Assembly: GCF_022846435.1 (NCBI RefSeq)
Contig: NZ_AP025627.1
Location: 2,886,001 to 2,950,000 of the forward strand
Direction of reading: 5' to 3'
DNA: 64,000 bases
From: Parageobacillus sp. KH3-4
GTDB lineage: Bacteria; Bacillota; Bacilli; Bacillales; Anoxybacillaceae
The notes beneath the pieces were generated by a model. It did not search any database, was not told the DNA's origin, and worked only from the letters and a program-made list of their open reading frames with translations. The translations under genes were made by a program, and so were the position numbers. Below are positions 1 through 64,000 of this stretch, one piece after another. Position 1 is the first letter of the stretch, and every line of letters begins with the position of its first letter.

Positions 1-882
1 CATGAACCGTTGTGCTTGTGGGTGTGGCTGCGCGGCAGCAACGCGAACACCTGCATGAAGCCGAATATCCGCATCATAAATAGACGCTACCCCTTTGACG
101 ACGTGATTCAACCCTTCCACTAACTGTTCCATCGCCTCGTTCGTTTGCGCCCGCAAATCAAGCGCAAATTCGGCGTAATCTGGGATGATGTTCGCGTTTT
201 TTTCCCCTGCATGAAATCTCGTCATTTTAATCGATGCCGGCACTTGTGGATCGACATGAATTTTGCCTAACTCCTGCACAATCGCGCTTCCAACTTCAAT
301 GACATTGACTCCGAGGTGCGGCCTTGCCGCATGCGCGGCAACTCCTTTAATTTCCCCTTCAATGCATTGCGCGGCTCCATGCAAAATCGCAGGAGCGGCA
401 TAACCGCTTTTTACTTCTTGAACCGGCCGCAAATGAACGCCATACAAAAAGTCAATATCATCGACGACTCCTTTTTCCAAAAATTTTAATGCGCCTGTTC
501 CTTTTTCTTCCGCTGGCTGAAAAAGAAGCCGCAACGTTCCGGGCGGCTGATAGCCGATGCGATTAAACAGTTTGGCAACCCCTAATACCATTGTCATATG
601 GGCATCATGCCCGCACGCATGGTTCGCTCGCCATACTCCATCTACTTCTTGCCAAAGCGCATCCATATCGCTGCGCAATCCGACCGTAAACGATCCGCCG
701 CCAAATTCCCCAACCACTCCCGGACAATCGGGAAATGTTTGGATACGATATCCTTCTTGGATTAGTTGCTGTTCGATAAACCGCGTCGTTTTCCACTCTT
801 CCCAGCTAACTTCTGGATGGCGATGAAGATAATCAAAAATCTCCCATAATTCTTCCTTCATCGCATGAATCATTTTCCTCAT
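1..882 (-). CDS. M20-family amidohydrolase/aminoacylase (partial, C-terminus beyond window)
   Basis: The reverse strand has an open frame from an ATG at 882, behind a GGGGGAG ribosome binding site, to the window edge. About 294 residues are present. The segment ACGHDAHMT (about residues 88-97) is the M20 metal-binding motif, and a PAEEKGTG segment follows near residue 120 with the second conserved glutamates. The family hydrolyses N-acyl amino acids or similar amides using a two-metal centre, in the cytoplasm. The start resembles B. subtilis AmhX-type aminoacylases, but the substrate cannot be read from sequence. The stop codon and roughly the last quarter of the protein lie outside the window. 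Confidence 0.85.
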   Translation of the reverse strand, partial: MRKMIHAMKEELWEIFDYLHRHPEVSWEEWKTTRFIEQQLIQEGYRIQTFPDCPGVVGEFGGGSFTVGLRSDMDALWQEVDGVWRANHACGHDAHMTMVLGVAKLFNRIGYQPPGTLRLLFQPAEEKGTGALKFLEKGVVDDIDFLYGVHLRPVQEVKSGYAAPAILHGAAQCIEGEIKGVAAHAARPHLGVNVIEVGSAIVQELGKIHVDPQVPASIKMTRFHAGEKNANIIPDYAEFALDLRAQTNEAMEQLVEGLNHVVKGVASIYDADIRLHAGVRVAAAQPHPQAQRFM

Positions 883-1005
883 TGCGCTCTCCCCCGCTGA
901 AATATTCGCAAACATTTCGAAAATTGTTGTTACACATATTATCATATTCAAAAAAACAATTGCAACCTAGGCTTGTTTATTAACGAATAAAAACAGCGCT
1001 ATAAA

Positions 1006-1042
1006 AAATCCTAAACCTCTTTTTTCCAGAAGTTTAGGATTT
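1006..1042 (-). terminator. Rho-independent terminator of the exporter genes
   Basis: An 11-bp perfect inverted repeat (AAATCCTAAAC / GTTTAGGATTT) is followed on the minus strand by a run of T. It overlaps the stop codon of the gene ending at 1034. Confidence 0.8.
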
Positions 1043-1471
1043 CCGCTTCTGCTTGACGAGCTGGTTAATTACTTCAGAAAAAACCAATCCCATGGCAATC
1101 GCTCCAGAAATCATAAACGCTTTCGCGGCAAGCGATATCGCCATATTATAATCGTTTAAAATGACATGACGCATTGCTTCATACGCCAAGCCCCCTGGAA
1201 CGAGCGGAATAATTCCGGAGACGCTGAAAATCGTCACCGGCGTTTTGTATATTCTTGCAAATATAGAGCTGATCATTGCCACAAAAAAAGAGGCAATAAA
1301 CGTAGCGACAACGTCATCTATTCGCTGCTCGGCGAATAAAAAATAAATGATCCATCCAGCCATTCCGACAAATCCGCAATTGATTAACAGCCTCTTCGGA
1401 ATGTTAAAAATGATCCCAAACGCTGCTGAAGCAATAAAACTCGTCAATAATTGTTGCACGATCATCCGCAA
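1034..1471 (-). CDS. Threonine/serine exporter, small membrane subunit (ThrE C-terminal-like, YjjB type)
   Basis: This 145-residue protein has four to five hydrophobic segments and matches the C-terminal half of ThrE-type threonine/serine exporters, which many Firmicutes encode as a separate protein. The segment GIIPLVPGGLAYEAM (about residues 85-99) is the signature Pro/Gly-rich membrane motif, and the partner protein has a similar one (SVMPLVPGLVITN). The gene lies 11 bases downstream of that partner on the same strand, so the two are almost certainly one operon and one inner-membrane complex. The role in amino-acid export is inherited from the family. A terminator overlaps the stop codon. 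Confidence 0.82.
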   Translation of the reverse strand: MRMIVQQLLTSFIASAAFGIIFNIPKRLLINCGFVGMAGWIIYFLFAEQRIDDVVATFIASFFVAMISSIFARIYKTPVTIFSVSGIIPLVPGGLAYEAMRHVILNDYNMAISLAAKAFMISGAIAMGLVFSEVINQLVKQKRKS

Positions 1472-1482
1472 TTCCCCTTAGA

Positions 1483-2235
1483 TTAGCCAATCGACAAAAT
1501 CAGCGCAATGCCGGTGCCAATCGCGAACGCTGTTAAAAAAGCTTCCGCACCTTTGGACAATCCAGCAAGAAAATGCCCTGCCATTAAATCGCGCACAGCG
1601 TTCGTAATCACTAGTCCCGGCACCAACGGCATCACAGACCCAATAATAATTTTATCTAAATTCGCTCCTAACCCGATCGCAACGAGAATCATAGCCAATC
1701 CGCCCACAATAAACGAAGCAAAAAATTCAGCGAAAAACCGTATTTTCACAAGGCGGTGAATCATCTCAAAACAATAAAATCCCGCTCCTCCGGCAAAAAG
1801 TGAAGGAAAAAAGTTGTTCCATCCCCCAAACATGACAGCAAAACAACCACTGGCAATCGCCGCTGCCGCGACTTGCTGCCAAAAAGAGTAGGAAAATTTT
1901 TGTTTTTCCACTTCCTTTAACTGTTTATACGCCTCGTCGAGCGACAGCTCTCCATTGCTGATACGGCGGGAAATGTGATTCACAAGCGCGACTTTATGCA
2001 GATCTGTCGAACGTTCCACAATTCGGATAAACTGCGTGGAATTCATCCGATCAATCGAAAAAATGATTCCCGTCGGCGTGACATAACTGTGTGAACGGGG
2101 AATGCCAAATGAAGCAGCAATACGCATCATTGTATCTTCCACGCGATATGTTTCCCCACCGCTTTCGAGCATAATTTTTCCCGCTAACAGACAAAGATCG
2201 ACGATATCGTTTGTACGGTCATGATAAGCTGGCAT
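1483..2235 (-). CDS. Threonine/serine exporter, large subunit (DUF1212, YjjP type)
   Basis: This 250-residue protein has a soluble N-terminal region of about 110 residues carrying the DUF1212 features (LLAGKIMLESGGETYRVEDT near residue 16, and VTPTGIIFS). Five predicted membrane helices follow, including SVMPLVPGLVITNAVRD. This is the N-terminal half of ThrE-like exporters. With the following gene it forms a split ThrE pair that probably exports threonine, serine or related metabolites. The ATG at 2235 is preceded by a GGAGAGA ribosome binding site. Transport specificity is not visible. Confidence 0.85.
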   Translation of the reverse strand: MPAYHDRTNDIVDLCLLAGKIMLESGGETYRVEDTMMRIAASFGIPRSHSYVTPTGIIFSIDRMNSTQFIRIVERSTDLHKVALVNHISRRISNGELSLDEAYKQLKEVEKQKFSYSFWQQVAAAAIASGCFAVMFGGWNNFFPSLFAGGAGFYCFEMIHRLVKIRFFAEFFASFIVGGLAMILVAIGLGANLDKIIIGSVMPLVPGLVITNAVRDLMAGHFLAGLSKGAEAFLTAFAIGTGIALILSIG

Positions 2236-2381
2236 TCTCTATCTCTCCATCCATACTTGTGATATTACAAAAAAATATAACGCTAGACAATAAGTAAAGA
2301 GAGTCGTTTTTGCATATATCCTTCTACCAACTGCTACGCATTTGTCATCCCCATTGGCGGGATCGCCCCATCCCAGCATTT

Positions 2382-2741
2382 TTACACATTTGCCGTTTTC
2401 ATGCCAAGAAAAGCAAGAAGAAGGCCGAATAGATAGCTTAATGCAAGGTATAAAACAAACGATTTCCATTGCTTATGAATATAAAAAGTAATGCTTTCTA
2501 TCTTGAATGTCGAAAAAGTCGTAAACGCCCCCATAAATCCCGTTCCGAAAAGAAGGTTCCAAGAAGCGTTCCATCCTTTTCCGACAATATACCCAAGCAA
2601 AAAAGAACCGATTAAATTGATTAATAATGTAGCGAACGGAAAAGAAGAAGGATATTTTTGTTTCATCCATTTGCTGATGCCAAAGCGCGCCATTGCTCCG
2701 AAAAATCCGCCGATCGCCACAAGCGCGCTATTCCATAACAT
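2382..2741 (-). CDS. crcB: Fluoride channel CrcB/FluC, second copy of a tandem pair
   Basis: This 119-residue protein has four hydrophobic helices. It carries the Fluc signatures GGFFGAMARFGISKW near the N-terminus, ATLLINLIGSFLLGY, and GFMGAFTTFSTFKIE with the conserved Phe/Thr polar track. Fluc channels are dual-topology dimers that export fluoride passively. Firmicutes often encode two homologues that form a heterodimer, and this gene lies 12 bases after a second homologue. Both follow a fluoride riboswitch, so expression should rise with fluoride. The family assignment is clear. Heterodimer formation is an inference from the tandem arrangement. Confidence 0.93.
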   Translation of the reverse strand: MLWNSALVAIGGFFGAMARFGISKWMKQKYPSSFPFATLLINLIGSFLLGYIVGKGWNASWNLLFGTGFMGAFTTFSTFKIESITFYIHKQWKSFVLYLALSYLFGLLLAFLGMKTANV

Positions 2742-2753
2742 GGGCTCCCCTCC

Positions 2754-3155
2754 TCACTTTGCTACCTTGTTTTGCACACGCAAGCCGTTACGTCCGAGAC
2801 GAAATCCGCACCATGCCATCAACAATCCTCCGCACATACTAAGAAAAACATAAACCAACGCCGTCCCCCAATGGGATGTACGCAGCAACTCGACCGTTTC
2901 GACGCTGAACGTAGAAAAAGTCGTAAACGAACCGATTAACCCTGTTCCTAGCCCTGTCGCTACGTAAGAAGGAATATTGCGCAAACGCGGCAAACAAGCG
3001 TTCAAACATCCTAATGCAAAGCAGCCGATCATATTCGCAAGCAATGTCGCCAAAGGAAACGACCCGTTCCACCAGCCGCTCACCAACAAACCTAAATAAT
3101 AGCGAAGCAACGCACCAACAATTCCAGCGAGACCGACAATCACATAATCAACCAC
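2754..3155 (-). CDS. crcB: Fluoride channel CrcB/FluC, first copy of a tandem pair
   Basis: This 133-residue, four-helix membrane protein shows GLAGIVGALLRYYLG at the N-terminus, LATLLANMIGCFALG, and GLIGSFTTFSTFSVETV, the FluC pore region with its conserved Thr/Ser and Phe residues. It is the promoter-proximal gene of the pair and starts 28 bases after the expression platform of the upstream fluoride riboswitch. Its role is fluoride efflux across the cytoplasmic membrane, probably together with the next gene. The two copies are clearly diverged rather than a recent duplication. Confidence 0.93.
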   Translation of the reverse strand: MVDYVIVGLAGIVGALLRYYLGLLVSGWWNGSFPLATLLANMIGCFALGCLNACLPRLRNIPSYVATGLGTGLIGSFTTFSTFSVETVELLRTSHWGTALVYVFLSMCGGLLMAWCGFRLGRNGLRVQNKVAK

Positions 3156-3182
3156 CTAACCACCTTCCTCTTTCCTATTCGT

Positions 3183-3264
3183 ACAAAAAACAAACTCCTA
3201 CCAATAGGGATTACTGGTAGGAGTCATCAGCCGTAAAGGCAATTGCGGCGAACCCCATCGCCTA
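3183..3264 (-). promoter_or_regulatory. Fluoride riboswitch (crcB motif) with transcription terminator
   Basis: Read on the minus strand, 3264-3225 carries the crcB-motif core: GGCGATGGGGTTCGCC, then a short linker and GCTGATGACTCCTACC. The last segment is one arm of a 10-bp terminator stem (3194-3203 with 3215-3224) followed by T6. Pseudoknot, terminator and position just before two fluoride-channel genes match the known fluoride riboswitch class, which turns transcription on when fluoride binds. Confidence 0.92.
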
Positions 3265-3486
3265 ATTCATTTCAGACTTCATTATAACAAAATGACAGCC
3301 TATTTGCCAATTTGCACAATTGCTTCCTTGCAAATGAATAGGCAAAAAACCGGAAAAACGGAATGCGCGAAATGTATCAAAAAATGAAAAGATCCATAAG
3401 TTGCCGCCCAAAATTATGTCGCGCCAATGGTTATTCGGGAAGATTTTATTTCTTGAACTCGTTGGCAAGTCCCGGCTGCATTGCCG

Positions 3487-4410
3487 TTACTGTTTTATAT
3501 CCTCCCCGATAATTTTCACCTCTAACTCCAGATCGACGCCGAATTTCTCTTTCACCGTTTTCCGCACCATTTCAATCGTCGCAATATAGTCGGAGGCGGT
3601 GGCATTATTTTTATTAATAATAAAACCTGCGTGCTTCGTCGATACTTCCGCCCCTCCGACTCCTTTTCCTTGCAGGCCGCTGTCTTGAATGAGCTTGCCC
3701 GCAAAGTATCCAGGAGGGCGTTTAAATACGCTGCCGACAGATGGATATTCGAGCGGCTGTTTTGATTCGCGCCGGAATGTTAAATCGTCCATTTTTTCTT
3801 TAATTTTTTGCGGGTCTCCTTTTTTAAGCTGGAATACCGCCTCCAGCACAATATCGTTCGTCTGGCTAATGATGCTCGTGCGATAGCCGAGCTGCAAATC
3901 GTCTTTTCGCAAAATTTTCTGTTCTCCCGTTTGTGTAACGACCTTTACATGATCAATCACATCTTTTATTTCCCCGCCGTAAGCGCCCGCATTCATCATA
4001 ATCGCGCCGCCGACGGAGCCGGGAATGCCGCACGCAAATTCAAGACCCGTTAAGCTATGTTCCAGCGCAAACCGAGAAACTGCTTTAATATCGGCGCCGC
4101 TTTGCGCGATAATTTTTTCTCCTTCCGCTTTGATTTCTGTAAGATGCTTTAACTGCACGACAATGCCGCGAATGCCACCGTCACGCACGATGACGTTCGA
4201 ACCGTTGCCAAGCAGCGTGAAAGGGAGGTGATACTTTTCTTTTAACCGGACGATTTCGATCACCTGTTCATATGTTTTCGGCCAGACGAGGAAATCCGCC
4301 TTTCCGCCAATTTTAACTAACGTATGATATTTCAACGGTTCATCCCGCAGCACGTTTTCTTCCCCACAAATTCTCACTAATTCTTGATACACCATATTAT
4401 TTTCGTACAT
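3487..4410 (-). CDS. murB: UDP-N-acetylenolpyruvoylglucosamine reductase MurB
   Basis: This 307-residue protein is the FAD-dependent reductase that converts UDP-GlcNAc-enolpyruvate to UDP-MurNAc in peptidoglycan synthesis. The FAD-binding region shows KIGGKADFLVWP (about residues 31-42), LGNGSNVIVRDGG, and GLEFACGIPGSVGGAIMMN. The catalytic end has YPSVGSVFKRP and KHAGFIIN. The length fits type IIa MurB of Firmicutes. The ATG at 4410 has a GAGGG ribosome binding site. An in-frame ATG at 4395 is a less likely alternative. The gene stands alone here, not in a division cluster. Confidence 0.95.
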   Translation of the reverse strand: MYENNMVYQELVRICGEENVLRDEPLKYHTLVKIGGKADFLVWPKTYEQVIEIVRLKEKYHLPFTLLGNGSNVIVRDGGIRGIVVQLKHLTEIKAEGEKIIAQSGADIKAVSRFALEHSLTGLEFACGIPGSVGGAIMMNAGAYGGEIKDVIDHVKVVTQTGEQKILRKDDLQLGYRTSIISQTNDIVLEAVFQLKKGDPQKIKEKMDDLTFRRESKQPLEYPSVGSVFKRPPGYFAGKLIQDSGLQGKGVGGAEVSTKHAGFIINKNNATASDYIATIEMVRKTVKEKFGVDLELEVKIIGEDIKQ

Positions 4411-5111
4411 CGCTTTTCCCTCTTTGCTTTTTTCTGCTGATTTACTTTGATGAACTTATCTTTTTTGTCACCTGTGCTATCAAGCAGCAGTGCTATTGTC
4501 GTCGCTCCAGCGAGCCAAGCAGCAGCACAGGGCGATGCATGACCGCTTTGTATGCCGTCAATCCCTGCCTTACTTCCACACGTCTTCCGATTCCGCTGCC
4601 CGCTGGTCAGCCGGAATGGAAGAATGTCCTAACATCCGAGCGCAACATACCGCCGCTCTAAACGGCATTTATCTCCATCCATCCGATTTCCCCGCTTGGA
4701 TACAAATGCTAGATTTTTAATACAATTAAACTCAAAATTCCATATCCATTCGCGTTTCCCTCGATAGCTGACCAGCGGAAATAAAACCGGCCAGGCCATT
4801 CCGGCTGTCGCTTTTACGTTTTTCTCTATCATGTTCGTTGCACACGAACTACAAAGCGATACTCTGCCTTGGCTCGCTTTTGCAGACAGACAACACTATC
4901 TCCATTATTATCCGAATCGCTTTCACAATCAAGTGGCATCCACATTTTATTGCTTTATTTTCCCCGCACCGGCGAAATCCTGATTCCTTGTCAACTACTT
5001 TTTTAAGGTTCCCCTATATGAACAAAAAGAGGAGTGGCGCAAAAGGTCGTTTCGTCTCAACCGTAACGCCTACGGCAAAGAATGGCAACTTGAGAGCCTA
5101 TGGCGGTGTAA

Positions 5112-5144
5112 TGAAAAAGCAAGCAATATCCAAAGGCTTGCTTC
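5112..5144 (-). terminator. Terminator-like hairpin on the minus strand
   Basis: AAGCAAGC (5117-5124) pairs with GCTTGCTT (5136-5143), and a T-rich tail follows on the minus strand. It may be the second terminator after the PaaK-like gene or the end of a lost gene. Confidence 0.5.
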
Positions 5145-5253
5145 TTCTAACAAAGCCGTTGCTCCGACTACTCCATGCAACATTGCTACAAACCAACTTT
5201 TCTGCAAATCTCCGTACCTTTTATTTTTCCAATAAAACACCCAGTACACAGAA

Positions 5254-5280
5254 GGGTGTCCCCTCACTTTTGGGACACCC
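5254..5280. terminator. GC-rich hairpin downstream of the PaaK-like gene
   Basis: GGGTGTCCC (5254-5262) and GGGACACCC (5272-5280) form a perfect 9-bp stem with a 9-base loop, 29 bases after the stop at 5309. There is no good T-run on either side, so termination is plausible but not certain. Confidence 0.5.
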
Positions 5281-5308
5281 TTGTCAATTGCTGATTTTTG
5301 ATTTATTT

Positions 5309-6502
5309 CTATTTGACAAACACTTCGCTTTCGCGTTCAATGTACGCATATTTTGCGTAGGCAGGTTTCTCAGTAAGCTTTTCCACCGGAATAATCACTG
5401 TTGGTTGCACATCGATATCAATACCTAATTTTCCCGTTAATTCATATTTTATGCTTGAAATTGTCATTTCATCTACGGACTCAATGAATTGGCATAAAAA
5501 TTGCACTCGGTCACTCGCAACTCTGATTTTCCACATAAACGGGACTTTATGAAGCGTATAAACCGCCTCTTGCAATTCATGGAAAGTGATCGATTTGTTT
5601 TGATATTGTATCACGTCTTCTTTGCGACCGTAGTGAAGCAAAATTGGTTCGTTTTTTTGGCAGCTGCATTGCGAGCCATCAACTATTTGGACGATATCTT
5701 GATTGGCGTAGCGCAGGAGCGGCATGCCCTCCCTTGCCGTGGAAATCACGCAATTTCCTTTCTCGCCATTTTCAACAGGCTTTCCAAAATCATCTACTAC
5801 CTCAATTTTTACGTTTGGATTGTCAAGATGGTAATGTCCGTTTTCACATGTCACAAATAATCCGCCCGTTTCCGTGCTTCCAAAAAGTCCATAAACCGGA
5901 ACTCCCCATAATTGTTCAATGTATTTTTTTCTTGCTGGTGAAATGAGTTCTCCAGCTAAAAGCAATGCCCGCAGTCCTTTCGTAGGAAAACGGACCCCCA
6001 TTTGCATGCCGACATGGTATAACTTTTCCGCTTCAGATGGAAGCAACGCCAAAATAGTAGGATGTGTCCGTTCCATAATTTCTACAACCCGCCGATCAGG
6101 AGTGACCATGCTTGCTTTATCGGCACCGATATGGCCAGCCCCCACTTTTTGCGTCGTTTCATACACCATAAAAGAAGGAATGGCTAACGCGAAAGGGAAA
6201 CGGTTTAAGACGATATCATTTTCATTTAGCTGCAACGGAGATTGAAGAATGATCTGAACTCCCTGTTCGATATCTTTGCGGCTGTACCAGCTTGGAGTTG
6301 GAGTGCCAGTTGTTCCGCTCGTCTCATGATAAGCGGCAACCTGATGCAGAGGCACACCTAGCATATCATATGTATCTGCATTTCTAAGATCTTTTTTTGT
6401 CGTAAAAGGTATATTATTCCAATCTTCCAGATTGATATTTTTTAACTTTTTTTGGTATAACTTTGAGCGTAATGCCGCTTCAATGAACAATTGGTTATTC
6501 AT
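5309..6502 (-). CDS. PaaK-like adenylate-forming enzyme (phenylacetate-CoA ligase family)
   Basis: This 397-residue protein carries the adenylate-forming signatures [16 protein letters not shown] (about residues 59-74, the P-loop-like AMP motif), LFGSTETGG (about residue 208) and [11 protein letters not shown] near residue 290. Order and length fit the PaaK/CapK branch, which activates carboxylic acids as acyl-adenylates and often transfers them to CoA. Compared with typical PaaK (about 430 residues) the N-terminus is short. The gene overlaps the upstream chemotaxis-type transducer by four bases (ATGA), so the two are translationally coupled. The substrate is unknown. Catabolism of an aromatic or fatty acid sensed by the partner is only a guess. 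Confidence 0.78.
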
Positions 6503-7629
6503 GAAACGTCTCCTTCCCCGTTTACTTTTTGATACAAACGTTGTGCCAACGCAAGGCTCGAGTTCGCCATTGCCGTGAATTCATCGAAAAGCTTGTTCAT
6601 ATGATGGATTTTTTCTACCCCCATACTTTGCACATTTTTTGTAAACTCCGTCATTTTTTTAATCTCTTCCGAACCGGCTGAAAGCTGCTGAACGGCAGCG
6701 GAAACTTCGATGATTTGTTGCGAAACATTGTCCATGTTTGATTGAATGACTGCAAAAGCGCGTTTTGCTTCGTTTACGATGCGAATGCCGTTTGTCACTT
6801 CCGCTTTTCCTTCGTTCATATATTCGACTGATTTTGAAATATTTTCTTGAATGGATGAAACAATTTCACTAATTTGATTCGTTGAGACAGCCGCCTCTTC
6901 GGATAGTTTTCTTACTTCATCGGCGACCACCGCAAAACCTTTTCCATGCTCCCCAGCACGTGCTGCCTCAATAGCGGCGTTTAATGCCAATAAGTTAGTT
7001 TGATTGGAAATTTGTGTAATCGTATTGACTATATTTCCAATTTCCCGGGAATACTTAGACAAATCGGTAATAACATTCGAAAGATTTTCCACCCTTTGGT
7101 GAATTGATTCCATCTGACGAATTACCGTCTCCATTGACTCGAACCCGTCCGTAACGGCCTGTAAGGTTGTAGTTGACATATTGGATACGTTTTCGGCATT
7201 CGTGGCGATTTGTTGGATGCCGGATGAAATGTCCATCATAGCTTCGCTGCTTTTTTCTACATTTTCCGATTGCATGTTGGCACCTTCCAAAATTCCCGCC
7301 GCAATTTTTGATACATTTTCGATACGCTCGCAAAGTGTTTGCAAAAAATTCTTTAATTCTTCGATATCACTTTCAAGATTTTTAAAGGCATCCACCGTTT
7401 CGCCATTTGCATTCGCTAGATCCGGATCGTCTGTATGAATCTGCTTTGATTCAAACGGAAACTTTCGGTTAAAAAGAACAGCTGTAACTAAAATAGAAAT
7501 AAAGGAAAATAAGATGGCAGTCCCAATCAGCCAATGAAAAGAATGACTCGCAAAATAAATTAATAAAAGAATAGTCGGCAAAACAAACGAAATACCGAAA
7601 AGTCCATTCATTTTAACCTTTACGCTCAT
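6499..7629 (-). CDS. Methyl-accepting chemotaxis-type transducer without a sensor domain
   Basis: This 376-residue protein begins with two adjacent hydrophobic helices (about residues 8-27 and 33-52) separated by only a few residues, so it has no extracellular ligand domain and no clear HAMP domain. A long coiled coil follows, with the MCP hairpin tip [16 protein letters not shown] and [12 protein letters not shown] near residues 210-245. Such proteins relay signals to CheA/CheW at the membrane. The gene is directly upstream of and overlaps a PaaK-like enzyme gene, an uncommon pairing. Input may come from the membrane, or from the cytoplasm through the coiled coil. Confidence 0.88.
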
Positions 7630-8214
7630 ACAATTACTCCCTCTCCATCTTAAGTGAACATATCATCATACATTTGAAAGCAAGGGTTTTCCGCAAACAT
7701 TGTTTATCTTCCAAGTGATATCAAATCATTATCACAGAATTTTCTAATAAAAAAGTATGTTATTATAAAAAATCCACCTTTTCTCAAACGATCCCTCCTT
7801 CACATAATCATGAAGGATATTCCTGGTACTATAGGAAAGTTGTTGGTGCCACGACCTTCCATTAATTTTGGTCCCCTGCCCATTTTTTGTCATTTCATTG
7901 CAAAAATTTTATTATTAAATAGTATTTTGCACATGTTTAATATCGGTCTTAGGAGTTATATTTATAATAGGAAAAATATCCTACTTTAAAACAACAAATT
8001 GCATGCTATGGACAAGTCGATAGAAAAATCCCATTATTATGATTTTTTGTACAAAAATATAACTATTTACCTTATTTATATATTTTTATAAAAAAGCATT
8101 CCTTATTAAGTTAACGGGCAATTATGTGTAAAATTCATCTGAATTTGGAGCAGGAATATGAAGTTAATTGGCAGAAGTTATAGCTGCCGAATGGAATGAA
8201 AGGAGAGGTATTTA
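7630..8214. other. AT-rich intergenic stretch
   Basis: About 585 bases between divergent genes. It must hold promoters for the transducer (leftward) and the DUF4260 gene (rightward). One small palindrome (CCTTCA...TGAAGG, about 7797-7816) was seen. No reading frame, RNA gene or repeat could be supported. Confidence 0.5.
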
Positions 8215-8562
8215 GTGAACAGAGTTATATTGCAATTAGAAGGTTTGTTTGTTTTATTATTTTGCATGTATTTTTATTCCACATATGACTATGGATGGGG
8301 GCTATTCCTCCTTTTTCTCTTGCTTCCCGATATATCGATGTTAGGATATTTCATCAATGTCAAAATCGGCACACTGTTTTATAATTTGTTCCATACATAC
8401 GTAACATCTGCGCTGCCCTTAGCATGGGGGATTATCACTCACAGCGATTTAAGCATCATTGCGGGACTCATTTGGACCGCTCATATAGGAATGGACAGAT
8501 TATTAGGATACGGTCTAAAATATCCCACTCACTTTAAAGATACACATTTTTCGAAAATATAA
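8215..8562 (+). CDS. DUF4260 family membrane protein
   Basis: This 115-residue protein has three to four hydrophobic helices. It matches the DUF4260 family: LLPDISMLGYFIN, a YNLFHTYV motif and a C-terminal HIGMDRLLGYGLKYP segment are the conserved blocks. The start is a GTG at 8215 behind AAGGAGAGG. No function is established for the family. Conserved His, Asp and Arg residues within the membrane segments suggest a small transporter or enzyme, but this is unsupported. Confidence 0.8.
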   Translation: MNRVILQLEGLFVLLFCMYFYSTYDYGWGLFLLFLLLPDISMLGYFINVKIGTLFYNLFHTYVTSALPLAWGIITHSDLSIIAGLIWTAHIGMDRLLGYGLKYPTHFKDTHFSKI

Positions 8563-9253
8563 CCTTGTCCAAAATTGGCATGTAATGAGACGCAGAAACA
8601 TTCTCTTTTGGCGCAAAATGGATTATTCCGTTGACAGGAATTGGAATTCCATTAACTGCTCTTTCTTATCGCAGGAAGGAGCGCATCCCTATTATTGCGC
8701 AAAATTTCCCTCTCAGTCCAGTAAACTTGGATCACTGGAAACCATAATCGCTTTTGCCATTTTCTCTTTTTGCACAATTTCCGGAACTCAATTGTAGGTG
8801 TTTTTCTTTTTCCCAAAACCACCAACAACATAACATACCCTTACAAAAAGAAAATTTCATTTGTGAATAGTTTCTAGATAAACAAAAGGCTTTTCTGAGT
8901 TTGCCAGAAAAGCCTTCAGCTGTCTGTTGGCCTTGTCTACCAAGTAATTTTAATTTTTGTAAGATATCCTTAGCATAATACACACCTTGACCATTCGCAT
9001 AGCTTAATTCATGTTCTATTATCAGCTTTTTGCTCCTTTAGCATCCCCCTTTAAATATAATTATGGCAAGGGAACGATAATAATTTTGATACTGCATGCA
9101 GCTATTTGCTGTTGGATTTGATCATAGATAATCAATACACCCCATTTCAAAAACGCAGGAGCAAATTCATCTTGACAAAAGGAAACCCTTTAGCATCATG
9201 CAGAAATGGCCCGCACACGATGCCAAAGGGGACAATTTTTCATAATATGACTA
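8563..9253. other. Intergenic stretch with decayed gene remnants
   Basis: About 690 bases. At 8692-8800 lies a sequence related to one at 39051-39145 (about three quarters identical by eye). On the minus strand at 9030-8860 a frame reads KKLIIEHELSYANGQG and then ends near a hairpin. This looks like the tail of a lost gene that I cannot identify. No intact gene was found. Confidence 0.45.
8882..8916 (-). terminator. Hairpin terminator of a lost minus-strand gene
   Basis: AAGGCTTTTCTG (8886-8897) and CAGAAAAGCCTT (8905-8916) are perfect 12-bp complements. The minus strand continues TTTTGTTT. Confidence 0.65.
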
Positions 9254-10732
9254 TTATGAAAATGGATATTGACGAGGTTGTTTTTGAACAGACACCCATT
9301 TAACGGTCGTAAATTCCTCAATAGCCCATTCACCACAGTAACGTCCTAAACCTGAATATTTTTCTCCGCCAAACGGAACATTTGGTTCTACATTGATCGA
9401 TTGGTCGTTTACGTGAATCATACCTGTTTTAATTTTTCTCGCTACATGAATGCCCCGTTCTAATGAGCAAGAGAATACAGCCCCACTTAATCCAAATGGA
9501 GTTCCATTGGCCACTTCAATCGCTTCTTCCTCACTATCAACAGGAATGATGACCGCAATAGGGGCAAACACTTCATTTTGGGCAGCTGCCATATCATTTG
9601 TCACATCACCTAGAATATATGGATAAATCAAGTTCCCTTCCACTTTTCCTTCATGAATTAATGTTGCCCCTTCTTTAATTGTTTGCTCTACTAACTGAAT
9701 AGCTCGGTCCACTTGCTTTTTATTAATTAGCGGGCCAATAACTGTGTCATCTTCGGACGGGTTCCCAACTTTTATGGCCTTAGTGGCTTCTTTGAATTTT
9801 TCTACAAACGGTTTATAAAGTTTCCGATCAATGATAATCCGATTAATCGCAATACATATTTGACCTGAATGCATATATTTACCAAATGCTGCTGCAGATA
9901 CAGCTTGATCCACATCGGCATCATCAAGTACGATAAAGGCATTATTTCCCCCTAATTCAAGTGCAGGTTTTTTCAGATTTTTAACAGCTAATGCCCCAAC
10001 ATGCTGCCCTGCTTTTGTTGATCCAGTGAAAGAAATAACTTCAGGAATTGGGTGCTCGACAAAGTAATCGCCGATTTCTTCAAGGTCAGCCACTGTTACA
10101 TTTAACACACCTTGTGGAAGCCCAGCTTCTTCAAAAATTTTCGCGATAATGAGTCCACCGGAAACCGGTGTTTGATGATCCGGTTTCAGCACCACGCCAT
10201 TTCCTGTTGCAATCGCTGGAGCGACGACGCGAATGGTTAAATAGAATGGCCAGTTCCAAGGCGTGATGGCTCCTACGACTCCAATTGGCTCGCGATAAAC
10301 ACGGTTTTCTTTTCCGGGAATGAGAGATTCACGAATAGAGCCTTCCATTTGTAATGGATATGTTGCTGCTTTTTTTACATCCGCAATGGCACAATCCACC
10401 TCAATATTTGCTTTTAATTTTGTACTCCCAGATTCTTTCACGAGAATTTCAACAATCTCTTCTCTTTTTTCCTCAATGAGTTGCGCAACTTTTTCTAAAA
10501 CACGAATACGTTCATACGCGGAGGTTTGCCCCCAACTTTTTTGAGCTTTTTGTGCTGTTTCATACGCTTCATTGATATCTTCTTTGCTAGCATAGTTAAA
10601 GGTGACAAGCACTTCGTTATTGTATGGATTTGTCACAACACATTCTCTATTGCTAGATCCATATTTCCATACACCACCAATAGGCATTTTTCTCCATTCA
10701 GAAAACTTTTCAACTGTTTTTGCTTCTGACAT
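9254..10732 (-). CDS. Aldehyde dehydrogenase (NAD(P)-dependent, YfmT/vanillin-dehydrogenase-like)
   Basis: This 492-residue protein is an aldehyde dehydrogenase superfamily member that oxidises an aldehyde to the acid. It shows TPWNWPFYLTIR, the cofactor motif ISFTGSTKAGQ, the general base in LELGGNNAFIV, the catalytic Cys in SGQICIAINR, and the C-terminal PFGGEKYSGLGRY. The FTTVKWVSVQ end and TPWNWPFY resemble aryl-aldehyde dehydrogenases such as B. subtilis YfmT, so benzaldehyde or vanillin-like substrates are possible. The ATG at 10732 has an AGGAGG site. A cre-like box lies 27-40 bases upstream, suggesting CcpA repression. Confidence 0.9.
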   Translation of the reverse strand: MSEAKTVEKFSEWRKMPIGGVWKYGSSNRECVVTNPYNNEVLVTFNYASKEDINEAYETAQKAQKSWGQTSAYERIRVLEKVAQLIEEKREEIVEILVKESGSTKLKANIEVDCAIADVKKAATYPLQMEGSIRESLIPGKENRVYREPIGVVGAITPWNWPFYLTIRVVAPAIATGNGVVLKPDHQTPVSGGLIIAKIFEEAGLPQGVLNVTVADLEEIGDYFVEHPIPEVISFTGSTKAGQHVGALAVKNLKKPALELGGNNAFIVLDDADVDQAVSAAAFGKYMHSGQICIAINRIIIDRKLYKPFVEKFKEATKAIKVGNPSEDDTVIGPLINKKQVDRAIQLVEQTIKEGATLIHEGKVEGNLIYPYILGDVTNDMAAAQNEVFAPIAVIIPVDSEEEAIEVANGTPFGLSGAVFSCSLERGIHVARKIKTGMIHVNDQSINVEPNVPFGGEKYSGLGRYCGEWAIEEFTTVKWVSVQKQPRQYPFS

Positions 10733-10758
10733 ATACCATTTCCTCCTATAAAAAATAT

Positions 10759-10772
10759 GTAAACGCTTTCTT
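10759..10772 (-). promoter_or_regulatory. CcpA cre-like box before the aldehyde dehydrogenase
   Basis: The minus strand reads AGAAAGCGTTTACA, which matches the catabolite-response consensus TGNAARCGNWWWCA at 13 of 14 positions. It lies between the likely promoter and the start codon, where CcpA binding would block transcription. Confidence 0.65.
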
Positions 10773-10857
10773 TTTAAATTTAATATAGATTCGAGATATT
10801 GATTTTAAAAATTTTATTTTTTAATCTTTAAATTTTTATTATTGATGGCGTTGATGA

Positions 10858-11335
10858 TATACAAAGTTTTGTGTGTAAATATTTTGCAAGATCAAAAGAA
10901 AAAGGCAGGGTATTCTCTGAAACAAAACATTCCAGAGAAAGGAGTACCCTACCTATATCTAAAAGCATGCCGAATGTAGACTGGGTCAATCAAATGGAAA
11001 GTGAGATTCGCCAGTTTGCAAAGGAAAAATTGGAGCTAATCATGCGTGAAGAAACAAAAAGCAACTGAAAAAGTCGTCTATTTGCCCATTCAAGATTTTA
11101 CGAGAAATGGGCAGGTCGAAAGTTACGAGGATTTGTCGGAGCGCAGGAAGCCCTTCAACGAATGTCGGAAGAACGTTATTGTTAACCAAATAATGTAAAT
11201 TAGCAGAAGAGGATTCTTTCTTTCCACACAAGAAACGAATATTCCGTCTCCTGTGTGAAGGAAAATCGTTCACTATCCATTCCAAATCCATTTCAGAAAC
11301 CCCTACTATCTTGCATTACACAAAATTCTTGACGG
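10858..11335 (+). mobile_element. IS256-family remnant with internal deletion
   Basis: Imperfect terminal inverted repeats (TTTTGTGTGTAA near 10867 and TTACACAAAA near 11316) bracket about 475 bases. Inside, 10967-11056 encodes the start of a transposase (QFAKEKLELIMREE), and 11094-11178 encodes its likely C-terminal end (WAGRKLRGFVGAQEAL) in another frame. About 1 kb of the middle is missing. The family call rests on the protein ends and is moderate. Confidence 0.6.
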
Positions 11336-11783
11336 TACCAGCCAAGCCGTTGAATTATATTAACAAAGAAGATGTAAAATGCCATACTTTTGCGTGTTTT
11401 TGGCAATTAAAAAATGCATGAAATGGCAAATAAGAATATTCAATGATCTGTATAAAATTTCATACCTGTTGTCGCTTGACATGGAGCCTCTGCGGGCATG
11501 CTTTCTGGCAAAGGGGGCAAGCCACAGGACTTTGCAAGGCATATAAGCCTATCATACCCGCCACTCCATGTAAAGCGGTGAATATGCAATAAATTATGCA
11601 TATCCTTAATTGCCAAACACTACAATTCTTAATTGCCACTAACACTTTTTGCGGGCAAGTATAGTCTCCAAAATCCAAATAGTGAAACACCCCAGCAAAT
11701 GCTGGCGTTAGCGATGACGCATTACAAAAAATAAAGTGGAGATATTTTATCTCTCCAATTTTTATAAAGGATGGGAGTTAATC
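11336..11783. other. Intergenic stretch upstream of the Mrr-like gene
   Basis: About 450 bases. A minus-strand frame (11690-11460) encodes Cys-rich sequence (YTCPQ, CPLCQKACPQ) that may be a zinc-ribbon transposase fragment, but no start site or family match is convincing. Nothing else is supported. Confidence 0.4.
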
Positions 11784-12761
11784 ATGAATTGGTGGATGGT
11801 ACGTGCTGGAGATCGTAATGAGCTTATTCCTGTTTGGAAACAAAAAGGAGTTGCTTCGGTAGGATGGGCGGATTTTGGAAATCCAAAAAACTATCCAACT
11901 AGAGAAGCTTTGATTCAGAAATCCCACGAAATTTATGAAGAAGAGAAACCTGCTACGAGGATTATTTGGGCAAGCCAAGTGTGGAGATTTAGCCATGAAA
12001 TTAAAGCAGGAGATAGAATCATTACATATGCTAAAGATAAACGTGAATACTTGGTAGGGATCGTTACCAAAGAGCACGAATATAATGAAACAATTGTAGA
12101 TAAACATTATCCAAATGTAATCCATGTAAAATGGGAAAAGAAGCAAATTCCTCGTGACCAATTATCACAAGAAGCGAAAAATTCCCTTGGCTCTACGCTT
12201 ACGGTTTTTCGTGTAGACAATTGGGGAGATGAATTGGAAAGCCTATTAACTGGTAAAGAACAGACAACAAGTGAACCAGAAAATAGCGAAGAGGAAGTCA
12301 TCAAAAATGATTTTGTTCAAAAAGCATTGACCATGATTCAAGATAAAGTTGACAAATTAGACCCGTGGCAAATGCAAGAATTAGTCGCTGGATTGTTGCG
12401 AGCCATGGGATATAATGTGAAAGTCAGTAAAAAAGGTCCCGATAGAGGAGTCGACATTTTAGCTCATAAAGATGCATTTGGTTTCGAAAAACCGATTATT
12501 AAGGTACAGGTAAAACATCGCAAATCGTCTTCATCAGGCCCTGAGATTCAACAGCTGTTAGGAGCTCACCCAATTGATGCCAACAGTATATTTGTATCAA
12601 CTGGAGGATTTACAGCAGCTGCTGAAAATATAGGAAAGCAGCACAATGTCAAGCTCATTGATTTAGAAGAATTAGTAAAACTAATTGTCCAGTGGTACGA
12701 TAAAATGCCAAGCGAAACAAGATCGTTGTTGCCCCTACAAAAAATATATATTCCAGAATAA
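11784..12761 (+). CDS. Mrr-type restriction endonuclease with N-terminal PUA/EVE-like domain
   Basis: This 325-residue protein starts at the ATG at 11784, behind AAAGGATGGGAG (a GTG at 11736 is in frame but has no site). Residues 1-150 (MNWWMVRAGDRNEL, AGDRIITYAKDKREYLVGIV) resemble the EVE/PUA-like modules that read modified bases. Residues 185-310 are an Mrr catalytic domain: LDPWQMQELVAGLLRAMGY, the PD-(D/E)XK core GPDRGVDILAHKD (about 218) and IKVQVKHR (about 240), then SIFVSTGGFT. Such proteins cut methylated DNA without a partner methylase (type IV restriction). The gene is isolated, flanked by IS remnants, and ends in a clear terminator. The target modification is unknown. Confidence 0.85.
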   Translation: MNWWMVRAGDRNELIPVWKQKGVASVGWADFGNPKNYPTREALIQKSHEIYEEEKPATRIIWASQVWRFSHEIKAGDRIITYAKDKREYLVGIVTKEHEYNETIVDKHYPNVIHVKWEKKQIPRDQLSQEAKNSLGSTLTVFRVDNWGDELESLLTGKEQTTSEPENSEEEVIKNDFVQKALTMIQDKVDKLDPWQMQELVAGLLRAMGYNVKVSKKGPDRGVDILAHKDAFGFEKPIIKVQVKHRKSSSSGPEIQQLLGAHPIDANSIFVSTGGFTAAAENIGKQHNVKLIDLEELVKLIVQWYDKMPSETRSLLPLQKIYIPE

Positions 12762-12766
12762 TATAC

Positions 12767-12803
12767 AAAAGAGCCGTTATTTTCAAGTAAGGCTCTTTTC
12801 TAT
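12767..12803 (+). terminator. Terminator of the Mrr-like gene
   Basis: AAAAGAGCC (12767-12775) pairs with GGCTCTTTT (12791-12799) and is followed by a T-rich tail. Confidence 0.85.
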
Positions 12804-13598
12804 TTTGAATAAGTATATCTTAATTGCATACGACCAAGAAGAGGTTACTTTCTATTGGAATAGTGATTTATAAATCTGAATGGCTATCCCGCATTTTTAC
12901 CATTAAATAAAAATAGAGTCATTTTAATCAGATAACCTCTGTCAACTCACCATTTCATCCACAAACAATGCTGTTCTCATTTTCGCTAATAATGGTAGCC
13001 GATCCCATAGCTTGAGAAATTGCTGTATGCCAGGCAAGGCAATACTATACTTCGCATAAGGATCTTCCATTCGTTGCAGTATTTCTCCCAATATCGTTAA
13101 GAAGTAATTTACATTCAAATGCACATAAAAATCCACTGTCTTAAAAATAATACACATTTTATGTAAAAAATTCTAAAGAGTAGACACGATCATGATTTCC
13201 AATTGAAACAGCGAACATGCATGGTCTTACGAAATCAACTCACTTTTAGCATTCTTATTTCGATATATTGACTTGCTGTCGCTGCCGGAAATACCGTATG
13301 TGCAACACTACCAATAAAGAGTGAAATAATGCCTTTTTATTTAAGAGCAATAAGGTTGCCCAATGCAAGCCCATTTGTCCGTCAATATTTGCAAATCGCT
13401 CCCTAAAAGACAAAATAATCATCCTCTTCTATTGTTTTACCTTCCCTATACCTACAGTTATATAATTCTACTATCCTGCCCGTAGCCGCTCATGCCGTAT
13501 TTCACGGCACCACACTGTTCTTCTACGAAAGGCGAAAATCATACCGCATCTATACGGGGCGCCATCGGAAGAATGGACATATTAATTTTCAGAATAGT
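12804..13598. other. Stretch of about 800 bases without a supported gene
   Basis: A minus-strand frame at 13157-12942 (71 codons, ending KMRTALFVDEMVS) could be a transposase tail, but I cannot name a family. A short GC-richer block at 13480-13560 contrasts with AT-rich flanks. No ribosome binding site, RNA gene or repeat boundary was recognised. It is probably decayed mobile DNA. Confidence 0.4.
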
Positions 13599-14183
13599 TT
13601 AATAAGAATTTTCAATATGAAAAACGTTAACCTTATACCAAATATCTTTCCAGTTCTTTTTCGTTATCCGTTCTTCGTAAATCTTTGATAGTTCTTTTGA
13701 CTTTTTAAAATAGGGTGTCGGTTTTACTTCCAAGTTAATGACATCATCTACTCCCCAAGGAGCAACCAAGATGATGTCATCTCTTTCATCTAATTTTACA
13801 CCTAAAGACGTTGCTGTTTCCGGAAACTTTGATATCGCATCTACAGAAGATGAATACGGAGGAATGTTATTGACAACGTGCATCCTTGCCTCATTTTTCA
13901 CTGACCAAGGAACGTCAGGAAGAATATTTCCTAACCTAATTTCTAACTTCTTTTCTTCTAATTCTTCCATATTGGTATCATCAAAATAGATCACATCAAT
14001 ATCTGGAATAGGAGTCCTTTCTTTAAAACCATGTAACACATCCCATATTTTTGAACGAACAAATCCAGCACAGACCCACCAATCAGGCAAATTCAACGAC
14101 TTTACTGCCCTTAATATATCCATCATCCATTCGTCTTCTTTAATCAGTTGAATGATATCTTTCTCATTTTTAATCATCGTCAC
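13599..14183 (-). CDS. Nucleotidyltransferase family protein (DUF925/NTP_transf_6)
   Basis: This 194-residue protein shows DWWVCAGFVRSKIWDVLHG (about residues 34-52) and then IPDIDVIYFD (about 59-68), the GxVR...W and DxD-type motifs of the nucleotidyltransferase-like DUF925 family. Members are uncharacterised; fold and acidic residues suggest nucleotidyl transfer. The start is uncertain: GTG at 14183 sits 7 bases after GGAGG, and ATG at 14177 sits close behind a second GGAG. It is a single gene with no obvious operon partner, in an accessory region. Confidence 0.78.
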   Translation of the reverse strand: MTMIKNEKDIIQLIKEDEWMMDILRAVKSLNLPDWWVCAGFVRSKIWDVLHGFKERTPIPDIDVIYFDDTNMEELEEKKLEIRLGNILPDVPWSVKNEARMHVVNNIPPYSSSVDAISKFPETATSLGVKLDERDDIILVAPWGVDDVINLEVKPTPYFKKSKELSKIYEERITKKNWKDIWYKVNVFHIENSY

Positions 14184-14264
14184 TCCATTTCCTCCAACTC
14201 AAACTTATATCCCTATTTACATAAAAACTAAAATATAGAACATTTTTCGCTAAACTCCCCTTTA

Positions 14265-14320
14265 CTTCAACAAGAAAAGCATTACTCCTCCTTTTAAAGC
14301 AATGCTTCCGTTAGTTGAAG
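14265..14320. repeat. Nested palindrome with CCGTTAGTTGAA arm
   Basis: The outer arms CTTCAAC (14265-14271) and GTTGAAG (14314-14320) and inner arms AAGCATT (14277-14283) and AATGCTT (14301-14307) form one long interrupted stem. The 12-mer CCGTTAGTTGAA also occurs in a palindrome at 19933-19967. It may act as a terminator between convergent or tandem genes. Confidence 0.6.
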
Positions 14321-14397
14321 ATGATTATCCTTGTTCAAAGCTTATTATTTTTAACTCTAAGTAAAAAAGAAGCAGTTCCCCCTTCCCTCAGGCAATA

Positions 14398-15060
14398 TTA
14401 TTCCTTTTCGGCTGCCACAAACCAAAGGTGCAAATCTTCTACTTCTCCGCTCGGATCGGATTCCGTTTGGATGTGAAGCCGTTGCTCCAAGATCCGATAT
14501 CTTGGTTCTAGAATTTCACGGATTTCTTCGTCGGCAAAAAAGTGCAGAGGTTTCCCTTCATGCTTCATAAAAGTGTTTGGTTCGATTTCATCGCCAATTC
14601 CATAGTTATTGGCATCATAAACCGAAATACAAGAAAAAGCAAGAACTCCCTTTGGTTTCAGTAAAGAAGTAACAATATCGAAAAGAGCATCCCTCTCATT
14701 TTTCAAAAACAGGTGAATGACGTTAGATAGATAAATGCCATCAAATTGTTTACGTTCTAGAAACAGCGGATTAAAAAGGTCGTCTACTGCGTAATGTAAA
14801 TTTTCCATTAAATGGACTTTCGCCTGTTCAACTGCGTGTTTAATCGCCAAATCAGATATATCAAACGCAACGACTTCAAATCCTTGTTGCGCGAAATATA
14901 GACTGTTTCTTCCGTATCCACATCCAGGAACCAGCACACTTTGGACCTTGTGACGTTTAAAATGTTCCTTTGCCAGCACAGCGGAAGGGCATGGGATGTC
15001 ACCCCAAATCCGTCCTCCTTGGTACCGTTTATTCCAATATGATTTCATGGAAATGTTCAT
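14398..15060 (-). CDS. Class I SAM-dependent methyltransferase (TehB-like)
   Basis: This 220-residue protein has motif I VLVPGCGYGRNSLYFAQQG (about residues 41-59), then EVVAFDISDLAI with the acidic residue that binds the SAM ribose, and FDGIYLSNVIHLF as motif IV. The N-terminal YWNKRYQGGRIWGD start is typical of tellurite/thiopurine-type small-molecule methyltransferases. The substrate is unknown. The ATG at 15060 follows GGGGGAGAAAT. It is monocistronic, 298 bases from the next gene upstream. Confidence 0.82.
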   Translation of the reverse strand: MNISMKSYWNKRYQGGRIWGDIPCPSAVLAKEHFKRHKVQSVLVPGCGYGRNSLYFAQQGFEVVAFDISDLAIKHAVEQAKVHLMENLHYAVDDLFNPLFLERKQFDGIYLSNVIHLFLKNERDALFDIVTSLLKPKGVLAFSCISVYDANNYGIGDEIEPNTFMKHEGKPLHFFADEEIREILEPRYRILEQRLHIQTESDPSGEVEDLHLWFVAAEKE

Positions 15061-15269
15061 TATTTCTCCCCCAATCTGTAAAGAAAAAATTTTTTCAATA
15101 GTATTTTTCTTATATTCGACTATTCAAGATTTTTTCCTATTAGAAAATGGATAAAGTCTTTTGATATCCCATCTTAACAGTAAACGGGTTCACTTCAGGG
15201 AGGGGAAATGTTAAAAAACACATCAAATAATAAGGTAATTAGCACAAAGTAACGATATAAATCACAAAG

Positions 15270-15304
15270 AAAAACGCCCGGAATAAAAATCCGGGCATTT
15301 TTTT
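15270..15304. terminator. Bidirectional terminator
   Basis: GCCCGG (15276-15281) and CCGGGC (15291-15296) form the stem, with A/T tracts on both sides. It lies downstream of the leftward GNAT gene. Confidence 0.8.
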
Positions 15305-15359
15305 CACTGTTTCTTGTTTCACTGACGCACCTGTTAGTGATATAGGATTGCCTACTACC

Positions 15360-16226
15360 TTAACCAAAAATCTGGGCAGCGATACCATAGAGTGTATGAT
15401 TTCTCGGCGGCAATTGAATTGAATTTTTGACCATCACAGGAGGTTGGCTCACTTTATGAAATCCACATTTTTCTAAATACGTGATGAATGATTCCTGCCC
15501 GTCTGGCACATCAATCCTCAACTTTCCTTGGTATCCTCTTGCAAGGTGTTCGATGATGTATGTTGCTACATCATGGTTAATCGCTACAATAGGTCCAAGT
15601 ATTAAATTAATTGGTCCTTCAATACTCAATCCATACCCCACTATATCCCCGTTATTGTTTCTAACTACTACTCCCTGTTTAGCTTGTTGAATTCTAAATT
15701 TAAGAAACAAGCTTCTATCAGCGCCAATTGCGGATTGGTCCAATTCTTGAAGTTGAGAAAAGTAGGAATCAGTTAATGGAATTATTTCGTATTCTTTATT
15801 TTCATGGTTTGAGTAAAAAGGCATATAGTTATCACTTAAAAACTTATGTACATAAGTAACTGTTTGGAATCCTAATTTTTCATATAGTGGTTTTCCCTCT
15901 TTAGTAGCAATCAGCATAATGGTCGTTTCATCAGATACTGAGTTGATACAAGCCTGAGTCAGCTCCTTGCCTAACCCATTTCCCCTGTAATTTTCGTTAA
16001 CAATTACCATTCCGATAGAAGCCAGCTTATTGTCATAAGGAATAATAGCTGCACTGGAAATAATATCTCCTTGTTCATTTTTATGTCCATATACTATACC
16101 TACCGACATAATTGTATTGATTTCTTGTTCATCATAATCCCAACCAACCGATGCTGAAAGAGCAATAAGCCCAGGTATGTCTTTTTTATTCAATCTATAC
16201 ATTTGAAATCTCGTTTGGCTCTGCAC
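15360..16226 (-). CDS. Two-domain GNAT acetyltransferase (YitH-like)
   Basis: This 288-residue protein has an N-terminal GNAT fold with the acetyl-CoA loop VNENYRGNGLGKEL (about residues 77-90) and YEKLGFQ (about 111-117). A second, degenerate GNAT-like half follows (VVVRNNNGDIVGYGLS, ILGPIVAIN, YLEKCGFHK), as in the YitH/HolE group. It acetylates an unknown small-molecule or protein amine. The start is a GTG at 16226 behind GAGGTG; an internal ATG at 16202 is less likely. It is a single gene followed by a terminator. Confidence 0.83.
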   Translation of the reverse strand: MQSQTRFQMYRLNKKDIPGLIALSASVGWDYDEQEINTIMSVGIVYGHKNEQGDIISSAAIIPYDNKLASIGMVIVNENYRGNGLGKELTQACINSVSDETTIMLIATKEGKPLYEKLGFQTVTYVHKFLSDNYMPFYSNHENKEYEIIPLTDSYFSQLQELDQSAIGADRSLFLKFRIQQAKQGVVVRNNNGDIVGYGLSIEGPINLILGPIVAINHDVATYIIEHLARGYQGKLRIDVPDGQESFITYLEKCGFHKVSQPPVMVKNSIQLPPRNHTLYGIAAQIFG

Positions 16227-16785
16227 GAAATAAACACCTCATTCCTCTTATGATTTTACTAATTACATACGGAACAATTGGACAAATTGTCGAAATGAAC
16301 AGATTGGAATATTTAATTATCTTGCCCATTAGTACAACAAAAAGAATTTATTCCTTATTGAAATAATGCACCCGTTAGCTATCCATGCAGCGAAGCTTCA
16401 TCACAGATGATGGAAATTAATTCGTTCTCCCATGGTAGTTGAATAACTTCCACAAATATATTAACATAAAATTCCATGTAACTTTCAAAAACGCAATGAT
16501 TTTCCTTACTCATATTAGTAAATATAAAAATTTTTAGAATATCACCAACAAATGAATGATATTATGATAAGGGGATGGAAAAAAGGAGATAATTCCTTCC
16601 CGAAGCCCGCAACTAGTCACATATCACAGTACGAACGATACACCCTGAAAAACTTGAATTGCTGGGCGGGAATTTTTATGGAACGAGCAGGAACGAATGA
16701 ACCTGTTGTTGCTTCTTTATAATATAATGTAGGATTAGAGGCATCGGTTCAACACTTGTCAAAAGCATGCCAAGAAATGTGCTAA
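16227..16785. other. Intergenic stretch before an IS remnant
   Basis: About 560 bases without a supported gene. A purine-rich GGGGATGG...AAAAGGAGAT segment at 16572-16590 looks like a ribosome binding site with no surviving reading frame behind it, consistent with deletion of a gene or IS start. Confidence 0.4.
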
Positions 16786-17333
16786 TTGTTAGAAATCATT
16801 GACAAGCATATGACGAATATATTGTTTCTATGCCCCCACGATCAGGTTCTATCTTACTCTACTACAAATCGGGAAGGGTATACCGGGAATACCGATCGGA
16901 CCCGGCGGTGTACCGAAGCTGTTCGCATCTTCATCCGTGCACGCAAAACACGAACCACACAAAAAGCAGTCACTCGCCACATATGGCAGGGCCGCTATAA
17001 ATGAGCAGAGCATTGCGGCATATTCACTCTATGCCTTCCAAAAAAACAATTGAACAAGGTTTTTCCGATATAAAAGAGAAGCATGATCTGCGCTGGGCGC
17101 ATTACCGAGGATTAAAAAATGAAGCACAGGCGATGCTTTCTGTCTATGAATTTAAACCAACTGGCGAATTACCTAATGGGAAGACGAAGCACCGTCTTTC
17201 CTTTTCGTTCGCGTGGCTTTCTGCTCTCTCCACTTTTATCGAAACCATCCCCTATTTATGGAACAAAATGGGTTTCAGACGAATGTCTGAAACCCATTTT
17301 GTCAACTGTCTGAAATTCTTCATGTTCGAATAA
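16786..17333 (+). pseudogene. IS1182-family transposase, frameshifted C-terminal fragment
   Basis: Two consecutive frames encode pieces of an IS1182-type DDE transposase. The first has LSYSTTNREGYTGN and AVTRHIW (16840-17000). The second has the C-terminal KTIEQGFSDIKEKHDLRWAH block (17041-17100) that carries the catalytic Glu region. The N-terminal two thirds are missing. The remnant ends with a perfect 16-bp inverted repeat at 17265-17300 (GGGTTTCAGAC...), probably the terminal hairpin of the element. Confidence 0.75.
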
Positions 17334-17428
17334 TACATCGTGCCAATTACAGCTCATCCAATCTTCCGGATGAAATTCATTTATTTTTGTTATCCAATCT
17401 AACTCCCCCTATGCCAACTTCTTTTGCA

Positions 17429-18361
17429 TCATATGTCTCTGCGTTTAAACACAAATAAAGAAAGAAACAACAATAAAGAGATATAAATAAGCAATATCGT
17501 TACCGAAAAACCAAGGGTCATTCCTTCTATTAACGGCGCTCCCTCTTCATACATACGTAAATCTGTATTGGCAAAAACTAAGTATTTGCTCCAATCGTAT
17601 TTACTTAACAATTGGGCAATAGGGTCGCTGACGAAAGAAGCGACGACTGCCATGATAATGGCAGGACCATTTGATCGCAAAATCGTAGATATCGCAAAGG
17701 CAACGGTCACAAAGAACAAAACAGGCAAGAACTGATAAAAATAAGATTTTAGAATGTCCAGTACGACAGATTGTTCAACCACTTTTCCATCTACTATCTT
17801 TAAGGTAGGATATGAATCTATGCGAAATCCGTATAAAATCAGCCCCTCCATTAACGAAAATAAAGCCAATATTCCGCACAAAATGATGTACAAAGCCACA
17901 ACCGCCGCGAATTTAGAAAGCAGAATTTCCGTGCGGGTTGCCGGTCTTGCCATTAAAAGGTTCATCGTTCCCCACTGATACTCTTTGGAAACCATAGAAC
18001 TGGCGTAAGTAATGAGAATTAAACTGACGATTGGCACTAACTCTGCACATTTATTCATAAATCCAAGGACGCTGTGATGGGTATGCGGCGGAATGTTGTG
18101 TTCCAGACGATATTCATTTAACTTCAATTCATCCTGCAGCCGCTTTGCAGATAAATTCCCTTTCGTCAATTCTTGCTGAATTTTTTCATTTTGCTCTATC
18201 AGCTCTTGCTTCCAATCTGTCCCCGCATGCTTCTCTTTTTGCAGATCTACATATTCCCATCTTCCAAGAATAATAACGGGAACGAGCAATATAATGCACG
18301 GTGCGATGAAAAACTTTTGCTTTACTATCTTTAACAGCTCATTATAAATCAGATTATTCAA
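17429..18361 (-). CDS. ABC-2 type transporter permease
   Basis: This 310-residue protein has six predicted membrane segments. An N-terminal helix is followed by a charged coiled segment of about 70 residues (about 38-105) outside the membrane. Five more helices follow, including VPIVSLILITYASSMVS and the permease motif YQWGTMNLLMARPATRTEILLSK (about 133-155, where the ATPase contacts). It overlaps the upstream ATPase gene by 8 bases. Together they form an ABC exporter of the BcrA/YxlF type, often used for peptide resistance or membrane homeostasis. The substrate cannot be inferred. Confidence 0.85.
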   Translation of the reverse strand: MNNLIYNELLKIVKQKFFIAPCIILLVPVIILGRWEYVDLQKEKHAGTDWKQELIEQNEKIQQELTKGNLSAKRLQDELKLNEYRLEHNIPPHTHHSVLGFMNKCAELVPIVSLILITYASSMVSKEYQWGTMNLLMARPATRTEILLSKFAAVVALYIILCGILALFSLMEGLILYGFRIDSYPTLKIVDGKVVEQSVVLDILKSYFYQFLPVLFFVTVAFAISTILRSNGPAIIMAVVASFVSDPIAQLLSKYDWSKYLVFANTDLRMYEEGAPLIEGMTLGFSVTILLIYISLLLFLSLFVFKRRDI

Positions 18362-19265
18362 TGATATTCCCTCCAGTTGCTTCTAAAAAAATATCTTCAA
18401 GGCTTTGTTTAGAGCGATAAATATAATACAAATCAATGTTGTAAGAAACAAGAGCTTTGACTACAGAAGGAATATCTTCTTCCTTCATCTGTATGAACAA
18501 TGCATGGTCTTTCACGCGGATTGGCGCCCCTTCGAACTCTTTCCCCAAAACTTGCGCTGCTTTTTCCACGTCGCCCACAATAAATGTAATTTCTTCTTGT
18601 GCCGATTTTTCCGTAATGTCGTATGTTTTTATATGTTTGCCGTTTTGAATAATTACGACGCGATCGCACATCAGTTCAATCTCTGCTAGCAAATGGCTCG
18701 ATACTAATATTGCTGTTCCTTCATGGCGGGCAACTTTTTTTAAATAATCCCGCATTTCGCGGATTCCTGCAGGATCAAGCCCATTCGTAGGTTCGTCCAA
18801 AATCAAAAGGGAAGGACGATGTAAAAGGGCTTGTGCAATCCCGAGACGCTGTCTCATTCCTAAAGAATATGTTTTTGTTTTCTTATGTATTGCATGTTCA
18901 AGACCGAGCAATTCCACAATTTCTTTGATTCGTTCAACCGTTACTCCTTTTGCCATTCGGGCATAATATTTTAAATTATCATAGCCGCTTAAAAATGGAT
19001 AAAATGACGGGGCTTCGACGACGACTCCGACTTTCGAAATAGCTTGTTTAAAGTTCGTCTTTATGCTGTGCCCCTCAATAAAAATGTCTCCTTCTGTGAT
19101 TGACGCTAAACCAACTATCATTCGCATTGTCGTCGTTTTTCCTGCACCGTTCGGCCCTAATAATCCTAATATTTCCCCCCGCTTTATATGAAAGGAAAGA
19201 GAATCTACAATAGTTTTGTTATCTATTTTTTTCGTAACGCTTTGTACTTCCAATACATGTTCCAT
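18354..19265 (-). CDS. ABC transporter ATP-binding protein (BcrA-like)
   Basis: This 303-residue ATPase shows Walker A LLGPNGAGKTTTMR (about residues 36-49), the signature YSLGMRQRLGIA (about 135), Walker B LLILDEPTNGLDP (about 153-165) and switch His in VSSHLLAE. A C-terminal extension of about 80 residues after the core (TFIVGDVEKA...) is typical of bacitracin/lantibiotic-type export ATPases. It powers the permease encoded downstream, with which it overlaps. The ATG at 19265 follows a GGGGTGG site. No two-component regulator is adjacent. Confidence 0.92.
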   Translation of the reverse strand: MEHVLEVQSVTKKIDNKTIVDSLSFHIKRGEILGLLGPNGAGKTTTMRMIVGLASITEGDIFIEGHSIKTNFKQAISKVGVVVEAPSFYPFLSGYDNLKYYARMAKGVTVERIKEIVELLGLEHAIHKKTKTYSLGMRQRLGIAQALLHRPSLLILDEPTNGLDPAGIREMRDYLKKVARHEGTAILVSSHLLAEIELMCDRVVIIQNGKHIKTYDITEKSAQEEITFIVGDVEKAAQVLGKEFEGAPIRVKDHALFIQMKEEDIPSVVKALVSYNIDLYYIYRSKQSLEDIFLEATGGNIIE

Positions 19266-19480
19266 CTTATTTATCCACCCCTTTTCTTTTCAACGCAACT
19301 CGGAGATTTGAAAGATTTTTTAACGTATCAACCGGTTATCCCATCTGTTAACAACCAATGGAATTAAGCAATTTTTCTAGTAACATGATAATCTGTTTTC
19401 CCATATTCCACAAATTCATGAACAAATCGTCGATTTATAAAGCTTTCGTCATTATTTTACTTTTGTAAGATTCACTATAA

Positions 19481-19516
19481 AAACAAAAACCCGAACTCTC
19501 ATCCTGAGTTCGGGTT
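19481..19516 (-). terminator. Terminator downstream of the tRNA-like copy
   Basis: AACCCGAACTC (19488-19498) pairs with GAGTTCGGGTT (19506-19516), followed on the minus strand by TTTTTGTTTTT. It is probably the original terminator of the tRNA-Val gene before the element inserted. Confidence 0.85.
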
Positions 19517-19524
19517 TCTTATGA

Positions 19525-19598
19525 TGATTCCGACTGGGCTCGAACCAGCGACCTCCACCCTGTCAAGGTAGGGGTATTTCCAGCTGAGCTGCGGAATC
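19525..19598 (-). repeat. tRNA-Val-like attachment-site copy (att, degenerate 5' half)
   Basis: Bases 19525-19569 repeat exactly the 3' 45 bases of the intact tRNA-Val gene at 34001-34045 (anticodon loop, T-arm, acceptor 3' strand). The 5' half retains GATTCCG-AGCTCAGCTGG but has lost the D-stem partner and the 5' anticodon stem and is one base longer, so it is not a functional tRNA. This is the distal attachment site of the integrated element. Confidence 0.85.
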
Positions 19599-19661
19599 AT
19601 GCTATATATACCGCTATTTTTATTGAAAATTACCGTGACTTTCATCTTATTTTCTAATAGC

Positions 19662-19681
19662 TTGTGACCAATTTGTGACCA
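19662..19681 (+). promoter_or_regulatory. Putative integrase arm-type sites, left end
   Basis: TTGTGACCA occurs twice (19662-19670 and 19673-19681), starting 93 bases inside the left att core. The same motif pair occurs just inside the right core. See the right-end entry. Confidence 0.5.
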
Positions 19682-19896
19682 AAAAAACTAAACTCTTGAG
19701 CCTGTGGATGAAGGTTTCCTTTAATTGTATGCTTCAATTTTTAAATCAAAAAGACAGGGAGCTTGTACGTTACTCTCTGTCTTTGGTTTATAATTTGTCT
19801 ATCCCGAAAATAAAGAAGATTTATCTTCATACTACGTTGTGTAAAGAATTTTTCATGGATGTCTCTGTTAAATTTCAATGTTGTTTTAGGCCACAG

Positions 19897-19926
19897 AAAA
19901 AAGACCGAAATTAGTCGGTCTTTTTT
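19897..19926. terminator. Perfect bidirectional terminator
   Basis: AAAAAAGACCGA (19897-19908) and TCGGTCTTTTTT (19915-19926) form a 12-bp stem with T-runs in both directions. Confidence 0.85.
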
Positions 19927-19932
19927 GTATGT

Positions 19933-19967
19933 CTTGTTCAACTATCGCCAACCGTTAGTTGAACAAG
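19933..19967. repeat. Palindrome CTTGTTCAACTA/TAGTTGAACAAG
   Basis: A perfect 12-bp inverted repeat with an 11-base centre. It shares CCGTTAGTTGAA with the palindrome at 14265-14320. Confidence 0.65.
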
Positions 19968-19977
19968 TTCATAATTA

Positions 19978-20200
19978 AATTAACTTCTTCACAAATAAAA
20001 CTCTATCTTGATTTGGTCCATCATAATCGTATATACAGAGATTCCGTTCATTTCTTTATCTCCGTTTTTTTCGATTTCAAATCCCATTTTTGTATGAAAT
20101 GCAATGGAAACTGTGTTCACTGGTGAAGTTACATAACGGACAATATTCCGACCATTCTTTTTAACAATATCAAAAAAATTCATTGTAAAGTTGTCTTCCA
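19978..20200 (-). pseudogene. GNAT acetyltransferase, C-terminal fragment
   Basis: The minus strand encodes [19 protein letters not shown] and, after loss of one base, [17 protein letters not shown]. This is the typical end of a GNAT acetyltransferase (KMGF motif, DYDGP...RVLF tail). The catalytic N-terminal half is absent. It is a decayed fragment inside the left end of the island. Confidence 0.7.
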
Positions 20201-20257
20201 ATACCAATCGAGACGTGGAAACTGTTACGACAACGCTTGTATGGAGTAATTTCATAG

Positions 20258-20500
20258 CCTAATCAAGAAAGAATGCATCTATCTGAATCGATTCCGTACG
20301 CGGAAAGAAGCAAAACAAGCGATTTTCGAATACATTGAATGCTTCTACAACCGTAAAAGAAGTCAATTCAGTCCTTGGCTATGTATCGTCATGTGAATTT
20401 GAAGCTGCATATTACGCTAACCAAAGAAAAGTAACTGCATAAATTCAGCTATTTCTCTCTGTTTAACGTGTCCGTTTTCTTGACATAACACCATTGTATT
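20258..20500 (+). pseudogene. IS3-family (IS150-like) transposase OrfB, C-terminal scrap
   Basis: Plus-strand frames encode NRFRTRKEAKQAIFEYIEC and, after a frameshift, SSCEFEAAYYANQRKVTA. These are the conserved end of IS3-type OrfB integrase proteins, followed by an IR-like end (TGTCCGTTTTCTTGACA) at 20469-20485. Everything upstream is lost. Confidence 0.8.
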
Positions 20501-20526
20501 TATTTTATTTATATATAATGAAAAGT

Positions 20527-20570
20527 AAAGAGAGATTATAGTAATACAATTACTATAATCTCTCTTTTTG
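20527..20570. terminator. Long hairpin terminator after the SIR2 gene
   Basis: A perfect 19-bp stem (20527-20545 with 20549-20567) with a 3-base loop, followed by T5 on the plus strand and T-rich sequence on the minus strand. It ends the leftward ParA-SIR2 transcript. Confidence 0.85.
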
Positions 20571-20596
20571 TCTCTAAACCTCGCCTCTATCGGATA

Positions 20597-21460
20597 TTAC
20601 GGTATCTTACGTTCTTCTCTCAAACCTAAAACTAAGTTCTTAAGTTCTTCAATGTTCTCTTGGAAATTATCGTGGCTCGGTCCATATTCTAGACACCTAA
20701 CATTATATGTATCCTCCCAATGTTTAATTATGTGCTTTGATACCCCCTCTTTTATAACAATGTAGTGAGGAGCTGCACTACTTGATGTGTTCCGTATTGA
20801 TTGTAACACTAGATTAATATCTGGATCATTTAAACTATATCCGAGAAATAGTACAGTGTGAGTTTGGAAAAGTGCCTTTAGTAAAGAATAAAACTCTGGG
20901 TACTTTTCTTGAGCTTCATAGTATTGTTTGGATGTAAATATTATTTCATCTGTATCATCAATTGACCCGTGCGCTTTAATAATCACATTTTCTGGAGATT
21001 TTATATTTGCAATAATTGATTTTGTTTTTTGATAATCATATATTACATAGTGCGGTTCGTTACAAAAATTATCATAAATTTTGTCGAAATTCGTTGTAAT
21101 CACAATTTTGCTATCTATTGCCTTAATTGCTTTATGCACAGGAGACGGCTTAAATCTCCCTCTTGAGAATTTATCCTTTAAATACTTACTAAATGCTCCT
21201 GAATCACATAAATCATAAATTGCTTGTAATGCTAGCAGATAATTTTCTTGATCTATCATTCTATTAATAAAATCCAAATCTTCTGGTCTTGCATTATTAA
21301 TAATCAAATTTTTTATGTTCTTCAGAAAATCTCCCCATGTTTCTGGAGATTTTCCTTCGTCATTTACAGCTGTAGCAGACACTCCTGAGCCCAAAAACAA
21401 TATTGCCCTTCTATATGCTATTTCTTCTATCAAATTTTCTGGCCAAACTATCTTACTCAT
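20597..21460 (-). CDS. SIR2-family protein (candidate NAD-hydrolysing defence effector)
   Basis: This protein is 287 residues from the ATG at 21460, which overlaps the ParA stop; a TTG at 21472 is also in frame. It has the SIR2-like set: ILFLGSGVS (about 20-28), VITTNFDKIYD (about 115-125), KAHGSIDD with the catalytic His (about 160), and VLFLGYSLNDPDI (about 205). The pattern fits the prokaryotic SIR2 branch used in anti-phage defence (Thoeris ThsA, DSR, SIR2-HerA), whose members deplete NAD+ upon infection. No other domain is fused, so sensing probably depends on the overlapping upstream ParA-like ATPase. This two-gene arrangement is not a system I can name. Confidence 0.85.
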   Translation of the reverse strand: MSKIVWPENLIEEIAYRRAILFLGSGVSATAVNDEGKSPETWGDFLKNIKNLIINNARPEDLDFINRMIDQENYLLALQAIYDLCDSGAFSKYLKDKFSRGRFKPSPVHKAIKAIDSKIVITTNFDKIYDNFCNEPHYVIYDYQKTKSIIANIKSPENVIIKAHGSIDDTDEIIFTSKQYYEAQEKYPEFYSLLKALFQTHTVLFLGYSLNDPDINLVLQSIRNTSSSAAPHYIVIKEGVSKHIIKHWEDTYNVRCLEYGPSHDNFQENIEELKNLVLGLREERKIP

Positions 21461-22526
21461 CTTTATCACCAATATTTGTTAAGAAGTTCACATCTTTATC
21501 ACCAATATTTCTTAAGAAATTCAAAGCTATTTTATGAATAAACTCTGTATATTCAACAACACTACTAGTTTGATTACCTCTTATACCACTTTTATAGTCT
21601 AGATTAAAGATCGGCATATTTGAGGTCTGAGAAAGCGGCACTATACTATATACATAAGGTATATCACCTAACTTAATATCCTCTTCGTTTATATGGCTAG
21701 GGATAAACTTTCCTAAATATCTTAAAATTGTACCGTGCATGTCTTTAATCACTTTTTCATAGGCTTGTACAGGTCTGACTTTACCTTTAAATTTCCTTTT
21801 CGAATACTGTTGAATAGAATATCCGATAAATCTGGTATACTTTTTAACGTCTGTGTTTATTAAGTATTTTTCACTAAAAGCCTCTAAATCAAAGCCGGGA
21901 TCACTCTTTTGTAAATTGTTTAATGCATCTGTGTATAACTCCATCCATCTAGTCATCCATGTACCAATATTTTCTATTCCTAATAAACTAAATATGTCAG
22001 ATCCCATTGGTGTAAAAAAGTAGTCTGTATTAAGAAGAATACTTCTATTCAACGCCCCCAAAGAAGGTCCCACATCAATAAATACATAATCATACTCTGA
22101 AACCCAAGGTTTTAATTGATTTAACCAATTTAACTTTCTTAACTCTCCCTTATCCTGTCCAAGAGTACCATTCCAACTACGACTCATTAGATCGTCTATA
22201 ATAGCAAGCTTAGGATGTCCAGGTATTAAATCAATTTTATAATGATTTTCTTCTTTTTTAACTGGAATACCGCAGTTTTCCAACCTAGGTTCGCCTTCAT
22301 CCATATTTTCAAAATAGTTAAAAATAGTCTTATGAATCGGTTTTTCACCATAGTATTCATCCCATTTATCTTCTGGTATTATTAACTGAGTTGAATTAGA
22401 TTGAGGATCTAAATCTATTAAAAGAACTTTTTTATTTAGTTTTATACTTAGGTAACTTGCCAAATTTACAACTGTTGTTGTTTTACCTACTCCACCTTTG
22501 TTATTAAAAAAAGTAATTACTTTCAT
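21453..22526 (-). CDS. ParA/MinD-family ATPase coupled to SIR2
   Basis: This protein is 357 residues from the ATG at 22526, behind GGGAG; a GTG 15 bases upstream is in frame. It has the deviant Walker A FFNNKGGVGKTTTVVNLA (about residues 6-23) with the signature lysine, LLIDLDPQSNST (A' motif) and YVFIDVGPSLGALN (Walker B). At 357 residues it is longer than partition ParA proteins (about 260). No ParB gene or parS-like repeats are nearby, and it overlaps a SIR2 gene. It is more likely a regulator or sensor of the SIR2 effector than a segregation protein. The last 22 residues contain a tandem repeat (FLRNIGDKDVN / FLTNIGDKDE) from a 33-bp duplication. Confidence 0.85.
   Translation of the reverse strand: MKVITFFNNKGGVGKTTTVVNLASYLSIKLNKKVLLIDLDPQSNSTQLIIPEDKWDEYYGEKPIHKTIFNYFENMDEGEPRLENCGIPVKKEENHYKIDLIPGHPKLAIIDDLMSRSWNGTLGQDKGELRKLNWLNQLKPWVSEYDYVFIDVGPSLGALNRSILLNTDYFFTPMGSDIFSLLGIENIGTWMTRWMELYTDALNNLQKSDPGFDLEAFSEKYLINTDVKKYTRFIGYSIQQYSKRKFKGKVRPVQAYEKVIKDMHGTILRYLGKFIPSHINEEDIKLGDIPYVYSIVPLSQTSNMPIFNLDYKSGIRGNQTSSVVEYTEFIHKIALNFLRNIGDKDVNFLTNIGDKDE
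21458..21523. repeat. 33-bp tandem duplication at the ParA/SIR2 junction
   Basis: Copies 21458-21490 and 21491-21523 differ at only two positions. The duplication lies in frame in the ParA C-terminus and covers the SIR2 translation-start region. Confidence 0.9.
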
Positions 22527-23096
22527 AATAGGCACTCCCACTATTTAAACATTTTTCCTTATTATAGAATTATATCATTTTTTAATTCCAATTTAAATCC
22601 TGTTCTCATGACTAAACTTTTCCTAAGCCTAATATTGCTCTTTCAACAATTCAACATCAGTTTGGGTAATAGGTATTACCTATTCAACGGCTTCCATGTT
22701 ACTAAAAGCCTTCCTCGAACCTATATAGAAAAATTATCCCTTGGTCACTAAACCAAAGGGGTAGTATTCACTTAACCTGTGGTTATAATTTGCGTTTTTG
22801 ACATACTGTCACATCTCAAATCTTACTGCTTTTTCATGAAACCAAGTATAAGTTCCTCGCAAAAACATTGGTCATATTTTGGTCACAAACCATCGAAAAC
22901 TAACGGAAACTGTAGAATATTTCACTACTTAATAATCACCTTAAAAGCTTGATATAAAGGCATTTTAGAACACTTTAGAAAACTATAAGAAAAAAGCGTT
23001 GGGATGAAAAACAGCAGGAATAGTATATTGTGTGAATGTACATGGATTCCTTGAAGTTGAAATTTGTGTTTGGATTTGATGTAGTAGGACGTTGAA
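22527..23096. other. Intergenic stretch upstream of parA-sir2
   Basis: About 570 bases between the ParA start and the end of the restriction gene. It contains an inverted copy of the TGGTCACAAA motif (22880-22889) like those near the att sites, and candidate A/T-rich promoter sequence. No gene is supported. Confidence 0.45.
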
Positions 23097-23136
23097 ATAA
23101 AAAAGAGAGACTTGCATTGGTTTGCTAGTCTCTTTT
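23097..23136 (-). terminator. Terminator of the restriction-endonuclease gene
   Basis: AAAAGAGAGACT (23101-23112) pairs with AGTCTCTTTT (23127-23136). The minus strand continues with a T-run directly after the stop at 23137. Confidence 0.8.
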
Positions 23137-23760
23137 CTATATCCATTTCTTTATTGAACGCTTTGACATTCCATCTTTTCCTTTAGGGATTATTTCCACT
23201 GAGCTATCAAAAGCGTCAGCATTAAAGCCGATGAAGACAAAAGCTTTTCCTTCTGCATTTTCAAAGTATGGCTCCAATTCTTCGTAGTTTGTAACACGGT
23301 CAGTCAAATAGTAGGCCAATTCAAAAACTGGCATAAGAATTATTGCCATGTCTAATTCTTTACGGTTCAAACCTAACAATAGTTTTTGCATTGAACGGTG
23401 AGCAGACGAAATATTTCCTGTTTCAAATTCAAGTCCGACACGTCTTACTGTATCACCATCTCGAAATTCTTTGTAGACATCAATTGGACCGCCTTTTTTC
23501 TTTTCGTATTTTAAAACATCAAGCGGTTTCTCCCTAAACCAGTTGTATGTTTCTTCAAGCATTATATAGCAATTTTCTTTCAACGGTACTACACCGTTGA
23601 CATTTTTTTCGCTGTTATTTATAGTGAAGATATTTGAACCTTTTGGCCAAACAGACGAACTAATAGAGGTAATGACCTCATCATACGCCTGTTTACATAG
23701 TTTGTCGCTGGTTATCAACTGTTTGGCAATGTCTGTCATATAGACTTTATCAACCTTCAT
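23137..23760 (-). CDS. Type II restriction endonuclease, BglII/BstYI-like
   Basis: This protein is 207 residues from the ATG at 23760 (a GTG at 23772 lies close behind AAGGAGAGGG and may be used). The core GPIDVYKEFRDG then VGLEFETGN (acidic residues about 91, 108 and 110) followed by ISSAHRSMQKL resembles the BamHI/BglII class active site, where Asp, Glu-x-Glu replace the usual D-ExK. It lies directly downstream of an XRE controller and is divergent from a DNA methyltransferase, the classic C-R/M layout. The recognition site is not readable. If truly BglII/BstYI-like, a GATC-containing site is plausible. Confidence 0.75.
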   Translation of the reverse strand: MKVDKVYMTDIAKQLITSDKLCKQAYDEVITSISSSVWPKGSNIFTINNSEKNVNGVVPLKENCYIMLEETYNWFREKPLDVLKYEKKKGGPIDVYKEFRDGDTVRRVGLEFETGNISSAHRSMQKLLLGLNRKELDMAIILMPVFELAYYLTDRVTNYEELEPYFENAEGKAFVFIGFNADAFDSSVEIIPKGKDGMSKRSIKKWI

Positions 23761-23780
23761 GAAGAATAACACCCCTCTCC

Positions 23781-24032
23781 TTATGTTTCGTGGTCATCTT
23801 TGGGTTCGATGGAAGAAAAATCGAACAAATCCTTTGGGGTAACATTGAGGGCATGGGCTATCCTTTCGATGTTTTCCAAGGATACATTCCGTGTCCCACG
23901 CTCAATATCAGAAATGTAGGTTCTATGTAACCCACAACGGAAAGCTAATTCTTCCTGTGAAATCCCCATTGAAATCCTGATTTTGCGAACGTTTTTTCCG
24001 AACAAAATTCTGATATTATTTGACAAAGACAC
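23781..24032 (-). CDS. Restriction-modification controller (C) protein, XRE HTH
   Basis: This protein is 83 residues from a GTG at 24032 behind AAAGGCG; a TTG at 24047 is in frame. Nearly the whole protein is one XRE helix-turn-helix domain: VRKIRISMGISQEELAFR (helices 1-2), LHRTYISDIERGTRNVS (recognition helix with the SDIERG motif), NIERIAHALNVTP. Size and sequence are those of C proteins (C.BamHI, C.PvuII types), which activate their own operon and R gene and limit M expression. The R gene follows 20 bases later. The symmetric operator is seen at 24081-24110. Confidence 0.88.
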   Translation of the reverse strand: MSLSNNIRILFGKNVRKIRISMGISQEELAFRCGLHRTYISDIERGTRNVSLENIERIAHALNVTPKDLFDFSSIEPKDDHET

Positions 24033-24080
24033 ATCAACGCCTTTCAATTGACACTACTTCACTCGAATGATAGAATTTTC

Positions 24081-24110
24081 GTAGACAATGAGTCTACAGA
24101 CTATAAGTTA
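24081..24110. promoter_or_regulatory. C-box operator between the C and M genes
   Basis: GTAGAC (24081-24086) and GTCTAC (24092-24097) form a palindrome, immediately followed by AGACTATAAGT, a second half-site set resembling the PvuII-type C-box (ACT-x-ATAGTC). Its position in the divergent promoter region supports controller binding. Confidence 0.65.
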
Positions 24111-24125
24111 CATGGAGTGAAATAA

Positions 24126-25370
24126 ATGCGTTTCTTTAGTGTTTTTGATTTGGTTGTTCATCACGCAAGGCTCAGAGGGCATTCCGAAACGCAAATGTAT
24201 TCGTTTTTCCGAAAACATGGCATAAAAAAATCGGACTTACTTTGTACAAAAGATACTGGAATGATTCCTACTGATGAGCGTTTGCTTGGTGCAATTCTTA
24301 ATTATCTCGATATGTCCAAATTAGAACTTGAATTAGCTTTGGGAAGAATACCCTCTGGGTATGAACAGGCTTATTTACAAAATGTGAAGGAAATTGCAAA
24401 GTTACTTGAAAGCAGCAAACCGTCCACAAATAATGATTCCGTTCCACCAACTGTTCAACCTTATTTTTCAACAGAATATGGAAAATTATTTAAAGGGGAC
24501 TGCTTAAAGTTATTCAAGATGGTTCCAGATGAAAGTGTAGACTGTATTTTTGCAGACCCGCCTTTTAACCTCGACAAAGAATATGATGACGGAGTGGATG
24601 ACAGTAAATCCTACAGCACATACATTAGTTGGTGCTTTGCGTGGCTTGACGAATGTGTAAGAGTTTTAAAGCCAGGTGGTTCACTATTCATTTACAACAT
24701 CCCAAAGTGGCACACATATCTGTCCAACTACTTAAATAACAAGTTGAATTTTTGGGCTTGGATAGCCGTTGACATGAAATTCAACCTACCAATCCCGAAC
24801 CGACTTTACCCTGCACATTACAGCCTTCTCTATTATGTAAAGGGAAATAAGCCAAAGACTTTCAATCCTCAACGGATACCATTACAAACATGCCGTCATT
24901 GTGGTGGGGAAATTAAGGATTATGGCGGATACAAAAATAAGATGAATCCAAACGGAGTAAACATATCTGACGTTTGGACAGACATTTATCCAGTTAGACA
25001 TAGAAATTCTAAGAACAGGAAGTACAACGAATTACCTGTTAAACTGCTAGACCGTGTAATAACCATGAGTACCAACGAGAATGACGTTGTTCTTGACCCT
25101 TTTGGGGGTAGCGGTACAACATTCGCTGTTAGTGAATTGTTAAAACGAAGATGGATTGGATTTGAAATAGGTAATTGTGAAGTCATAAAGGAAAGGCTTA
25201 AAAATAAGGAAAAAGACATTGAATTGCTGAACAGAGTGTACGAGGAAAAGAATAAGCTGTTTCCCGACAAAGTAAAGGAATTACGAAGACGGAATGGTTT
25301 TTGGTTGGCAGAAGACTTTATGGAAAAAGAAGAACCAACCGAACCCGAACAAATATCACTCACGTTGTAA
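24126..25370 (+). CDS. Type II DNA methyltransferase, beta-class (DPPF motif, probably N6-adenine)
   Basis: This 414-residue protein has an N-terminal region of about 100 residues without motifs. Catalytic motif IV FADPPFNLD follows (about residues 142-150), then VRVLKPGGSLFIYNIP, a target-recognition region with a CRHCGGE half zinc-ribbon, ELPVKLLDRVI, and the SAM motif VLDPFGGSGTT (about 322-332). Catalysis before SAM binding is the beta order. DPPF favours N6-adenine methylation (N4-cytosine enzymes usually have SPPY/F). The ATG has a GGAG site. The gene is divergent from the C and R genes and should protect host DNA from the adjacent endonuclease. Confidence 0.9.
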   Translation: MRFFSVFDLVVHHARLRGHSETQMYSFFRKHGIKKSDLLCTKDTGMIPTDERLLGAILNYLDMSKLELELALGRIPSGYEQAYLQNVKEIAKLLESSKPSTNNDSVPPTVQPYFSTEYGKLFKGDCLKLFKMVPDESVDCIFADPPFNLDKEYDDGVDDSKSYSTYISWCFAWLDECVRVLKPGGSLFIYNIPKWHTYLSNYLNNKLNFWAWIAVDMKFNLPIPNRLYPAHYSLLYYVKGNKPKTFNPQRIPLQTCRHCGGEIKDYGGYKNKMNPNGVNISDVWTDIYPVRHRNSKNRKYNELPVKLLDRVITMSTNENDVVLDPFGGSGTTFAVSELLKRRWIGFEIGNCEVIKERLKNKEKDIELLNRVYEEKNKLFPDKVKELRRRNGFWLAEDFMEKEEPTEPEQISLTL

Positions 25371-25376
25371 TACCAG

Positions 25377-25406
25377 AACCTCTCGGTGATAATCCGTGAG
25401 GTTTTT
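25377..25406 (+). terminator. Terminator of the methyltransferase gene
   Basis: AACCTC (25377-25382) with GAGGTT (25398-25403), an inner CGG/CCG pairing, then T-run. Confidence 0.75.
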
Positions 25407-25574
25407 GCTCTTCCGTTCATCCATAATGAAGGAAGAAACACGCTTGAAGTTCATACGTTTTTACATAAATTTTCCGCTATACATTTAACTTTAGAATTGA
25501 CATTTCTCTTTATTAAAATCAAAATTTTATTAAATCCCTTGTACTGAAAAACAATTAAACAATTTAAGCACATA

Positions 25575-25612
25575 AAACAAGGTAGCTAAATTAAACAGCT
25601 ACCTTGTTTTAT
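25575..25612. terminator. Hairpin terminator
   Basis: AACAAGGTAGCT (25576-25587) pairs perfectly with AGCTACCTTGTT (25597-25608), with A/T tracts on both sides. It separates the RM locus from a decayed small gene. Confidence 0.8.
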
Positions 25613-25626
25613 AGATATTTCAGATA

Positions 25627-25986
25627 TTAATTTGTTGGTCTTAATTCATTCCACTTATTTTTTATTAATGCTCGGTGAGATTTGACCCATGGTATAAATT
25701 TTTTCTAACCACGATGGGATACTTCCAGATAGTCGCTCTAAATTGTCAATAGAATAACTCCCACTATAGTCTGTCATTTCTAGGTGAAAATGAGGGATAT
25801 TATTACCTTTTATTTGGTTTTATAACTATTTTTATCCTATTTTGCGATCTTGCTACTGTTTATATCATAGTCCCAGGAGGTGCATTCTTTGTTGCTTGAA
25901 TTGCTGCTTCAATATTAAATACTACTTAATAATTTTTTTATTTCATTCTCGTTAAACTCCAACTCATAAACATCAGCTCTTTTCAT
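25627..25986 (-). pseudogene. Decayed small gene, possibly DUF4160-like
   Basis: From an ATG at 25986 (behind GGAGAGA) the minus strand encodes MKRADVYELEFNENEIKKLL. Continuations in other frames are IEAAIQATKNAPPGTMI, TVARSQNRIKIVIKPNKR, NNIPHFHLEMTDYSGSYSI and, last, WNELRPTN. A frameshift near 25918, an in-frame stop near 25864 and two later frameshifts break about 118 codons. The PHFH segment and short length recall DUF4160 proteins, which often accompany DUF2442. That identity is tentative. DUF4160 function is unknown. Confidence 0.5.
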
Positions 25987-26198
25987 TATTATCTCTCCCT
26001 AATAAAAATGCCATGTTTGTATTAAATTTAAATCTCTGAGAATTATTAAAATCACATTAATTAGTTTTTTGAAAAACTTCTTTAGCGTTAGACTAATGTA
26101 AATGTAGAGCTGTTTATTACTATTACCTTTTTATAAAAAAGTGATAAGCTAACTCTCTGCTTTTCTGTCCAGCCACATAACCAGGTATCAATATAATC

Positions 26199-28490
26199 TT
26201 AGGTTAATTTTTTTAGGACTAGGTCTATGTCTTTATTCAACTTGCTTATATCAAATTCAATATAAGAGTACCAAATAATACGCTCTCTCAACTCATTAAA
26301 TTCCTTCACAATAATCTGTTTAAAATCACTTATAAACTTTTCTTGGTATATATTATTATTTTGTTCAGAATAAATTAAAACAACTAGGTAACTATGTGTA
26401 TTACGTGATATATATTCCTTAAATTTAAAAAGAATCCTTCTTATGTAATCCCGATAAGAATATTGCTTTCTTATTAACTTAATCTCAAAACATATATGAA
26501 GATTATTTGTCTTTTCTATACCCAAAAAATCAAATGGAATTTCGTTCCTTATAACCTCTATTTCCATTTTGCTCATATGCTGTCTTATAAAATAATAAGC
26601 AAGTTGTTCAATTATCATTCTCTCAACATAATTCAGAGCTTGTTGAGAATCGAGCATAAAGTCAGTTTCATCCTCATCAATTTCCTCTCCATGCGTAATC
26701 TTATTTTTTAACTTATTTAGACGATGGACTAAATTTCCGAACTGCCGAAGTTCTAAGATTTTAAACTTTTCTAGGTCTCTTATCATCATCATAAAGCCTG
26801 TACCTGTTCGATTATTTGCTTCTAATATTCCCAGTTGAATTAATTGATTGTAAATATTTCTAACCATCCTTTCTAACTTTACGAAATTATCTATGAAAAC
26901 CCATCTACCATCATCAGGCTTAATTCCTTCATCAACTATTACCTCAGCATCGTCTCTCCATTTGTAAAAGACTTTTATTTCCTCTTCTACCTCCTTATCT
27001 TCTTTTTCAAGAAGACCTCTCTCAACCAACTTGTCGAGTAGTTGTAATGCTAATTTATTCAAAAGTGTTAGATACCAACTAGAATGTACTTCTTTAGAGT
27101 ACTGCTCTAAATCACATATATCGTGTAAGGTGAATGAAACATATCTATTCATCTTAATTTTTTGAGTCCATATATGTAGTTGGGTTATTAGAAAATCTTT
27201 AATCCCGCTATCAAACTTTTCTTCTTTGATATTCTTAACTTCTATGTCTTTAATTACTTCTAAAAGTTGTGTATCAGTCTTAAGACCGTTTGCAATATCT
27301 TCATCAATGGTTATATAGCTAGTCTTATCTTCCCATGTTAGATTTTGACGTATAAGATTTATAAAACGCCTTGGCAACCTATTAGATTGTAGAATTATTG
27401 AGTTAATATAATCCTGTAATAAAGTATTAGAGAAATCGCTTTCTTTCACTAATATTTTTTTAAATAGTTCCTCAAACTGCTTAATTGACAATAATGGAAC
27501 ATGGATTGTTTTAGAAAAAACACTAGAGATAACTGCATCGTCAATAGTATGAGAAGCTTGATATTTATAATATAACTTCTGACCCGAGATTAGTATAAAG
27601 CTAGCTAATCCCGATAGCATTAGCGGCTTTAATTCGTTAATTAATGAATTTAGTTTCTCATCATCATCAATCTTATCTAGTTCATCAATAATAAATACTA
27701 ATTTCAGTCCAGAATGCTTTAGTCCATTAAGTATCTTCTTTAGCTGAAACTCTGCAATCTCATTGTCATATAGAGAACTGAGACTTAGCTCATTTAATTC
27801 TGTTTTCTTTTTACTATAACTTAATCCAAGCTTATAAGACTCAAATGCTGCCCAAATTGCAGAAACTATAAGAATGACCTTATCCAAGTGTGTATTATTT
27901 AAACCCAATATTTTTTCAACAAATTTAAACTCATTGTCTATCACCGCAGCAATTAAGAGACCGACAGATATTACTGATTTCTTTATATTATATGTAATTG
28001 TCTGGTTAATACTTTTTTCTGTTTGCAGACTATGCTTTCTACTTTCTGTGACTTGATAAAACGTTCTTTCATAAATCAATTCCAGTTCCCTTAGTAAACT
28101 AGGATTATCTTTCTCAAGTTGTTCCTTAACATTCTTCGACAAACTATTCGTCCCTCTATTTATAACAAGCTCCTTATTGTCAATTGCTAGGTATACTTCT
28201 CTTATTATCTTCCTAAGAATCAATGAGAACTCTTCATATTTTCCGAAGTTTAGGGAGACAAACAATATATTACTGTCTTTTTGTAGACACTTTTCTTTAA
28301 CCTTGTTAATGAATGAAGTCTTCCCAGCCCCCCTATATCCTGAAATTAAGAAACTAGCTGGATTTCCATTAACTATTTCTAGCACAATCTGTTCAAATAG
28401 TTCATCATCTTGAGAAACAAATATTTCATTCTTAGAACCCATCTCATAAGGGGAATCGCTTATGAGATGGTGTTTAAGGTATATTTTCAA
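26199..28490 (-). CDS. KAP-type P-loop NTPase with C-terminal nuclease-like domain
   Basis: This 763-residue protein starts at a TTG at 28490, 8 bases after AAGGAGG. Walker A is LISGYRGAGKTSF (about residues 48-60). Two hydrophobic helices (about 165-185 and 203-222) lie between it and Walker B LVFIIDELDKID (about 258-269). Membrane segments inserted inside the P-loop domain are the hallmark of KAP NTPases. A long helical middle follows. Near residues 650-680, IPFDFLGIEKTN then HICFEIKLIRK fits a PD-(D/E)XK active site (Asp...Glu-x-Lys). KAP proteins include phage-exclusion factors (PifA), so membrane-anchored, NTP-dependent DNA cleavage during infection is a reasonable hypothesis. No partner gene is adjacent. 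Confidence 0.75.
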   Translation of the reverse strand: MKIYLKHHLISDSPYEMGSKNEIFVSQDDELFEQIVLEIVNGNPASFLISGYRGAGKTSFINKVKEKCLQKDSNILFVSLNFGKYEEFSLILRKIIREVYLAIDNKELVINRGTNSLSKNVKEQLEKDNPSLLRELELIYERTFYQVTESRKHSLQTEKSINQTITYNIKKSVISVGLLIAAVIDNEFKFVEKILGLNNTHLDKVILIVSAIWAAFESYKLGLSYSKKKTELNELSLSSLYDNEIAEFQLKKILNGLKHSGLKLVFIIDELDKIDDDEKLNSLINELKPLMLSGLASFILISGQKLYYKYQASHTIDDAVISSVFSKTIHVPLLSIKQFEELFKKILVKESDFSNTLLQDYINSIILQSNRLPRRFINLIRQNLTWEDKTSYITIDEDIANGLKTDTQLLEVIKDIEVKNIKEEKFDSGIKDFLITQLHIWTQKIKMNRYVSFTLHDICDLEQYSKEVHSSWYLTLLNKLALQLLDKLVERGLLEKEDKEVEEEIKVFYKWRDDAEVIVDEGIKPDDGRWVFIDNFVKLERMVRNIYNQLIQLGILEANNRTGTGFMMMIRDLEKFKILELRQFGNLVHRLNKLKNKITHGEEIDEDETDFMLDSQQALNYVERMIIEQLAYYFIRQHMSKMEIEVIRNEIPFDFLGIEKTNNLHICFEIKLIRKQYSYRDYIRRILFKFKEYISRNTHSYLVVLIYSEQNNNIYQEKFISDFKQIIVKEFNELRERIIWYSYIEFDISKLNKDIDLVLKKLT
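28439..28470. promoter_or_regulatory. Perfect hairpin inside the start region of the KAP gene
   Basis: CCATCTCATAA (28439-28449) and TTATGAGATGG (28460-28470) are perfect 11-bp complements with a 10-base loop. It spans codons 7-17 of the gene, close enough to the start codon to influence translation or attenuate transcription. Confidence 0.55.
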
Positions 28491-28892
28491 TTAACTTTCC
28501 TCCTTAATAACATTCTTTATAACCAAATGATAGAACATACAGAAATGCTTTTCAAACAATATTTTCCATTCAAAAATAATATTATTCTCTCTGACTAGTT
28601 TAAGTTGATACATATTGACATGATATTTACCATAATTAATCAAACAAAATCGAAGTTTTATTAAGCTGTATATAAGGTAGATGTCAATAACCTCATATAA
28701 ATTGAAAAGGGGGAGCCACTTAATGGACACCCCAAAACTAACTATATATACTCTTGTCTACTATAAAATACCTAAACCTAAACAATTGTCCCTTATATGT
28801 CACCAATTTAGACTCCTAGTATATCCAACCATTCTTCCCGAGGTTGCTTTTTCTCTTCAAATAAATCAGAAAGTAACTCCCCTTTGTTATTA

Positions 28893-29939
28893 CTAGCAGT
28901 TTTCTCCTTCTCTTTCGCTTGTTTTTCCCAATACTTTTATTTTTTTATATCTTTCCTCTGATAGAGTTGTTCTTTCATCAACCATTAATCTTGAATGTTG
29001 CCATTCCGCTTGTTGAATTTGATTCTTGGCATCTTCAATAACTTTACCATCTTTAAACCTACTCAAAATGAATCCCGTTGGATTTTTCAAACCTTTCTTT
29101 CCATCCATGGCAATATGAATCGCTTTAATTAAAACCTCTACTCCATGCTGCTCCTGAAATTGCTTTAGTATACTTAATGATTGGTCGTTTAGTTCTCCAT
29201 GATACTTAACAAAAACATCTCGAATTTGTTCATCAACTTCTAACATTAGTTCAGGTTTTTTAATGTAGATTTAAACTCTTTATCCTCATGAACTTCAGAG
29301 GAAACACTTTCTTTTCTAAAACCTTTTTTGATATTGATTTCTTTTGTATTATTTGCTATTGCTTCTGCAATAGCATCCTCAACATCCTGTGCATGCTGTG
29401 GTCTACTATAAATTTTCTTTCCCAATCACCAAAATATTACTATATAAAAAACCATGTTCTTCTAATGTCTTTGTGTGATTCTTAACAGTACGGTCTGAAA
29501 CGCCAGTATCTTTAACAATTGTCTCGATATTTGGAAAGCTTATTTTCCGATATTCTTTTCCTTGGTTAACTAATCCCATCAGATAAAGGAACTGCTTGAA
29601 GATATCAGTTTTCGTACTTTTCATCTTCGTACTCATAAATTTCAGTATTTCATCTGTATAAATCTGAACAAACGGCTCTTTTTCCGTTACTATCTCATTC
29701 ACCTTGATGTACAAGATATCAGAAGATTTGACATTACTGATGTCAAGATTGTTTTGAAAGTCAACTGCATCGTATACATCAATAACCTGTTGTTGTATTA
29801 AGTTAGTTAATGCTTGTTTAATTTTATGTGCTGCTGACCGTCCTAAATCACTAAACTCCAGTAGTTGCTTTATTGACACCATTGTGAACCCCGCACGGTT
29901 CTCTAAGGTTTTTAAGATACCGTATAGGTAAATTTCCAT
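28893..29939 (-). pseudogene. Replication-initiation-like protein, broken by two A-tract frameshifts
   Basis: Three frames join into one protein of about 345 residues. 29939-29412 has an N-terminal winged-helix region (LLEFSDLGRSAAHKIKQAL) and a second HTH (ETIVKDTGVSDRTVKNHTKT). The middle (IYSRPQHAQDVEDAIAEAI) lies in another frame, and the C-terminal part (VFVKYHGELNDQSLSILKQF ... NPTGFILSRFKDGK) starts near 29246. The breaks sit in short A runs (about 29415 and 29265). The organisation, two DNA-binding parts plus a DnaD/replication-protein-like tail, resembles initiators of plasmid-like or integrative elements. Family assignment is uncertain. Confidence 0.55.
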
Positions 29940-30239
29940 TGCATTGAATCATTCTTATAAGCTTCTTTGTTAAATTTTATAAACATAGATATAACGTACC
30001 TCTCTTTCTACAGTTTTTTCTGCCCCCCTTTGAGAAGTGGTTACGTTATTCTCGCACTCCATGTTCTTGATAAATGCCTGTTAGTTTACCTAGTTTAAAT
30101 TTCTTTTTTATCGTCATTCTTCCTTAAGTAAGAGACCAGCCAGAAACGAAGTGCCTGTTTCTTATTATGTTGTTTCTTTCTTATTGTTCTGTTTTTATGT
30201 TATTAGTGGGCAAGAAATGGACGGAATTCCCCATTTTCA

Positions 30240-30301
30240 TTCCTAACACCTTAGGAACAATTGCTGCTTTTTTTGCTCATTTCATTCCCTACCATAGGGA
30301 A
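30240..30301. promoter_or_regulatory. Two adjacent short palindromes upstream of the replication-like gene
   Basis: TTCCTAACACCTTAGGAA (30240-30257) and TTCCCTACCATAGGGAA (30285-30301) share a TTCC-YTA...TAGGAA pattern, start 45 bases apart and lie 300-360 bases before the gene start. They are possible repressor sites. Confidence 0.45.
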
Positions 30302-30630
30302 AAAATTTGCTGATTTTTCGCTCCCCCCTTCCTAACGTATCAGCATGTACCTCCTTCTTAAATACATTTTACTAAATCGAGAATATGCCATTTTGAGATA
30401 GTTTCGTCATAAAAAAGCTAACGAATCTTGCAAAATCCCATGTCAAGAACTTTTTTTAAAAAATATTATATTTTTTGTTTTAAGGTGTAAGTTCGTATCG
30501 AATAAAGGCTTATTTTTGAAGATAATTTTACTTATTTCACTTTTGAAAAAATAATTAAATATTGCCTCGTATTCCGCATTGTAAACACTGGAGAATCACA
30601 CTTTTTCCTGTAAACAGAAGTGTTAGTTAT

Positions 30631-30735
30631 CCGTCTCGTATCGGGATTTTTTACACTGTAGCGTGTAGATTACGGTGCTATCTACCCTGTTTACTGCGAT
30701 AGGAGCTTAAAATGTGGAAATTAGTCCCATATCCG
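30631..30735. repeat. Diverged direct repeat, copy 1
   Basis: It begins CCGTCTCG, contains TTTTTTACACTGTAGCGTGT (also exact in copy 2 at 32261-32365), then a GTAGC...GCTA(T)C stem and a second partial hairpin whose loop holds AAAATGTGGAAA. The spacing of all blocks is the same in both copies. Confidence 0.75.
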
Positions 30736-30921
30736 TACTTTTTCAAAAAGAAAGTGAATAGACATGTAACTATTCTCTTGTAGCTATCGTAAACCCCGTT
30801 CAATTCATTTGTTAAACACATATTTGCCATATATATCAAGATATCCTCATAACTAGTGTAAATAATTATTCTCCTCCTACTTTCAATACGTATAAACGAC
30901 ATTGTAAACGCGCCTATCTAG

Positions 30922-30946
30922 CTGAGTTAGTAACTTACTAACTCAG
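30922..30946. repeat. 10-bp palindrome in the putative control region
   Basis: CTGAGTTAGT (30922-30931) and ACTAACTCAG (30937-30946) are perfect complements. A further TTAGTAAACT follows at 30951, giving an iterated TTAGTAA pattern. Confidence 0.55.
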
Positions 30947-31071
30947 TAAATTAGTAAACTGACATAATATTTAAAAATTTGTTCGCTGAGTTTAATTTTA
31001 ATAAATTGAGGATACATTAATTGCTAGCATGAAAACTAGTCAATATAGGAAAATGTAAAGGGAGTGTATTT

Positions 31072-32217
31072 ATGGAAAGTTTTGATGAAAGATACTTGAT
31101 TAGTTTAAATGAAGACCGAGGTAGCGAGAAGAATAAGCTCCGTTGGGAACAGGAAGCAGCCGAGAAAAACTTAATTTTCATTTGTCGGGATTTCCAAAAT
31201 GCCAATAATGCTTGGTATAGATATGAATGTGGTCATATTGGTATCATTAATAAAGCTGATGTTAGAAGGGGGAAGTATTGTTGCAGAAAATGCAAGTTTG
31301 TTAGTAAATACCAACGAGAATGCAAAGCAAAAGGATTGCTATATATTACGCATTATTGTGAGAATGAACAATCCTTAATAATCGCAGAATGTCTTGCATG
31401 TAATACGAAAAATACCTTTCGTGTTTCATCTATCACTCATCACAAAACTGTTGATTGTCCTACATGCAAACTAAAATCTTGGCAAGAGAAAGCATTCGCT
31501 TGTGGTTTTGAATTCCTAGAAAGGATTGATGGATATTGGGCTAACTATAAATGTTTATATTGTGGCTTAGAACAACCAAAACGATTTAGTGATGTGAGCA
31601 AGAACGAAGCAAGGTGTGAATGTGTAATAGAAGATAAAAATAAAAAGTTGTTAGAAATAATTAAAAGTGATGCAGAGAAGCGTGGATTTGAATTAGTGAA
31701 AAAAATTGATGGTAAATGGTGTTTATACAAATGTCAATTATGCGGGGAAGAAGATACATATCAATTTCAAGCAATGAGGATAGGAAATGCACGCTGTAGA
31801 ACAGCAACTTGTAATCCAAACAAGTCAAGAGCGCAACGATTAATCGAATACTTTCTCATAAATGATTTAGGATATAATAATAAATTACATTTGACGATTT
31901 AGTTGGATTAGGTGGAAATAAACTTAGATATGATATAGGTTACTACAAAAACAGAAAGTTGGAATGGTTGATTGAATATGATGGCAAGCAACACGAATCT
32001 CCCCAAAGGTTTAGAAGTCATATGTCAAGAAGCAAAGGACCAATTTAGAATTCAAAAAGAACATGACCGATTGAAAGATGAATATGCAAAAAAAACTGGG
32101 TATTCCGCTATTAAGAATATCCTACAGTGAATACGTCAAAAATATATGGAAAGAAAAAATCCTCCAGTTTTTGATGGATTGCTCATTTATGGGGCATCAA
32201 AATTCTTATTATAGTTG
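31072..32217 (+). pseudogene. Zinc-ribbon protein with Vsr/PD-(D/E)XK-like nuclease end, frameshifted
   Basis: The first 276 codons (ATG at 31072 behind GGGAG) encode four or more Cys-x2-Cys zinc-ribbon repeats (YECGHIG, CRKCKF, ECLACN, CPTCK, CLYCG, CQLCGEE). After a frameshift near 31900 the sequence reads KLRYDIGYYKNRKLEWLIEY and DGKQHES, then after another shift QEAKDQFRIQKEHDRLKDEY, and finally IPLLRISYSEYVKNIW. The DIGYY...IEYDGKQH core matches Vsr-like endonucleases, and this ribbon-plus-nuclease architecture is known from phages and mobile elements. At least three breaks make it non-functional as read. Confidence 0.75.
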
Positions 32218-32260
32218 AAGGTAGATTACCCCTTACATCTGACCCAAAATTACACAAAAT

Positions 32261-32365
32261 CCGTCTCGCATCGGACATTTTTTACACTGTAGCGTGTGAG
32301 TTAACGTGCTACCTCCTATTTTCATAACAAGAGGGCTGTAAAATGTGGAAAATAGCCCCCTCATA
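32261..32365. repeat. Diverged direct repeat, copy 2
   Basis: Second copy of the repeat at 30631-30735, same orientation, 1.63 kb apart. Here the hairpin around AAAATGTGGAAA is better formed: GAGGGCT (32331-32337) faces AGCCCCCTC (32353-32361). Confidence 0.75.
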
Positions 32366-32424
32366 CAATAAAAAGCAAAAAGGATGAGTTTCCCCATCCT
32401 GTGCAAATCCTGCAACTATCACTG

Positions 32425-32649
32425 TTATATATTTACCAACGGACTTGTATTAATCACCTCTTCAATAATCTTCACATCATCCAACGACTGCAAATAACGC
32501 TTTGTAATCTTCATGTCCAAGTAAGCGAAATAAACTTTAATTATACCTAGTTGAAACCGTTTTTGAACGAAGTAGTGACGTAGCGTATGTAGTCTAATTT
32601 TCTCCCTTCTCCCACTCTCACTCTTTCTCCAACAGACCTTACAATTCAT
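32425..32649 (-). pseudogene. Tyrosine recombinase, C-terminal remnant
   Basis: The minus strand encodes RLHTLRHYFVQKRF (the His-x-x-Arg box of tyrosine recombinases), then KITKRYLQSLDDVKIIEEV with the catalytic Tyr, and ends at a proper stop. The N-terminal three quarters are missing. It is a second, independent integrase relic on the strand opposite to the main one, so two mobile elements may have contributed to the island. Confidence 0.65.
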
Positions 32650-32765
32650 TCAATTAATTCAGAAGTTAAAAAACAACCTTTACCAGTGTCCACTCCAATT
32701 TATATGTTAAAATACCGTTAGGAAACCTTCCGCAGGCTTAAGAGCAACTTTAGGAGGCTCTTAAA

Positions 32766-33888
32766 ATGCGAGGAAGTGTAAAAAAAGACAAAAAAACAGG
32801 TAAGTATTATTTTGTAATCGATATTGGAAAAGACCCATTGACTGGAAAGCGTAAACAGAAAAAGAAAAGAGGCTTCAAGACTAAGAAAGAAGCGGAAAAA
32901 GCTCTAGCAGCTCTGTTAAACGAATTAAATGAGGGTACTTATATTGAACCTTCTAAATAACTGTATATTGACTATTTCAATGAATGGCTAATAAGCAAAG
33001 AACACCAGTTAAGCATTCAAACAATAAAAGCGTACAAGTCTTATCTAAAGACACATATCTCTCCAGCGTTAGGACATTTACAACTCAGCTCATTAACGCC
33101 CTTGCACATTCAAAAGTTCGTAGCAGGACTAAGAGACAAAGGATTATCAGAGACCACTGTAAAACGCATTTTTAATGTAGTGAATGCTTCGTTAAATAGT
33201 GCTGTTAAAATGGAACTACTTAAGAAGAATCCTGCTTCATCTATCGAAAAACCTAAATGGGATAGTAAAGAAATTACAATATGGAATCTACAACAAGTGA
33301 CTTCATTTCTTAAGGTTGCAAAATCCAGTCCTTACTATATAGCTTTCCTCCTTGCTATCATGACAGGAATGAGACAAGGAGAGATACTAGCACTGCGCTG
33401 GAAAGACATTGACTTTGAAAATGAATGCCTTTATGTAAGACAAACCCTTACACATGATGGAAAAGAATTTAAAGATGGAGCTAAAAGCAAGGCAGGCAAT
33501 CGCTCAATTGGTTTAGACACTTATACCATATCGATTCTTAAACAACAAAGAAAAAAAAGTTGTTGCAAATAAGCTCAAGTACGGGATTGACTACAATGAC
33601 TTTGACCTTGTTGTCTGCAGTTCTAAAGGTAAACCAATCAACCCAAGAAACTTACTAAGAACATTCAATAACTTGGTTACAAAAGCAAATCTACCTAAAA
33701 TCCGATTCCATGATTTAAGACATACACATGCAAGTTTAATGCTACAACAGGGTGAAAACATTAAATTAATATCGGAGCGGTTGGGTCACAGTAGTGTGAA
33801 AATTACGTTGGATATCTATTCACATGTTTTACCTAACATGCAAAAAGAAGCGTCTAACCGTCTTGCAAGTCAACTATTTAATAGCTAG
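32766..33888 (+). pseudogene. Tyrosine integrase of the island, broken by a nonsense codon and a frameshift
   Basis: The first frame starts at 32766 (MRGSVKKDKKTGKYYFVIDI, an arm-binding N-terminal domain) and stops at TAA 32958-32960. The same frame continues with an SAM-like core-binding domain (TPLHIQKFVAGLRDKGLSET) and the catalytic GMRQGEILALRWKDID. A one-base gain in an A8 run near 33553 shifts frame before FHDLRHTHASLMLQQG, LGHSSVKITLDIYSHV and the end at 33888. All catalytic residues (Arg, His-x-x-Arg, His, Tyr) are intact, so the protein was active until recently. It sits about 110 bases from the tRNA att core, as expected. Confidence 0.85.
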
Positions 33889-33898
33889 ACTACGGAAT

Positions 33899-33919
33899 CT
33901 GTGACCAAACTTGTGACCA
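33899..33919 (+). promoter_or_regulatory. Putative integrase arm-type sites, right end
   Basis: CTGTGACCA (33899-33907) and TTGTGACCA (33911-33919) match the pair at 19662-19681 in sequence, orientation and 11-12-base spacing, and end 82 bases before the att core. In the circular form the two pairs would flank the core, as arm sites of phage-type integrases do. Confidence 0.5.
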
Positions 33920-33950
33920 ATGAAGTGAGTAAAATTGTGTACATAAAACG

Positions 33951-33990
33951 AAAAAGCTTGAAACCCTTGATACGCAAGGATTTCAAGCCT
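33951..33990 (-). terminator. Terminator downstream of tRNA-Val supplied by the island
   Basis: GCTTGAAA...CCTTG (33956-33969) pairs with CAAGG..TTTCAAGC (33975-33988). The minus strand continues TTTTTCGTTTT. It replaces the original tRNA terminator now left at 19481-19516. Confidence 0.75.
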
Positions 33991-34000
33991 CACATTTTAG

Positions 34001-34073
34001 TGATTCCGACTGGGCTCGAACCAGCGACCTCCACCCTGTCAAGGTGGCGCTCTCCCAGCTGAGCTACGGAATC
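34001..34073 (-). tRNA. tRNA-Val (anticodon GAC)
   Basis: A 73-base cloverleaf: acceptor GATTCCG/CGGAATC, D-arm AGCTCAGCTGGGAGAGC, anticodon stem CCACC/GGTGG with loop TTGACAG (anticodon GAC, valine), T-loop GGTTCGAGCC, discriminator A. CCA is not encoded. It is the integration target of the adjacent island. Confidence 0.95.
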
Positions 34074-34337
34074 ATATGCTGTTGAACACATCTTTTATTA
34101 TATGGATGAGCCTTATCTTTGTCAAATACTTTTTTAAAAAAAATTTCTCTGGCAATGGTGCCAATCGTTATACGCTTATGCATAGCATATGGCAATATGG
34201 CAAGGGAAATCGCCAACCGACGCTTGCCGAGTGCGACGCAGAGGCGCATATGACTGCGTTTCGTTTCTTCGATCATTAGCATGCAGTCATGACGATATGC
34301 ATCTGCGGCGGAAACATTTCGTTTGGCAAAATAAATG

Positions 34338-34383
34338 AAAAGGTATGCGCTGATCGCTTTTTTCGCGCATACCTTTTTTATTT
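34338..34383. terminator. Bidirectional terminator of metC
   Basis: AAAGGTATGCGC (34339-34350) pairs with GCGCATACCTTT (34365-34376). T-runs on both strands; it abuts the metC stop codon. Confidence 0.85.
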
Positions 34384-35561
34384 TAACGGGTAGAAACTGC
34401 TGGCGTTTCTTTGACATGGGATAAGGCTTGCTCGAAATCGGCGATTAAATCGTCAGTGGCTTCAAGCCCGACGCTGAGGCGCAACAAGCCGTCCGTGATG
34501 CCGCGCCGCTCCCGTTCTTCCTTTGGCATTGCCGCATGCGACATTTTGGCAGGATACGATAAAATCGATTCGACCGCACCTAAGCTGACGGCAAATACAG
34601 GAATGCGGACATGTTTCACAAACGTCCGGACCGCTTCTTCATCGGCAAGGCGGAACGATAACACCGCGCCAAATCCTGATGCTTGATAACGTTGGACCGA
34701 ATGGCCAGGATGGTGCGCAAGCCCCGGATAATACACTTCCTCCACTTTCGGATGGCCAGCTAAATAGCGGGCGATAGCAAACGCCGATTCCGACGACTGC
34801 TTGAGGCGGACGTGCAGCGTTTTTAGCCCGCGCAGCACGAGCCATGCGTCTTGCACGCCCAGCACCGCCCCAAAAGCGTTTTGCAATTTATACAGCTGTT
34901 TAGCCAGTTCCTCGTCTTTGACAACAGCAAGGCCGGCAACGACGTCGCTATGCCCCGCCAAAAATTTCGTCGCGCTATGGAGAACGACATCGACGCCGAG
35001 ATCAAGCGGGCGCTGCAGCGCGGGAGTCATAAACGTATTATCCAAAAACGTTAAACAGCCGTTTGCTTTTGCTAGCTTAACGATGCCGCGAATATCCGTC
35101 ACTTTTAAAAGCGGATTTGATGGCGTTTCGACGTAAATGACTTTTGTGTTCGGGCGGATATGGGATGCCACTTCATGCAAATCGGTCATATCGACAAACG
35201 TATATTCAATGCCAAAGCGGCTCAATACTTCGGTAATCATGCGGTACGTGCCGCCGTAAACGTCTTCTGTCACGAGCACATGATCGCCTTTGGACAGAAG
35301 GAGAAAGGCGGTGGAAATCGCCGCCATTCCGGATGAGAAGGCGAAGCCGCGCACCCCGCCTTCTAACGCTGCGATCGTCTCTTCCAACGCTTCACGCGTC
35401 GGATTACCCGAACGGCTATAATCATATTTGCCGAATGTGTCAAAATCAAATTGATGGAACGTGGAAGCGTGCTGAATCGGCACGCTGACTGCTCCCGTTT
35501 GCGGATCCATTTTCCATTTGTTATGGAGCAGTTTTGTTTGAAAAGAGACGCGTTGTTCCAT
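34383..35561 (-). CDS. metC: Cystathionine beta-lyase MetC (PLP-dependent)
   Basis: This 392-residue Cys/Met-metabolism PLP enzyme shows YDYSRSGNPTREALEETIAAL (about residues 46-66), FSSGMAAISTAFLLL, VYVETPSNPLLKVTDI, and the PLP-lysine motif HSATKFLAGHSDVVAG. Arg and Asn substrate residues are in the usual places. It cleaves cystathionine to homocysteine, pyruvate and ammonia. The gene follows metI by 3 bases on the same transcript, as in B. subtilis (yjcI-yjcJ), which favours MetC over a gamma-lyase. Transcription is controlled by the upstream SAM riboswitch. Confidence 0.9.
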   Translation of the reverse strand: MEQRVSFQTKLLHNKWKMDPQTGAVSVPIQHASTFHQFDFDTFGKYDYSRSGNPTREALEETIAALEGGVRGFAFSSGMAAISTAFLLLSKGDHVLVTEDVYGGTYRMITEVLSRFGIEYTFVDMTDLHEVASHIRPNTKVIYVETPSNPLLKVTDIRGIVKLAKANGCLTFLDNTFMTPALQRPLDLGVDVVLHSATKFLAGHSDVVAGLAVVKDEELAKQLYKLQNAFGAVLGVQDAWLVLRGLKTLHVRLKQSSESAFAIARYLAGHPKVEEVYYPGLAHHPGHSVQRYQASGFGAVLSFRLADEEAVRTFVKHVRIPVFAVSLGAVESILSYPAKMSHAAMPKEERERRGITDGLLRLSVGLEATDDLIADFEQALSHVKETPAVSTR

Positions 35562-35564
35562 CTT

Positions 35565-36668
35565 TTACACCTCCTTCATTTTTTGCAGCGCTTGCGACAA
35601 GTCGGCAATTAAATCTTCGACATGCTCGATGCCGACAGAGAAGCGAAGCAGCCGGTTACAGATGCCATTGGCGATGCGGATTTCTTCCGGAATATCAGCA
35701 TGCGTTTGCGTCGCCGGATACGTAATAAAGCTTTCGACTCCCCCCAAACTTTCGGCGAACGTAATAATGCGCAAGCTTTGCAAAAAACGGTTCACCCATT
35801 TTTCGTCGCGCAAGCGGAACGATAACATGCCTCCTCTTCCCGGATATAACACGTCGGTAATATCTTCATGGGCAGCTAAAAATTCGCTGATGCGTTTCGC
35901 GTTTTCTTCGTGCTGGCGCATGCGGAGCGCCAGCGTCTTCATGCCGCGGATGAGCAGCCATGAATCAAACGGCGAAAGCACGGCGCCAATGGCATTGTGA
36001 TATTCCGCGAGCCGCTGACAAAGCTCCTCCCCCTTCGCAACGACAAGGCCTGCCAGCACATCGTTGTGGCCTCCTAAATATTTTGTCGCGCTATGAATGA
36101 CGATATCGGCCCCTTGCTCGATCGGGCGCTGAAGAACTGGCGTGTAAAACGTGTTGTCAACAATGAGAATCAGCCCGTGTTTTTTCGCAAGCTTCGCCAC
36201 TTCCGCGATATCCGCTTCCTGCATTAACGGGTTCGTCGGCGTCTCTAAAAAAATCGCTTTCGTTTTTTCGGTGATCAAGTTTTCGACCAATCGCATATCG
36301 CGAAAATCTACATATTGAAAAGACAAGCCGTATTTTCGCCAGCCCCGTTCAAATAAACGATATGTCCCTCCATATAAATCGGCGGAAACGAGAAATTCAT
36401 CTCCGCTTTCAAACAGCGCAAGAACCGTCTGAATCGCGGCCATGCCTGAGCTGAACGCGTAGCCTTGATCGCCGCCTTCTAGCTTCGCGATCGCTTCTTC
36501 CACGATTTTCCGCGTTGGATTGCCAGTACGAATATAGTCAAATCCAGTGGATTGGCCAATTCCTTCATGCCGGTACGCGGTCGAAAAGTAGACGGGCGGA
36601 TTGACCGTTCCTGTCACCGTGTCACTGCGGTTCCCGATTTGTGCCAACAGCGTTTCCATTTTCTCCAT
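35565..36668 (-). CDS. metI: Cystathionine gamma-synthase/O-acetylhomoserine thiolyase MetI
   Basis: This 367-residue enzyme of the same PLP fold shows FDYIRTGNPTRKIVEEAIAKL (about residues 43-63), FSSGMAAIQTVLALF, IFLETPTNPLMQEADI and IHSATKYLGGHNDVLAGLV with the PLP lysine. It condenses an activated homoserine ester with cysteine (or sulfide), the entry step of transsulfuration to methionine. Being first in the operon directly behind a SAM riboswitch, and its match to B. subtilis MetI (373 residues), support the assignment. The ATG at 36668 follows GGAGAGAGA. Confidence 0.92.
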   Translation of the reverse strand: MEKMETLLAQIGNRSDTVTGTVNPPVYFSTAYRHEGIGQSTGFDYIRTGNPTRKIVEEAIAKLEGGDQGYAFSSGMAAIQTVLALFESGDEFLVSADLYGGTYRLFERGWRKYGLSFQYVDFRDMRLVENLITEKTKAIFLETPTNPLMQEADIAEVAKLAKKHGLILIVDNTFYTPVLQRPIEQGADIVIHSATKYLGGHNDVLAGLVVAKGEELCQRLAEYHNAIGAVLSPFDSWLLIRGMKTLALRMRQHEENAKRISEFLAAHEDITDVLYPGRGGMLSFRLRDEKWVNRFLQSLRIITFAESLGGVESFITYPATQTHADIPEEIRIANGICNRLLRFSVGIEHVEDLIADLSQALQKMKEV

Positions 36669-36697
36669 TTTTCTCTCTCTCCTTCTTTCGTAAAATA

Positions 36698-36860
36698 AAA
36701 AAAGCCTTCTAAGAAGAAGACTTTTTTATACGTCCATCAGTGCTTCTTCTTATCTGCCGAATTGAAAGATTCAATTCGCTGGATTTAGCACCTGGCCAAT
36801 GGATTGGCTGGTTGCTGAAGTTTCATAGGGCCAGTTCCCTCCACTTCTCTTGATAAGAAT
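36698..36860 (-). promoter_or_regulatory. SAM-I (S-box) riboswitch of metI-metC
   Basis: The minus strand opens with P1 TTCTTATCAAGAGAAGTGGA (36859-36840) and continues with GGGAACTGGCCCTATGAAAC, CAGCAACC and GGTGCTAAATCCAGC. P1 closes at AGATAAGAA (about 36747-36755). A terminator stem with T7 follows at 36727-36698, and its 5' arm overlaps sequence that can pair as antiterminator. SAM binding should stop transcription of the methionine genes. Confidence 0.95.
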
Positions 36861-37076
36861 GCATCTCCATTATTCAATTTTCTAATTATTAAAAAATGTA
36901 CCTCATTCGCCGCGAGTTTTCAAGCATTTTTTTCGTTCCGCTCATTTTTGTTGCATTTTTTTATAAAAAAATCGTTTATTTTTTCAAAAACTGATGCTAG
37001 CGCACTGCGTTTGTTAACATGGTTTAACAAAATATGTTACAATAACAGAAAGAATTTGTTTTTATGGAGGATGCAC

Positions 37077-37805
37077 ATGGCAGCAGCAAAAGGGACAATG
37101 CGCGATTATACAATTTACAGCAACGAACTGAACGAGGAAATAACACTGCTTGCCTATTTGCCCAGCACGTTTTCTCCGTTTCATAAATATTCTCTTTTGA
37201 TCGCGCAAGATGGGAAAGATTATTTTATGTACGGGAAAATGAAAAGCGTCATCGAACAGCTGATGGAAAGCGGCAAGATTGATCGCACCATCGTCGTTGG
37301 CATTCCGTACCGTGATGTCAAAGACCGCTATGAGAAATATCATCCGAATGGAAAGAAAAACAGCCGCTATTTGCGTTTTTTGGCGCACGAGCTCGTGCCG
37401 TTTCTCGATCAAACGTTTCCTACGTACCAAATCGGAAAAGGACGCGCGCTCATCGGCGACTCCCTCGGCGGCACCGTATCGCTAATGGCAGGACTATTGT
37501 ATCCGCATACATTTGGAAAAATCGCGATGCAGTCGCCATATATAGACGAAGGGATCATCGCGAAAATTCAGCAGTTTGCCGGCCCACCATTATTGCAGAT
37601 TTACCATTCGGTAGGCGAAAACGAAACGGCGGTCAAAACGACGGATGGAAACGTGCGCGATTTTATCACGCCAAACCGAAAGGCGAAAGAAGCGTTTTTG
37701 CAAAAAGGTTTTTTATACGAATACCACGAATTTGCCGGCGGCCATGCATGGACGTATTGGCAGCCTGATGTCCCGCTCGCGGTTGAGCGCATCCTTGCTT
37801 TGTAA
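37077..37805 (+). CDS. yjcH: Alpha/beta-hydrolase esterase (YjcH)
   Basis: This protein is 242 residues from the ATG at 37077, behind TGGAGG; the frame is open further upstream but without a site. It belongs to the esterase D/enterochelin-esterase-like group: the nucleophile elbow GDSLGGTVSLMAGL (Ser about residue 125), an upstream LLIAQDGKDYF strand and the His in FAGGHAWTYW near the C-terminus complete the triad. The substrate is unknown. It heads the conserved yjcH-yjcG-yjcF group, 65 bases before yjcG. Confidence 0.85.
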   Translation: MAAAKGTMRDYTIYSNELNEEITLLAYLPSTFSPFHKYSLLIAQDGKDYFMYGKMKSVIEQLMESGKIDRTIVVGIPYRDVKDRYEKYHPNGKKNSRYLRFLAHELVPFLDQTFPTYQIGKGRALIGDSLGGTVSLMAGLLYPHTFGKIAMQSPYIDEGIIAKIQQFAGPPLLQIYHSVGENETAVKTTDGNVRDFITPNRKAKEAFLQKGFLYEYHEFAGGHAWTYWQPDVPLAVERILAL

Positions 37806-37870
37806 GCACTACAACACTTTTCGGAATTTTGTTATAATGAAGTACCAATGATCATAAGGAGGGATTTTTT

Positions 37871-38392
37871 ATGAAATATGGCATTGCTTTATTTCCTTCA
37901 AAGCGAATACAAGACTTTGCCAATTCATATAGAAAGCGCTACGATAGCCATTACGCCCTCATTCCGCCGCATTTAACATTAAAAGAACCTTTTGAAGCCG
38001 ATGACCAGCAAATTCAAAAAATAGTGAAAGAATTGCGCAAAATCGCCGCGGAAACAGACGTCATCCCGTTAAAGGTGACAAAGTTCAGTTCTTTTTACCC
38101 AGCAAGCAATGTCATTTATTTAAAAGTGGAGCCGAACGAAACGTTGCAGCGCCTTTATGAACGGCTTCACAGCGGGATTTTTGCCGGTAAACCGGAATAT
38201 GTATTCGTCCCGCATATCACCATCGGCCGTGATTTGCCAAGCGCTGAATATGCCGATGTGTATGGACAGCTGCGGATGCAAAACGTTCACTTCGAGGAAA
38301 CCGTCGACCGCTTCCATCTTCTTTATCAATTGGAAAACGGCGCATGGACGGTATACGAAACATTTCATCTAGGAGAAAAGGAGCAGGAATAA
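37871..38392 (+). CDS. yjcG: 2H-phosphoesterase superfamily protein YjcG
   Basis: This 173-residue protein contains both histidine motifs of the 2'-5' RNA ligase/2H phosphoesterase fold: HLTLKEPF (about residues 37-44) and HITIGRDL (about 115-122). This fold hydrolyses cyclic phosphodiesters, often in RNA or nucleotide metabolism. YjcG itself has no established substrate. The ATG at 37871 follows AAGGAGGG. Its stop codon lies one base before the GNAT gene start, so the two are co-translated. Confidence 0.92.
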
Positions 38393-38393
38393 C

Positions 38394-38828
38394 ATGAACG
38401 TCGCAATCGGGGGAAAAAACGATACGCCTTTATATAAAGATGCATTGCTTGTCCGGCGAATCGTATTTATCGAGGAGCAACATGTTCCAGAAGAAGAAGA
38501 AATCGACGAATTTGAGCAAGAAGCTACACATTTCGTTTTGTACGACGGGGAAAAACCGGTCGGCGCCGGCAGACTTCGCACGATCGATGACGGTGTCGGT
38601 AAAATCGAACGAATTTGCGTTTTGCCGCAATATCGCGGCCGCGGGGCAGGAAAGCAGCTGATGGAAATGATCGAGATGTTTGCGAAAGAACAAGGCATCC
38701 GAAAAGTAAAACTAAATGCGCAAACACATGCAGAGCCGTTTTATCAGAAACTTGGATATCACACCGTTTCCGACGTGTTTATGGATGCTGGAATTCCTCA
38801 TGTAACAATGGTAAAGTCGCTTCTTTAA
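38394..38828 (+). CDS. yjcF: GNAT acetyltransferase YjcF
   Basis: This 144-residue GNAT protein has the acetyl-CoA pyrophosphate loop ICVLPQYRGRGAGKQLMEM (about residues 76-94) and FYQKLGYHTVSDVFMDAGIP near the end. The VRRIVFIEEQHVPEEEE start is typical of the YjcF/ElaA-like group. The acceptor is unknown. It lies directly behind yjcG, an arrangement kept across Bacillaceae. A hairpin (GACCGTA...TACGGTC, 38832-38856) follows the stop and may terminate the operon. Confidence 0.9.
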   Translation: MNVAIGGKNDTPLYKDALLVRRIVFIEEQHVPEEEEIDEFEQEATHFVLYDGEKPVGAGRLRTIDDGVGKIERICVLPQYRGRGAGKQLMEMIEMFAKEQGIRKVKLNAQTHAEPFYQKLGYHTVSDVFMDAGIPHVTMVKSLL

Positions 38829-39351
38829 AGACCGTATCGAACGACGGTACGGTCCACATTTTCCCGCACCCTTGCGCGCTGATCATGGCCATTGCCGCTC
38901 TCTGTTAATCCTCAATGGTTATGTCAATTCCGTCTCTCTGTCCAGTCCATTTGCACGATTTTCGCTGCGGCATATCCTCCTAGGAAACTTTCCATCATAA
39001 GCTGCTCGCTTGCTTTAGGCTTTCGCCGCACAGCCGACGGTCTCTTTCTAGTTATTGTGTAAAATTCCCTCTCCGCCTGGCAAACTTGGGCCACCGGAAA
39101 ATACAATTGCTTTTTGCCTTGGTTTCTTACACCATTTCCGGGATTCAGTCCAGCCGTTATAACTGTCGATATCACGATTGTTGCAACGATTTGATACGAA
39201 AAACGGCAGCGGGCATATGGCACAGCCGTACCCAAAAATGGCGCACATCGGCAATCGAACAAATTCTATATTCCTTTCTCTTTGTTTATTTCACCATCCT
39301 TGAAAGCGAATAAAAAGGGAGCTCCGATTTTTTTCGAAGGCTCCCTTTCGC
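38829..39351. other. Convergent intergenic stretch with a degenerate repeat
   Basis: About 520 bases between yjcF and spoVIF. At 39051-39145 lies the sequence related to 8692-8800. Frames of up to 112 codons on the minus strand lack start signals and recognisable motifs. The right end is the spoVIF terminator. Confidence 0.5.
39308..39350 (-). terminator. Terminator of spoVIF
   Basis: AAAGGGAGC (39314-39322) with GCTCCCTTT (39340-39348); T5 follows on the minus strand. Confidence 0.85.
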
Positions 39352-39606
39352 TTACTTTTTGCCCAACATGTCAGCAATCGTGTTAAAGTCAAGCTGTTTG
39401 CCGCTTTGAACGATTGTTTTGACGATTTGATCTTCCAGCTCTTTTGGCACTTTCCGATTAGCGATTTGCGCGACACGATGAATCACATGGCGCACCGTTT
39501 TTTCATCTTTAAAGTTGGCATTTTGCAAGGAATTTGCTAATTCAAATACATCTCTCATATTGACGCCGGTTTTCTTTTCAATATTTTTGAAAAACTGATT
39601 ATCCAT
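39352..39606 (-). CDS. spoVIF: Stage VI sporulation protein F (SpoVIF/YjcC)
   Basis: This protein is 84 residues from the ATG at 39606 (MDNQFFKNIEKKTGVNM), the family start; a GTG at 39612 nearer the GGGGG site is possible. The sequence matches SpoVIF closely: LANSLQNANFKDEKTVR, KELEDQIV and LDFNTIADML. SpoVIF acts late in the mother cell and is needed for proper spore coat assembly and GerE-controlled coat proteins in B. subtilis. It is a short soluble helical protein. A terminator follows the stop. Confidence 0.93.
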   Translation of the reverse strand: MDNQFFKNIEKKTGVNMRDVFELANSLQNANFKDEKTVRHVIHRVAQIANRKVPKELEDQIVKTIVQSGKQLDFNTIADMLGKK

Positions 39607-39725
39607 TTTCACCAAATCCCCCTTCTCCCCTTATATCGTATGAACGGAAAAACAAAAAGTGCATGCGCCGAAAGAAAAAGTACGAGCCGCCCGTTGAATA
39701 GAACAGCTCGTATCTGTGCGTGATG

Positions 39726-39869
39726 TCAGCCTACAAACGCAGCACCGACAATAATTAATAAAATAAACAGCACGACAATCAACACAAAGCTACTGCCATA
39801 GCCACCGCCATAGCCGTAGCCGCCAAAACCGCCAAAACCTCCAAAGCCGCAACCGCAACCAAAGCCCAT
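39726..39869 (-). CDS. YjcZ-family Gly-rich sporulation peptide
   Basis: This 47-residue peptide has an ATG at 39869 with a GGAGGTG site. The first 26 residues are almost only Gly, Phe, Tyr and Cys ([20 protein letters not shown]). A single hydrophobic helix follows ([20 protein letters not shown]) and two terminal residues. This is the YjcZ/SscA family design, small membrane-anchored proteins made during sporulation. It lies close to spoVIF as in B. subtilis (yjcC-yjcZ neighbourhood). Confidence 0.9.
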
Positions 39870-39946
39870 CTGGTGCACCTCCTTACGCTTTGTTACTTTA
39901 TCGTATTCATTGCATTTGCAGCTGGTATAGGCATATGTGGAAGATG

Positions 39947-40183
39947 TTATCCGAATAATTGAAACAGCTTCGAAAATTCTTTATCCTTCTTTGCAAACCA
40001 TTTGTTTATATAATCTAAGTTTCCTTGGACATCTTTTAAAAATTGGTTATTTAACTTTTCCATTTCCCGTATTTGTTTATCAAAATCGTTTCCCCACCGT
40101 TCAAACAACTGGATAAACTGTTCATGTCCCTCTTTTTTAGAATTTGCCCACGTTTCCAGCGCTTTTTCCAGCTCCCGGCTCAC
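39947..40183 (-). CDS. Small conserved helical protein of unknown function
   Basis: This 78-residue, highly charged protein is probably two or three helices ([40 protein letters not shown]). It is rich in Lys, Glu and aromatic residues with no signal peptide or membrane segment. The ATG at 40183 is preceded by AGGAGGCG, so it is very likely a real gene. I do not recognise the family. Its position among spore genes suggests, but does not show, a sporulation role. Confidence 0.7.
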
Positions 40184-40316
40184 CGTATCGCCTCCTTTCT
40201 TATCATTTTATGTATGCAATTTAGCAGATAACGTGCCAAGGCATATGAATTCTTTTTTTCCTGCAAAATGTGATAAAGTATAAGCGATAACTACTTCGTT
40301 CAAGGAGGAATTTCCG

Positions 40317-40637
40317 TTGAAAGAGCTACAAACAGCAGAACAATTCCAAGAGGCCATTTCCGGAGAAAAACCAGTAATTGTCAAATTTTATACGACATGG
40401 TGCCCAGACTGCGCAAGAATGAATATGTTTATCGATGATATCGTGAACGAATATGCGCAATACGATTGGTTCGAAATAAACCGCGACAATTTCCCAGATC
40501 TTGCTGAAAAATACCAAGTTATGGGCATCCCAAGTTTGCTCGTCTTCCGAAACGGAGAAAAAATTGCCCACCTTCATAGCGCCAACGCGAAAACACCAGA
40601 AGAAGTAAAACAATTTCTGCAGTCATTAACCGCATAA
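40317..40637 (+). CDS. Thioredoxin-like protein (YdbP type)
   Basis: This 106-residue thioredoxin-fold protein has active site FYTTWCPDCARMNMF (Cys-Pro-Asp-Cys near residues 29-32) and the cis-Pro loop MGIPSLLVFRNGEK. The start is a TTG at 40317, 7 bases behind AAGGAGG. Sequence and the CPDC variant match B. subtilis YdbP, a cytosolic thiol-disulfide protein of undefined target. It is divergent from the upstream helical-protein gene and ends in a strong terminator. Confidence 0.9.
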   Translation: MKELQTAEQFQEAISGEKPVIVKFYTTWCPDCARMNMFIDDIVNEYAQYDWFEINRDNFPDLAEKYQVMGIPSLLVFRNGEKIAHLHSANAKTPEEVKQFLQSLTA

Positions 40638-40647
40638 GCTTTTTCAA

Positions 40648-40679
40648 GCAAAAAGCCGCTTCCATAGCGGCTCTTTTCC
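40648..40679 (+). terminator. Terminator of the thioredoxin-like gene
   Basis: AGCCGCT (40654-40660) with AGCGGCT (40665-40671), then TTTT. Confidence 0.85.
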
Positions 40680-40725
40680 ATCAAAAGTTGCAATGGCCAT
40701 CATATGAAAAAACATCGATCCATCA

Positions 40726-40893
40726 TTAATACTCAATCACTTCATCATCTTTTGGCTGGCGTGTGGCATTGTCTCTGCTGTGCATAACGATCGATATTTC
40801 TTCATCCGTCGTATTCGCACTTCGCTGGCGGTCGCTTTTCCGCAATTCGATCGTAATTTCTTCGTCTGTCGTCCGGATTCGCTTTTGTTCCAC
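40726..40893 (-). CDS. Small acidic protein with internal repeat, last gene of the spoVA operon
   Basis: This 55-residue protein starts at a GTG at 40893 with an excellent AAAGGAGG site, 15 bases after the DUF421 gene. It contains a near-duplicate unit, TTDEEITIELRKSDRQRSAN followed by TTDEEISIVMHSRDN, suggesting two equal beta-rich halves. No membrane segment or known family is evident. Its place at the end of the spoVA-2mob-like operon suggests a spore role. Confidence 0.7.
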   Translation of the reverse strand: MEQKRIRTTDEEITIELRKSDRQRSANTTDEEISIVMHSRDNATRQPKDDEVIEY

Positions 40894-40908
40894 CGTTACA
40901 CTCCTCCT

Positions 40909-41769
40909 TTAGTTTTTTAAAAATGGCGCCACTTTTTGCAATAACGCTTGCATTTTTTTCGCATTTGCTTCATATAGCGCTTTTGCCTCTTTTGACTCTG
41001 TCTGCAGAGCAAATAATTCAAAATCCGCTTGCACTTTTTTGATCGCAGCTAACAACAGCTTCTTCTCTTGCGGTTCAGGAATTTGGATTTTATCGTCATA
41101 CAAGTCGAGCGTCAGCTGCCCATAAGAGTCTACTTGGCCTAAAAACACGTTCTCGATCGCTACACCTTGTTTATCCAATTCCTGTTTTAGCCAGCCGCGG
41201 TTTAGTCCCATCGTCGCAAGCGGTTCATCCAAAATCATGCCATCCATAATCACTGTTTGTGGTTCTTTTTCTGACGGTGGGTTTGGAAATACGTCTCCGA
41301 CGGTTAACGGCTGTTTTTCCCGTTTCAACAGCACGTTTAAATCGCCGTTCGGCTCGAGTACCGCAAATTCCACATCTGCTACGCGAAACACGTCTTTTTT
41401 GCGAAGTTGTTCGAGTAATTCGTCAACCGTATATTTTTCCCGTTTTAGATTTTCTTCCAATATTTTCCCATTTTTAATGAAAAGGGTAGAATTTCCCTCC
41501 ACAAAATCACGAAATTTTTTATTTCGCAGTGAGATGCGAGAAGTGAGTACTGGGAACAATGACCAAATTAAAATACTTGTAATTCCTTCCTCCAGACTAA
41601 TGCTCAAATCCATTGACATTGTTCCAGCGATATCGCCGACAGTAATGCCAACGATATACTCAAAAAATGAGAGCTTCGATAGCGGTTTTTTCCCTAGTAT
41701 TCGCGTAATGATAAACAAGCCAATGATGATGGAAACCGAACGAATTCCTACTTCTAACCATACAGGCAT
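40909..41769 (-). CDS. DUF421 (YetF-like) membrane protein with C-terminal DUF1657-like domain
   Basis: This 286-residue protein has three N-terminal membrane helices (about residues 5-25, 33-53 and 58-78, with FFEYIVGITVGDIAGTMS), then the cytosolic DUF421 region (FRVADVEFAVLEPNGDLNVL). The final ~45 residues (VQADFELFALQTESKEAKAL) clearly resemble the stand-alone DUF1657 proteins of this operon (QASFETFALQTENQAAKQLY). YetF-like proteins of spoVA-2mob operons are reported to matter for high spore heat resistance; the mechanism is unknown. It lies 12 bases after a DUF1657 gene. Confidence 0.88.
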   Translation of the reverse strand: MPVWLEVGIRSVSIIIGLFIITRILGKKPLSKLSFFEYIVGITVGDIAGTMSMDLSISLEEGITSILIWSLFPVLTSRISLRNKKFRDFVEGNSTLFIKNGKILEENLKREKYTVDELLEQLRKKDVFRVADVEFAVLEPNGDLNVLLKREKQPLTVGDVFPNPPSEKEPQTVIMDGMILDEPLATMGLNRGWLKQELDKQGVAIENVFLGQVDSYGQLTLDLYDDKIQIPEPQEKKLLLAAIKKVQADFELFALQTESKEAKALYEANAKKMQALLQKVAPFLKN

Positions 41770-41781
41770 CGATCATGCTCC

Positions 41782-41988
41782 TTACTTTCCGTGATATTGT
41801 GGCTCCTCCCATTCCAACTTGCCGATGCGCTTTTTGATATCGGCGATGATTTCTTCGGTCATCATCATCGCCTCATGAAATGTTCGCTGCGCCTTTTCGT
41901 CTTGTGAAATGAGAGCGAGCTCCTGCAGTCCGGCATGAATGCTTTTTAAGCCCGCTAAACTTTGTTTTACCTGCGAAGCAACGGTCAT
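41782..41988 (-). CDS. DUF1657 protein
   Basis: This 68-residue helical protein (MTVASQVKQSLAGLKSIHAG, then ALISQDEKAQRTFHEAMMMT and YHGK end) is homologous to the DUF1657 protein at 44468-44677. The ATG at 41988 follows a GGGAGGAAAAA site, 15 bases after SpoVAE. DUF1657 proteins occur in duplicate in mobile spoVA operons; their role in the spore inner membrane or coat is not known. Confidence 0.9.
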   Translation of the reverse strand: MTVASQVKQSLAGLKSIHAGLQELALISQDEKAQRTFHEAMMMTEEIIADIKKRIGKLEWEEPQYHGK

Positions 41989-42003
41989 TGCGTTTTTCCT
42001 CCC

Positions 42004-42360
42004 TTATCCTTTTGGCCGGAATAATAGTGCGCCGATAAATCCGAATACAATTGCCGCCGAAATACCTGCACTTGTGACTTCAAACATTCCTGTCAGCACT
42101 CCGACGATGCCGTGCTTTTCCGCTTCCTGAAGCGCTCCGTGAACGAGCGAATTCCCAAAGCTTGTAATCGGAATGGTGGCGCCGGCACCGGCAAAATCAA
42201 TGAGCGGTTCGTACAAACCGAAACCGTCTAAAATCGCGCCGGCGACAACGAGCAATGTTAACGTATGTGCCGGCGTCAATTTAAATACGTCCAGCAAGAT
42301 CTGTCCAATAACGCAAATCAGTCCACCGACAACAAACGCCCAAAAAAACATCGCGATCAT
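42004..42360 (-). CDS. spoVAE: Stage V sporulation protein SpoVAE (SpoVAEb type)
   Basis: This 118-residue membrane protein with about four helices ([40 protein letters not shown] and [15 protein letters not shown]) is the SpoVAEb form. Together with SpoVAC it forms the dipicolinic-acid channel of the spore inner membrane. Its start overlaps the SpoVAD stop by four bases (ATGA). SpoVAC in this operon has the same FGN-V/A-H core, showing common ancestry of the two subunits. Confidence 0.93.
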
Positions 42361-43373
42361 GATCCATCACCTCCATACTCAATCGCCACCGCATGAGCAA
42401 TGCAAGGAATCGTTTCATTTTGCTGGAACGACAGCGGCGATAAAAGGGCGCCAGTCGCAACCGCAAGAATTCTTTTCAACTCCCCCCGCTTCATTCGGTT
42501 TAACAAATGCCCATAGACAACAATAGCCGAACAGCCAGCGCCACTTGCGCCGGATAATACGGGCTGGCCCTCCCGGTAAATAATCAACCCGCAGTCTTGA
42601 TAGCGCTCTTCCTCTATATTCATTCCGTGCTGGCGCAGTAAATCGAGCGATATTTCCCGCCCGATCTTCCCTAAATCGCCGGTGACGATTAAGTCATAAT
42701 AAGAGGCATCAATTTGCATATCGCGCAAATGCGCTTCGATCGTATCCACCGCCGCCGGCGCCATCGCCCCTCCCATGTTGAACGGATCGCTCAATCCCAT
42801 ATCGACAACCCTGCCGATCGTCGCCGACGTGACGCGCGGCCCATCACCATAAGAGCTAATGAGGGCCACTCCCGCCCCCGTTACCGTCCATTGGGCGGTT
42901 GGAGGCTTTTGTCCCCCATATTCCGTTGGATAACGGAATTGCTTCTCCACCGCCGCGTTATGGCTCGCCGCCCCAGTCAATATATAGTCTGCCCCGCCGT
43001 AATTCACAATAAAAGCGCTTAATGCCAAACCTTCCATCGAGGTGGAACAGGCGCCAAATATCCCTAAATATGGGGCGCCGATCGTTCGTGCCGCAAAGTT
43101 TGTCGGCGTCATTTGGTTAATCAAATCACCTGCAATGATCAATTGTACTTTTTCTTTCGCTATTCCGGCTTTTTCCATCGCTTTGAACATCGCTTCTTCC
43201 AGCAGCACTTTGTGTGCTTTTTCATATGATTGCTCACCGAGCCACAAATCCTCGTGAAGCAAATCGAAATCGTCGGCGATGCAGCCGTTTGCTTCGAACG
43301 GCCCCCCGACAGTCGCAGTTGCCAGAATGGACGGTTTGTTCTCAAACACCCACGTCCGATGTCCCTTTAACAT
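42357..43373 (-). CDS. spoVAD: Stage V sporulation protein SpoVAD
   Basis: This 338-residue thiolase-fold protein ([20 protein letters not shown] start; [54 protein letters not shown]) binds dipicolinic acid and is required for its uptake into the forespore. The Cys-Ser-Thr-Ser site remains although SpoVAD is not an active thiolase. The ATG at 43373 overlaps the SpoVAC stop (TAATG) behind a G6 site. Confidence 0.95.
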
Positions 43374-43852
43374 TATAAACCCCCCCACTTCGTTGCGACG
43401 GTTTTTACTAATGCAACGACAAAGGCGGTAAACGTGCCGAATAAAATAACCGATCCGGCCAGCTTAAACATATTCGAGCCGACCCCAAGCACAAATCCTT
43501 CCGTCCGATGCTCGATCGCCGCTGAAATCACCGCATTTCCAAAGCCCGTAACAGGAACGGCGCTGCCCGCCCCGGCAAATTGCGCAATCCGGTCATACAC
43601 CCCAAGCCCGGTGAGAATCATTGAAAAAAATACCATCGTTGCTACGGTAGGATTCCCCACCGTTTGCTCCGTAAAATCAAAAAAGTACATGTAAAAATAC
43701 GATACCGCTTGTCCAAGCGTACTAATGAACCCGCCAACAAGAAAAGCGCGAACACAGTTTTTCACGACAGGACGCTTCGTTTCCCGTTCTTTTTCGAATA
43801 AATGATATTCTTGTTGTGTGGGAGTAAGTTTTTTCCGTTTCTCGTTCGCCAT
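43373..43852 (-). CDS. spoVAC: Stage V sporulation protein SpoVAC
   Basis: This 159-residue protein has a soluble, basic N-terminus (KKLTPTQQEYHLFEKERETK) and four to five membrane helices including FLVGGFISTLGQAVSYFY and VPVTGFGNAVISAAIEHRTE. SpoVAC is a mechanosensitive-type membrane subunit for dipicolinic-acid movement during sporulation and germination. It overlaps SpoVAD by one base and follows the lipoprotein gene by 11 bases, all in one operon. Confidence 0.95.
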   Translation of the reverse strand: MANEKRKKLTPTQQEYHLFEKERETKRPVVKNCVRAFLVGGFISTLGQAVSYFYMYFFDFTEQTVGNPTVATMVFFSMILTGLGVYDRIAQFAGAGSAVPVTGFGNAVISAAIEHRTEGFVLGVGSNMFKLAGSVILFGTFTAFVVALVKTVATKWGGL

Positions 43853-43863
43853 AATTCCACCCC

Positions 43864-44340
43864 TTATGTGCGCTCTTCGCTTAATTGTCTGATCTTTTCA
43901 ATTTGTTGATCGACTTTCTGCTCATTCCAGTTTTTGTTTCCTAACTTTTCACGCAGTTCTTCTGTTTTCCAAAATATTTTTAAATCACTCGATGAAACGG
44001 TTTGATAATTGGGAAACAAGCGTATTAATTGGCGTTCAATTTCTTTTTCGATTTGTTTGCGGTAAAAGCGGTGCATATGCTTTATTTGATAAGCAACAAG
44101 CAGTTTTTTGCTTGTGTTCACGGCAACAGCGTCTTTTATATCATCTCTTGCCTTAATGAGCGCAACCGCTCGTTCTGCTGTTTGCTGATTCATGTTATTC
44201 GGTTGTATTGCCCCATTTGTATTTGTTTTCATAAAACCGGATCCTTGCAGCGACTGCTGCTTCACTTCCTGTTCTTTCGCGCAACCGCCCATCCATACGC
44301 AAATAACGATTGTTGCAAACAACCATTTTCTCATGCTCAT
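43864..44340 (-). CDS. YhcN/YlaJ family sporulation lipoprotein
   Basis: This protein is about 158 residues from the ATG at 44340; an ATG at 44348 and a longer open frame to 44400 exist without better sites. A signal peptide MRKWLFATIVICVWMGGC ends in a lipobox-like GGC near residue 20. The mature part has AERAVALIKARDDIKDAVAV and KKLLVAYQIKHMHRFYRKQI, the YhcN/YlaJ domain. Such lipoproteins sit in the spore inner membrane. This one belongs to the mobile-type spoVA operon, as expected for the 2mob layout. Confidence 0.88.
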   Translation of the reverse strand: MSMRKWLFATIVICVWMGGCAKEQEVKQQSLQGSGFMKTNTNGAIQPNNMNQQTAERAVALIKARDDIKDAVAVNTSKKLLVAYQIKHMHRFYRKQIEKEIERQLIRLFPNYQTVSSSDLKIFWKTEELREKLGNKNWNEQKVDQQIEKIRQLSEERT

Positions 44341-44467
44341 CAACCCATCCATGTATGTATTTTCGTTGGAAAAAGGTTGGCATACACCAACCTTCCCCAC
44401 ATCATCGTTTTGCGAAACTTTGTTCTTGTATCGCTGTCTCCTGATTGCTAAAGAACTTCTTTTGCTT

Positions 44468-44677
44468 TTATTGCTGTTTATATTGCGGTTCTTCGTTTTG
44501 AATTTCCTGCACGCGAGAGTTTACTAAATCAACGATCGCTTGCGTTTGTTGCGCCGCTTGTTGATAAAGTTGTTTCGCTGCTTGGTTTTCCGTTTGCAGC
44601 GCGAATGTTTCAAAGCTTGCCTGAGCTGCTTTTAAACCTGACAATGTTTGTTTTACTTGAGTTGCGACAGTCATCAT
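44468..44677 (-). CDS. DUF1657 protein, first gene of the spoVA-2mob-like operon
   Basis: This 69-residue helical protein (TVATQVKQTLSGLKAAQASF, FALQTENQAAKQLYQQ, ending EEPQYKQQ) starts at an ATG at 44677 behind AAGGGGG. It is homologous to the DUF1657 protein at 41782-41988 and to the tail of the DUF421 protein, so three related units exist in one operon. It is promoter-proximal; the region 44690-44760 upstream should carry a forespore (sigma-G type) promoter, which I could not define. Confidence 0.9.
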   Translation of the reverse strand: MMTVATQVKQTLSGLKAAQASFETFALQTENQAAKQLYQQAAQQTQAIVDLVNSRVQEIQNEEPQYKQQ

Positions 44678-44761
44678 TATTCCCCCTTGCTGTGGTAGTA
44701 ATATCGATTACAATTGTTAGAATGGATTTTTTTTCGGAAAAATATAATTGTTATTTTTTAC

Positions 44762-44800
44762 AAAAAAAGACTGTCCATTGAAACGGACAGTCTTTTACTT
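44762..44800 (-). terminator. Terminator of the holin-like gene
   Basis: AAAGACTGTCC (44767-44777) with GGACAGTCTTT (44785-44795), T-run on the minus strand. It insulates the spoVA operon from upstream genes. Confidence 0.85.
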
Positions 44801-44804
44801 ATAC

Positions 44805-45011
44805 TTACTTTTCTTTATTATTTATTTTGTCAGAATAACCGCGGCCAATGGATGGGTTATTAATAATCCCCGCCATTACAAGAATGCTTAAAAATGCTTC
44901 GTACAGCCGCTCGTATTTCCCTAAATCGATATCAACGCCAAATGTTTGCAATGTCAAAACGGCAAAAGAACCGTCAGCAAGCCAAAGGCCGTAGTTTTTA
45001 AAACGCTCCAC
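44805..45011 (-). CDS. Holin-like small membrane protein
   Basis: This 68-residue protein has one or two hydrophobic stretches (LWLADGSFAVLTLQTFGVDI and YEAFLSILVMAGIINNPSIG) and a charged C-terminus (GYSDKINNKEK). The LVMAGIINNP-GRGYSD ending is typical of small phage-type holins found also as single chromosomal genes in Bacillus. No endolysin is adjacent. A weak start (ATG at 45011) and strong terminator support a real gene. The role may be domesticated. Confidence 0.72.
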   Translation of the reverse strand: MERFKNYGLWLADGSFAVLTLQTFGVDIDLGKYERLYEAFLSILVMAGIINNPSIGRGYSDKINNKEK

Positions 45012-45033
45012 TTATATTTCCCCCGCAATCTCG

Positions 45034-45237
45034 TTAAATCCAAGAAAAAGGTTTTCTTTCTTTTTCATCATCATCACGCGTTGCTTCGTCATGAGCGTCC
45101 TCAACTGCTTCTGCGTCCGTGCGGCGCGGAAACAGCCATGGATCGCGAATACGCCCTCTCGGAACAATCACCACGTCGTCCGCATGAATGATTAGCTTAC
45201 CGACATGAATAACACGAGGCTCTTTACGATTGGACAC
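45034..45237 (-). CDS. Small charged protein of unknown function
   Basis: This 67-residue protein starts at a GTG at 45237 with GGGAGGAATA. The N-terminal half is beta-like (RVIHVGKLIIHADDVVIVPR) with an RDPWLFPRR motif. The C-terminal half is a very acidic and basic tail (EAVEDAHDEATRDDDEKER). It has no membrane segment. I do not recognise it, although its place between spore genes suggests a spore-associated protein. Confidence 0.65.
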   Translation of the reverse strand: MSNRKEPRVIHVGKLIIHADDVVIVPRGRIRDPWLFPRRTDAEAVEDAHDEATRDDDEKERKPFSWI

Positions 45238-45326
45238 GCCTATTCCTCCCTTCCTGTCGCCTAGTTGCATTGTTAGACTATGCAACTAGGCGGATAGAGG
45301 TATAGGCATTTTTCACAGATCATCCA

Positions 45327-45449
45327 CTATTTCTTTTTTATTGTTCTGCCGCAACCGCATCCCCCCGCCCGCTTCACGGGCGCTGCTTTGGGAGAAGGCA
45401 CTCTCGTTACCTTAATGGGCTGAAGCGATGGAATCGGTTTTTTCTTCAT
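45327..45449 (-). CDS. Short basic peptide with GCGCG motif
   Basis: This 40-residue peptide has an ATG at 45449 behind GGAGG. It is rich in Lys, Pro and Arg with a C-terminal AGGCGCGRTIKKK motif (two Cys). Its size, composition and position among coat genes recall small spore peptides. No family is recognised. Confidence 0.55.
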   Translation of the reverse strand: MKKKPIPSLQPIKVTRVPSPKAAPVKRAGGCGCGRTIKKK

Positions 45450-45655
45450 CAATAACCTCCATGCCATTTAATGTACTATATAGTTTATGTGATGCGGACA
45501 GAATGTGTTTCTTCTTTTTATCACGTTTTTATATATCAGCTGTCAAAAACTGTTTACAAGTGAAAGCGGAACGAAAAGCACGCAAGCGCAGCAAATATTC
45601 TCGTTCGTTGCAGCTGCTTCTTGTTTCGCCTACATTCAATATCGGTCTCCCAATG

Positions 45656-46003
45656 TTATGAGTCGAACTTTTCCATTGCCCACTCCATAAAAGAAGCTCC
45701 CCCAGCAATCGCCAATATCACAAGGAGCGGATGAAAGATAATGGGATAGAGCATATTACCGATGTAAAGAATAGCAGCACACCAAATTCCCGTACACCAA
45801 TAGCAGCTCAGCAGCTCCCCGACCCAGCGGCGCAAACCGCTTCCCTTTACGCACAAAAATGATTGGACCGTTCCATCCGGCAGCGTTTCTTCGACAATTT
45901 CGTGAAATGGCTTTCGCAAAAATGCGGTAATCGAATCGTACATGATTAATCTCGTTAGGCGAAACGTACTTAAAATAAAAAGAAAAAGCTCAGTAGCGGT
46001 CAC
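45656..46003 (-). CDS. yjcA: DUF1360 sporulation membrane protein YjcA
   Basis: This 115-residue protein has an N-terminal amphipathic helix (FRLTRLIMYDSITAFLRKPF), a WVGELLSCYWCTGIWCA motif with the Cys-x2-Cys pair of DUF1360, and two to three membrane helices. It is the homologue of B. subtilis YjcA, a mother-cell sporulation protein. It overlaps the upstream coat gene by 14 bases. The biochemical role is unknown. Confidence 0.88.
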   Translation of the reverse strand: MTATELFLFILSTFRLTRLIMYDSITAFLRKPFHEIVEETLPDGTVQSFLCVKGSGLRRWVGELLSCYWCTGIWCAAILYIGNMLYPIIFHPLLVILAIAGGASFMEWAMEKFDS

Positions 46004-46412
46004 GTTGCCCCTCTTCTCCCTTCTCTAAAAGCCCGATCAATGCAAGGGAAACAACCTCCTTTCTAGGAATTACGGCCCTTCCGAAAGCGGTCTCCATGAC
46101 TATTTCCGTTCCATCGTATTGGCGAATGATTCCTTCTCTTTCTCCGTTGGCACTGACGAGCTTGCATTTTATATTGGAAAGATGCGCTGGGAGATTGGCC
46201 AAAAATGACAGCTGTTCTTCTAGCGACATCTGTTGAAACTGCTTTTCCTGCTGTTGGTCAAGGTTTTTTTCAGCAAGTTCTTCACTCCCCGTTCTTTGCC
46301 CGACAGCCGCTCTGCTTTGAAACGTTCGCTGCATGTAAGCAACCACACGGTCCAGCTTTGGCTGCACAATATAAAGAAGCGGCTTATTTTCTATCATGTC
46401 ACGCCGTTCCAT
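45990..46412 (-). CDS. cotO: Spore coat protein CotO
   Basis: This 140-residue protein matches CotO (YjbX): an N-terminal NKPLLYIVQPKLDRV segment, a variable charged middle, then LSFLANLPAHLSNIKCKLVS and a C-terminal beta-rich region (IVMETAFGRAVIPRKEVVSL). CotO acts in outer coat assembly and spore encasement in B. subtilis. The gene lies next to fabI as in B. subtilis. The ATG at 46412 has GGAGGTGAT; an internal ATG at 46397 begins closer to the family start. Confidence 0.85.
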   Translation of the reverse strand: MERRDMIENKPLLYIVQPKLDRVVAYMQRTFQSRAAVGQRTGSEELAEKNLDQQQEKQFQQMSLEEQLSFLANLPAHLSNIKCKLVSANGEREGIIRQYDGTEIVMETAFGRAVIPRKEVVSLALIGLLEKGEEGQRDRY

Positions 46413-46597
46413 CCATAATCACCTCCTTTTTTCGTCTGTTGCTTTATTATATGTATGCCGTTTATCACGAGAATTGCCCAGAAGTTTGTCAAAAAAAACA
46501 AGCTGCTCCTTTTATTACTAAGGAACAGCCCACCGGTTTATTGTTTTAGAGGCGTTTTTCGCTCCGGGACGAGCGCGCCGCAGCGTTAACCTTTTTA

Positions 46598-47374
46598 TTA
46601 ATATCCTAAAATGTGGTATCCAGAATCGACATGGATAATTTCGCCCGTAATGCCACGCGACAAGTCGCTAAATAAAAACAGCGCCGTATCGCCAACTTCT
46701 TCTTGCGTCGTCGTGCGCCGAAGTGGAGCGCGTTCTTCAATTTGTTTTAAAATCAAGTTAAAATCGCTAATCCCTTTTGCCGACAGCGTCCGAATCGGCC
46801 CGGCCGAAATCGCGTTAACGCGGATGCCGTATTTTCCTAAATCGTTTGCTAAATATTTTACGCTGGCATCCAACGACGCTTTTGCCACTCCCATAATGTT
46901 GTAATTTTGTACGACCCGCTCGCCGCCAAGATAGGTTAATGTCACGATGCTTCCGCCTTCAGTCATCAGCTCTTTCGCTTCCCTAGCGACCGCAGTTAAT
47001 GAATAAGCACTGATGTTATGGGCAAGCAAAAATCCTTCGCGGCTTACTTTCATATATTCTCCGCTTAAATCTTCTTTGTTCGCAAACGCAATACAATGGG
47101 CGACCCCATGAATGACGCCGACTTGCTCCTTAATTTGTTGGAAGCATTGGATAATTTCCTCATCTTTCGTCACATCGCATGGCAAAAGCAGGGAATTTTC
47201 ATCTTCCAGCGTATCAACAAGGGAACGAACCTCTTTTTCAAAACGCTCGCCGGCGTATGTAAAAATGAGACGCGCCCCCGCCGCATGCAAAGACCGCGCG
47301 ATTCCCCAAGCGATGCTGCGTTTATTTGCCACTCCCATCACGACATATGTACGTCCTTTTAACGATAAATTCAT
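46598..47374 (-). CDS. fabI: Enoyl-[acyl-carrier-protein] reductase (NADH/NADPH) FabI
   Basis: This 258-residue short-chain dehydrogenase-fold protein shows YVVMGVANKRSIAWGIARSL (cofactor loop, residues about 10-29), CDVTKDEEI, VAHCIAFANKEDL, and the catalytic Tyr/Lys pair in VQNYNIMGVAKASLDASV, with AGPIRTLSAKGISDF. It catalyses the last reduction of each fatty-acid elongation cycle. The length matches B. subtilis FabI. A FapR operator lies about 40-56 bases upstream of its ATG, so it belongs to the malonyl-CoA-sensing fatty acid regulon. Confidence 0.96.
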   Translation of the reverse strand: MNLSLKGRTYVVMGVANKRSIAWGIARSLHAAGARLIFTYAGERFEKEVRSLVDTLEDENSLLLPCDVTKDEEIIQCFQQIKEQVGVIHGVAHCIAFANKEDLSGEYMKVSREGFLLAHNISAYSLTAVAREAKELMTEGGSIVTLTYLGGERVVQNYNIMGVAKASLDASVKYLANDLGKYGIRVNAISAGPIRTLSAKGISDFNLILKQIEERAPLRRTTTQEEVGDTALFLFSDLSRGITGEIIHVDSGYHILGY

Positions 47375-47412
47375 TTGTCATCCTCCCATATTGATAAAAT
47401 TAATATTTGTTA

Positions 47413-47430
47413 TTAGTACCTAGTGTTAAT
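47413..47430 (-). promoter_or_regulatory. FapR operator
   Basis: TTAGTACCTAGTGTTAAT matches the FapR consensus TTAGTACCTAGTCTTAAT at 17 of 18 positions and lies upstream of fabI, an established FapR target in Bacillus. Confidence 0.88.
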
Positions 47431-47544
47431 TTTATTATATGATAAGTCTTGCAGAAAGTAAATGAATCAAACCTCTTTGCAAAAATGTCGGAATTCGTTA
47501 ATATGGTATATGGCACGTTTTTATTATTACGGAGAGGGTTAAAT

Positions 47545-48717
47545 ATGGGACAAGATCGGCTATCGCAATCGAAACTTGATTATAATTTATTGTTTATTTT
47601 GTTTTTAATGGCGATTGTCAGCGCGATCGCGATTCATAGCGCCGAGGTGACACTGCCGGAAAAATTGCAAAATGTCAATTTTGCCTATAAGCAATTGCAA
47701 TGGTACGCGATCGGGGCCGGAGTGATCGCGTTAACGATGATTATCGATTATGACCGGTTTTTCCAAATCGCGTGGTATTTATATGGATTTGGCATGCTGC
47801 TGTTGCTCGGACTGGAGTTGAACGTCCCAGGCACGGTGACAATTAAAGGAGCGACTAGCTGGTACAAGCTCCCAGGTGGGAATTTTCAGCCATCAGAACT
47901 GATGAAAATTTTTATGATTATCGTCCTTAGCCGCATTATCGTTAACCATCGCGAAAAATATCCGGAACCGACGATGAAAGATGATTTTAGATTGCTCGGT
48001 AAAATCACATTAACACTCTTACCGCCATTAATATTGTTAATGAAACAGCCAGACTTAGGAATGTCGATGGTGTTCGTCGCCATTACTGGTTCGCTTGTGC
48101 TCGTTTCCGGCATCCGCTGGCGCATTATTTTTGGAATTGTGTTTTCCGCATTAATGGTCGTCGCTATTCTTGTATTTATTTTTTTCCGATTTCCTGACTT
48201 TTTCCACAAATATATTTTAGAAGACTATCAGTTAAATCGTTTTTACGGCTGGCTTGCTCCTTATGAGTATTCCAATGAACAAGGGTTCCAGCTCATCCGC
48301 TCTCTGCTTGCCATCGGTTCCGGGGAATTGTATGGGAAAGGCCTTGGCAATTTGCAAGTATATCTTCCGGAGGCGCACACCGACTTTATTTTCGGCGTCA
48401 TCTCCGAACAATTTGGCTTTATCGGCGCCAGCATCGTCATTTCCCTCTTTTTCTTACTCGTATACCGCATGGTGCATATCGCCTTAGAGAGCAACGATTT
48501 ATACGGAAGCTATTTGTGCGCCGGCGTCATCGGCATGATTACGTTCCAAGTGTTTCAAAACGTCGGCATGACGATCGGCCTGTTGCCAATCACTGGCCTT
48601 CCTCTTCCATTTATTAGTTACGGGGGAAGCTCGCTCGCCACGTACATGCTAGCGATCGGCCTCGTGCTTAACGTGCATTCGCGCACGAAAAAATTTATGT
48701 TTTCTTCGGATGAATAA
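47545..48717 (+). CDS. SEDS-family protein (RodA/FtsW-like peptidoglycan glycosyltransferase)
   Basis: This protein is 390 residues from the ATG at 47545 (GGAGAGGG site); the frame is open further upstream without a site. Ten membrane helices carry SEDS signatures: GATSWYKLPGGNFQPSELMK (about residues 103-122), MKQPDLGMSMVF (about 172) with the catalytic-type Asp, and the C-terminal GLPLPFISYGGSSLATYM. The proteins polymerise lipid II together with a class B PBP. It resembles RodA more than FtsW, but Bacillus has several paralogues, so the exact role is open. In B. subtilis this spot holds thiamine genes. Confidence 0.88.
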   Translation: MGQDRLSQSKLDYNLLFILFLMAIVSAIAIHSAEVTLPEKLQNVNFAYKQLQWYAIGAGVIALTMIIDYDRFFQIAWYLYGFGMLLLLGLELNVPGTVTIKGATSWYKLPGGNFQPSELMKIFMIIVLSRIIVNHREKYPEPTMKDDFRLLGKITLTLLPPLILLMKQPDLGMSMVFVAITGSLVLVSGIRWRIIFGIVFSALMVVAILVFIFFRFPDFFHKYILEDYQLNRFYGWLAPYEYSNEQGFQLIRSLLAIGSGELYGKGLGNLQVYLPEAHTDFIFGVISEQFGFIGASIVISLFFLLVYRMVHIALESNDLYGSYLCAGVIGMITFQVFQNVGMTIGLLPITGLPLPFISYGGSSLATYMLAIGLVLNVHSRTKKFMFSSDE

Positions 48718-48747
48718 AAAGCCGCATGATTAGCGGCTTTTTATTTT
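48714..48747 (+). terminator. Terminator of the RodA-like gene
   Basis: AAAAAGCCGC (48716-48725) pairs with GCGGCTTTTT (48733-48742), followed by ATTTT. Confidence 0.9.
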
Positions 48748-48872
48748 ATAATAATCATGCCATTCGCAAACCTCTTCATTTGTTGGATGGGAGTTTTTTA
48801 CTGTCTCCACCACAAAGCTTTAATGCAGAAGGAGGGAGACATTTCGAAAAAATGTAAAAGGAGAACAAAACG

Positions 48873-49610
48873 ATGAAAATCGATATCATCGGCGATATTC
48901 ATGGATGCTACGCAGAATTCGTAAAACTAACTAAACAGCTTGGATATGAATGGGGCATGGGAATCCCCGTTCATCCAAATGGAAGGAAACTCGGCTTTGT
49001 CGGCGATTTAACTGACCGCGGCCCGCAATCATTGCAAACGATCGAAACGGTCTATTCACTTGTCATGGAAAATCTGGCATATTACGTCCCAGGAAATCAT
49101 TGTAATAAACTGTACCGCTTTTTTTTGGGAAGAAATGTGCAAATTACGCACGGCCTTGAAACAACAGTGGCGGAGTATCGCGCATTACCGCCGAACGATC
49201 GGGCTATAATCCGCCAAAAATTTATGAAGCTGTATGCAACGGCGCCGCTATACGCACGGCTTGACAACGGCCGCCTCATTATCGCCCATGCCGGCATCCG
49301 CCAAGACTACATTGGACGAACCGACAAAAAAGTGCAAACGTTCGTGCTTTACGGCGATATTACGGGAAAAACGAATCCGGACGGAACGCCCGTCAGGCGG
49401 GACTGGGCAAAACATTACAAAGGAAAAGCTTGGATTGTATATGGCCATACTCCCGTAAAACAGCCTAGAATGATTAATCATACAATCAACATTGACACCG
49501 GCTGCGTATTTGGCGGCGCGTTGACCGCTTTTCGCTATCCGGAAATGGAGATCGTTTCCGTTCCTTCTTCCATGCCATATGTGCCGGAAAAATTTAGAAC
49601 GTTTGACTAG
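48873..49610 (+). CDS. prpE: Bis(5'-nucleosyl)-tetraphosphatase PrpE
   Basis: This 245-residue metallophosphoesterase has the PPP signature motifs IIGDIHGCY (residues 4-12), VGDLTDRGP (about 44-52), [10 protein letters not shown] (about 73) and later IIAHAGI and YGHTP. PrpE of B. subtilis splits Ap4A asymmetrically and dephosphorylates phosphotyrosine; it influences spore germination. The ATG follows AAAAGGAGAAC. It is convergent with the next, leftward operon. Confidence 0.93.
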
Positions 49611-49626
49611 CACGAATCCCTGTCTC

Positions 49627-50529
49627 CTACGAGCGGAGCCGCTCGATCAGCCGCTGCATATCATCGGGAAGCGGACAGGAAAACATATATTGCTGTTTTT
49701 TCAATGGATGGAAAAACGAAAGCTCCTTGCTGTGCAGCGCTTGGCGGCCAATCGTTTCCCGGCTTCCGCCATACAATTCATCCCCAACGAGCGGGTGGCC
49801 GAGATGCGCCAAATGAACGCGAATCTGGTGGGTGCGGCCTGTCTCGAGCTGCAGTGATAGGTGCGTATAATCACGAAACCGCTGCAGCACGCGGAAGTGT
49901 GTAACGGCGCGCTGGCCGTCTTCGCGAACTTCCCGTGCAATAATACTGTCGCTTTTCCGGGCGATCGGCGCATCAATCGTCCCTTCGTCCTTGCTGATGC
50001 GTCCATGGCAGATCGCTTCATAGCGCCTTGCCACTCTGCCTTGTTTTTGCAAAGTGGACAAAAGATGATGAATATGTCGGTGCTTGGCGATCAGGACAAG
50101 CCCGGAAGTATCGCGGTCGAGCCTTGTCACAACATGAATCGTCGACTTTAACTGCTGCTTTTTGTAATGATATAGCAGCGCGTTGGCAAGCGTGCCGCCC
50201 GGATGCTCGCGCGATGGAATCGTCGCCATGAACGGCGGCTTATTGACGACTATGACATGCTCATCTTCATATACGATATCTAAAGGAATCGCCTCCGGTG
50301 CCATTCCTTCGCTTGGCAATTCCGGAGGAAAAACGACGCGCAGCGTCTCCCCTTCTCCAAGGCGGTGGCGGACTGTCACCGGCTGATCATCGACATAAAT
50401 CGCTCCGCCATGAAATTTAATATCGGTCAACGCCGTTTTCGAAATGCCGTTTTCTTTTAAAAACTCGCGAATAAGCTTGCCTTCCTCTTGTTTTGTAATC
50501 ACCCAAGTGAGCGTAAACTGTGACAACAT
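49627..50529 (-). CDS. yjbO: RluD-family pseudouridine synthase (YjbO)
   Basis: This 300-residue protein has an N-terminal S4-like region (LIREFLKENGISKTALTDIK) and the catalytic domain with HVVTRLDRDTSGLVLIAKH (catalytic Asp about residue 139), LETGRTHQIRVHLAHLGHPL and GDELYG. It isomerises uridine in rRNA or another RNA; the target of YjbO is not established. It is the last gene of the leftward relQ-nadK-yjbO operon, 28 bases after nadK, as in B. subtilis. Confidence 0.92.
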   Translation of the reverse strand: MLSQFTLTWVITKQEEGKLIREFLKENGISKTALTDIKFHGGAIYVDDQPVTVRHRLGEGETLRVVFPPELPSEGMAPEAIPLDIVYEDEHVIVVNKPPFMATIPSREHPGGTLANALLYHYKKQQLKSTIHVVTRLDRDTSGLVLIAKHRHIHHLLSTLQKQGRVARRYEAICHGRISKDEGTIDAPIARKSDSIIAREVREDGQRAVTHFRVLQRFRDYTHLSLQLETGRTHQIRVHLAHLGHPLVGDELYGGSRETIGRQALHSKELSFFHPLKKQQYMFSCPLPDDMQRLIERLRS

Positions 50530-50557
50530 TGTCTACCTGCCTTTATGCGCTTGCTTG

Positions 50558-51373
50558 TCAATCAGCGATAAATGAATCGCGCACCCGCTTCCAAAACGGA
50601 AACGGACGGAAGCGAGCGAAGCGAATTTTCTCATCGGCGACACGGCATTGAATCGATTTCACGTCTTTATGCAGTAGTGATAAATGGTCAATCGTAATTT
50701 GAAAATCGACATTGTTTACCGGCTTTAACATGCATGTATGATGGGCAGGAAGAACAAGCGGCGATCCGATCGTGCGGAATACCCGGTTGTTAATCGATGC
50801 CATCTCGGTAACTTGGATGGCTTCAAGCGACGGATGCAATATCGCACCGCCCAACGCTTTGTTATAAGCCGTGCTTCCTGTCGGCGTAGAGATGCATAAC
50901 CCGTCTCCGCGAAACGTTTCAAATAGATCGCCGCGAATTTCCACATCGATCACAAGCGTGCCGCTGACGCTTTTCACCGTGCATTCATTTAAAGCAAGAT
51001 ATTTTGTTTCGCGCTCTCCGTTTATGTAGCGAATAATCACTTCCAATAACGGATATTCCACGACTTGGTACGGTGTTTTCGCAATGGCGATGACTAATTT
51101 TTCGATTTCTTCCGGCACCCAATCGGCGTAAAATCCTAAATGCCCGGTATGAACACCGACAAATGCCGTTTTATCCAAGCGACGGCAATAACGATGGAAC
51201 GCATAAAGCAGCGTTCCATCGCCTCCGACCGAAATGACAAGATCAGGTGCATCTTCATCATACTGCAAGTCAAAATCAAGCAAATATGTTTTAATTTTTT
51301 GCGTAAGTATGTTTGATGTTTCATCTCCTTTGGACGTAACGGCAAATTTCATCGGCGCTTGTTTCTCTTTCAT
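50558..51373 (-). CDS. nadK: NAD kinase (PpnKA/NadF)
   Basis: This 271-residue NAD+ kinase shows the GGDGT motif ([16 protein letters not shown], about residues 44-59), [19 protein letters not shown], and [20 protein letters not shown]. It makes NADP+ and is essential. The ATG at 51373 has a perfect AGGAG site, giving a 7-residue extension over the B. subtilis protein. The C-terminal [20 protein letters not shown] matches the Bacillus enzyme. The start lies two bases after the relQ stop, so expression is tightly coupled to (p)ppGpp synthetase. Confidence 0.95.
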
Positions 51374-51375
51374 CG

Positions 51376-52008
51376 TTATTCTCCTTTTGCATCCTGTTTT
51401 CGCGAAAAAGCTGCTTGTGCTTCTTGAATTTCGAAGCGGATTTTTGACATTTCTTCGTCCAAGCGGTATGCCGCTTCCGCAGCGCGCTGCAATCTTGCTT
51501 TAATATCTTCGGGAAAGCGGCCGCTATATTTATAGTTTAATGAATGTTCAATCGTTGCCCAAAAATTCATTGCAAGCGTCCGAATTTGAATTTCTGCCAA
51601 AATTTTCTTTTCTCCATAAATCGTTTGCACCGGATAGCGGATCACCACATGGTAAGAGCGATAGCCGCTTTCTTTTTTTTGAGTGATGTAATCCCGTTCT
51701 TCGACAATTTCAAAATCGTTCCGTTTGCGAAGCAGCTCCACTACCGTTTTAATATCATCGACAAATTGGCACATCATGCGAAGCCCTGCGATATCTTGCA
51801 TTTGTTCTTCCAATTTGTCGAGCGGAATATTTTTCTTTTGCGCTTTATCGAGAATGCTTGCCACCGGCTTTACTCTTCCAGTAACAAATTCAATTGGCGA
51901 ATGCACCCCCAACATTTCAAACTGGGCGCGCATTCCTTTCAATTTCACTTTTAGTTCTTCTACCGCCTGTTTGTATGGCGCCAAAAACAAATCCCAATGT
52001 TTGACCAT
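51376..52008 (-). CDS. relQ: Small alarmone synthetase RelQ/SAS1 (YjbM)
   Basis: This 210-residue protein is a stand-alone (p)ppGpp synthetase without hydrolase, TGS or ACT domains. Motifs: [50 protein letters not shown] (ATP/GTP binding), and [20 protein letters not shown] with the catalytic Glu. RelQ enzymes form tetramers activated by pppGpp and inhibited by RNA. It is the first gene of the relQ-nadK-yjbO operon. Length and order are those of B. subtilis. Confidence 0.95.
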
Positions 52009-52024
52009 GATACCACCACCAATG

Positions 52025-52399
52025 TTATGTAAGAAAAATTTCTTTTACCGCCTGTTCCATTTGTTCACCGTAATTGGCATTTCCATCAATATTTTCAATT
52101 AAATATGCCAGCTCTTCCTTGAAATTGGTCAGTTCCAGCTCCACCGTTCCGCTTTGCAAAAAGACCGGAATGCCTTCCGTTAATACTTGTTTCATATCGG
52201 CCCAATGCTTGTATGGAATCGTAACGTAAATAAAATCTTCCTCCGTTTCCAATATATAAACAAACGCGATATTATCTGAATCAACAAGCATATGATTTTT
52301 TGGCTTTGCATGTTCCAGCGAAAATGAAGGATGATCGCTAATCAGCCATAATCGCTCGTTTCGTTTTTCTATCTTTTCCACCATTAATTTCTTTCGCAT
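52025..52399 (-). CDS. yjbL: UPF0738 protein YjbL
   Basis: This 124-residue soluble protein of the UPF0738/YjbL family has a beta-rich N-terminal half (DNIAFVYILETEEDFIYVTI) and a WADMKQVLTEGIPVFLQ segment. The conserved start is MRKKLMVEKIEKRNERLWLI with an AAGGAGAT site. Function is unknown. It lies directly upstream of relQ (16 bases), so it is probably cotranscribed with the alarmone synthetase and NAD kinase. Confidence 0.85.
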   Translation of the reverse strand: MRKKLMVEKIEKRNERLWLISDHPSFSLEHAKPKNHMLVDSDNIAFVYILETEEDFIYVTIPYKHWADMKQVLTEGIPVFLQSGTVELELTNFKEELAYLIENIDGNANYGEQMEQAVKEIFLT

Positions 52400-52528
52400 G
52401 CCAAATCTCCTTCCACATGAACAATTCTTTTTTATTTTACCATAATCACCCTATGCATAATAAGTAATTGATATTCAGCGATAAACATCCGATAATAAAA
52501 TTGAAAAGAATACAAAAGGGGAGCAAAC

Positions 52529-53119
52529 ATGGATCAAGAAATAGAAATTGAATTTAAAAATTTATTGACGAAAGAAGAATTTGACAGAATTCGGCAAGCG
52601 TTTCATATTGCTGACAATGCTTTTGAGCACCAAGAAAATCATTATTTTGACACACCGCAGTTTTTGCTGAAAGACAAACGAGCAGCGCTGCGGATCCGCG
52701 CAAAAAACGGCATCTATACATTAACATTAAAGCAAACGGCGGCACACGGAGCTTTGCTTGAGATGCATGAACGTCTGACAAAAGAAGAAGCGGACGCTCT
52801 CTTAAACGGCACAGCCGTTGTCCAAGGCTCCATTGCGCAAATTCTTCGGGAAATTGGCGTTCCGCCTGAACAGCTGCGGCATTTCGGCTCGTTGGCAACC
52901 GACCGTGCGCAATGGGCGTACGAAGGCGGCACACTGTTTCTTGACCATAGTCATTACTTGCAAACCGATGATTACGAGCTAGAGTACGAGACAGAAGAGG
53001 CAGAAAGCGGGAGACAGCGATTTTTACAGCTCCTTGATTCGCTGCATATCCCGATTCGGCCAACTGCCAATAAAATTCAACGCCTGTATGCGAAAAAATA
53101 CGGAGAGGGGGAACAATAA
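52529..53119 (+). CDS. yjbK: CYTH-domain protein YjbK
   Basis: This 196-residue CYTH (triphosphate tunnel metalloenzyme) protein starts with the defining [11 protein letters not shown] (Glu-x-Glu-x-Lys, residues 4-14). Charged tunnel residues follow: [37 protein letters not shown] and [11 protein letters not shown]. Such proteins hydrolyse inorganic triphosphate or related substrates; YjbK is uncharacterised. The ATG has AAAAGGGGAG. Its stop overlaps the start of the lytic transglycosylase gene by one base. Confidence 0.9.
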
Positions 53120-53721
53120 TGGACGTTTCTACACTAAAACTATTGCTCGAGCTTCAAGCGTTGCAAGCTTTCACAACAACCCGCGCGAATACCGCGAATC
53201 AAAGCAACACGAACACGTGGTCATTTGCGCAACTGCTTCATGAACTTTTGGAACAGCAGCAGCCAATGCCGCCAGTGAAAGAAAACCTAAAAGTACCGGC
53301 GCCGCCAGCAGCAGAAAAAGCGCCTTCTTTAAAAAATGCAGATGGAAACATCGATGCGTTGATCGCTCAGGCGGCGGAAAAATATAATGTTGACCCGAAA
53401 CTAATCCGCTCCGTCATCCGCCACGAGTCCAATTTTAATCCGAATGCGCAAAGCCGCGCCGGGGCAGCTGGGCTGATGCAATTAATGCCAAGCACCGCAA
53501 AAATGCTCGGAGTAGAAAACCGGTTTGACCCGGCACAAAACATCGAAGGCGGTACAAAATATTTACGAATGTTGCTTGACCGCTATCACGGCAATGTCTC
53601 TCTTGCGCTTGCCGCGTATAACGCTGGCCCTGGAAACGTCGATCGCTATGGAGGAATTCCGCCATTTTCCGAAACAAGGGCATATGTGGAAAAAGTGCTT
53701 AACACATATTACTCCATATAA
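53119..53721 (+). CDS. cwlQ: Lytic transglycosylase/muramidase CwlQ (YjbJ)
   Basis: This 200-residue protein has a variable, Ala/Pro/Gln-rich linker up to about residue 75, then the SLT domain: [40 protein letters not shown] with catalytic Glu (about residue 99), [14 protein letters not shown], and [18 protein letters not shown]. It cleaves the glycan strand of peptidoglycan. No classical signal peptide is visible, as in YjbJ of B. subtilis. It is translationally coupled to yjbK. Confidence 0.92.
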
Positions 53722-53826
53722 TTGCTCCTTTTGTTCGAGTCACTTTGTTTGAGATAAATAAGCTTCATTGTTAAAATAGCAGTAAAATCATCGTACACAA
53801 ACATTTTACCCAAAGGAGCATTCACA

Positions 53827-54240
53827 ATGGCTGAACAATGGCAAACACTTTACGAGGCGATCGGTGGAGAAAAGACGGTTGCAAGGCTTGTGGAAGCTTT
53901 CTATAAACGCGTTGCCAAACATCCTGATTTAAGCCCGATTTTTCCGGACGATTTAACAGAAACAGCGAGAAAACAAAAACAATTTTTAACGCAATATTTA
54001 GGAGGGCCGCCGCTTTACACGCAGGAGCACGGGCATCCGATGCTACGGGCGCGCCATTTGCGCTTTGAAATTACGCCAACTCGCGCCGAGGCATGGCTCT
54101 CCTGTATGCGTGCCGCAATGGATGAAATCGGTTTGTCCGGACCAGCGCGCGAACAATTTTATCATCGTCTCGTTTTAACTGCCCATCATATGGTCAACAC
54201 CCTAGACAATTTAGAAGGAAAGGAGTATTCCCTTGAATGA
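53827..54240 (+). CDS. yjbI: Truncated hemoglobin (group II) YjbI
   Basis: This 137-residue group II truncated hemoglobin starts [20 protein letters not shown]. Tyr B10 lies in [11 protein letters not shown], the proximal His in [12 protein letters not shown], and the group II Trp in [14 protein letters not shown]. The ATG follows AAAGGAG. It overlaps the spxH gene by 8 bases, so the two are coupled. In B. subtilis YjbI and YjbH form one operon under thiol or nitrosative stress control. Confidence 0.94.
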
Positions 54241-55126
54241 CAAATTAGCTGGGAAAGCTGCCCCGGATTGGTGGCATGCTTCCCAGCCGCGCAGCAACGA
54301 GACAAAGCCGTTGGAAATTTATTTGTTCATCGATCCACTATGCCCCGAATGCTGGGGGCTTGAGCCAATTATCAAAAAACTAGTGATTGAGTACGGACGC
54401 TTCTTTACGTTGAAACATGTGTTAAGCGGAAAGCTGGCAACGCTTCATATGCGGAAACGCCATAAGCCGGAAACGATCGCTAAAGTGTGGGAGCGGACGG
54501 CAAGCCGTTCGGGAATGTCTTGCGATGGGAGCCTATGGCTGGAAAATCCAATTTCTAGCCCATTTGCCGCATCGATCGCTATTAAAGCAGCGGAATTGCA
54601 AGGCAAGCGCGCAGGAATTCGTTTCTTACGCCAATTGCAAGAATTATTGTTTTTGGAAAAGCAAAATGTCTCCGATATTTCCGTGTTGATTGATTGTGCG
54701 ACGCGCGTCGGTCTGGACGTCGATGAATTCGTTCGCGATTTGCAGTCGACAAGCGCGTCAAAAGCGTTTCAATGTGATTTAAAAATTACATCAGAGATGG
54801 ACGTAAACGAAATTCCAACGCTTGTCTTTTTTAACGAAAACATCGAAGATGAAGGAATCAAAATTTCCGGATGCTATCCTTACGAGATTTACGTCGAACT
54901 TATTCATGAAATGCTTGGCTTCCAACCTGAACCATCCCCTCCTCCCCCGCTCGAGTCATTTTTAAGCCATTTTAAATTCGTCGCCACAAAAGAAATCGCA
55001 GTTGTTTATAATATGACCATAAACGAAGCGGAAAAAGAAATGAAAAAACTGCAGTTGAAGCAAAAAGTGGAAAAAGTGCCGGTAAAGCACGGAACATTTT
55101 GGCGCTATATTTCTAAAGAAGAATAA
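54233..55126 (+). CDS. spxH: ClpXP adaptor protein SpxH (YjbH)
   Basis: This 297-residue DsbA-like/thioredoxin-fold protein starts with a TTG at 54233 behind AAAGGAG. It carries a Cys-x-x-Cys-type site ([15 protein letters not shown], about residues 31-45), a histidine/lysine-rich segment ([20 protein letters not shown]) and a C-terminal adaptor extension ending in FWRYISKEE. SpxH binds Spx and delivers it to ClpXP. Spx itself is encoded 7.3 kb away in this window. A strong terminator follows. Confidence 0.94.
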
Positions 55127-55163
55127 GGAAAAGCCCGGCTTTCTGCCGGGCTTTTCCTTATTG
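55125..55163 (+). terminator. Terminator of yjbI-spxH
   Basis: AAGGAAAAGCCCGGC (55125-55139) pairs perfectly with GCCGGGCTTTTCCTT (55145-55159), a 15-bp stem. Confidence 0.93.
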
Positions 55164-55380
55164 TCAAGACAACAAAGGGGATGGGAGAAATTTTTCACGG
55201 TCAAACAAAGGGGTATAAAGTTTTTGTGATTTTATTCACGATATTATCTTAACAAATAAGATCAAGTTTTGACAACTGCTTTGTGCTTTTGTTCACATTA
55301 TTGTCATAAATATGGAAGAAATCATCTTTTTCTTTACAATACTCATATAATGAAATAAGACCAACAGAAAGGAGAAAAAA

Positions 55381-55575
55381 ATGAAACGAACCACGTTGTT
55401 CATTTGGGGATTCTTCGTGCTCATCGCCTTTTGTTTAAATTTGTTTGGTCTTATGCATCTTATTCCACCGCTGATTACGATGCCGCTTTTATTCTTTTCT
55501 ATTTTTGGGTTTTTAGCCACTTGGAACAGCCGCAATCAATTTAAAGGATTTTATCAAAAGCGAATGTGGCAATAG
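55381..55575 (+). CDS. Small two-helix membrane protein of unknown function
   Basis: This 64-residue protein has two hydrophobic helices (LFIWGFFVLIAFCLNLFGLM and LITMPLLFFSIFGFLATW) and a basic C-terminal tail (NQFKGFYQKRMWQ). The ATG at 55381 has GAAAGGAG. No family is recognised. It is divergent from pepF's convergent partner region and shares a bidirectional terminator with pepF. Confidence 0.72.
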   Translation: MKRTTLFIWGFFVLIAFCLNLFGLMHLIPPLITMPLLFFSIFGFLATWNSRNQFKGFYQKRMWQ

Positions 55576-55592
55576 CGCCACATTCGCTTTTG
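55560..55592. terminator. Bidirectional terminator between the small membrane gene and pepF
   Basis: GCGAATGTGGC (55560-55570) with GCCACATTCGC (55577-55587), T4 on the plus strand. Confidence 0.85.
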
Positions 55593-55595
55593 CGT

Positions 55596-57410
55596 TTACG
55601 ACAACATCCGTTCCATTTCTTCCAGTTTTTCCGCGAATACTTGGCAAGCCTGGCGGATCGGTTCCGCGCTCGTCATATCTACTCCCGCTTTTTTCAACAC
55701 CTCAATTGGATAATCAGAGCTGCCTGCCTTTAAAAACTCAATATAGCGCTTCACGGCCGGTTCCCCTTCTTCTAATATTTGTCTGCTTAGTGCGGTCGCT
55801 GCGCTAAAGCCAGTTGCGTATTGATAAACATAATAATTGTAGTAAAAATGCGGAATACGCGCCCATTCTAATCCAATTTCCTTATCGACGACAATATCAT
55901 CGCCGAAATATTTTTTGTTTAATTCGTAATACATGGAAGTCAATGAATCAGCTGTGAGCGCTTCGCCTTCCTGCGCCTTGATATGAATCATATGTTCAAA
56001 CTCGGCAAACATCGTTTGCCGAAAGACCGTTCCGCGGAACCCTTCTAAATAATGGTTAAGCAAATATAACCGTTGTTTCTCGTCATCGATCGTTTTCAAT
56101 AAATAATCACTTAATAGCGCTTCGTTGCATGTTGATGCAACTTCAGCGACAAAAATAGAATAATCACCATACGGATACGGCTGCGTTTTGCGCGTGTAAT
56201 AGCTATGCACCGAATGGCCGAATTCATGGACCAGCGTAAACAAGTTATTGACGTTATCTTGCCAATTAAGCAAAATATACGGATTTGTTCCATACGCTCC
56301 TGATGAATAGGCGCCGCTTCGTTTCCCTTTGTTTTCGCGCACGTCTACCCAGCGGTTTTCCAGGCCTTCCTTGACGATGCGAATATATTCGTCGCCGAGC
56401 GGAGCAAGCCCTTTTAACATGTATTCTTTCGCTTCTTCATACGTTACTTCCATTTTTACATCTTGCACAAGCGGAGTGTATAAATCATACATGTGCAGTT
56501 CATCAAGCCCAAGCGCTTTTTTGCGCAAACGAACGTAGCGATGCAATAGCGGCAAATGCTCATGAATCGTTTCGATCAAATTATCGTATACACTTTCGGG
56601 AATGTTATTGCTGCTTAACGCCGCTTCCCGCGCCGATTTATAGCGGCGGACGCGCGCGAAAAAGTTGTCTTTTTTCACCGCGCCGGCGAGCGTGCTGGCA
56701 AACGTATTTTTATACTTCTCGTACGTCTCATATACCGCTTTAAACGCATCATGCCGCACGCGGCGGTCCGGGCTTTCTAAAAAGCGAATAAAGCGACCGT
56801 GCGTCACTTCCACTTCTTCCCCATTTTCATCGATAATTGTCGGGAACGTTAAATCGGCGTTATTCAGCATGCCGAATGTAGTCGAAGGTGCTTGCATGAC
56901 TTCCGCCGCCTGGGCAAGGATCGCTTCTTCTTCGGCGGACAACACATGCGGACGCTGGCGGTTAATTTCATCTAAAGCGTGTTCATACAGCTTTAATTCT
57001 TTTTTCTCTTCTAAAAACGAACGTAATTTCGCCTCATCGATCGCCAAAATTTCCGGAACGATAAATGCCATCGCGCTAGACGCTTCGCTGTAAAGGCTCA
57101 TTGCTCGATCGTTCAGCCCTTGATAAAAAGCGTTTGTCGTATCTTGGTCATAACGCATATGCGCATATGTATACAGCTTGCCGAGACGCATCGATATCTC
57201 ATCTTGGTATTGCAGCGCTTCGTATAACGTATCTGCCGATTCTCCCAACCTTCCTTGATAATCCGATAATTTCGGGATCATTTTTTTCACTTCTTGAAAT
57301 TCTTGCTCCCATGCTTCATCCGTTGGGAAAATGTCCTCTAAACGCCACGTTTCTTCTACCGGAATTTCACTTCGTAATGGTAACGATTTTTTTGTTTTCT
57401 TTTCTTCCAT
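55596..57410 (-). CDS. pepF: Oligoendopeptidase F (M3 metallopeptidase)
   Basis: This 604-residue cytoplasmic zinc peptidase of the M3B family has zinc site TLVHEFGHSVHSYY (HExGH about residue 392) and a third ligand in VAEVASTCNEALL. Other family blocks are YMLKGLAPLGDEYIRIVKEG and GAYSSGAYGTNPYILLNW. It degrades oligopeptides of about 7-17 residues and in B. subtilis limits competence or sporulation peptides. It lies downstream of coiA as usual. The ATG at 57410 has AAAGGAGG. Confidence 0.96.
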   Translation of the reverse strand: MEEKKTKKSLPLRSEIPVEETWRLEDIFPTDEAWEQEFQEVKKMIPKLSDYQGRLGESADTLYEALQYQDEISMRLGKLYTYAHMRYDQDTTNAFYQGLNDRAMSLYSEASSAMAFIVPEILAIDEAKLRSFLEEKKELKLYEHALDEINRQRPHVLSAEEEAILAQAAEVMQAPSTTFGMLNNADLTFPTIIDENGEEVEVTHGRFIRFLESPDRRVRHDAFKAVYETYEKYKNTFASTLAGAVKKDNFFARVRRYKSAREAALSSNNIPESVYDNLIETIHEHLPLLHRYVRLRKKALGLDELHMYDLYTPLVQDVKMEVTYEEAKEYMLKGLAPLGDEYIRIVKEGLENRWVDVRENKGKRSGAYSSGAYGTNPYILLNWQDNVNNLFTLVHEFGHSVHSYYTRKTQPYPYGDYSIFVAEVASTCNEALLSDYLLKTIDDEKQRLYLLNHYLEGFRGTVFRQTMFAEFEHMIHIKAQEGEALTADSLTSMYYELNKKYFGDDIVVDKEIGLEWARIPHFYYNYYVYQYATGFSAATALSRQILEEGEPAVKRYIEFLKAGSSDYPIEVLKKAGVDMTSAEPIRQACQVFAEKLEEMERMLS

Positions 57411-57492
57411 CTCGCAAACCTCCTTTGGAAAATTATATCATAAATCATATTTTATTATTATCATTTCCCCTCCCGAAAAATAAATCACTTTC

Positions 57493-58737
57493 CTATGCAT
57501 TTTTGTGCAGTTCCAATTCGTTTATATAATGAGAAAGCGACGGCGTTGTTTTCATTTTCTCCATCATTTGTTGATCCTGCTGTATTACTTCATCCGTCGT
57601 TTTTGGAAAAGTAAACTCTTTAACTAAACGAAGGCGTTTGCGGCTTTCCCACTGAAAATAGCCTAGCTTCGTCAGCAATTGCAAATACTCGTAAACTGCC
57701 TGCGTATATCGTTGTCCCGTTGCAAGCGGCAGCTGGCGGGCGGCAAGCCGGCCTGCATCCATCCTTTCCTCAATAAAGCGATAAATGGAATCGACCGAAA
57801 CAAGTTTGCTTTCGGATTGCATAAACGGGATTAACACATATGTTTGCCAAATAAACGGAGGCGTTTCAAACAAATAGCCGTGTGGCAGCGGCCAGCCTGC
57901 TTCGGTGGGAAAAAGGGAAGGAATAACGCCCCACCGGTAAAAATCGGAACAAATAAGCCTTGTGACCTTATTTGGATATAACGGAAAAGTAAGACGCCAT
58001 CGTTTTTTATAGCTAAGCCAATCATGCCAAAACGAAGCTGGCAGTGAAACAACCGGAAAGGAAAGCAAGTCGGAAAAAGAAACCGAATGCAGCGGCTGCA
58101 CGACGGGAATGGCAAATGTGTGGTGAACAGAGAACGGGATTAAATGGACGAGGCGAATAAGACGTTTTGTTTCCGAACAATAGTAAAAAAGAAGCGGGCG
58201 AGGGACAAGCGGAAAACGGTGGGCAAACATCCATTGAAAGCGAGGCAATGTAAGCTGGTGCATGTTCCGATATCGTAAGTGATGCGCTCCAAGAATCCAA
58301 ATTGGGCGAATCCCTTTTGTTCGATAAGAATTGTTGCGTTTTTGAAACAACTGTTCACAAATGGCAGAGCATTGATATTCCATCGCATATATGAAACGGC
58401 GATGCGCAACAAGGATGTCTGGGCGCTGTTGAACCGATGGCAAATATGGCTCCAATTTTGCCTGTATGTTCTGGCGCTGAAGCCAAGAAAATAAATCTAA
58501 TTTTCCCATTAAATGGCGTGCTGATTCCGGCTCATGTTCGCATGGGCACGCGGCATCTTTTTTATGTGCAAAATGCGGAATGCGGCGATTGCCAAGCTTT
58601 AATACAACTTCCCGCTTACAGGCAGGACAAAAAAACGATTCGCTCTTTTTTAATCGAACTAGCTCTTCCTTTGTCCAATTCCCGGCAAGCGAAACGACTT
58701 CTCCATTTCGCAGCAGCGCGACAAGCAAAATGATCAC
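57493..58737 (-). CDS. coiA: Competence protein CoiA
   Basis: This 414-residue nuclease-like competence protein has an N-terminal zinc-ribbon (FFCPACKREVVLKLGNRRIP, then HFAHKK) and a PD-(D/E)XK-type core: HLMGKLDLFSWLQRQ, QQRPDILVAHRRFIYAMEYQ (Asp...Glu-x-Gln). A long variable C-terminus follows. CoiA acts in recombination of transforming DNA and is normally under ComK control; I did not identify a ComK box. Its start is near GGGATG sites at 58737. Confidence 0.92.
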   Translation of the reverse strand: MIILLVALLRNGEVVSLAGNWTKEELVRLKKSESFFCPACKREVVLKLGNRRIPHFAHKKDAACPCEHEPESARHLMGKLDLFSWLQRQNIQAKLEPYLPSVQQRPDILVAHRRFIYAMEYQCSAICEQLFQKRNNSYRTKGIRPIWILGAHHLRYRNMHQLTLPRFQWMFAHRFPLVPRPLLFYYCSETKRLIRLVHLIPFSVHHTFAIPVVQPLHSVSFSDLLSFPVVSLPASFWHDWLSYKKRWRLTFPLYPNKVTRLICSDFYRWGVIPSLFPTEAGWPLPHGYLFETPPFIWQTYVLIPFMQSESKLVSVDSIYRFIEERMDAGRLAARQLPLATGQRYTQAVYEYLQLLTKLGYFQWESRKRLRLVKEFTFPKTTDEVIQQDQQMMEKMKTTPSLSHYINELELHKNA

Positions 58738-58814
58738 ATCCCTTCTTCATGCTTTTTTCATCTATTCGGCAAAACCGGCCTGTTTTCCTACTTTTTTATG
58801 CGCCAATCCATAAA

Positions 58815-58848
58815 AAAATTATAAACGCCCGGGCAGTTTCCGGGCGAT
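58815..58848 (-). terminator. Terminator of cls
   Basis: CGCCCGG (58826-58832) and CCGGGCG (58840-58846); the minus strand continues into TTTATAATTTTTTTA. Confidence 0.8.
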
Positions 58849-58849
58849 G

Positions 58850-60358
58850 TCATAATAAAGGGGACAACAACCTTGATACGGACTCAACAACACGAATGGA
58901 TAGCGGACGGCGCCGAAACGTTTCATCATCAATTTGACTTGAGTCTTTTAAATCTTCAAGGAAATCCGCAACAAGTTTTTTTGTACTATCTGTATGATAT
59001 AAAAAGGCGTTTACTTCAAAATTAAGATGAAAGCTGCGCATATCCATATTTGCTGTGCCGATCGATGCCAATTCCCCATCCACGATCATGATTTTGCTAT
59101 GCAAAAATCCTTTCGAATATTCATAAATTTTCACACCGGCTTCCAACAGCTCCGGAAAATAGGACCGTGAAGCATAAAAGACGATTTTTTTATCCGGCCG
59201 CTTTGGCGCCAAAATGCGAACATCAATCCCGCTTAAAGCAGCGACCTTTAACGCCGTTAAAATATCTTCATCCGGCACGAAATACGGCGAGGCAATCCAG
59301 ATCGACCGCTGTGCGGACGTAATCATTGCAAAATATAAATGCTTAATGACTTCCCATTTTTGGTCAGGACCGCCCGCAATTAATTGGACTCCCCCTTGCC
59401 CGTCATAATGAACGAGCTGCGGGGATAAGTATTCTGGAGTCAGTAGCGTTTTTCCGGTCATATAATACCAATCTTGCAAAAAAATAAGCTGCAACGTACG
59501 CACGGCTTCACCGCGAATCCATAAATGCGTATCGCGCCAAAAACCGAAATATTTATTTTTTCCTAAATATTCATCACCGATATTCAACCCACCAACAAAG
59601 CCAACCGTTCCGTCAATAACAATAATTTTCCGATGATTACGAAAGTTGATTTTGTTGCTTAAAAATGGTAAACGGACTGGGGAAAAAGGAATCATTTCCA
59701 CTCCGGCGTCACGCAGCTCTTGAATATACGTTTTGGATAATTTCCAGCTCCCTACAGCATCATAAAGAAAACGGACATGCACGCCATTTTTTGCCTTTTC
59801 CATTAAAATCGCTTTCAGCTCTTGGCCGACTTCATCATGGCGAACAATGTAATACTCCAAATGAATATGATGCGTCGCCTTTTTTAGTTCTTCAAAAATA
59901 GTAGAAAATGTTTCTTGACCATTCGTCAATACTTTTGTTTCCGTCGCAAGGGAAACAGGGCTCTTTCCGATGCGATGAGCAAGCTGAAGCAGCGGACGCT
60001 GGTGTTCTTCAATCTCCAGCTGTTCCACGTCATATTCACGCTGCGTTTGAAACTTTAAAAATGTTTGTTCATCGAGCATCGCCTTCTTTTTGAAAAGCCT
60101 CTGCTTGCGGTAATTTCTTCCAAACATCAAATAGAAGAAAAATCCAAGCACCGGAAAGCTGCCGAGTACAACAAGCCATGTGATCGTATGTTCGGGTCTC
60201 CGATTTTCAAGGGAAATGACAAATGCAATAAAAATAACAGAACAAGAAATTAAAAGGCTAAGGACGCCGAGCAGCTTTCCTTCCCAATAATCGTTTGTCA
60301 AAAATAAAAAGGCCGCTACAACTAGGGCAAAAATAATAACCCTTAACGTATTCCGCAA
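58850..60358 (-). CDS. cls: Cardiolipin synthase
   Basis: This 502-residue phospholipase-D superfamily enzyme has two N-terminal membrane helices and two HKD motifs: NFRNHRKIIVIDGTVGFVGG (about residue 222) and FLHSKIMIVDGELASIGTAN (about 417). It condenses two phosphatidylglycerol molecules into cardiolipin at the inner membrane. Order (mecA-cls-coiA) and length match Bacillus ClsA. The ATG at 60358 is weakly preceded by a GGTGAAC sequence. Confidence 0.95.
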   Translation of the reverse strand: MRNTLRVIIFALVVAAFLFLTNDYWEGKLLGVLSLLISCSVIFIAFVISLENRRPEHTITWLVVLGSFPVLGFFFYLMFGRNYRKQRLFKKKAMLDEQTFLKFQTQREYDVEQLEIEEHQRPLLQLAHRIGKSPVSLATETKVLTNGQETFSTIFEELKKATHHIHLEYYIVRHDEVGQELKAILMEKAKNGVHVRFLYDAVGSWKLSKTYIQELRDAGVEMIPFSPVRLPFLSNKINFRNHRKIIVIDGTVGFVGGLNIGDEYLGKNKYFGFWRDTHLWIRGEAVRTLQLIFLQDWYYMTGKTLLTPEYLSPQLVHYDGQGGVQLIAGGPDQKWEVIKHLYFAMITSAQRSIWIASPYFVPDEDILTALKVAALSGIDVRILAPKRPDKKIVFYASRSYFPELLEAGVKIYEYSKGFLHSKIMIVDGELASIGTANMDMRSFHLNFEVNAFLYHTDSTKKLVADFLEDLKDSSQIDDETFRRRPLSIRVVESVSRLLSPLL

Positions 60359-60436
60359 TGATGTTCACCTTACCTATCCTCTAGACTTTTCCACCGACTC
60401 GCAGAAAACGCCGATTTCAGCGGATGAAATCGGCGC

Positions 60437-61114
60437 TTATTTCAACGGAAAATGTTCTTTCAGCGTTTCTAAAGCGTTGTCGCGAATAATTTCTTTTCCA
60501 TATTCTTCTAAGCGATAAATTGTAACTTGCGAATCCGTGCCATACTCTAAAAGCAAGCTCAAAATGTTGTCTATTTCATGTTCTGTATAATCTTCCTCGC
60601 TAAATTGGACGAACAAGTAATATCGGCCTTCAAATTGGAAAAGGCGGTTCACAAGCCCTGTAAAGTTAGCGCGGTGGGCAAGGGAAATCAAATCTTCAAT
60701 ATCTTTAAAGCAAATCGTAAACTGAAGGATCTCCTTATCGCTATTGGAAAACGATTCATCATTGTGTACAATATGGAAATGATGGTCAAGCAGTTCTTCC
60801 ATTTTTTCATCAGCTGGAAAATCGCGCAATTTTTCTTCCGGAAGCGGGAGTTCCAGCTTGCTTCCATCCTTCGATAGCTGCGCTTTTGTGACGAGCACTT
60901 CTAATCCTTTATCCAGCGCCTGCACTTGAATCCAAAGAGGCCCCTCAAGCGAAAAATCGCCTTCGCTATGAACCTCATCCATCATTTCCCAAAACAATTC
61001 TTCGCTGCGCTCGCGGTTATACCAAATTTCTTCCCGGTCAAAACCGCGCTCCTCTATATCAACATAAGAAATATAAAATTTTACCGTATGTTCATTAATT
61101 CGCTCTATTTCCAT
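60437..61114 (-). CDS. mecA: Adaptor protein MecA
   Basis: This 225-residue adaptor has an N-terminal domain with MEIERINEHTVKFYISYVDI and an RGFDREEIWYNRERSEELFW block. An acidic linker follows, then a C-terminal ClpC-binding domain (FTICFKDIEDLISLAHRANF, GRYYLFVQFSEED). MecA targets ComK and ComS-bound complexes to ClpCP and also affects sporulation and motility. The ATG at 61114 follows AAGGGAGAG. It is transcribed leftward toward cls and coiA. Confidence 0.96.
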   Translation of the reverse strand: MEIERINEHTVKFYISYVDIEERGFDREEIWYNRERSEELFWEMMDEVHSEGDFSLEGPLWIQVQALDKGLEVLVTKAQLSKDGSKLELPLPEEKLRDFPADEKMEELLDHHFHIVHNDESFSNSDKEILQFTICFKDIEDLISLAHRANFTGLVNRLFQFEGRYYLFVQFSEEDYTEHEIDNILSLLLEYGTDSQVTIYRLEEYGKEIIRDNALETLKEHFPLK

Positions 61115-61327
61115 AGTGCGGACTCTCCCTTCCTAAAAAAGAATAAAGTTGAAGGGATTATTACCCCCGAAAAATTCTATTTAAATACAAGATTATGTCT
61201 TGTACTTTTATTTTATGATAAAAAGCGACAGAAGGGAAATAAAAAAAACACGTTTTTAAAAATTGGTTATGAAATGAAACATGCCCTACTATAATGGTGG
61301 TGAAAACAAAAGAAACGAGGGACACGC

Positions 61328-61996
61328 ATGGTCGGCGAATATGTGACATCGATTCTTCTTATTATCGGCATTGATATCCTTCTTGGTGGAGATAACGCTG
61401 TTGTCATCGCCTTAGCAAGCCGCAAACTGCCCGAACAAAAACGGAACATCGCCATTATCCTCGGCACAGCGTTGGCAATTTTCATCCGCATTCTCTTAAC
61501 AGCTGCGGTTGTGACGTTATTGAAAATTCCTTTTTTACAGTTAGTCGGCGGCTGCGTGTTGCTTTGGATTTCCTTAAAACTGCTGATCCGAAAAGAAGAA
61601 GCGGCTACATCGATTCCGTCGGAAACATCGCTTTGGAAAGCGATACAGACAATTGTAACAGCCGATGTTGCGATGGGGTTGGACAATGTGATTGCGATCG
61701 CTGGGGCCGCGCATGGGCGCACTTCTCTCGTTGTGTTCGGGTTTCTTCTTTCCGTTCCCATTATCATTTTAGGCAGCAAGCTAATTCTTTACGCGATGGA
61801 ACGCTATTCTTTCCTCGTTTATATTGGCGGGGCTCTGTTAGCCTATACCGCTGGAAAAATGATCATTGAGGAACAACAGATACACCGTTGGTATAATATT
61901 GCTACGTGGAGATCGACGTTCCCATTTATGATGGCGGCATTTATTACCTTATTAGGTTTCATGATCAATCGGCGAAAAGCACATCGCTGGACATAA
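61328..61996 (+). CDS. yjbE: TerC-family membrane protein (YjbE)
   Basis: This 222-residue protein has seven predicted helices and TerC motifs LLGGDNAVVIALASRKLP (about residues 18-35) and TADVAMGLDNVIAIAGAAHG (about 112-131), with Asp-Asn pairs inside the membrane. Recent work assigns TerC/YceF/YkoY-type proteins to Mn2+ export or metalation of secreted proteins in Bacillus. No manganese riboswitch was seen upstream. It is convergent with spx, with a shared terminator. Confidence 0.9.
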   Translation: MVGEYVTSILLIIGIDILLGGDNAVVIALASRKLPEQKRNIAIILGTALAIFIRILLTAAVVTLLKIPFLQLVGGCVLLWISLKLLIRKEEAATSIPSETSLWKAIQTIVTADVAMGLDNVIAIAGAAHGRTSLVVFGFLLSVPIIILGSKLILYAMERYSFLVYIGGALLAYTAGKMIIEEQQIHRWYNIATWRSTFPFMMAAFITLLGFMINRRKAHRWT

Positions 61997-62022
61997 TGGT
62001 TAGCTTTTGCACGCTATTAAAA

Positions 62023-62074
62023 AAGGAGAACAAGCTTCTACATGAAAAACCATGCAGAAGCTTGTTCTCCTTAT
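62023..62074. terminator. Long bidirectional terminator between terC and spx
   Basis: AAGGAGAACAAGCTTCT (62023-62039) pairs with AGAAGCTTGTTCTCCTT (62056-62072), a 17-bp stem overlapping the spx stop codon. Confidence 0.9.
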
Positions 62075-62469
62075 TCGTTAACGAGACGTTGCGCTTGACG
62101 AAGTTGATATGCCCGCACTTTTCGCGGCAAGAAACGGCGAATTTCATCTTCATTGTAACCGACTTGCAGCCGTTTTTCATCAATAATAATCGGTCTGCGC
62201 AAAATTCCAGGATGTTTTTGAATAAGTTCGTACAAATCTTGAAGCGGCAACGACTCGAGATTGATGTTTAACTTTTGGAAAACTTTTGATCTTGTTGAAA
62301 TAATCTCATCTGTTCCGGTTTCCGTCATGCGTAAAATTTCTTTAATCTCCTCAATCGTTAACGGTTCGGAGAAAATATTGCGCTCTACGTAAGGAATATT
62401 ATGTTTTTCTAGCCATGCTTTCGCTTTTCGGCATGACGTGCAACTTGGTGAAGTGTACAATTTCACCAT
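62071..62469 (-). CDS. spx: Transcriptional regulator Spx
   Basis: This protein is 132 residues from the ATG at 62469 (AGGGAGTGAGAAT site), the family start; the open frame upstream lacks a site. It shows the redox switch [18 protein letters not shown] (Cys10-x-x-Cys13) and [20 protein letters not shown]. Spx binds the RNA polymerase alpha subunit and controls the disulfide-stress response. It is degraded by ClpXP with SpxH, also encoded in this window. Place next to opp and yjbE is conserved. Confidence 0.97.
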
Positions 62470-62730
62470 ATTCTCACTCCCTTTCAACAAGGATCGCCTT
62501 GCCTTCTATATCAAACTGGACGAACTAGCTATAACACTCTAGCTGCAAAACATGGTAATTTGAAATAACTCTAACATAATACATTATACAATAAATATGC
62601 AAATAAAGATATAGTTTTTCAAAAAAGTCACCTATTTTCTTCATTTAATTTCCGCCGTTTCTTCCAAAAAACAGAAAAATCATCTACAATAATATTGAAA
62701 CGATTGCCATGGGGAGGGGAGAGCGTTCTC

Positions 62731-62925
62731 ATGACGCAATATTTTATTGATTATGTTATCGCTTCCGGACTGATCATTGGCATTACTGCATTTATGGGGG
62801 GCATCGCAAACGGCATCGGTGAAAAAATTTTCGGCGGTTCGCGGCGAAAAGAGTACGTTAATGAAACAAAGCATACACAGGCCGGCTGGAATCTCGTCGG
62901 CGGCAAAAATAAAACGATCTCTTAA
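62731..62925 (+). CDS. Small membrane protein of unknown function
   Basis: This 64-residue protein starts at an ATG at 62731 behind GGGGAGGGGAGAG. One long glycine-rich hydrophobic helix (IDYVIASGLIIGITAFMGGI) and a basic tail (GGSRRKEYVNETKHTQAGWN) are visible. A terminator follows. It is convergent with oppF. The family is not recognised. Confidence 0.65.
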   Translation: MTQYFIDYVIASGLIIGITAFMGGIANGIGEKIFGGSRRKEYVNETKHTQAGWNLVGGKNKTIS

Positions 62926-62943
62926 GCGGAGATCGTTTTATTT
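62909..62943. terminator. Bidirectional terminator between the small gene and oppF
   Basis: AAAACGATCTC (62911-62921) with GAGATCGTTTT (62929-62939), covering the small gene's stop region and ending at oppF's stop. Confidence 0.88.
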
Positions 62944-63883
62944 ATACATTGTACATTGATTGATACGTTTTATATTCCGCCTCTGAGCATAGCACGAAAT
63001 GGCCCGGGGTAATTTCGCGGAATTCCAGCTCTTCCCCTTCTTTATAATGATGCTGCGACGGATCGTAAATAATCCGTTTCCGCGTCCGTTCTGTTTCCGG
63101 ATCAGGAAGCGGAATAGCGGACAATAGCGCTTTTGTGTATGGATGAATCGGATTGCGGTACAATTCTTCCGCATCGGCAAGCTCGACCATTTTGCCGAAA
63201 TACATCACGCCAATGCGGTCGCTAATATATTTGACCATTGACAAATCATGGGCGATAAACAAATACGTCAACCCTTTTTCGCGCTGCAGCTTTTTCATTA
63301 AATTCACCACTTGCGCCTGAATCGACACATCAAGCGCGGAAATTGGCTCATCGGCGATAATAAACTCCGGTTCCACTGCTAAAGCGCGGGCAATCCCGAT
63401 CCGCTGGCGCTGGCCGCCCGAAAATTCGTGCGGGTAGCGGTTCGCGTGTTCACGGTTTAAGCCGACCGTCTCAAGCAACTCATATACGCGCTGCATCCGC
63501 TCTTCTTTCGTTTTCGCCAATCCGTGGATATCGATGCCTTCGGCGATAATATCGGCAACGGTCATGCGCGGATTAAGCGACGCGTATGGGTCTTGGAAGA
63601 TCATTTGCATTTTTCGCTTTAATTCCTTTAATTCTTTGGCTGAATGTTTGCCGTGGACATTTATCCCATTAAAAAGAACTTCTCCGCCTGTCGCTTTATA
63701 TAGCCCAATAATCGTCCGTCCCGTTGTCGATTTGCCGCAACCCGATTCCCCGACAAGGCCAAGCGTTTCCCCTTTATAAATATCGAACGTAACGCCATCC
63801 ACCGCTTTAACGACGTTTCCGCCGCCAACTGGAAAATACTGTTTCAAATTTTTCACTTCGATAAGCTTCTGTTTTTCTGGCAT
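62942..63883 (-). CDS. oppF: Oligopeptide ABC transporter ATP-binding protein OppF
   Basis: This protein is 313 residues from the ATG at 63883 (GGGAGAG at the right distance); a GTG at 63892 is in frame but too close to the site. It shows Walker [21 protein letters not shown] (about residues 43-62), signature [17 protein letters not shown], Walker [14 protein letters not shown], and the C-terminal oligopeptide-specific PIPLPDPE-type end ([17 protein letters not shown]). It energises import of oligopeptides with OppD. The start overlaps the OppD stop region. Confidence 0.95.
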
Positions 63884-63884
63884 A

Positions 63885-64000
63885 TTACTCACTCTCCCTT
63901 ACAATAATGGGTTGAGGGTAATTCGTGGAGAGCTTGCGCAATCGGCGTTTTACCGCTTCCGGTGGCTCTACTTTCGGCGCATCTGGATGAAGCAACCATG
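63885..64000 (-). CDS. oppD: Oligopeptide ABC transporter ATP-binding protein OppD (partial)
   Basis: Only the last 37 residues lie in the window ([19 protein letters not shown] ... PIIVRESE, then stop at 63885). Content and position directly upstream of oppF on the same strand identify it as the end of OppD, whose C-terminus follows the ATPase core. The stop overlaps the possible oppF start, indicating translational coupling. Confidence 0.85.

Follow-up and report, generated by a model that had tools for sequence, protein, structure and literature searches.

A complete gene in the window (the whole 64-kb stretch of Parageobacillus sp. KH3-4 DNA analysed) encodes a 763-aa protein which joins a KAP-like membrane NTPase to a HEPN-like helical domain and a PD-(D/E)XK-like domain. 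The reading that we favour, with a probability of roughly 0.55, is that this is a single-gene, membrane-anchored phage or plasmid defence protein in which a KAP NTPase is the switch and an Mrr-like nuclease the effector. The minus-strand open reading frame had been described with the same ends and length in a sequence-only reading of this DNA, and that description holds. It starts at TTG, and the homologues from Priestia and L004, two relatives, can be aligned with it from this start onward. The features of the gene, and the repeats that border the island in which it lies, are collected in Table 1.

Table 1. Features of the KAP-like gene and its island, with positions in the window
Feature	Position	Strand	Basis
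Complete gene, KAP-like membrane NTPase + HEPN-like + PD-(D/E)XK-like protein, 763 aa, TTG start	26199..28490	-	ORF, homologue starts, ribosome-binding site
Ribosome-binding site AAGGAGG, just upstream of TTG	28499..28505	-	Read in sequence
KAP/AAA-type P-loop NTPase module, about residues 33-381	27348..28394	-	Pfam; six-member profile against PDB
Walker A, residues 51-59, GYRGAGKTS	28314..28340	-	S50, G51, Y52, R53, G54, G56 and K57 invariant in 6/6
Predicted membrane segment 1, residues 173-191	27918..27974	-	Hydropathy only; counterpart in 6/6
Predicted membrane segment 2, residues 205-223	27822..27878	-	Hydropathy only; counterpart in 6/6
Walker B, residues 265-275, VFIIDELDKID	27666..27698	-	D269, E270, D272 and K273 in 6/6
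HEPN-like helical domain, about residues 521-635	26586..26930	-	HEPN_Swt1 E 0.0017 (below cut-off); model and structure matches
HEPN Rx4H site, K595-N-K-I-T-H600 (Lys in place of Arg)	26691..26708	-	Family alignment
Probable PD-(D/E)XK (Mrr-like) domain, about residues 636-763	26202..26585	-	Mrr_cat profile comparison; model secondary structure
Asp654, candidate catalytic Asp	26529..26531	-	Sole invariant column of 158 in C-terminal alignment A5
Glu669-x-Lys671, candidate ExK	26478..26486	-	E in 5/6, K in 4/6
45-nt repeat in tRNA-Val, one island end	19525..19569		Identical to 34001-34045
45-nt repeat in tRNA-Val, other island end	34001..34045		Identical to 19525-19569

The gene is rare. Five full-length members of the family were recovered in addition to the 763-aa protein: L003, from the Priestia megaterium plasmid pFDU301C (36% identity; the Priestia homologue hereafter), L004, from a contig labelled Pseudomonas sp. 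ISL-84 (33%), G793 and G719, from genomes of the order to which Parageobacillus sp. KH3-4 belongs, and G952, from a genome of its class. Counting full-length members only, with its own genome included and in samples that overlap, the family was present in 1/299 and 3/397 genomes in two samples of the order, 1/398 of the phylum, 2/398 of the class and 1/41 of the family Parageobacillus sp. KH3-4 belongs to, the queries behind the 1/299 and 1/398 counts (one and two sequences) being narrower than those used later. In its own genome, a single 3.8-Mb contig, the 763-aa protein is the sole match at E <= 0.001. One plasmid record in 72,556 carries a member, the Priestia plasmid, which was again the only plasmid found when the Priestia, L004, G719 and G952 proteins were used as queries. 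None of 50,697 phages and, in four peptide-pattern scans, no viral contig carries one, nor did a first peptide-pattern search of genome contigs find close relatives. Searches centred on G952 (14 genomes), G719 (43) and G793 (35) gave no further full-length member. Short P-loop or partial matches in twelve genomes (G162, G364, G486, G559, G103, G249, G169, G119, G785, G884, G587 and G1183) were not counted as members, G162 reading as a DnaB/DnaI replication locus. Three further candidates were also rejected: in L005 the match spans 26 residues only, in L006 a 589-aa ORF has no D..ExK tail that could be seen by eye, and in L008 the matching frame has no listed ORF of at least 100 aa. Family members share a mean pairwise identity of 35-39% over residues 1-160 and 235-480, which make up the NTPase parts, against 17-18% in both tail domains, as expected of a conserved switch with fast-evolving effectors.

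The identity of the N-terminal module as a KAP NTPase with inserted hydrophobic segments, as the sequence-only reading had proposed, is supported by its profile matches and by the family alignment. In Pfam, AAA_16 matches residues 33-277 (38.3 bits against a cut-off of 32.6) and KAP_NTPase residues 42-374 (31.4 bits against a cut-off of 20), and KAP_NTPase is matched at E <= 1 in five of the six full-length members. The residues of Walker A and Walker B, together with R371 and R374, are invariant in all six. A six-member NTPase profile searched against PDB found ORC4 (1.6e-6) and the 'Archaeal ATPase' 8hr7 (E 0.001), which we take to be RdrA, the ATPase of RADAR, and which would make the AAA-type core of RADAR a weak relative. 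Unlike in RADAR, the ten scanned proteins of the window gave no match to adenosine deaminase at E <= 1. A KAP P-loop NTPase has been described beside Orc/Cdc6 genes, in excerpts of PMC10853773.

Two hydrophobic segments inside the P-loop domain, also pointed out from the sequence beforehand, are indeed present between Walker A and Walker B, and such a two-segment insert is the KAP arrangement according to excerpts of PMC11846954 and the title of the KAP paper cited there. By hydropathy, the only method used for the membrane-segment calls, the pair comprises the highest 19-residue stretches of the 763-aa protein (scores 1.66 and 1.57), values that are borderline for membrane helices, and a corresponding pair lies between Walker A and Walker B in all six members, the lower score of the pair being 1.35-1.99. 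A stretch after Walker B, residues 283-301, scores 1.49, nearly equal to the pair; this stretch outscores the second segment in the Priestia and L004 homologues and scores similarly in several members. Because the hydropathy is borderline and a stretch of similar score follows Walker B, insertion of the protein into the membrane is likely rather than certain.

At the C-terminus, the FDFLG...HICFEIK motif from which a PD-(D/E)XK nuclease had been proposed occupies residues 653-671, and the D...ExK pattern is present as D654, E669 and K671. The motif is weak evidence when taken alone, because 2.5% of shuffles of the 763-aa sequence contain a D..ExK pattern in their last 150 residues. A complete D..ExK is found in the corresponding place in four of the six members. 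F668 and E669 (5/6 each) rank directly after D654 in conservation in A5, the C-terminal alignment. The invariance of the Asp in all six members rests on A5, since in the full-length alignment A4 the Asp of four rows is displaced by two columns. Loss of these residues in homologues, which had been named in advance as counting against a nuclease, is seen in part: in Priestia the E and K are replaced by T and N, and in G793 the K is replaced by I.

It is probable that this domain has an Mrr-like PD-(D/E)XK fold, on indirect evidence that includes a comparison (hhalign) of the C-terminal profile with 24 Mrr_cat sequences collected here, set against 150 column shuffles. The six-member C-terminus scored 22.4, against 8.8 +/- 1.7 for the shuffles, none of which reached 22.4; the C-terminus of the four D..ExK-keeping members scored 21.1, against 9.5 +/- 1.6 and again 0/150. 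In the alignment Asp654 lies opposite the Mrr Asp and Glu669 opposite the Q of the Mrr QxK, and the flanking helices are also paired. When 19 alignment windows of at most 170 columns were scanned against Mrr, those starting at 544, 584 and 617 scored 23.1-24.6 and the other sixteen 10.7-15.1; the one that begins at 651 and includes D654 and E669 without the preceding helix scored 15.0, no better than the others. The reversed family alignment scored 9.5. As a positive control, NERD against Mrr, a true pair of restriction endonuclease families, scored 21.3, a level similar to that of the C-terminus, with an hhalign probability of 8%; for the C-terminus against Mrr this probability was 2.4% with the first 11 Mrr sequences, 8.7% with all 24, 5.7% with the four members, and 11-19% in alignment windows over the C-terminus. 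NERD was itself set aside as a relative of the C-terminus, its score being reached by 11/150 shuffles, or 25/150 with four members. The Mrr-like fold is probable and not certain because the profile scores exceed the controls but the absolute hhalign probabilities are low; the nuclease reading is supported by its profile similarity, and these probabilities and the absence of a Pfam nuclease match speak against it. By sequence, neither the 763-aa protein nor the tails of the members matched any nuclease family in Pfam, Mrr_cat included, and single and profile searches of PDB gave no nuclease for the tail, only chance-level rows for both tail domains.

A full-length model (pLDDT 46) was set aside. 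A model of residues 521-763, built from two sequences and weak (pLDDT 61, pTM 0.53), has a helical bundle followed by three strands, a helix, a strand, helices, a strand and a helix, an order of elements that fits a restriction-endonuclease core. In fold searches its alpha/beta half resembles many unrelated proteins: Foldseek of the tail model against PDB and viral structures gave nothing at E <= 0.001, the top rows being unrelated or uncharacterised, and no restriction endonuclease stands out among the 50 matches listed by VIA for the same model. BstEII (9ibq), with Z 6.6 and rmsd 8.7, and the entry 8z4i, whose title is Cdn1, with Z 5.8 and rmsd 5.9, sit among unrelated rows there and were not retained. 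The similarity to Mrr-type nucleases consists of the Mrr_cat profile similarity, with catalytic positions paired to D654 and E669; unlike them, the 763-aa protein is invisible to Pfam Mrr_cat and its nuclease-like domain is fused to a membrane NTPase.

A HEPN-like domain (about residues 521-635), N-terminal to the nuclease-like domain, had been overlooked in the sequence-only reading. Over this region, sub-threshold Pfam hits are to HEPN_Swt1 in the 763-aa protein and to HepT-like (E 0.048) in the Priestia homologue, and the tails of other members give equally weak matches to unrelated families, such as TPR_Trm732_C (E 0.007) in G952; these sub-threshold matches are weak evidence because not all of them are HEPN. 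Among the same 50 VIA matches, eight are confined to the helical half and all are HEPN or MtlR-type: 1wty, MtlR (6kcr), the HEPN-toxin entries 7ae9, 7ae2 and 7ae8, 2hsb, HepS (9oij) and 1o3u, with Z of 6.0-7.7, values that helical bundles can reach by chance. We take 1wty and HepS to be HEPN proteins. When HEPN_Swt1 sequences were sought for a profile, 2/120 genomes matched, none over the cut-off. The domain resembles the HEPN superfamily (Swt1/Abi2 and HepT types) in its predicted helical fold and in an N-x-I-x-HG turn, and differs from it at the Rx4-6H catalytic motif, where the 763-aa protein has Lys for Arg although His600 is kept. The site reads RNRIVH in Priestia, KNKITH in the 763-aa protein and SNKIRH in G793, and is absent in the other three members. 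The HEPN-like part of the 763-aa protein is most likely a degenerate, perhaps dimerising, module. Excerpts of PMC3710099, a paper in which the word KAP is not used, describe AAA-HEPN and HEPN-REase fusions, and also HEPN families in which the H is retained without the R.

Across the family, HEPN Rx4H is complete in one member and D..ExK in four, both in none and neither in one (G793), six sequences being too few to call an exclusion between them. This distribution would suit tandem HEPN and Mrr-like effectors on a membrane KAP NTPase, at most one being kept complete per lineage, such that alternative decay would switch the target between RNA and DNA; we regard this as a speculative and rather doubtful extension.

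The KAP gene of Parageobacillus sp. KH3-4 lies in an island with a GC content of 33%, against 40% and 45% on either side, which has tRNA-Val genes at its borders and an integrase fragment. The island also carries a BamHI-type restriction-modification system with an endonuclease, an HTH regulator and a methyltransferase, as well as a SIR2-like gene adjoining a ParA-like gene, and two ORFs lie just upstream of the KAP gene, one of them HTH_36 and the other small. The G793 homologue adjoins a type I restriction subunit gene and has a McrB-like gene 4.3 kb downstream, and the G719 homologue is preceded by an ABC-3C-like pair and followed by a GmrSD gene. Beside the type I restriction subunit gene of G793, S and M genes were identified by eye. 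Known defence genes are thus near three of the six members (the KH3-4 island, G793 and G719), and no defence system was recognised beside the gene in the other three: the G952 homologue lies among genes that look by eye like housekeeping genes, and 2.6 kb from a Panacea gene, the L004 homologue has transposase-like and IstB-like ORFs downstream (by eye), and the Priestia homologue is near plasmid replication genes. The best PADLOC match of the 763-aa protein has E 0.0096; G793 matches mad8 (3.6e-5) and PDC-M16A (9.2e-5), both within the P-loop region, and neither G719 nor G952 has a match at E <= 0.01. One-gene phage exclusion, the function first suggested for this protein, would fit these contexts.

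The same contexts may be read as signs of service to a mobile element, that is plasmid or island maintenance, replication control or the exclusion of competing elements, rather than host phage defence. On the mobilizable Priestia plasmid the homologue lies 918 bases after a replication gene, with two small genes between, and in KH3-4 the two ORFs just upstream and the island with its tRNA repeats and integrase fragment would suit such a role. However, neither of the two upstream KH3-4 ORFs matches the Priestia replication protein in BLASTP (E <= 1), and no replication initiator was recognised by eye beside the G793, G719, G952 or L004 homologues; we consider service to a mobile element unlikely.

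Two other explanations concern the tail. The HEPN-like domain could be the effector, making the protein a membrane-tethered HEPN RNase that acts by abortive infection, with the C-terminal alpha/beta domain a nucleic-acid-binding or structural relic; the full RNRIVH of a Priestia homologue that lacks the nuclease E and K, the sub-threshold HEPN_Swt1 and HepT-like matches in two members, and the HEPN structure matches to the tail model would all be in agreement with this. Yet the 763-aa protein itself has Lys for Arg, and the His is lost in three of the six members whereas D..ExK is kept in four, which makes a HEPN effector distinctly improbable here. Alternatively, the similarity to Mrr may be coincidental, and another alpha/beta fold, for example a ligand-sensing domain, may regulate the KAP NTPase. 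Such an explanation would account for the lack of a nuclease family match in Pfam, for the resemblance of the model to many unrelated alpha/beta folds and for the loss of catalytic residues in two of the six members, but it is hard to reconcile with the alignment-window scan and its controls, or with best-conserved columns that include the expected catalytic Asp and Glu, and we consider it very unlikely.

For the reading of a KAP switch with a nuclease effector, we propose that the KAP/AAA-type NTPase would be both sensor and switch, anchored in the inner membrane through a pair of helices that lie between the two Walker motifs, and that its cytoplasmic tail would present the catalytically degenerate HEPN-like helical domain and the C-terminal Mrr-like PD-(D/E)XK nuclease, the likely effector. 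The invader signal, for which DNA entering the cell or a phage protein close to the membrane is a candidate, would trigger NTP binding and oligomerisation and so bring the HEPN and nuclease domains together, and this would license the cutting of DNA at the membrane. What the computations themselves show is the order of the modules, the invariance of the NTPase residues, the hydrophobic inserts and the similarity to a nuclease profile; the membrane location, nuclease activity, trigger, oligomerisation and target in this scheme are what we infer, as is defence itself.

One of the closest known systems is Tmn, a single-gene KAP-family NTPase defence against phages with two unusual transmembrane domains, the mechanism of which is reported as unexplored in excerpts of PMC11846954. 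The likeness, drawn by description only, lies in a single KAP NTPase gene with two (here predicted) membrane segments, in contrast to which a tail of HEPN plus nuclease, as in the 763-aa protein, is not mentioned for Tmn in those excerpts. The protein may best be read as a single-gene defence of the Tmn kind that carries a tethered nuclease. SNIPE, a membrane-bound GIY-YIG nuclease with DUF4041, cuts phage DNA on entry (excerpts of PMC13190303), and shares with our proposal the logic of a nuclease held at the membrane; unlike SNIPE, the 763-aa protein has neither DUF4041 nor GIY-YIG in Pfam at E <= 1, and no KAP NTPase is mentioned for SNIPE in the excerpts of PMC13190303. The word KAP is absent from PMC12839542. 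In the open literature searched, we found no description of a KAP-HEPN-PD-(D/E)XK protein, which does not prove its absence from print.

If the reading of a membrane-tethered nuclease is true, a nuclease-tailed KAP relative would provide a concrete output, testable by mutation, for NTPases of the Tmn type, and, after SNIPE, would be a second example of membrane-linked DNA cleavage. If the two-effector tail does decay alternately, this would bear on how such systems change their target.

The gene for the KAP-like membrane NTPase is preceded by two small open reading frames, one of which matches HTH_36, and these are perhaps the remnants of a replication initiator. A replication gene likewise precedes the homologue on the Priestia megaterium plasmid, and BLASTP comparison of the two small reading frames with this Priestia replication protein found no similarity. 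Another homologue is carried on a contig labelled Pseudomonas sp. ISL-84 (L004), a label that may be wrong; the other carriers are Priestia and genomes from the class to which the window belongs.

At the locus of the G719 homologue, the ABC-3C-like pair is followed by the homologue on the same strand, with the GmrSD gene downstream. The homologue in G793 is separated from an McrB-like gene by three reading frames, none of which was matched by PADLOC (0/3 at E <= 0.01), nor by Pfam in the two that were scanned (0/2 at E <= 0.001). The Cys-rich protein of the window had no Pfam match at E <= 1.

Features of the window and of two homologue loci (L022, G719; L021, G793)
Feature	Location	Strand	Remarks
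Mrr_cat restriction endonuclease gene	window 11736-12761	+	beyond tRNA-bounded island
Island between tRNA-Val genes	window 19525-34045		45-nt identical repeat in both tRNA-Val genes
SIR2-like and ParA-like ATPase genes	window 20597-22541	-	
BamHI-type restriction system	window 23137-25370		endonuclease, HTH gene, divergent methyltransferase
Two small ORFs	window 28893-29939	-	177 and 117 aa; upstream of NTPase gene
Cys-rich protein	window 31072-31902	+	276 aa; CxxC pairs repeated
Integrase fragment	window 33102-33572		in the island
ABC-3C-like pair; GmrSD gene	L022 5376-7883; 11129-12802		pair: CTD10, DUF2326/LmuB-like
Three ORFs	L021 12131-15031		between G793 homologue and McrB-like gene

Within the window, the ParA-like ATPase gene and the SIR2-like gene overlap by 20 bases, and the SIR2 part of the pair resembles the ThsA and LmuA profiles. 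It is possible that this pair constitutes a second defence operon.
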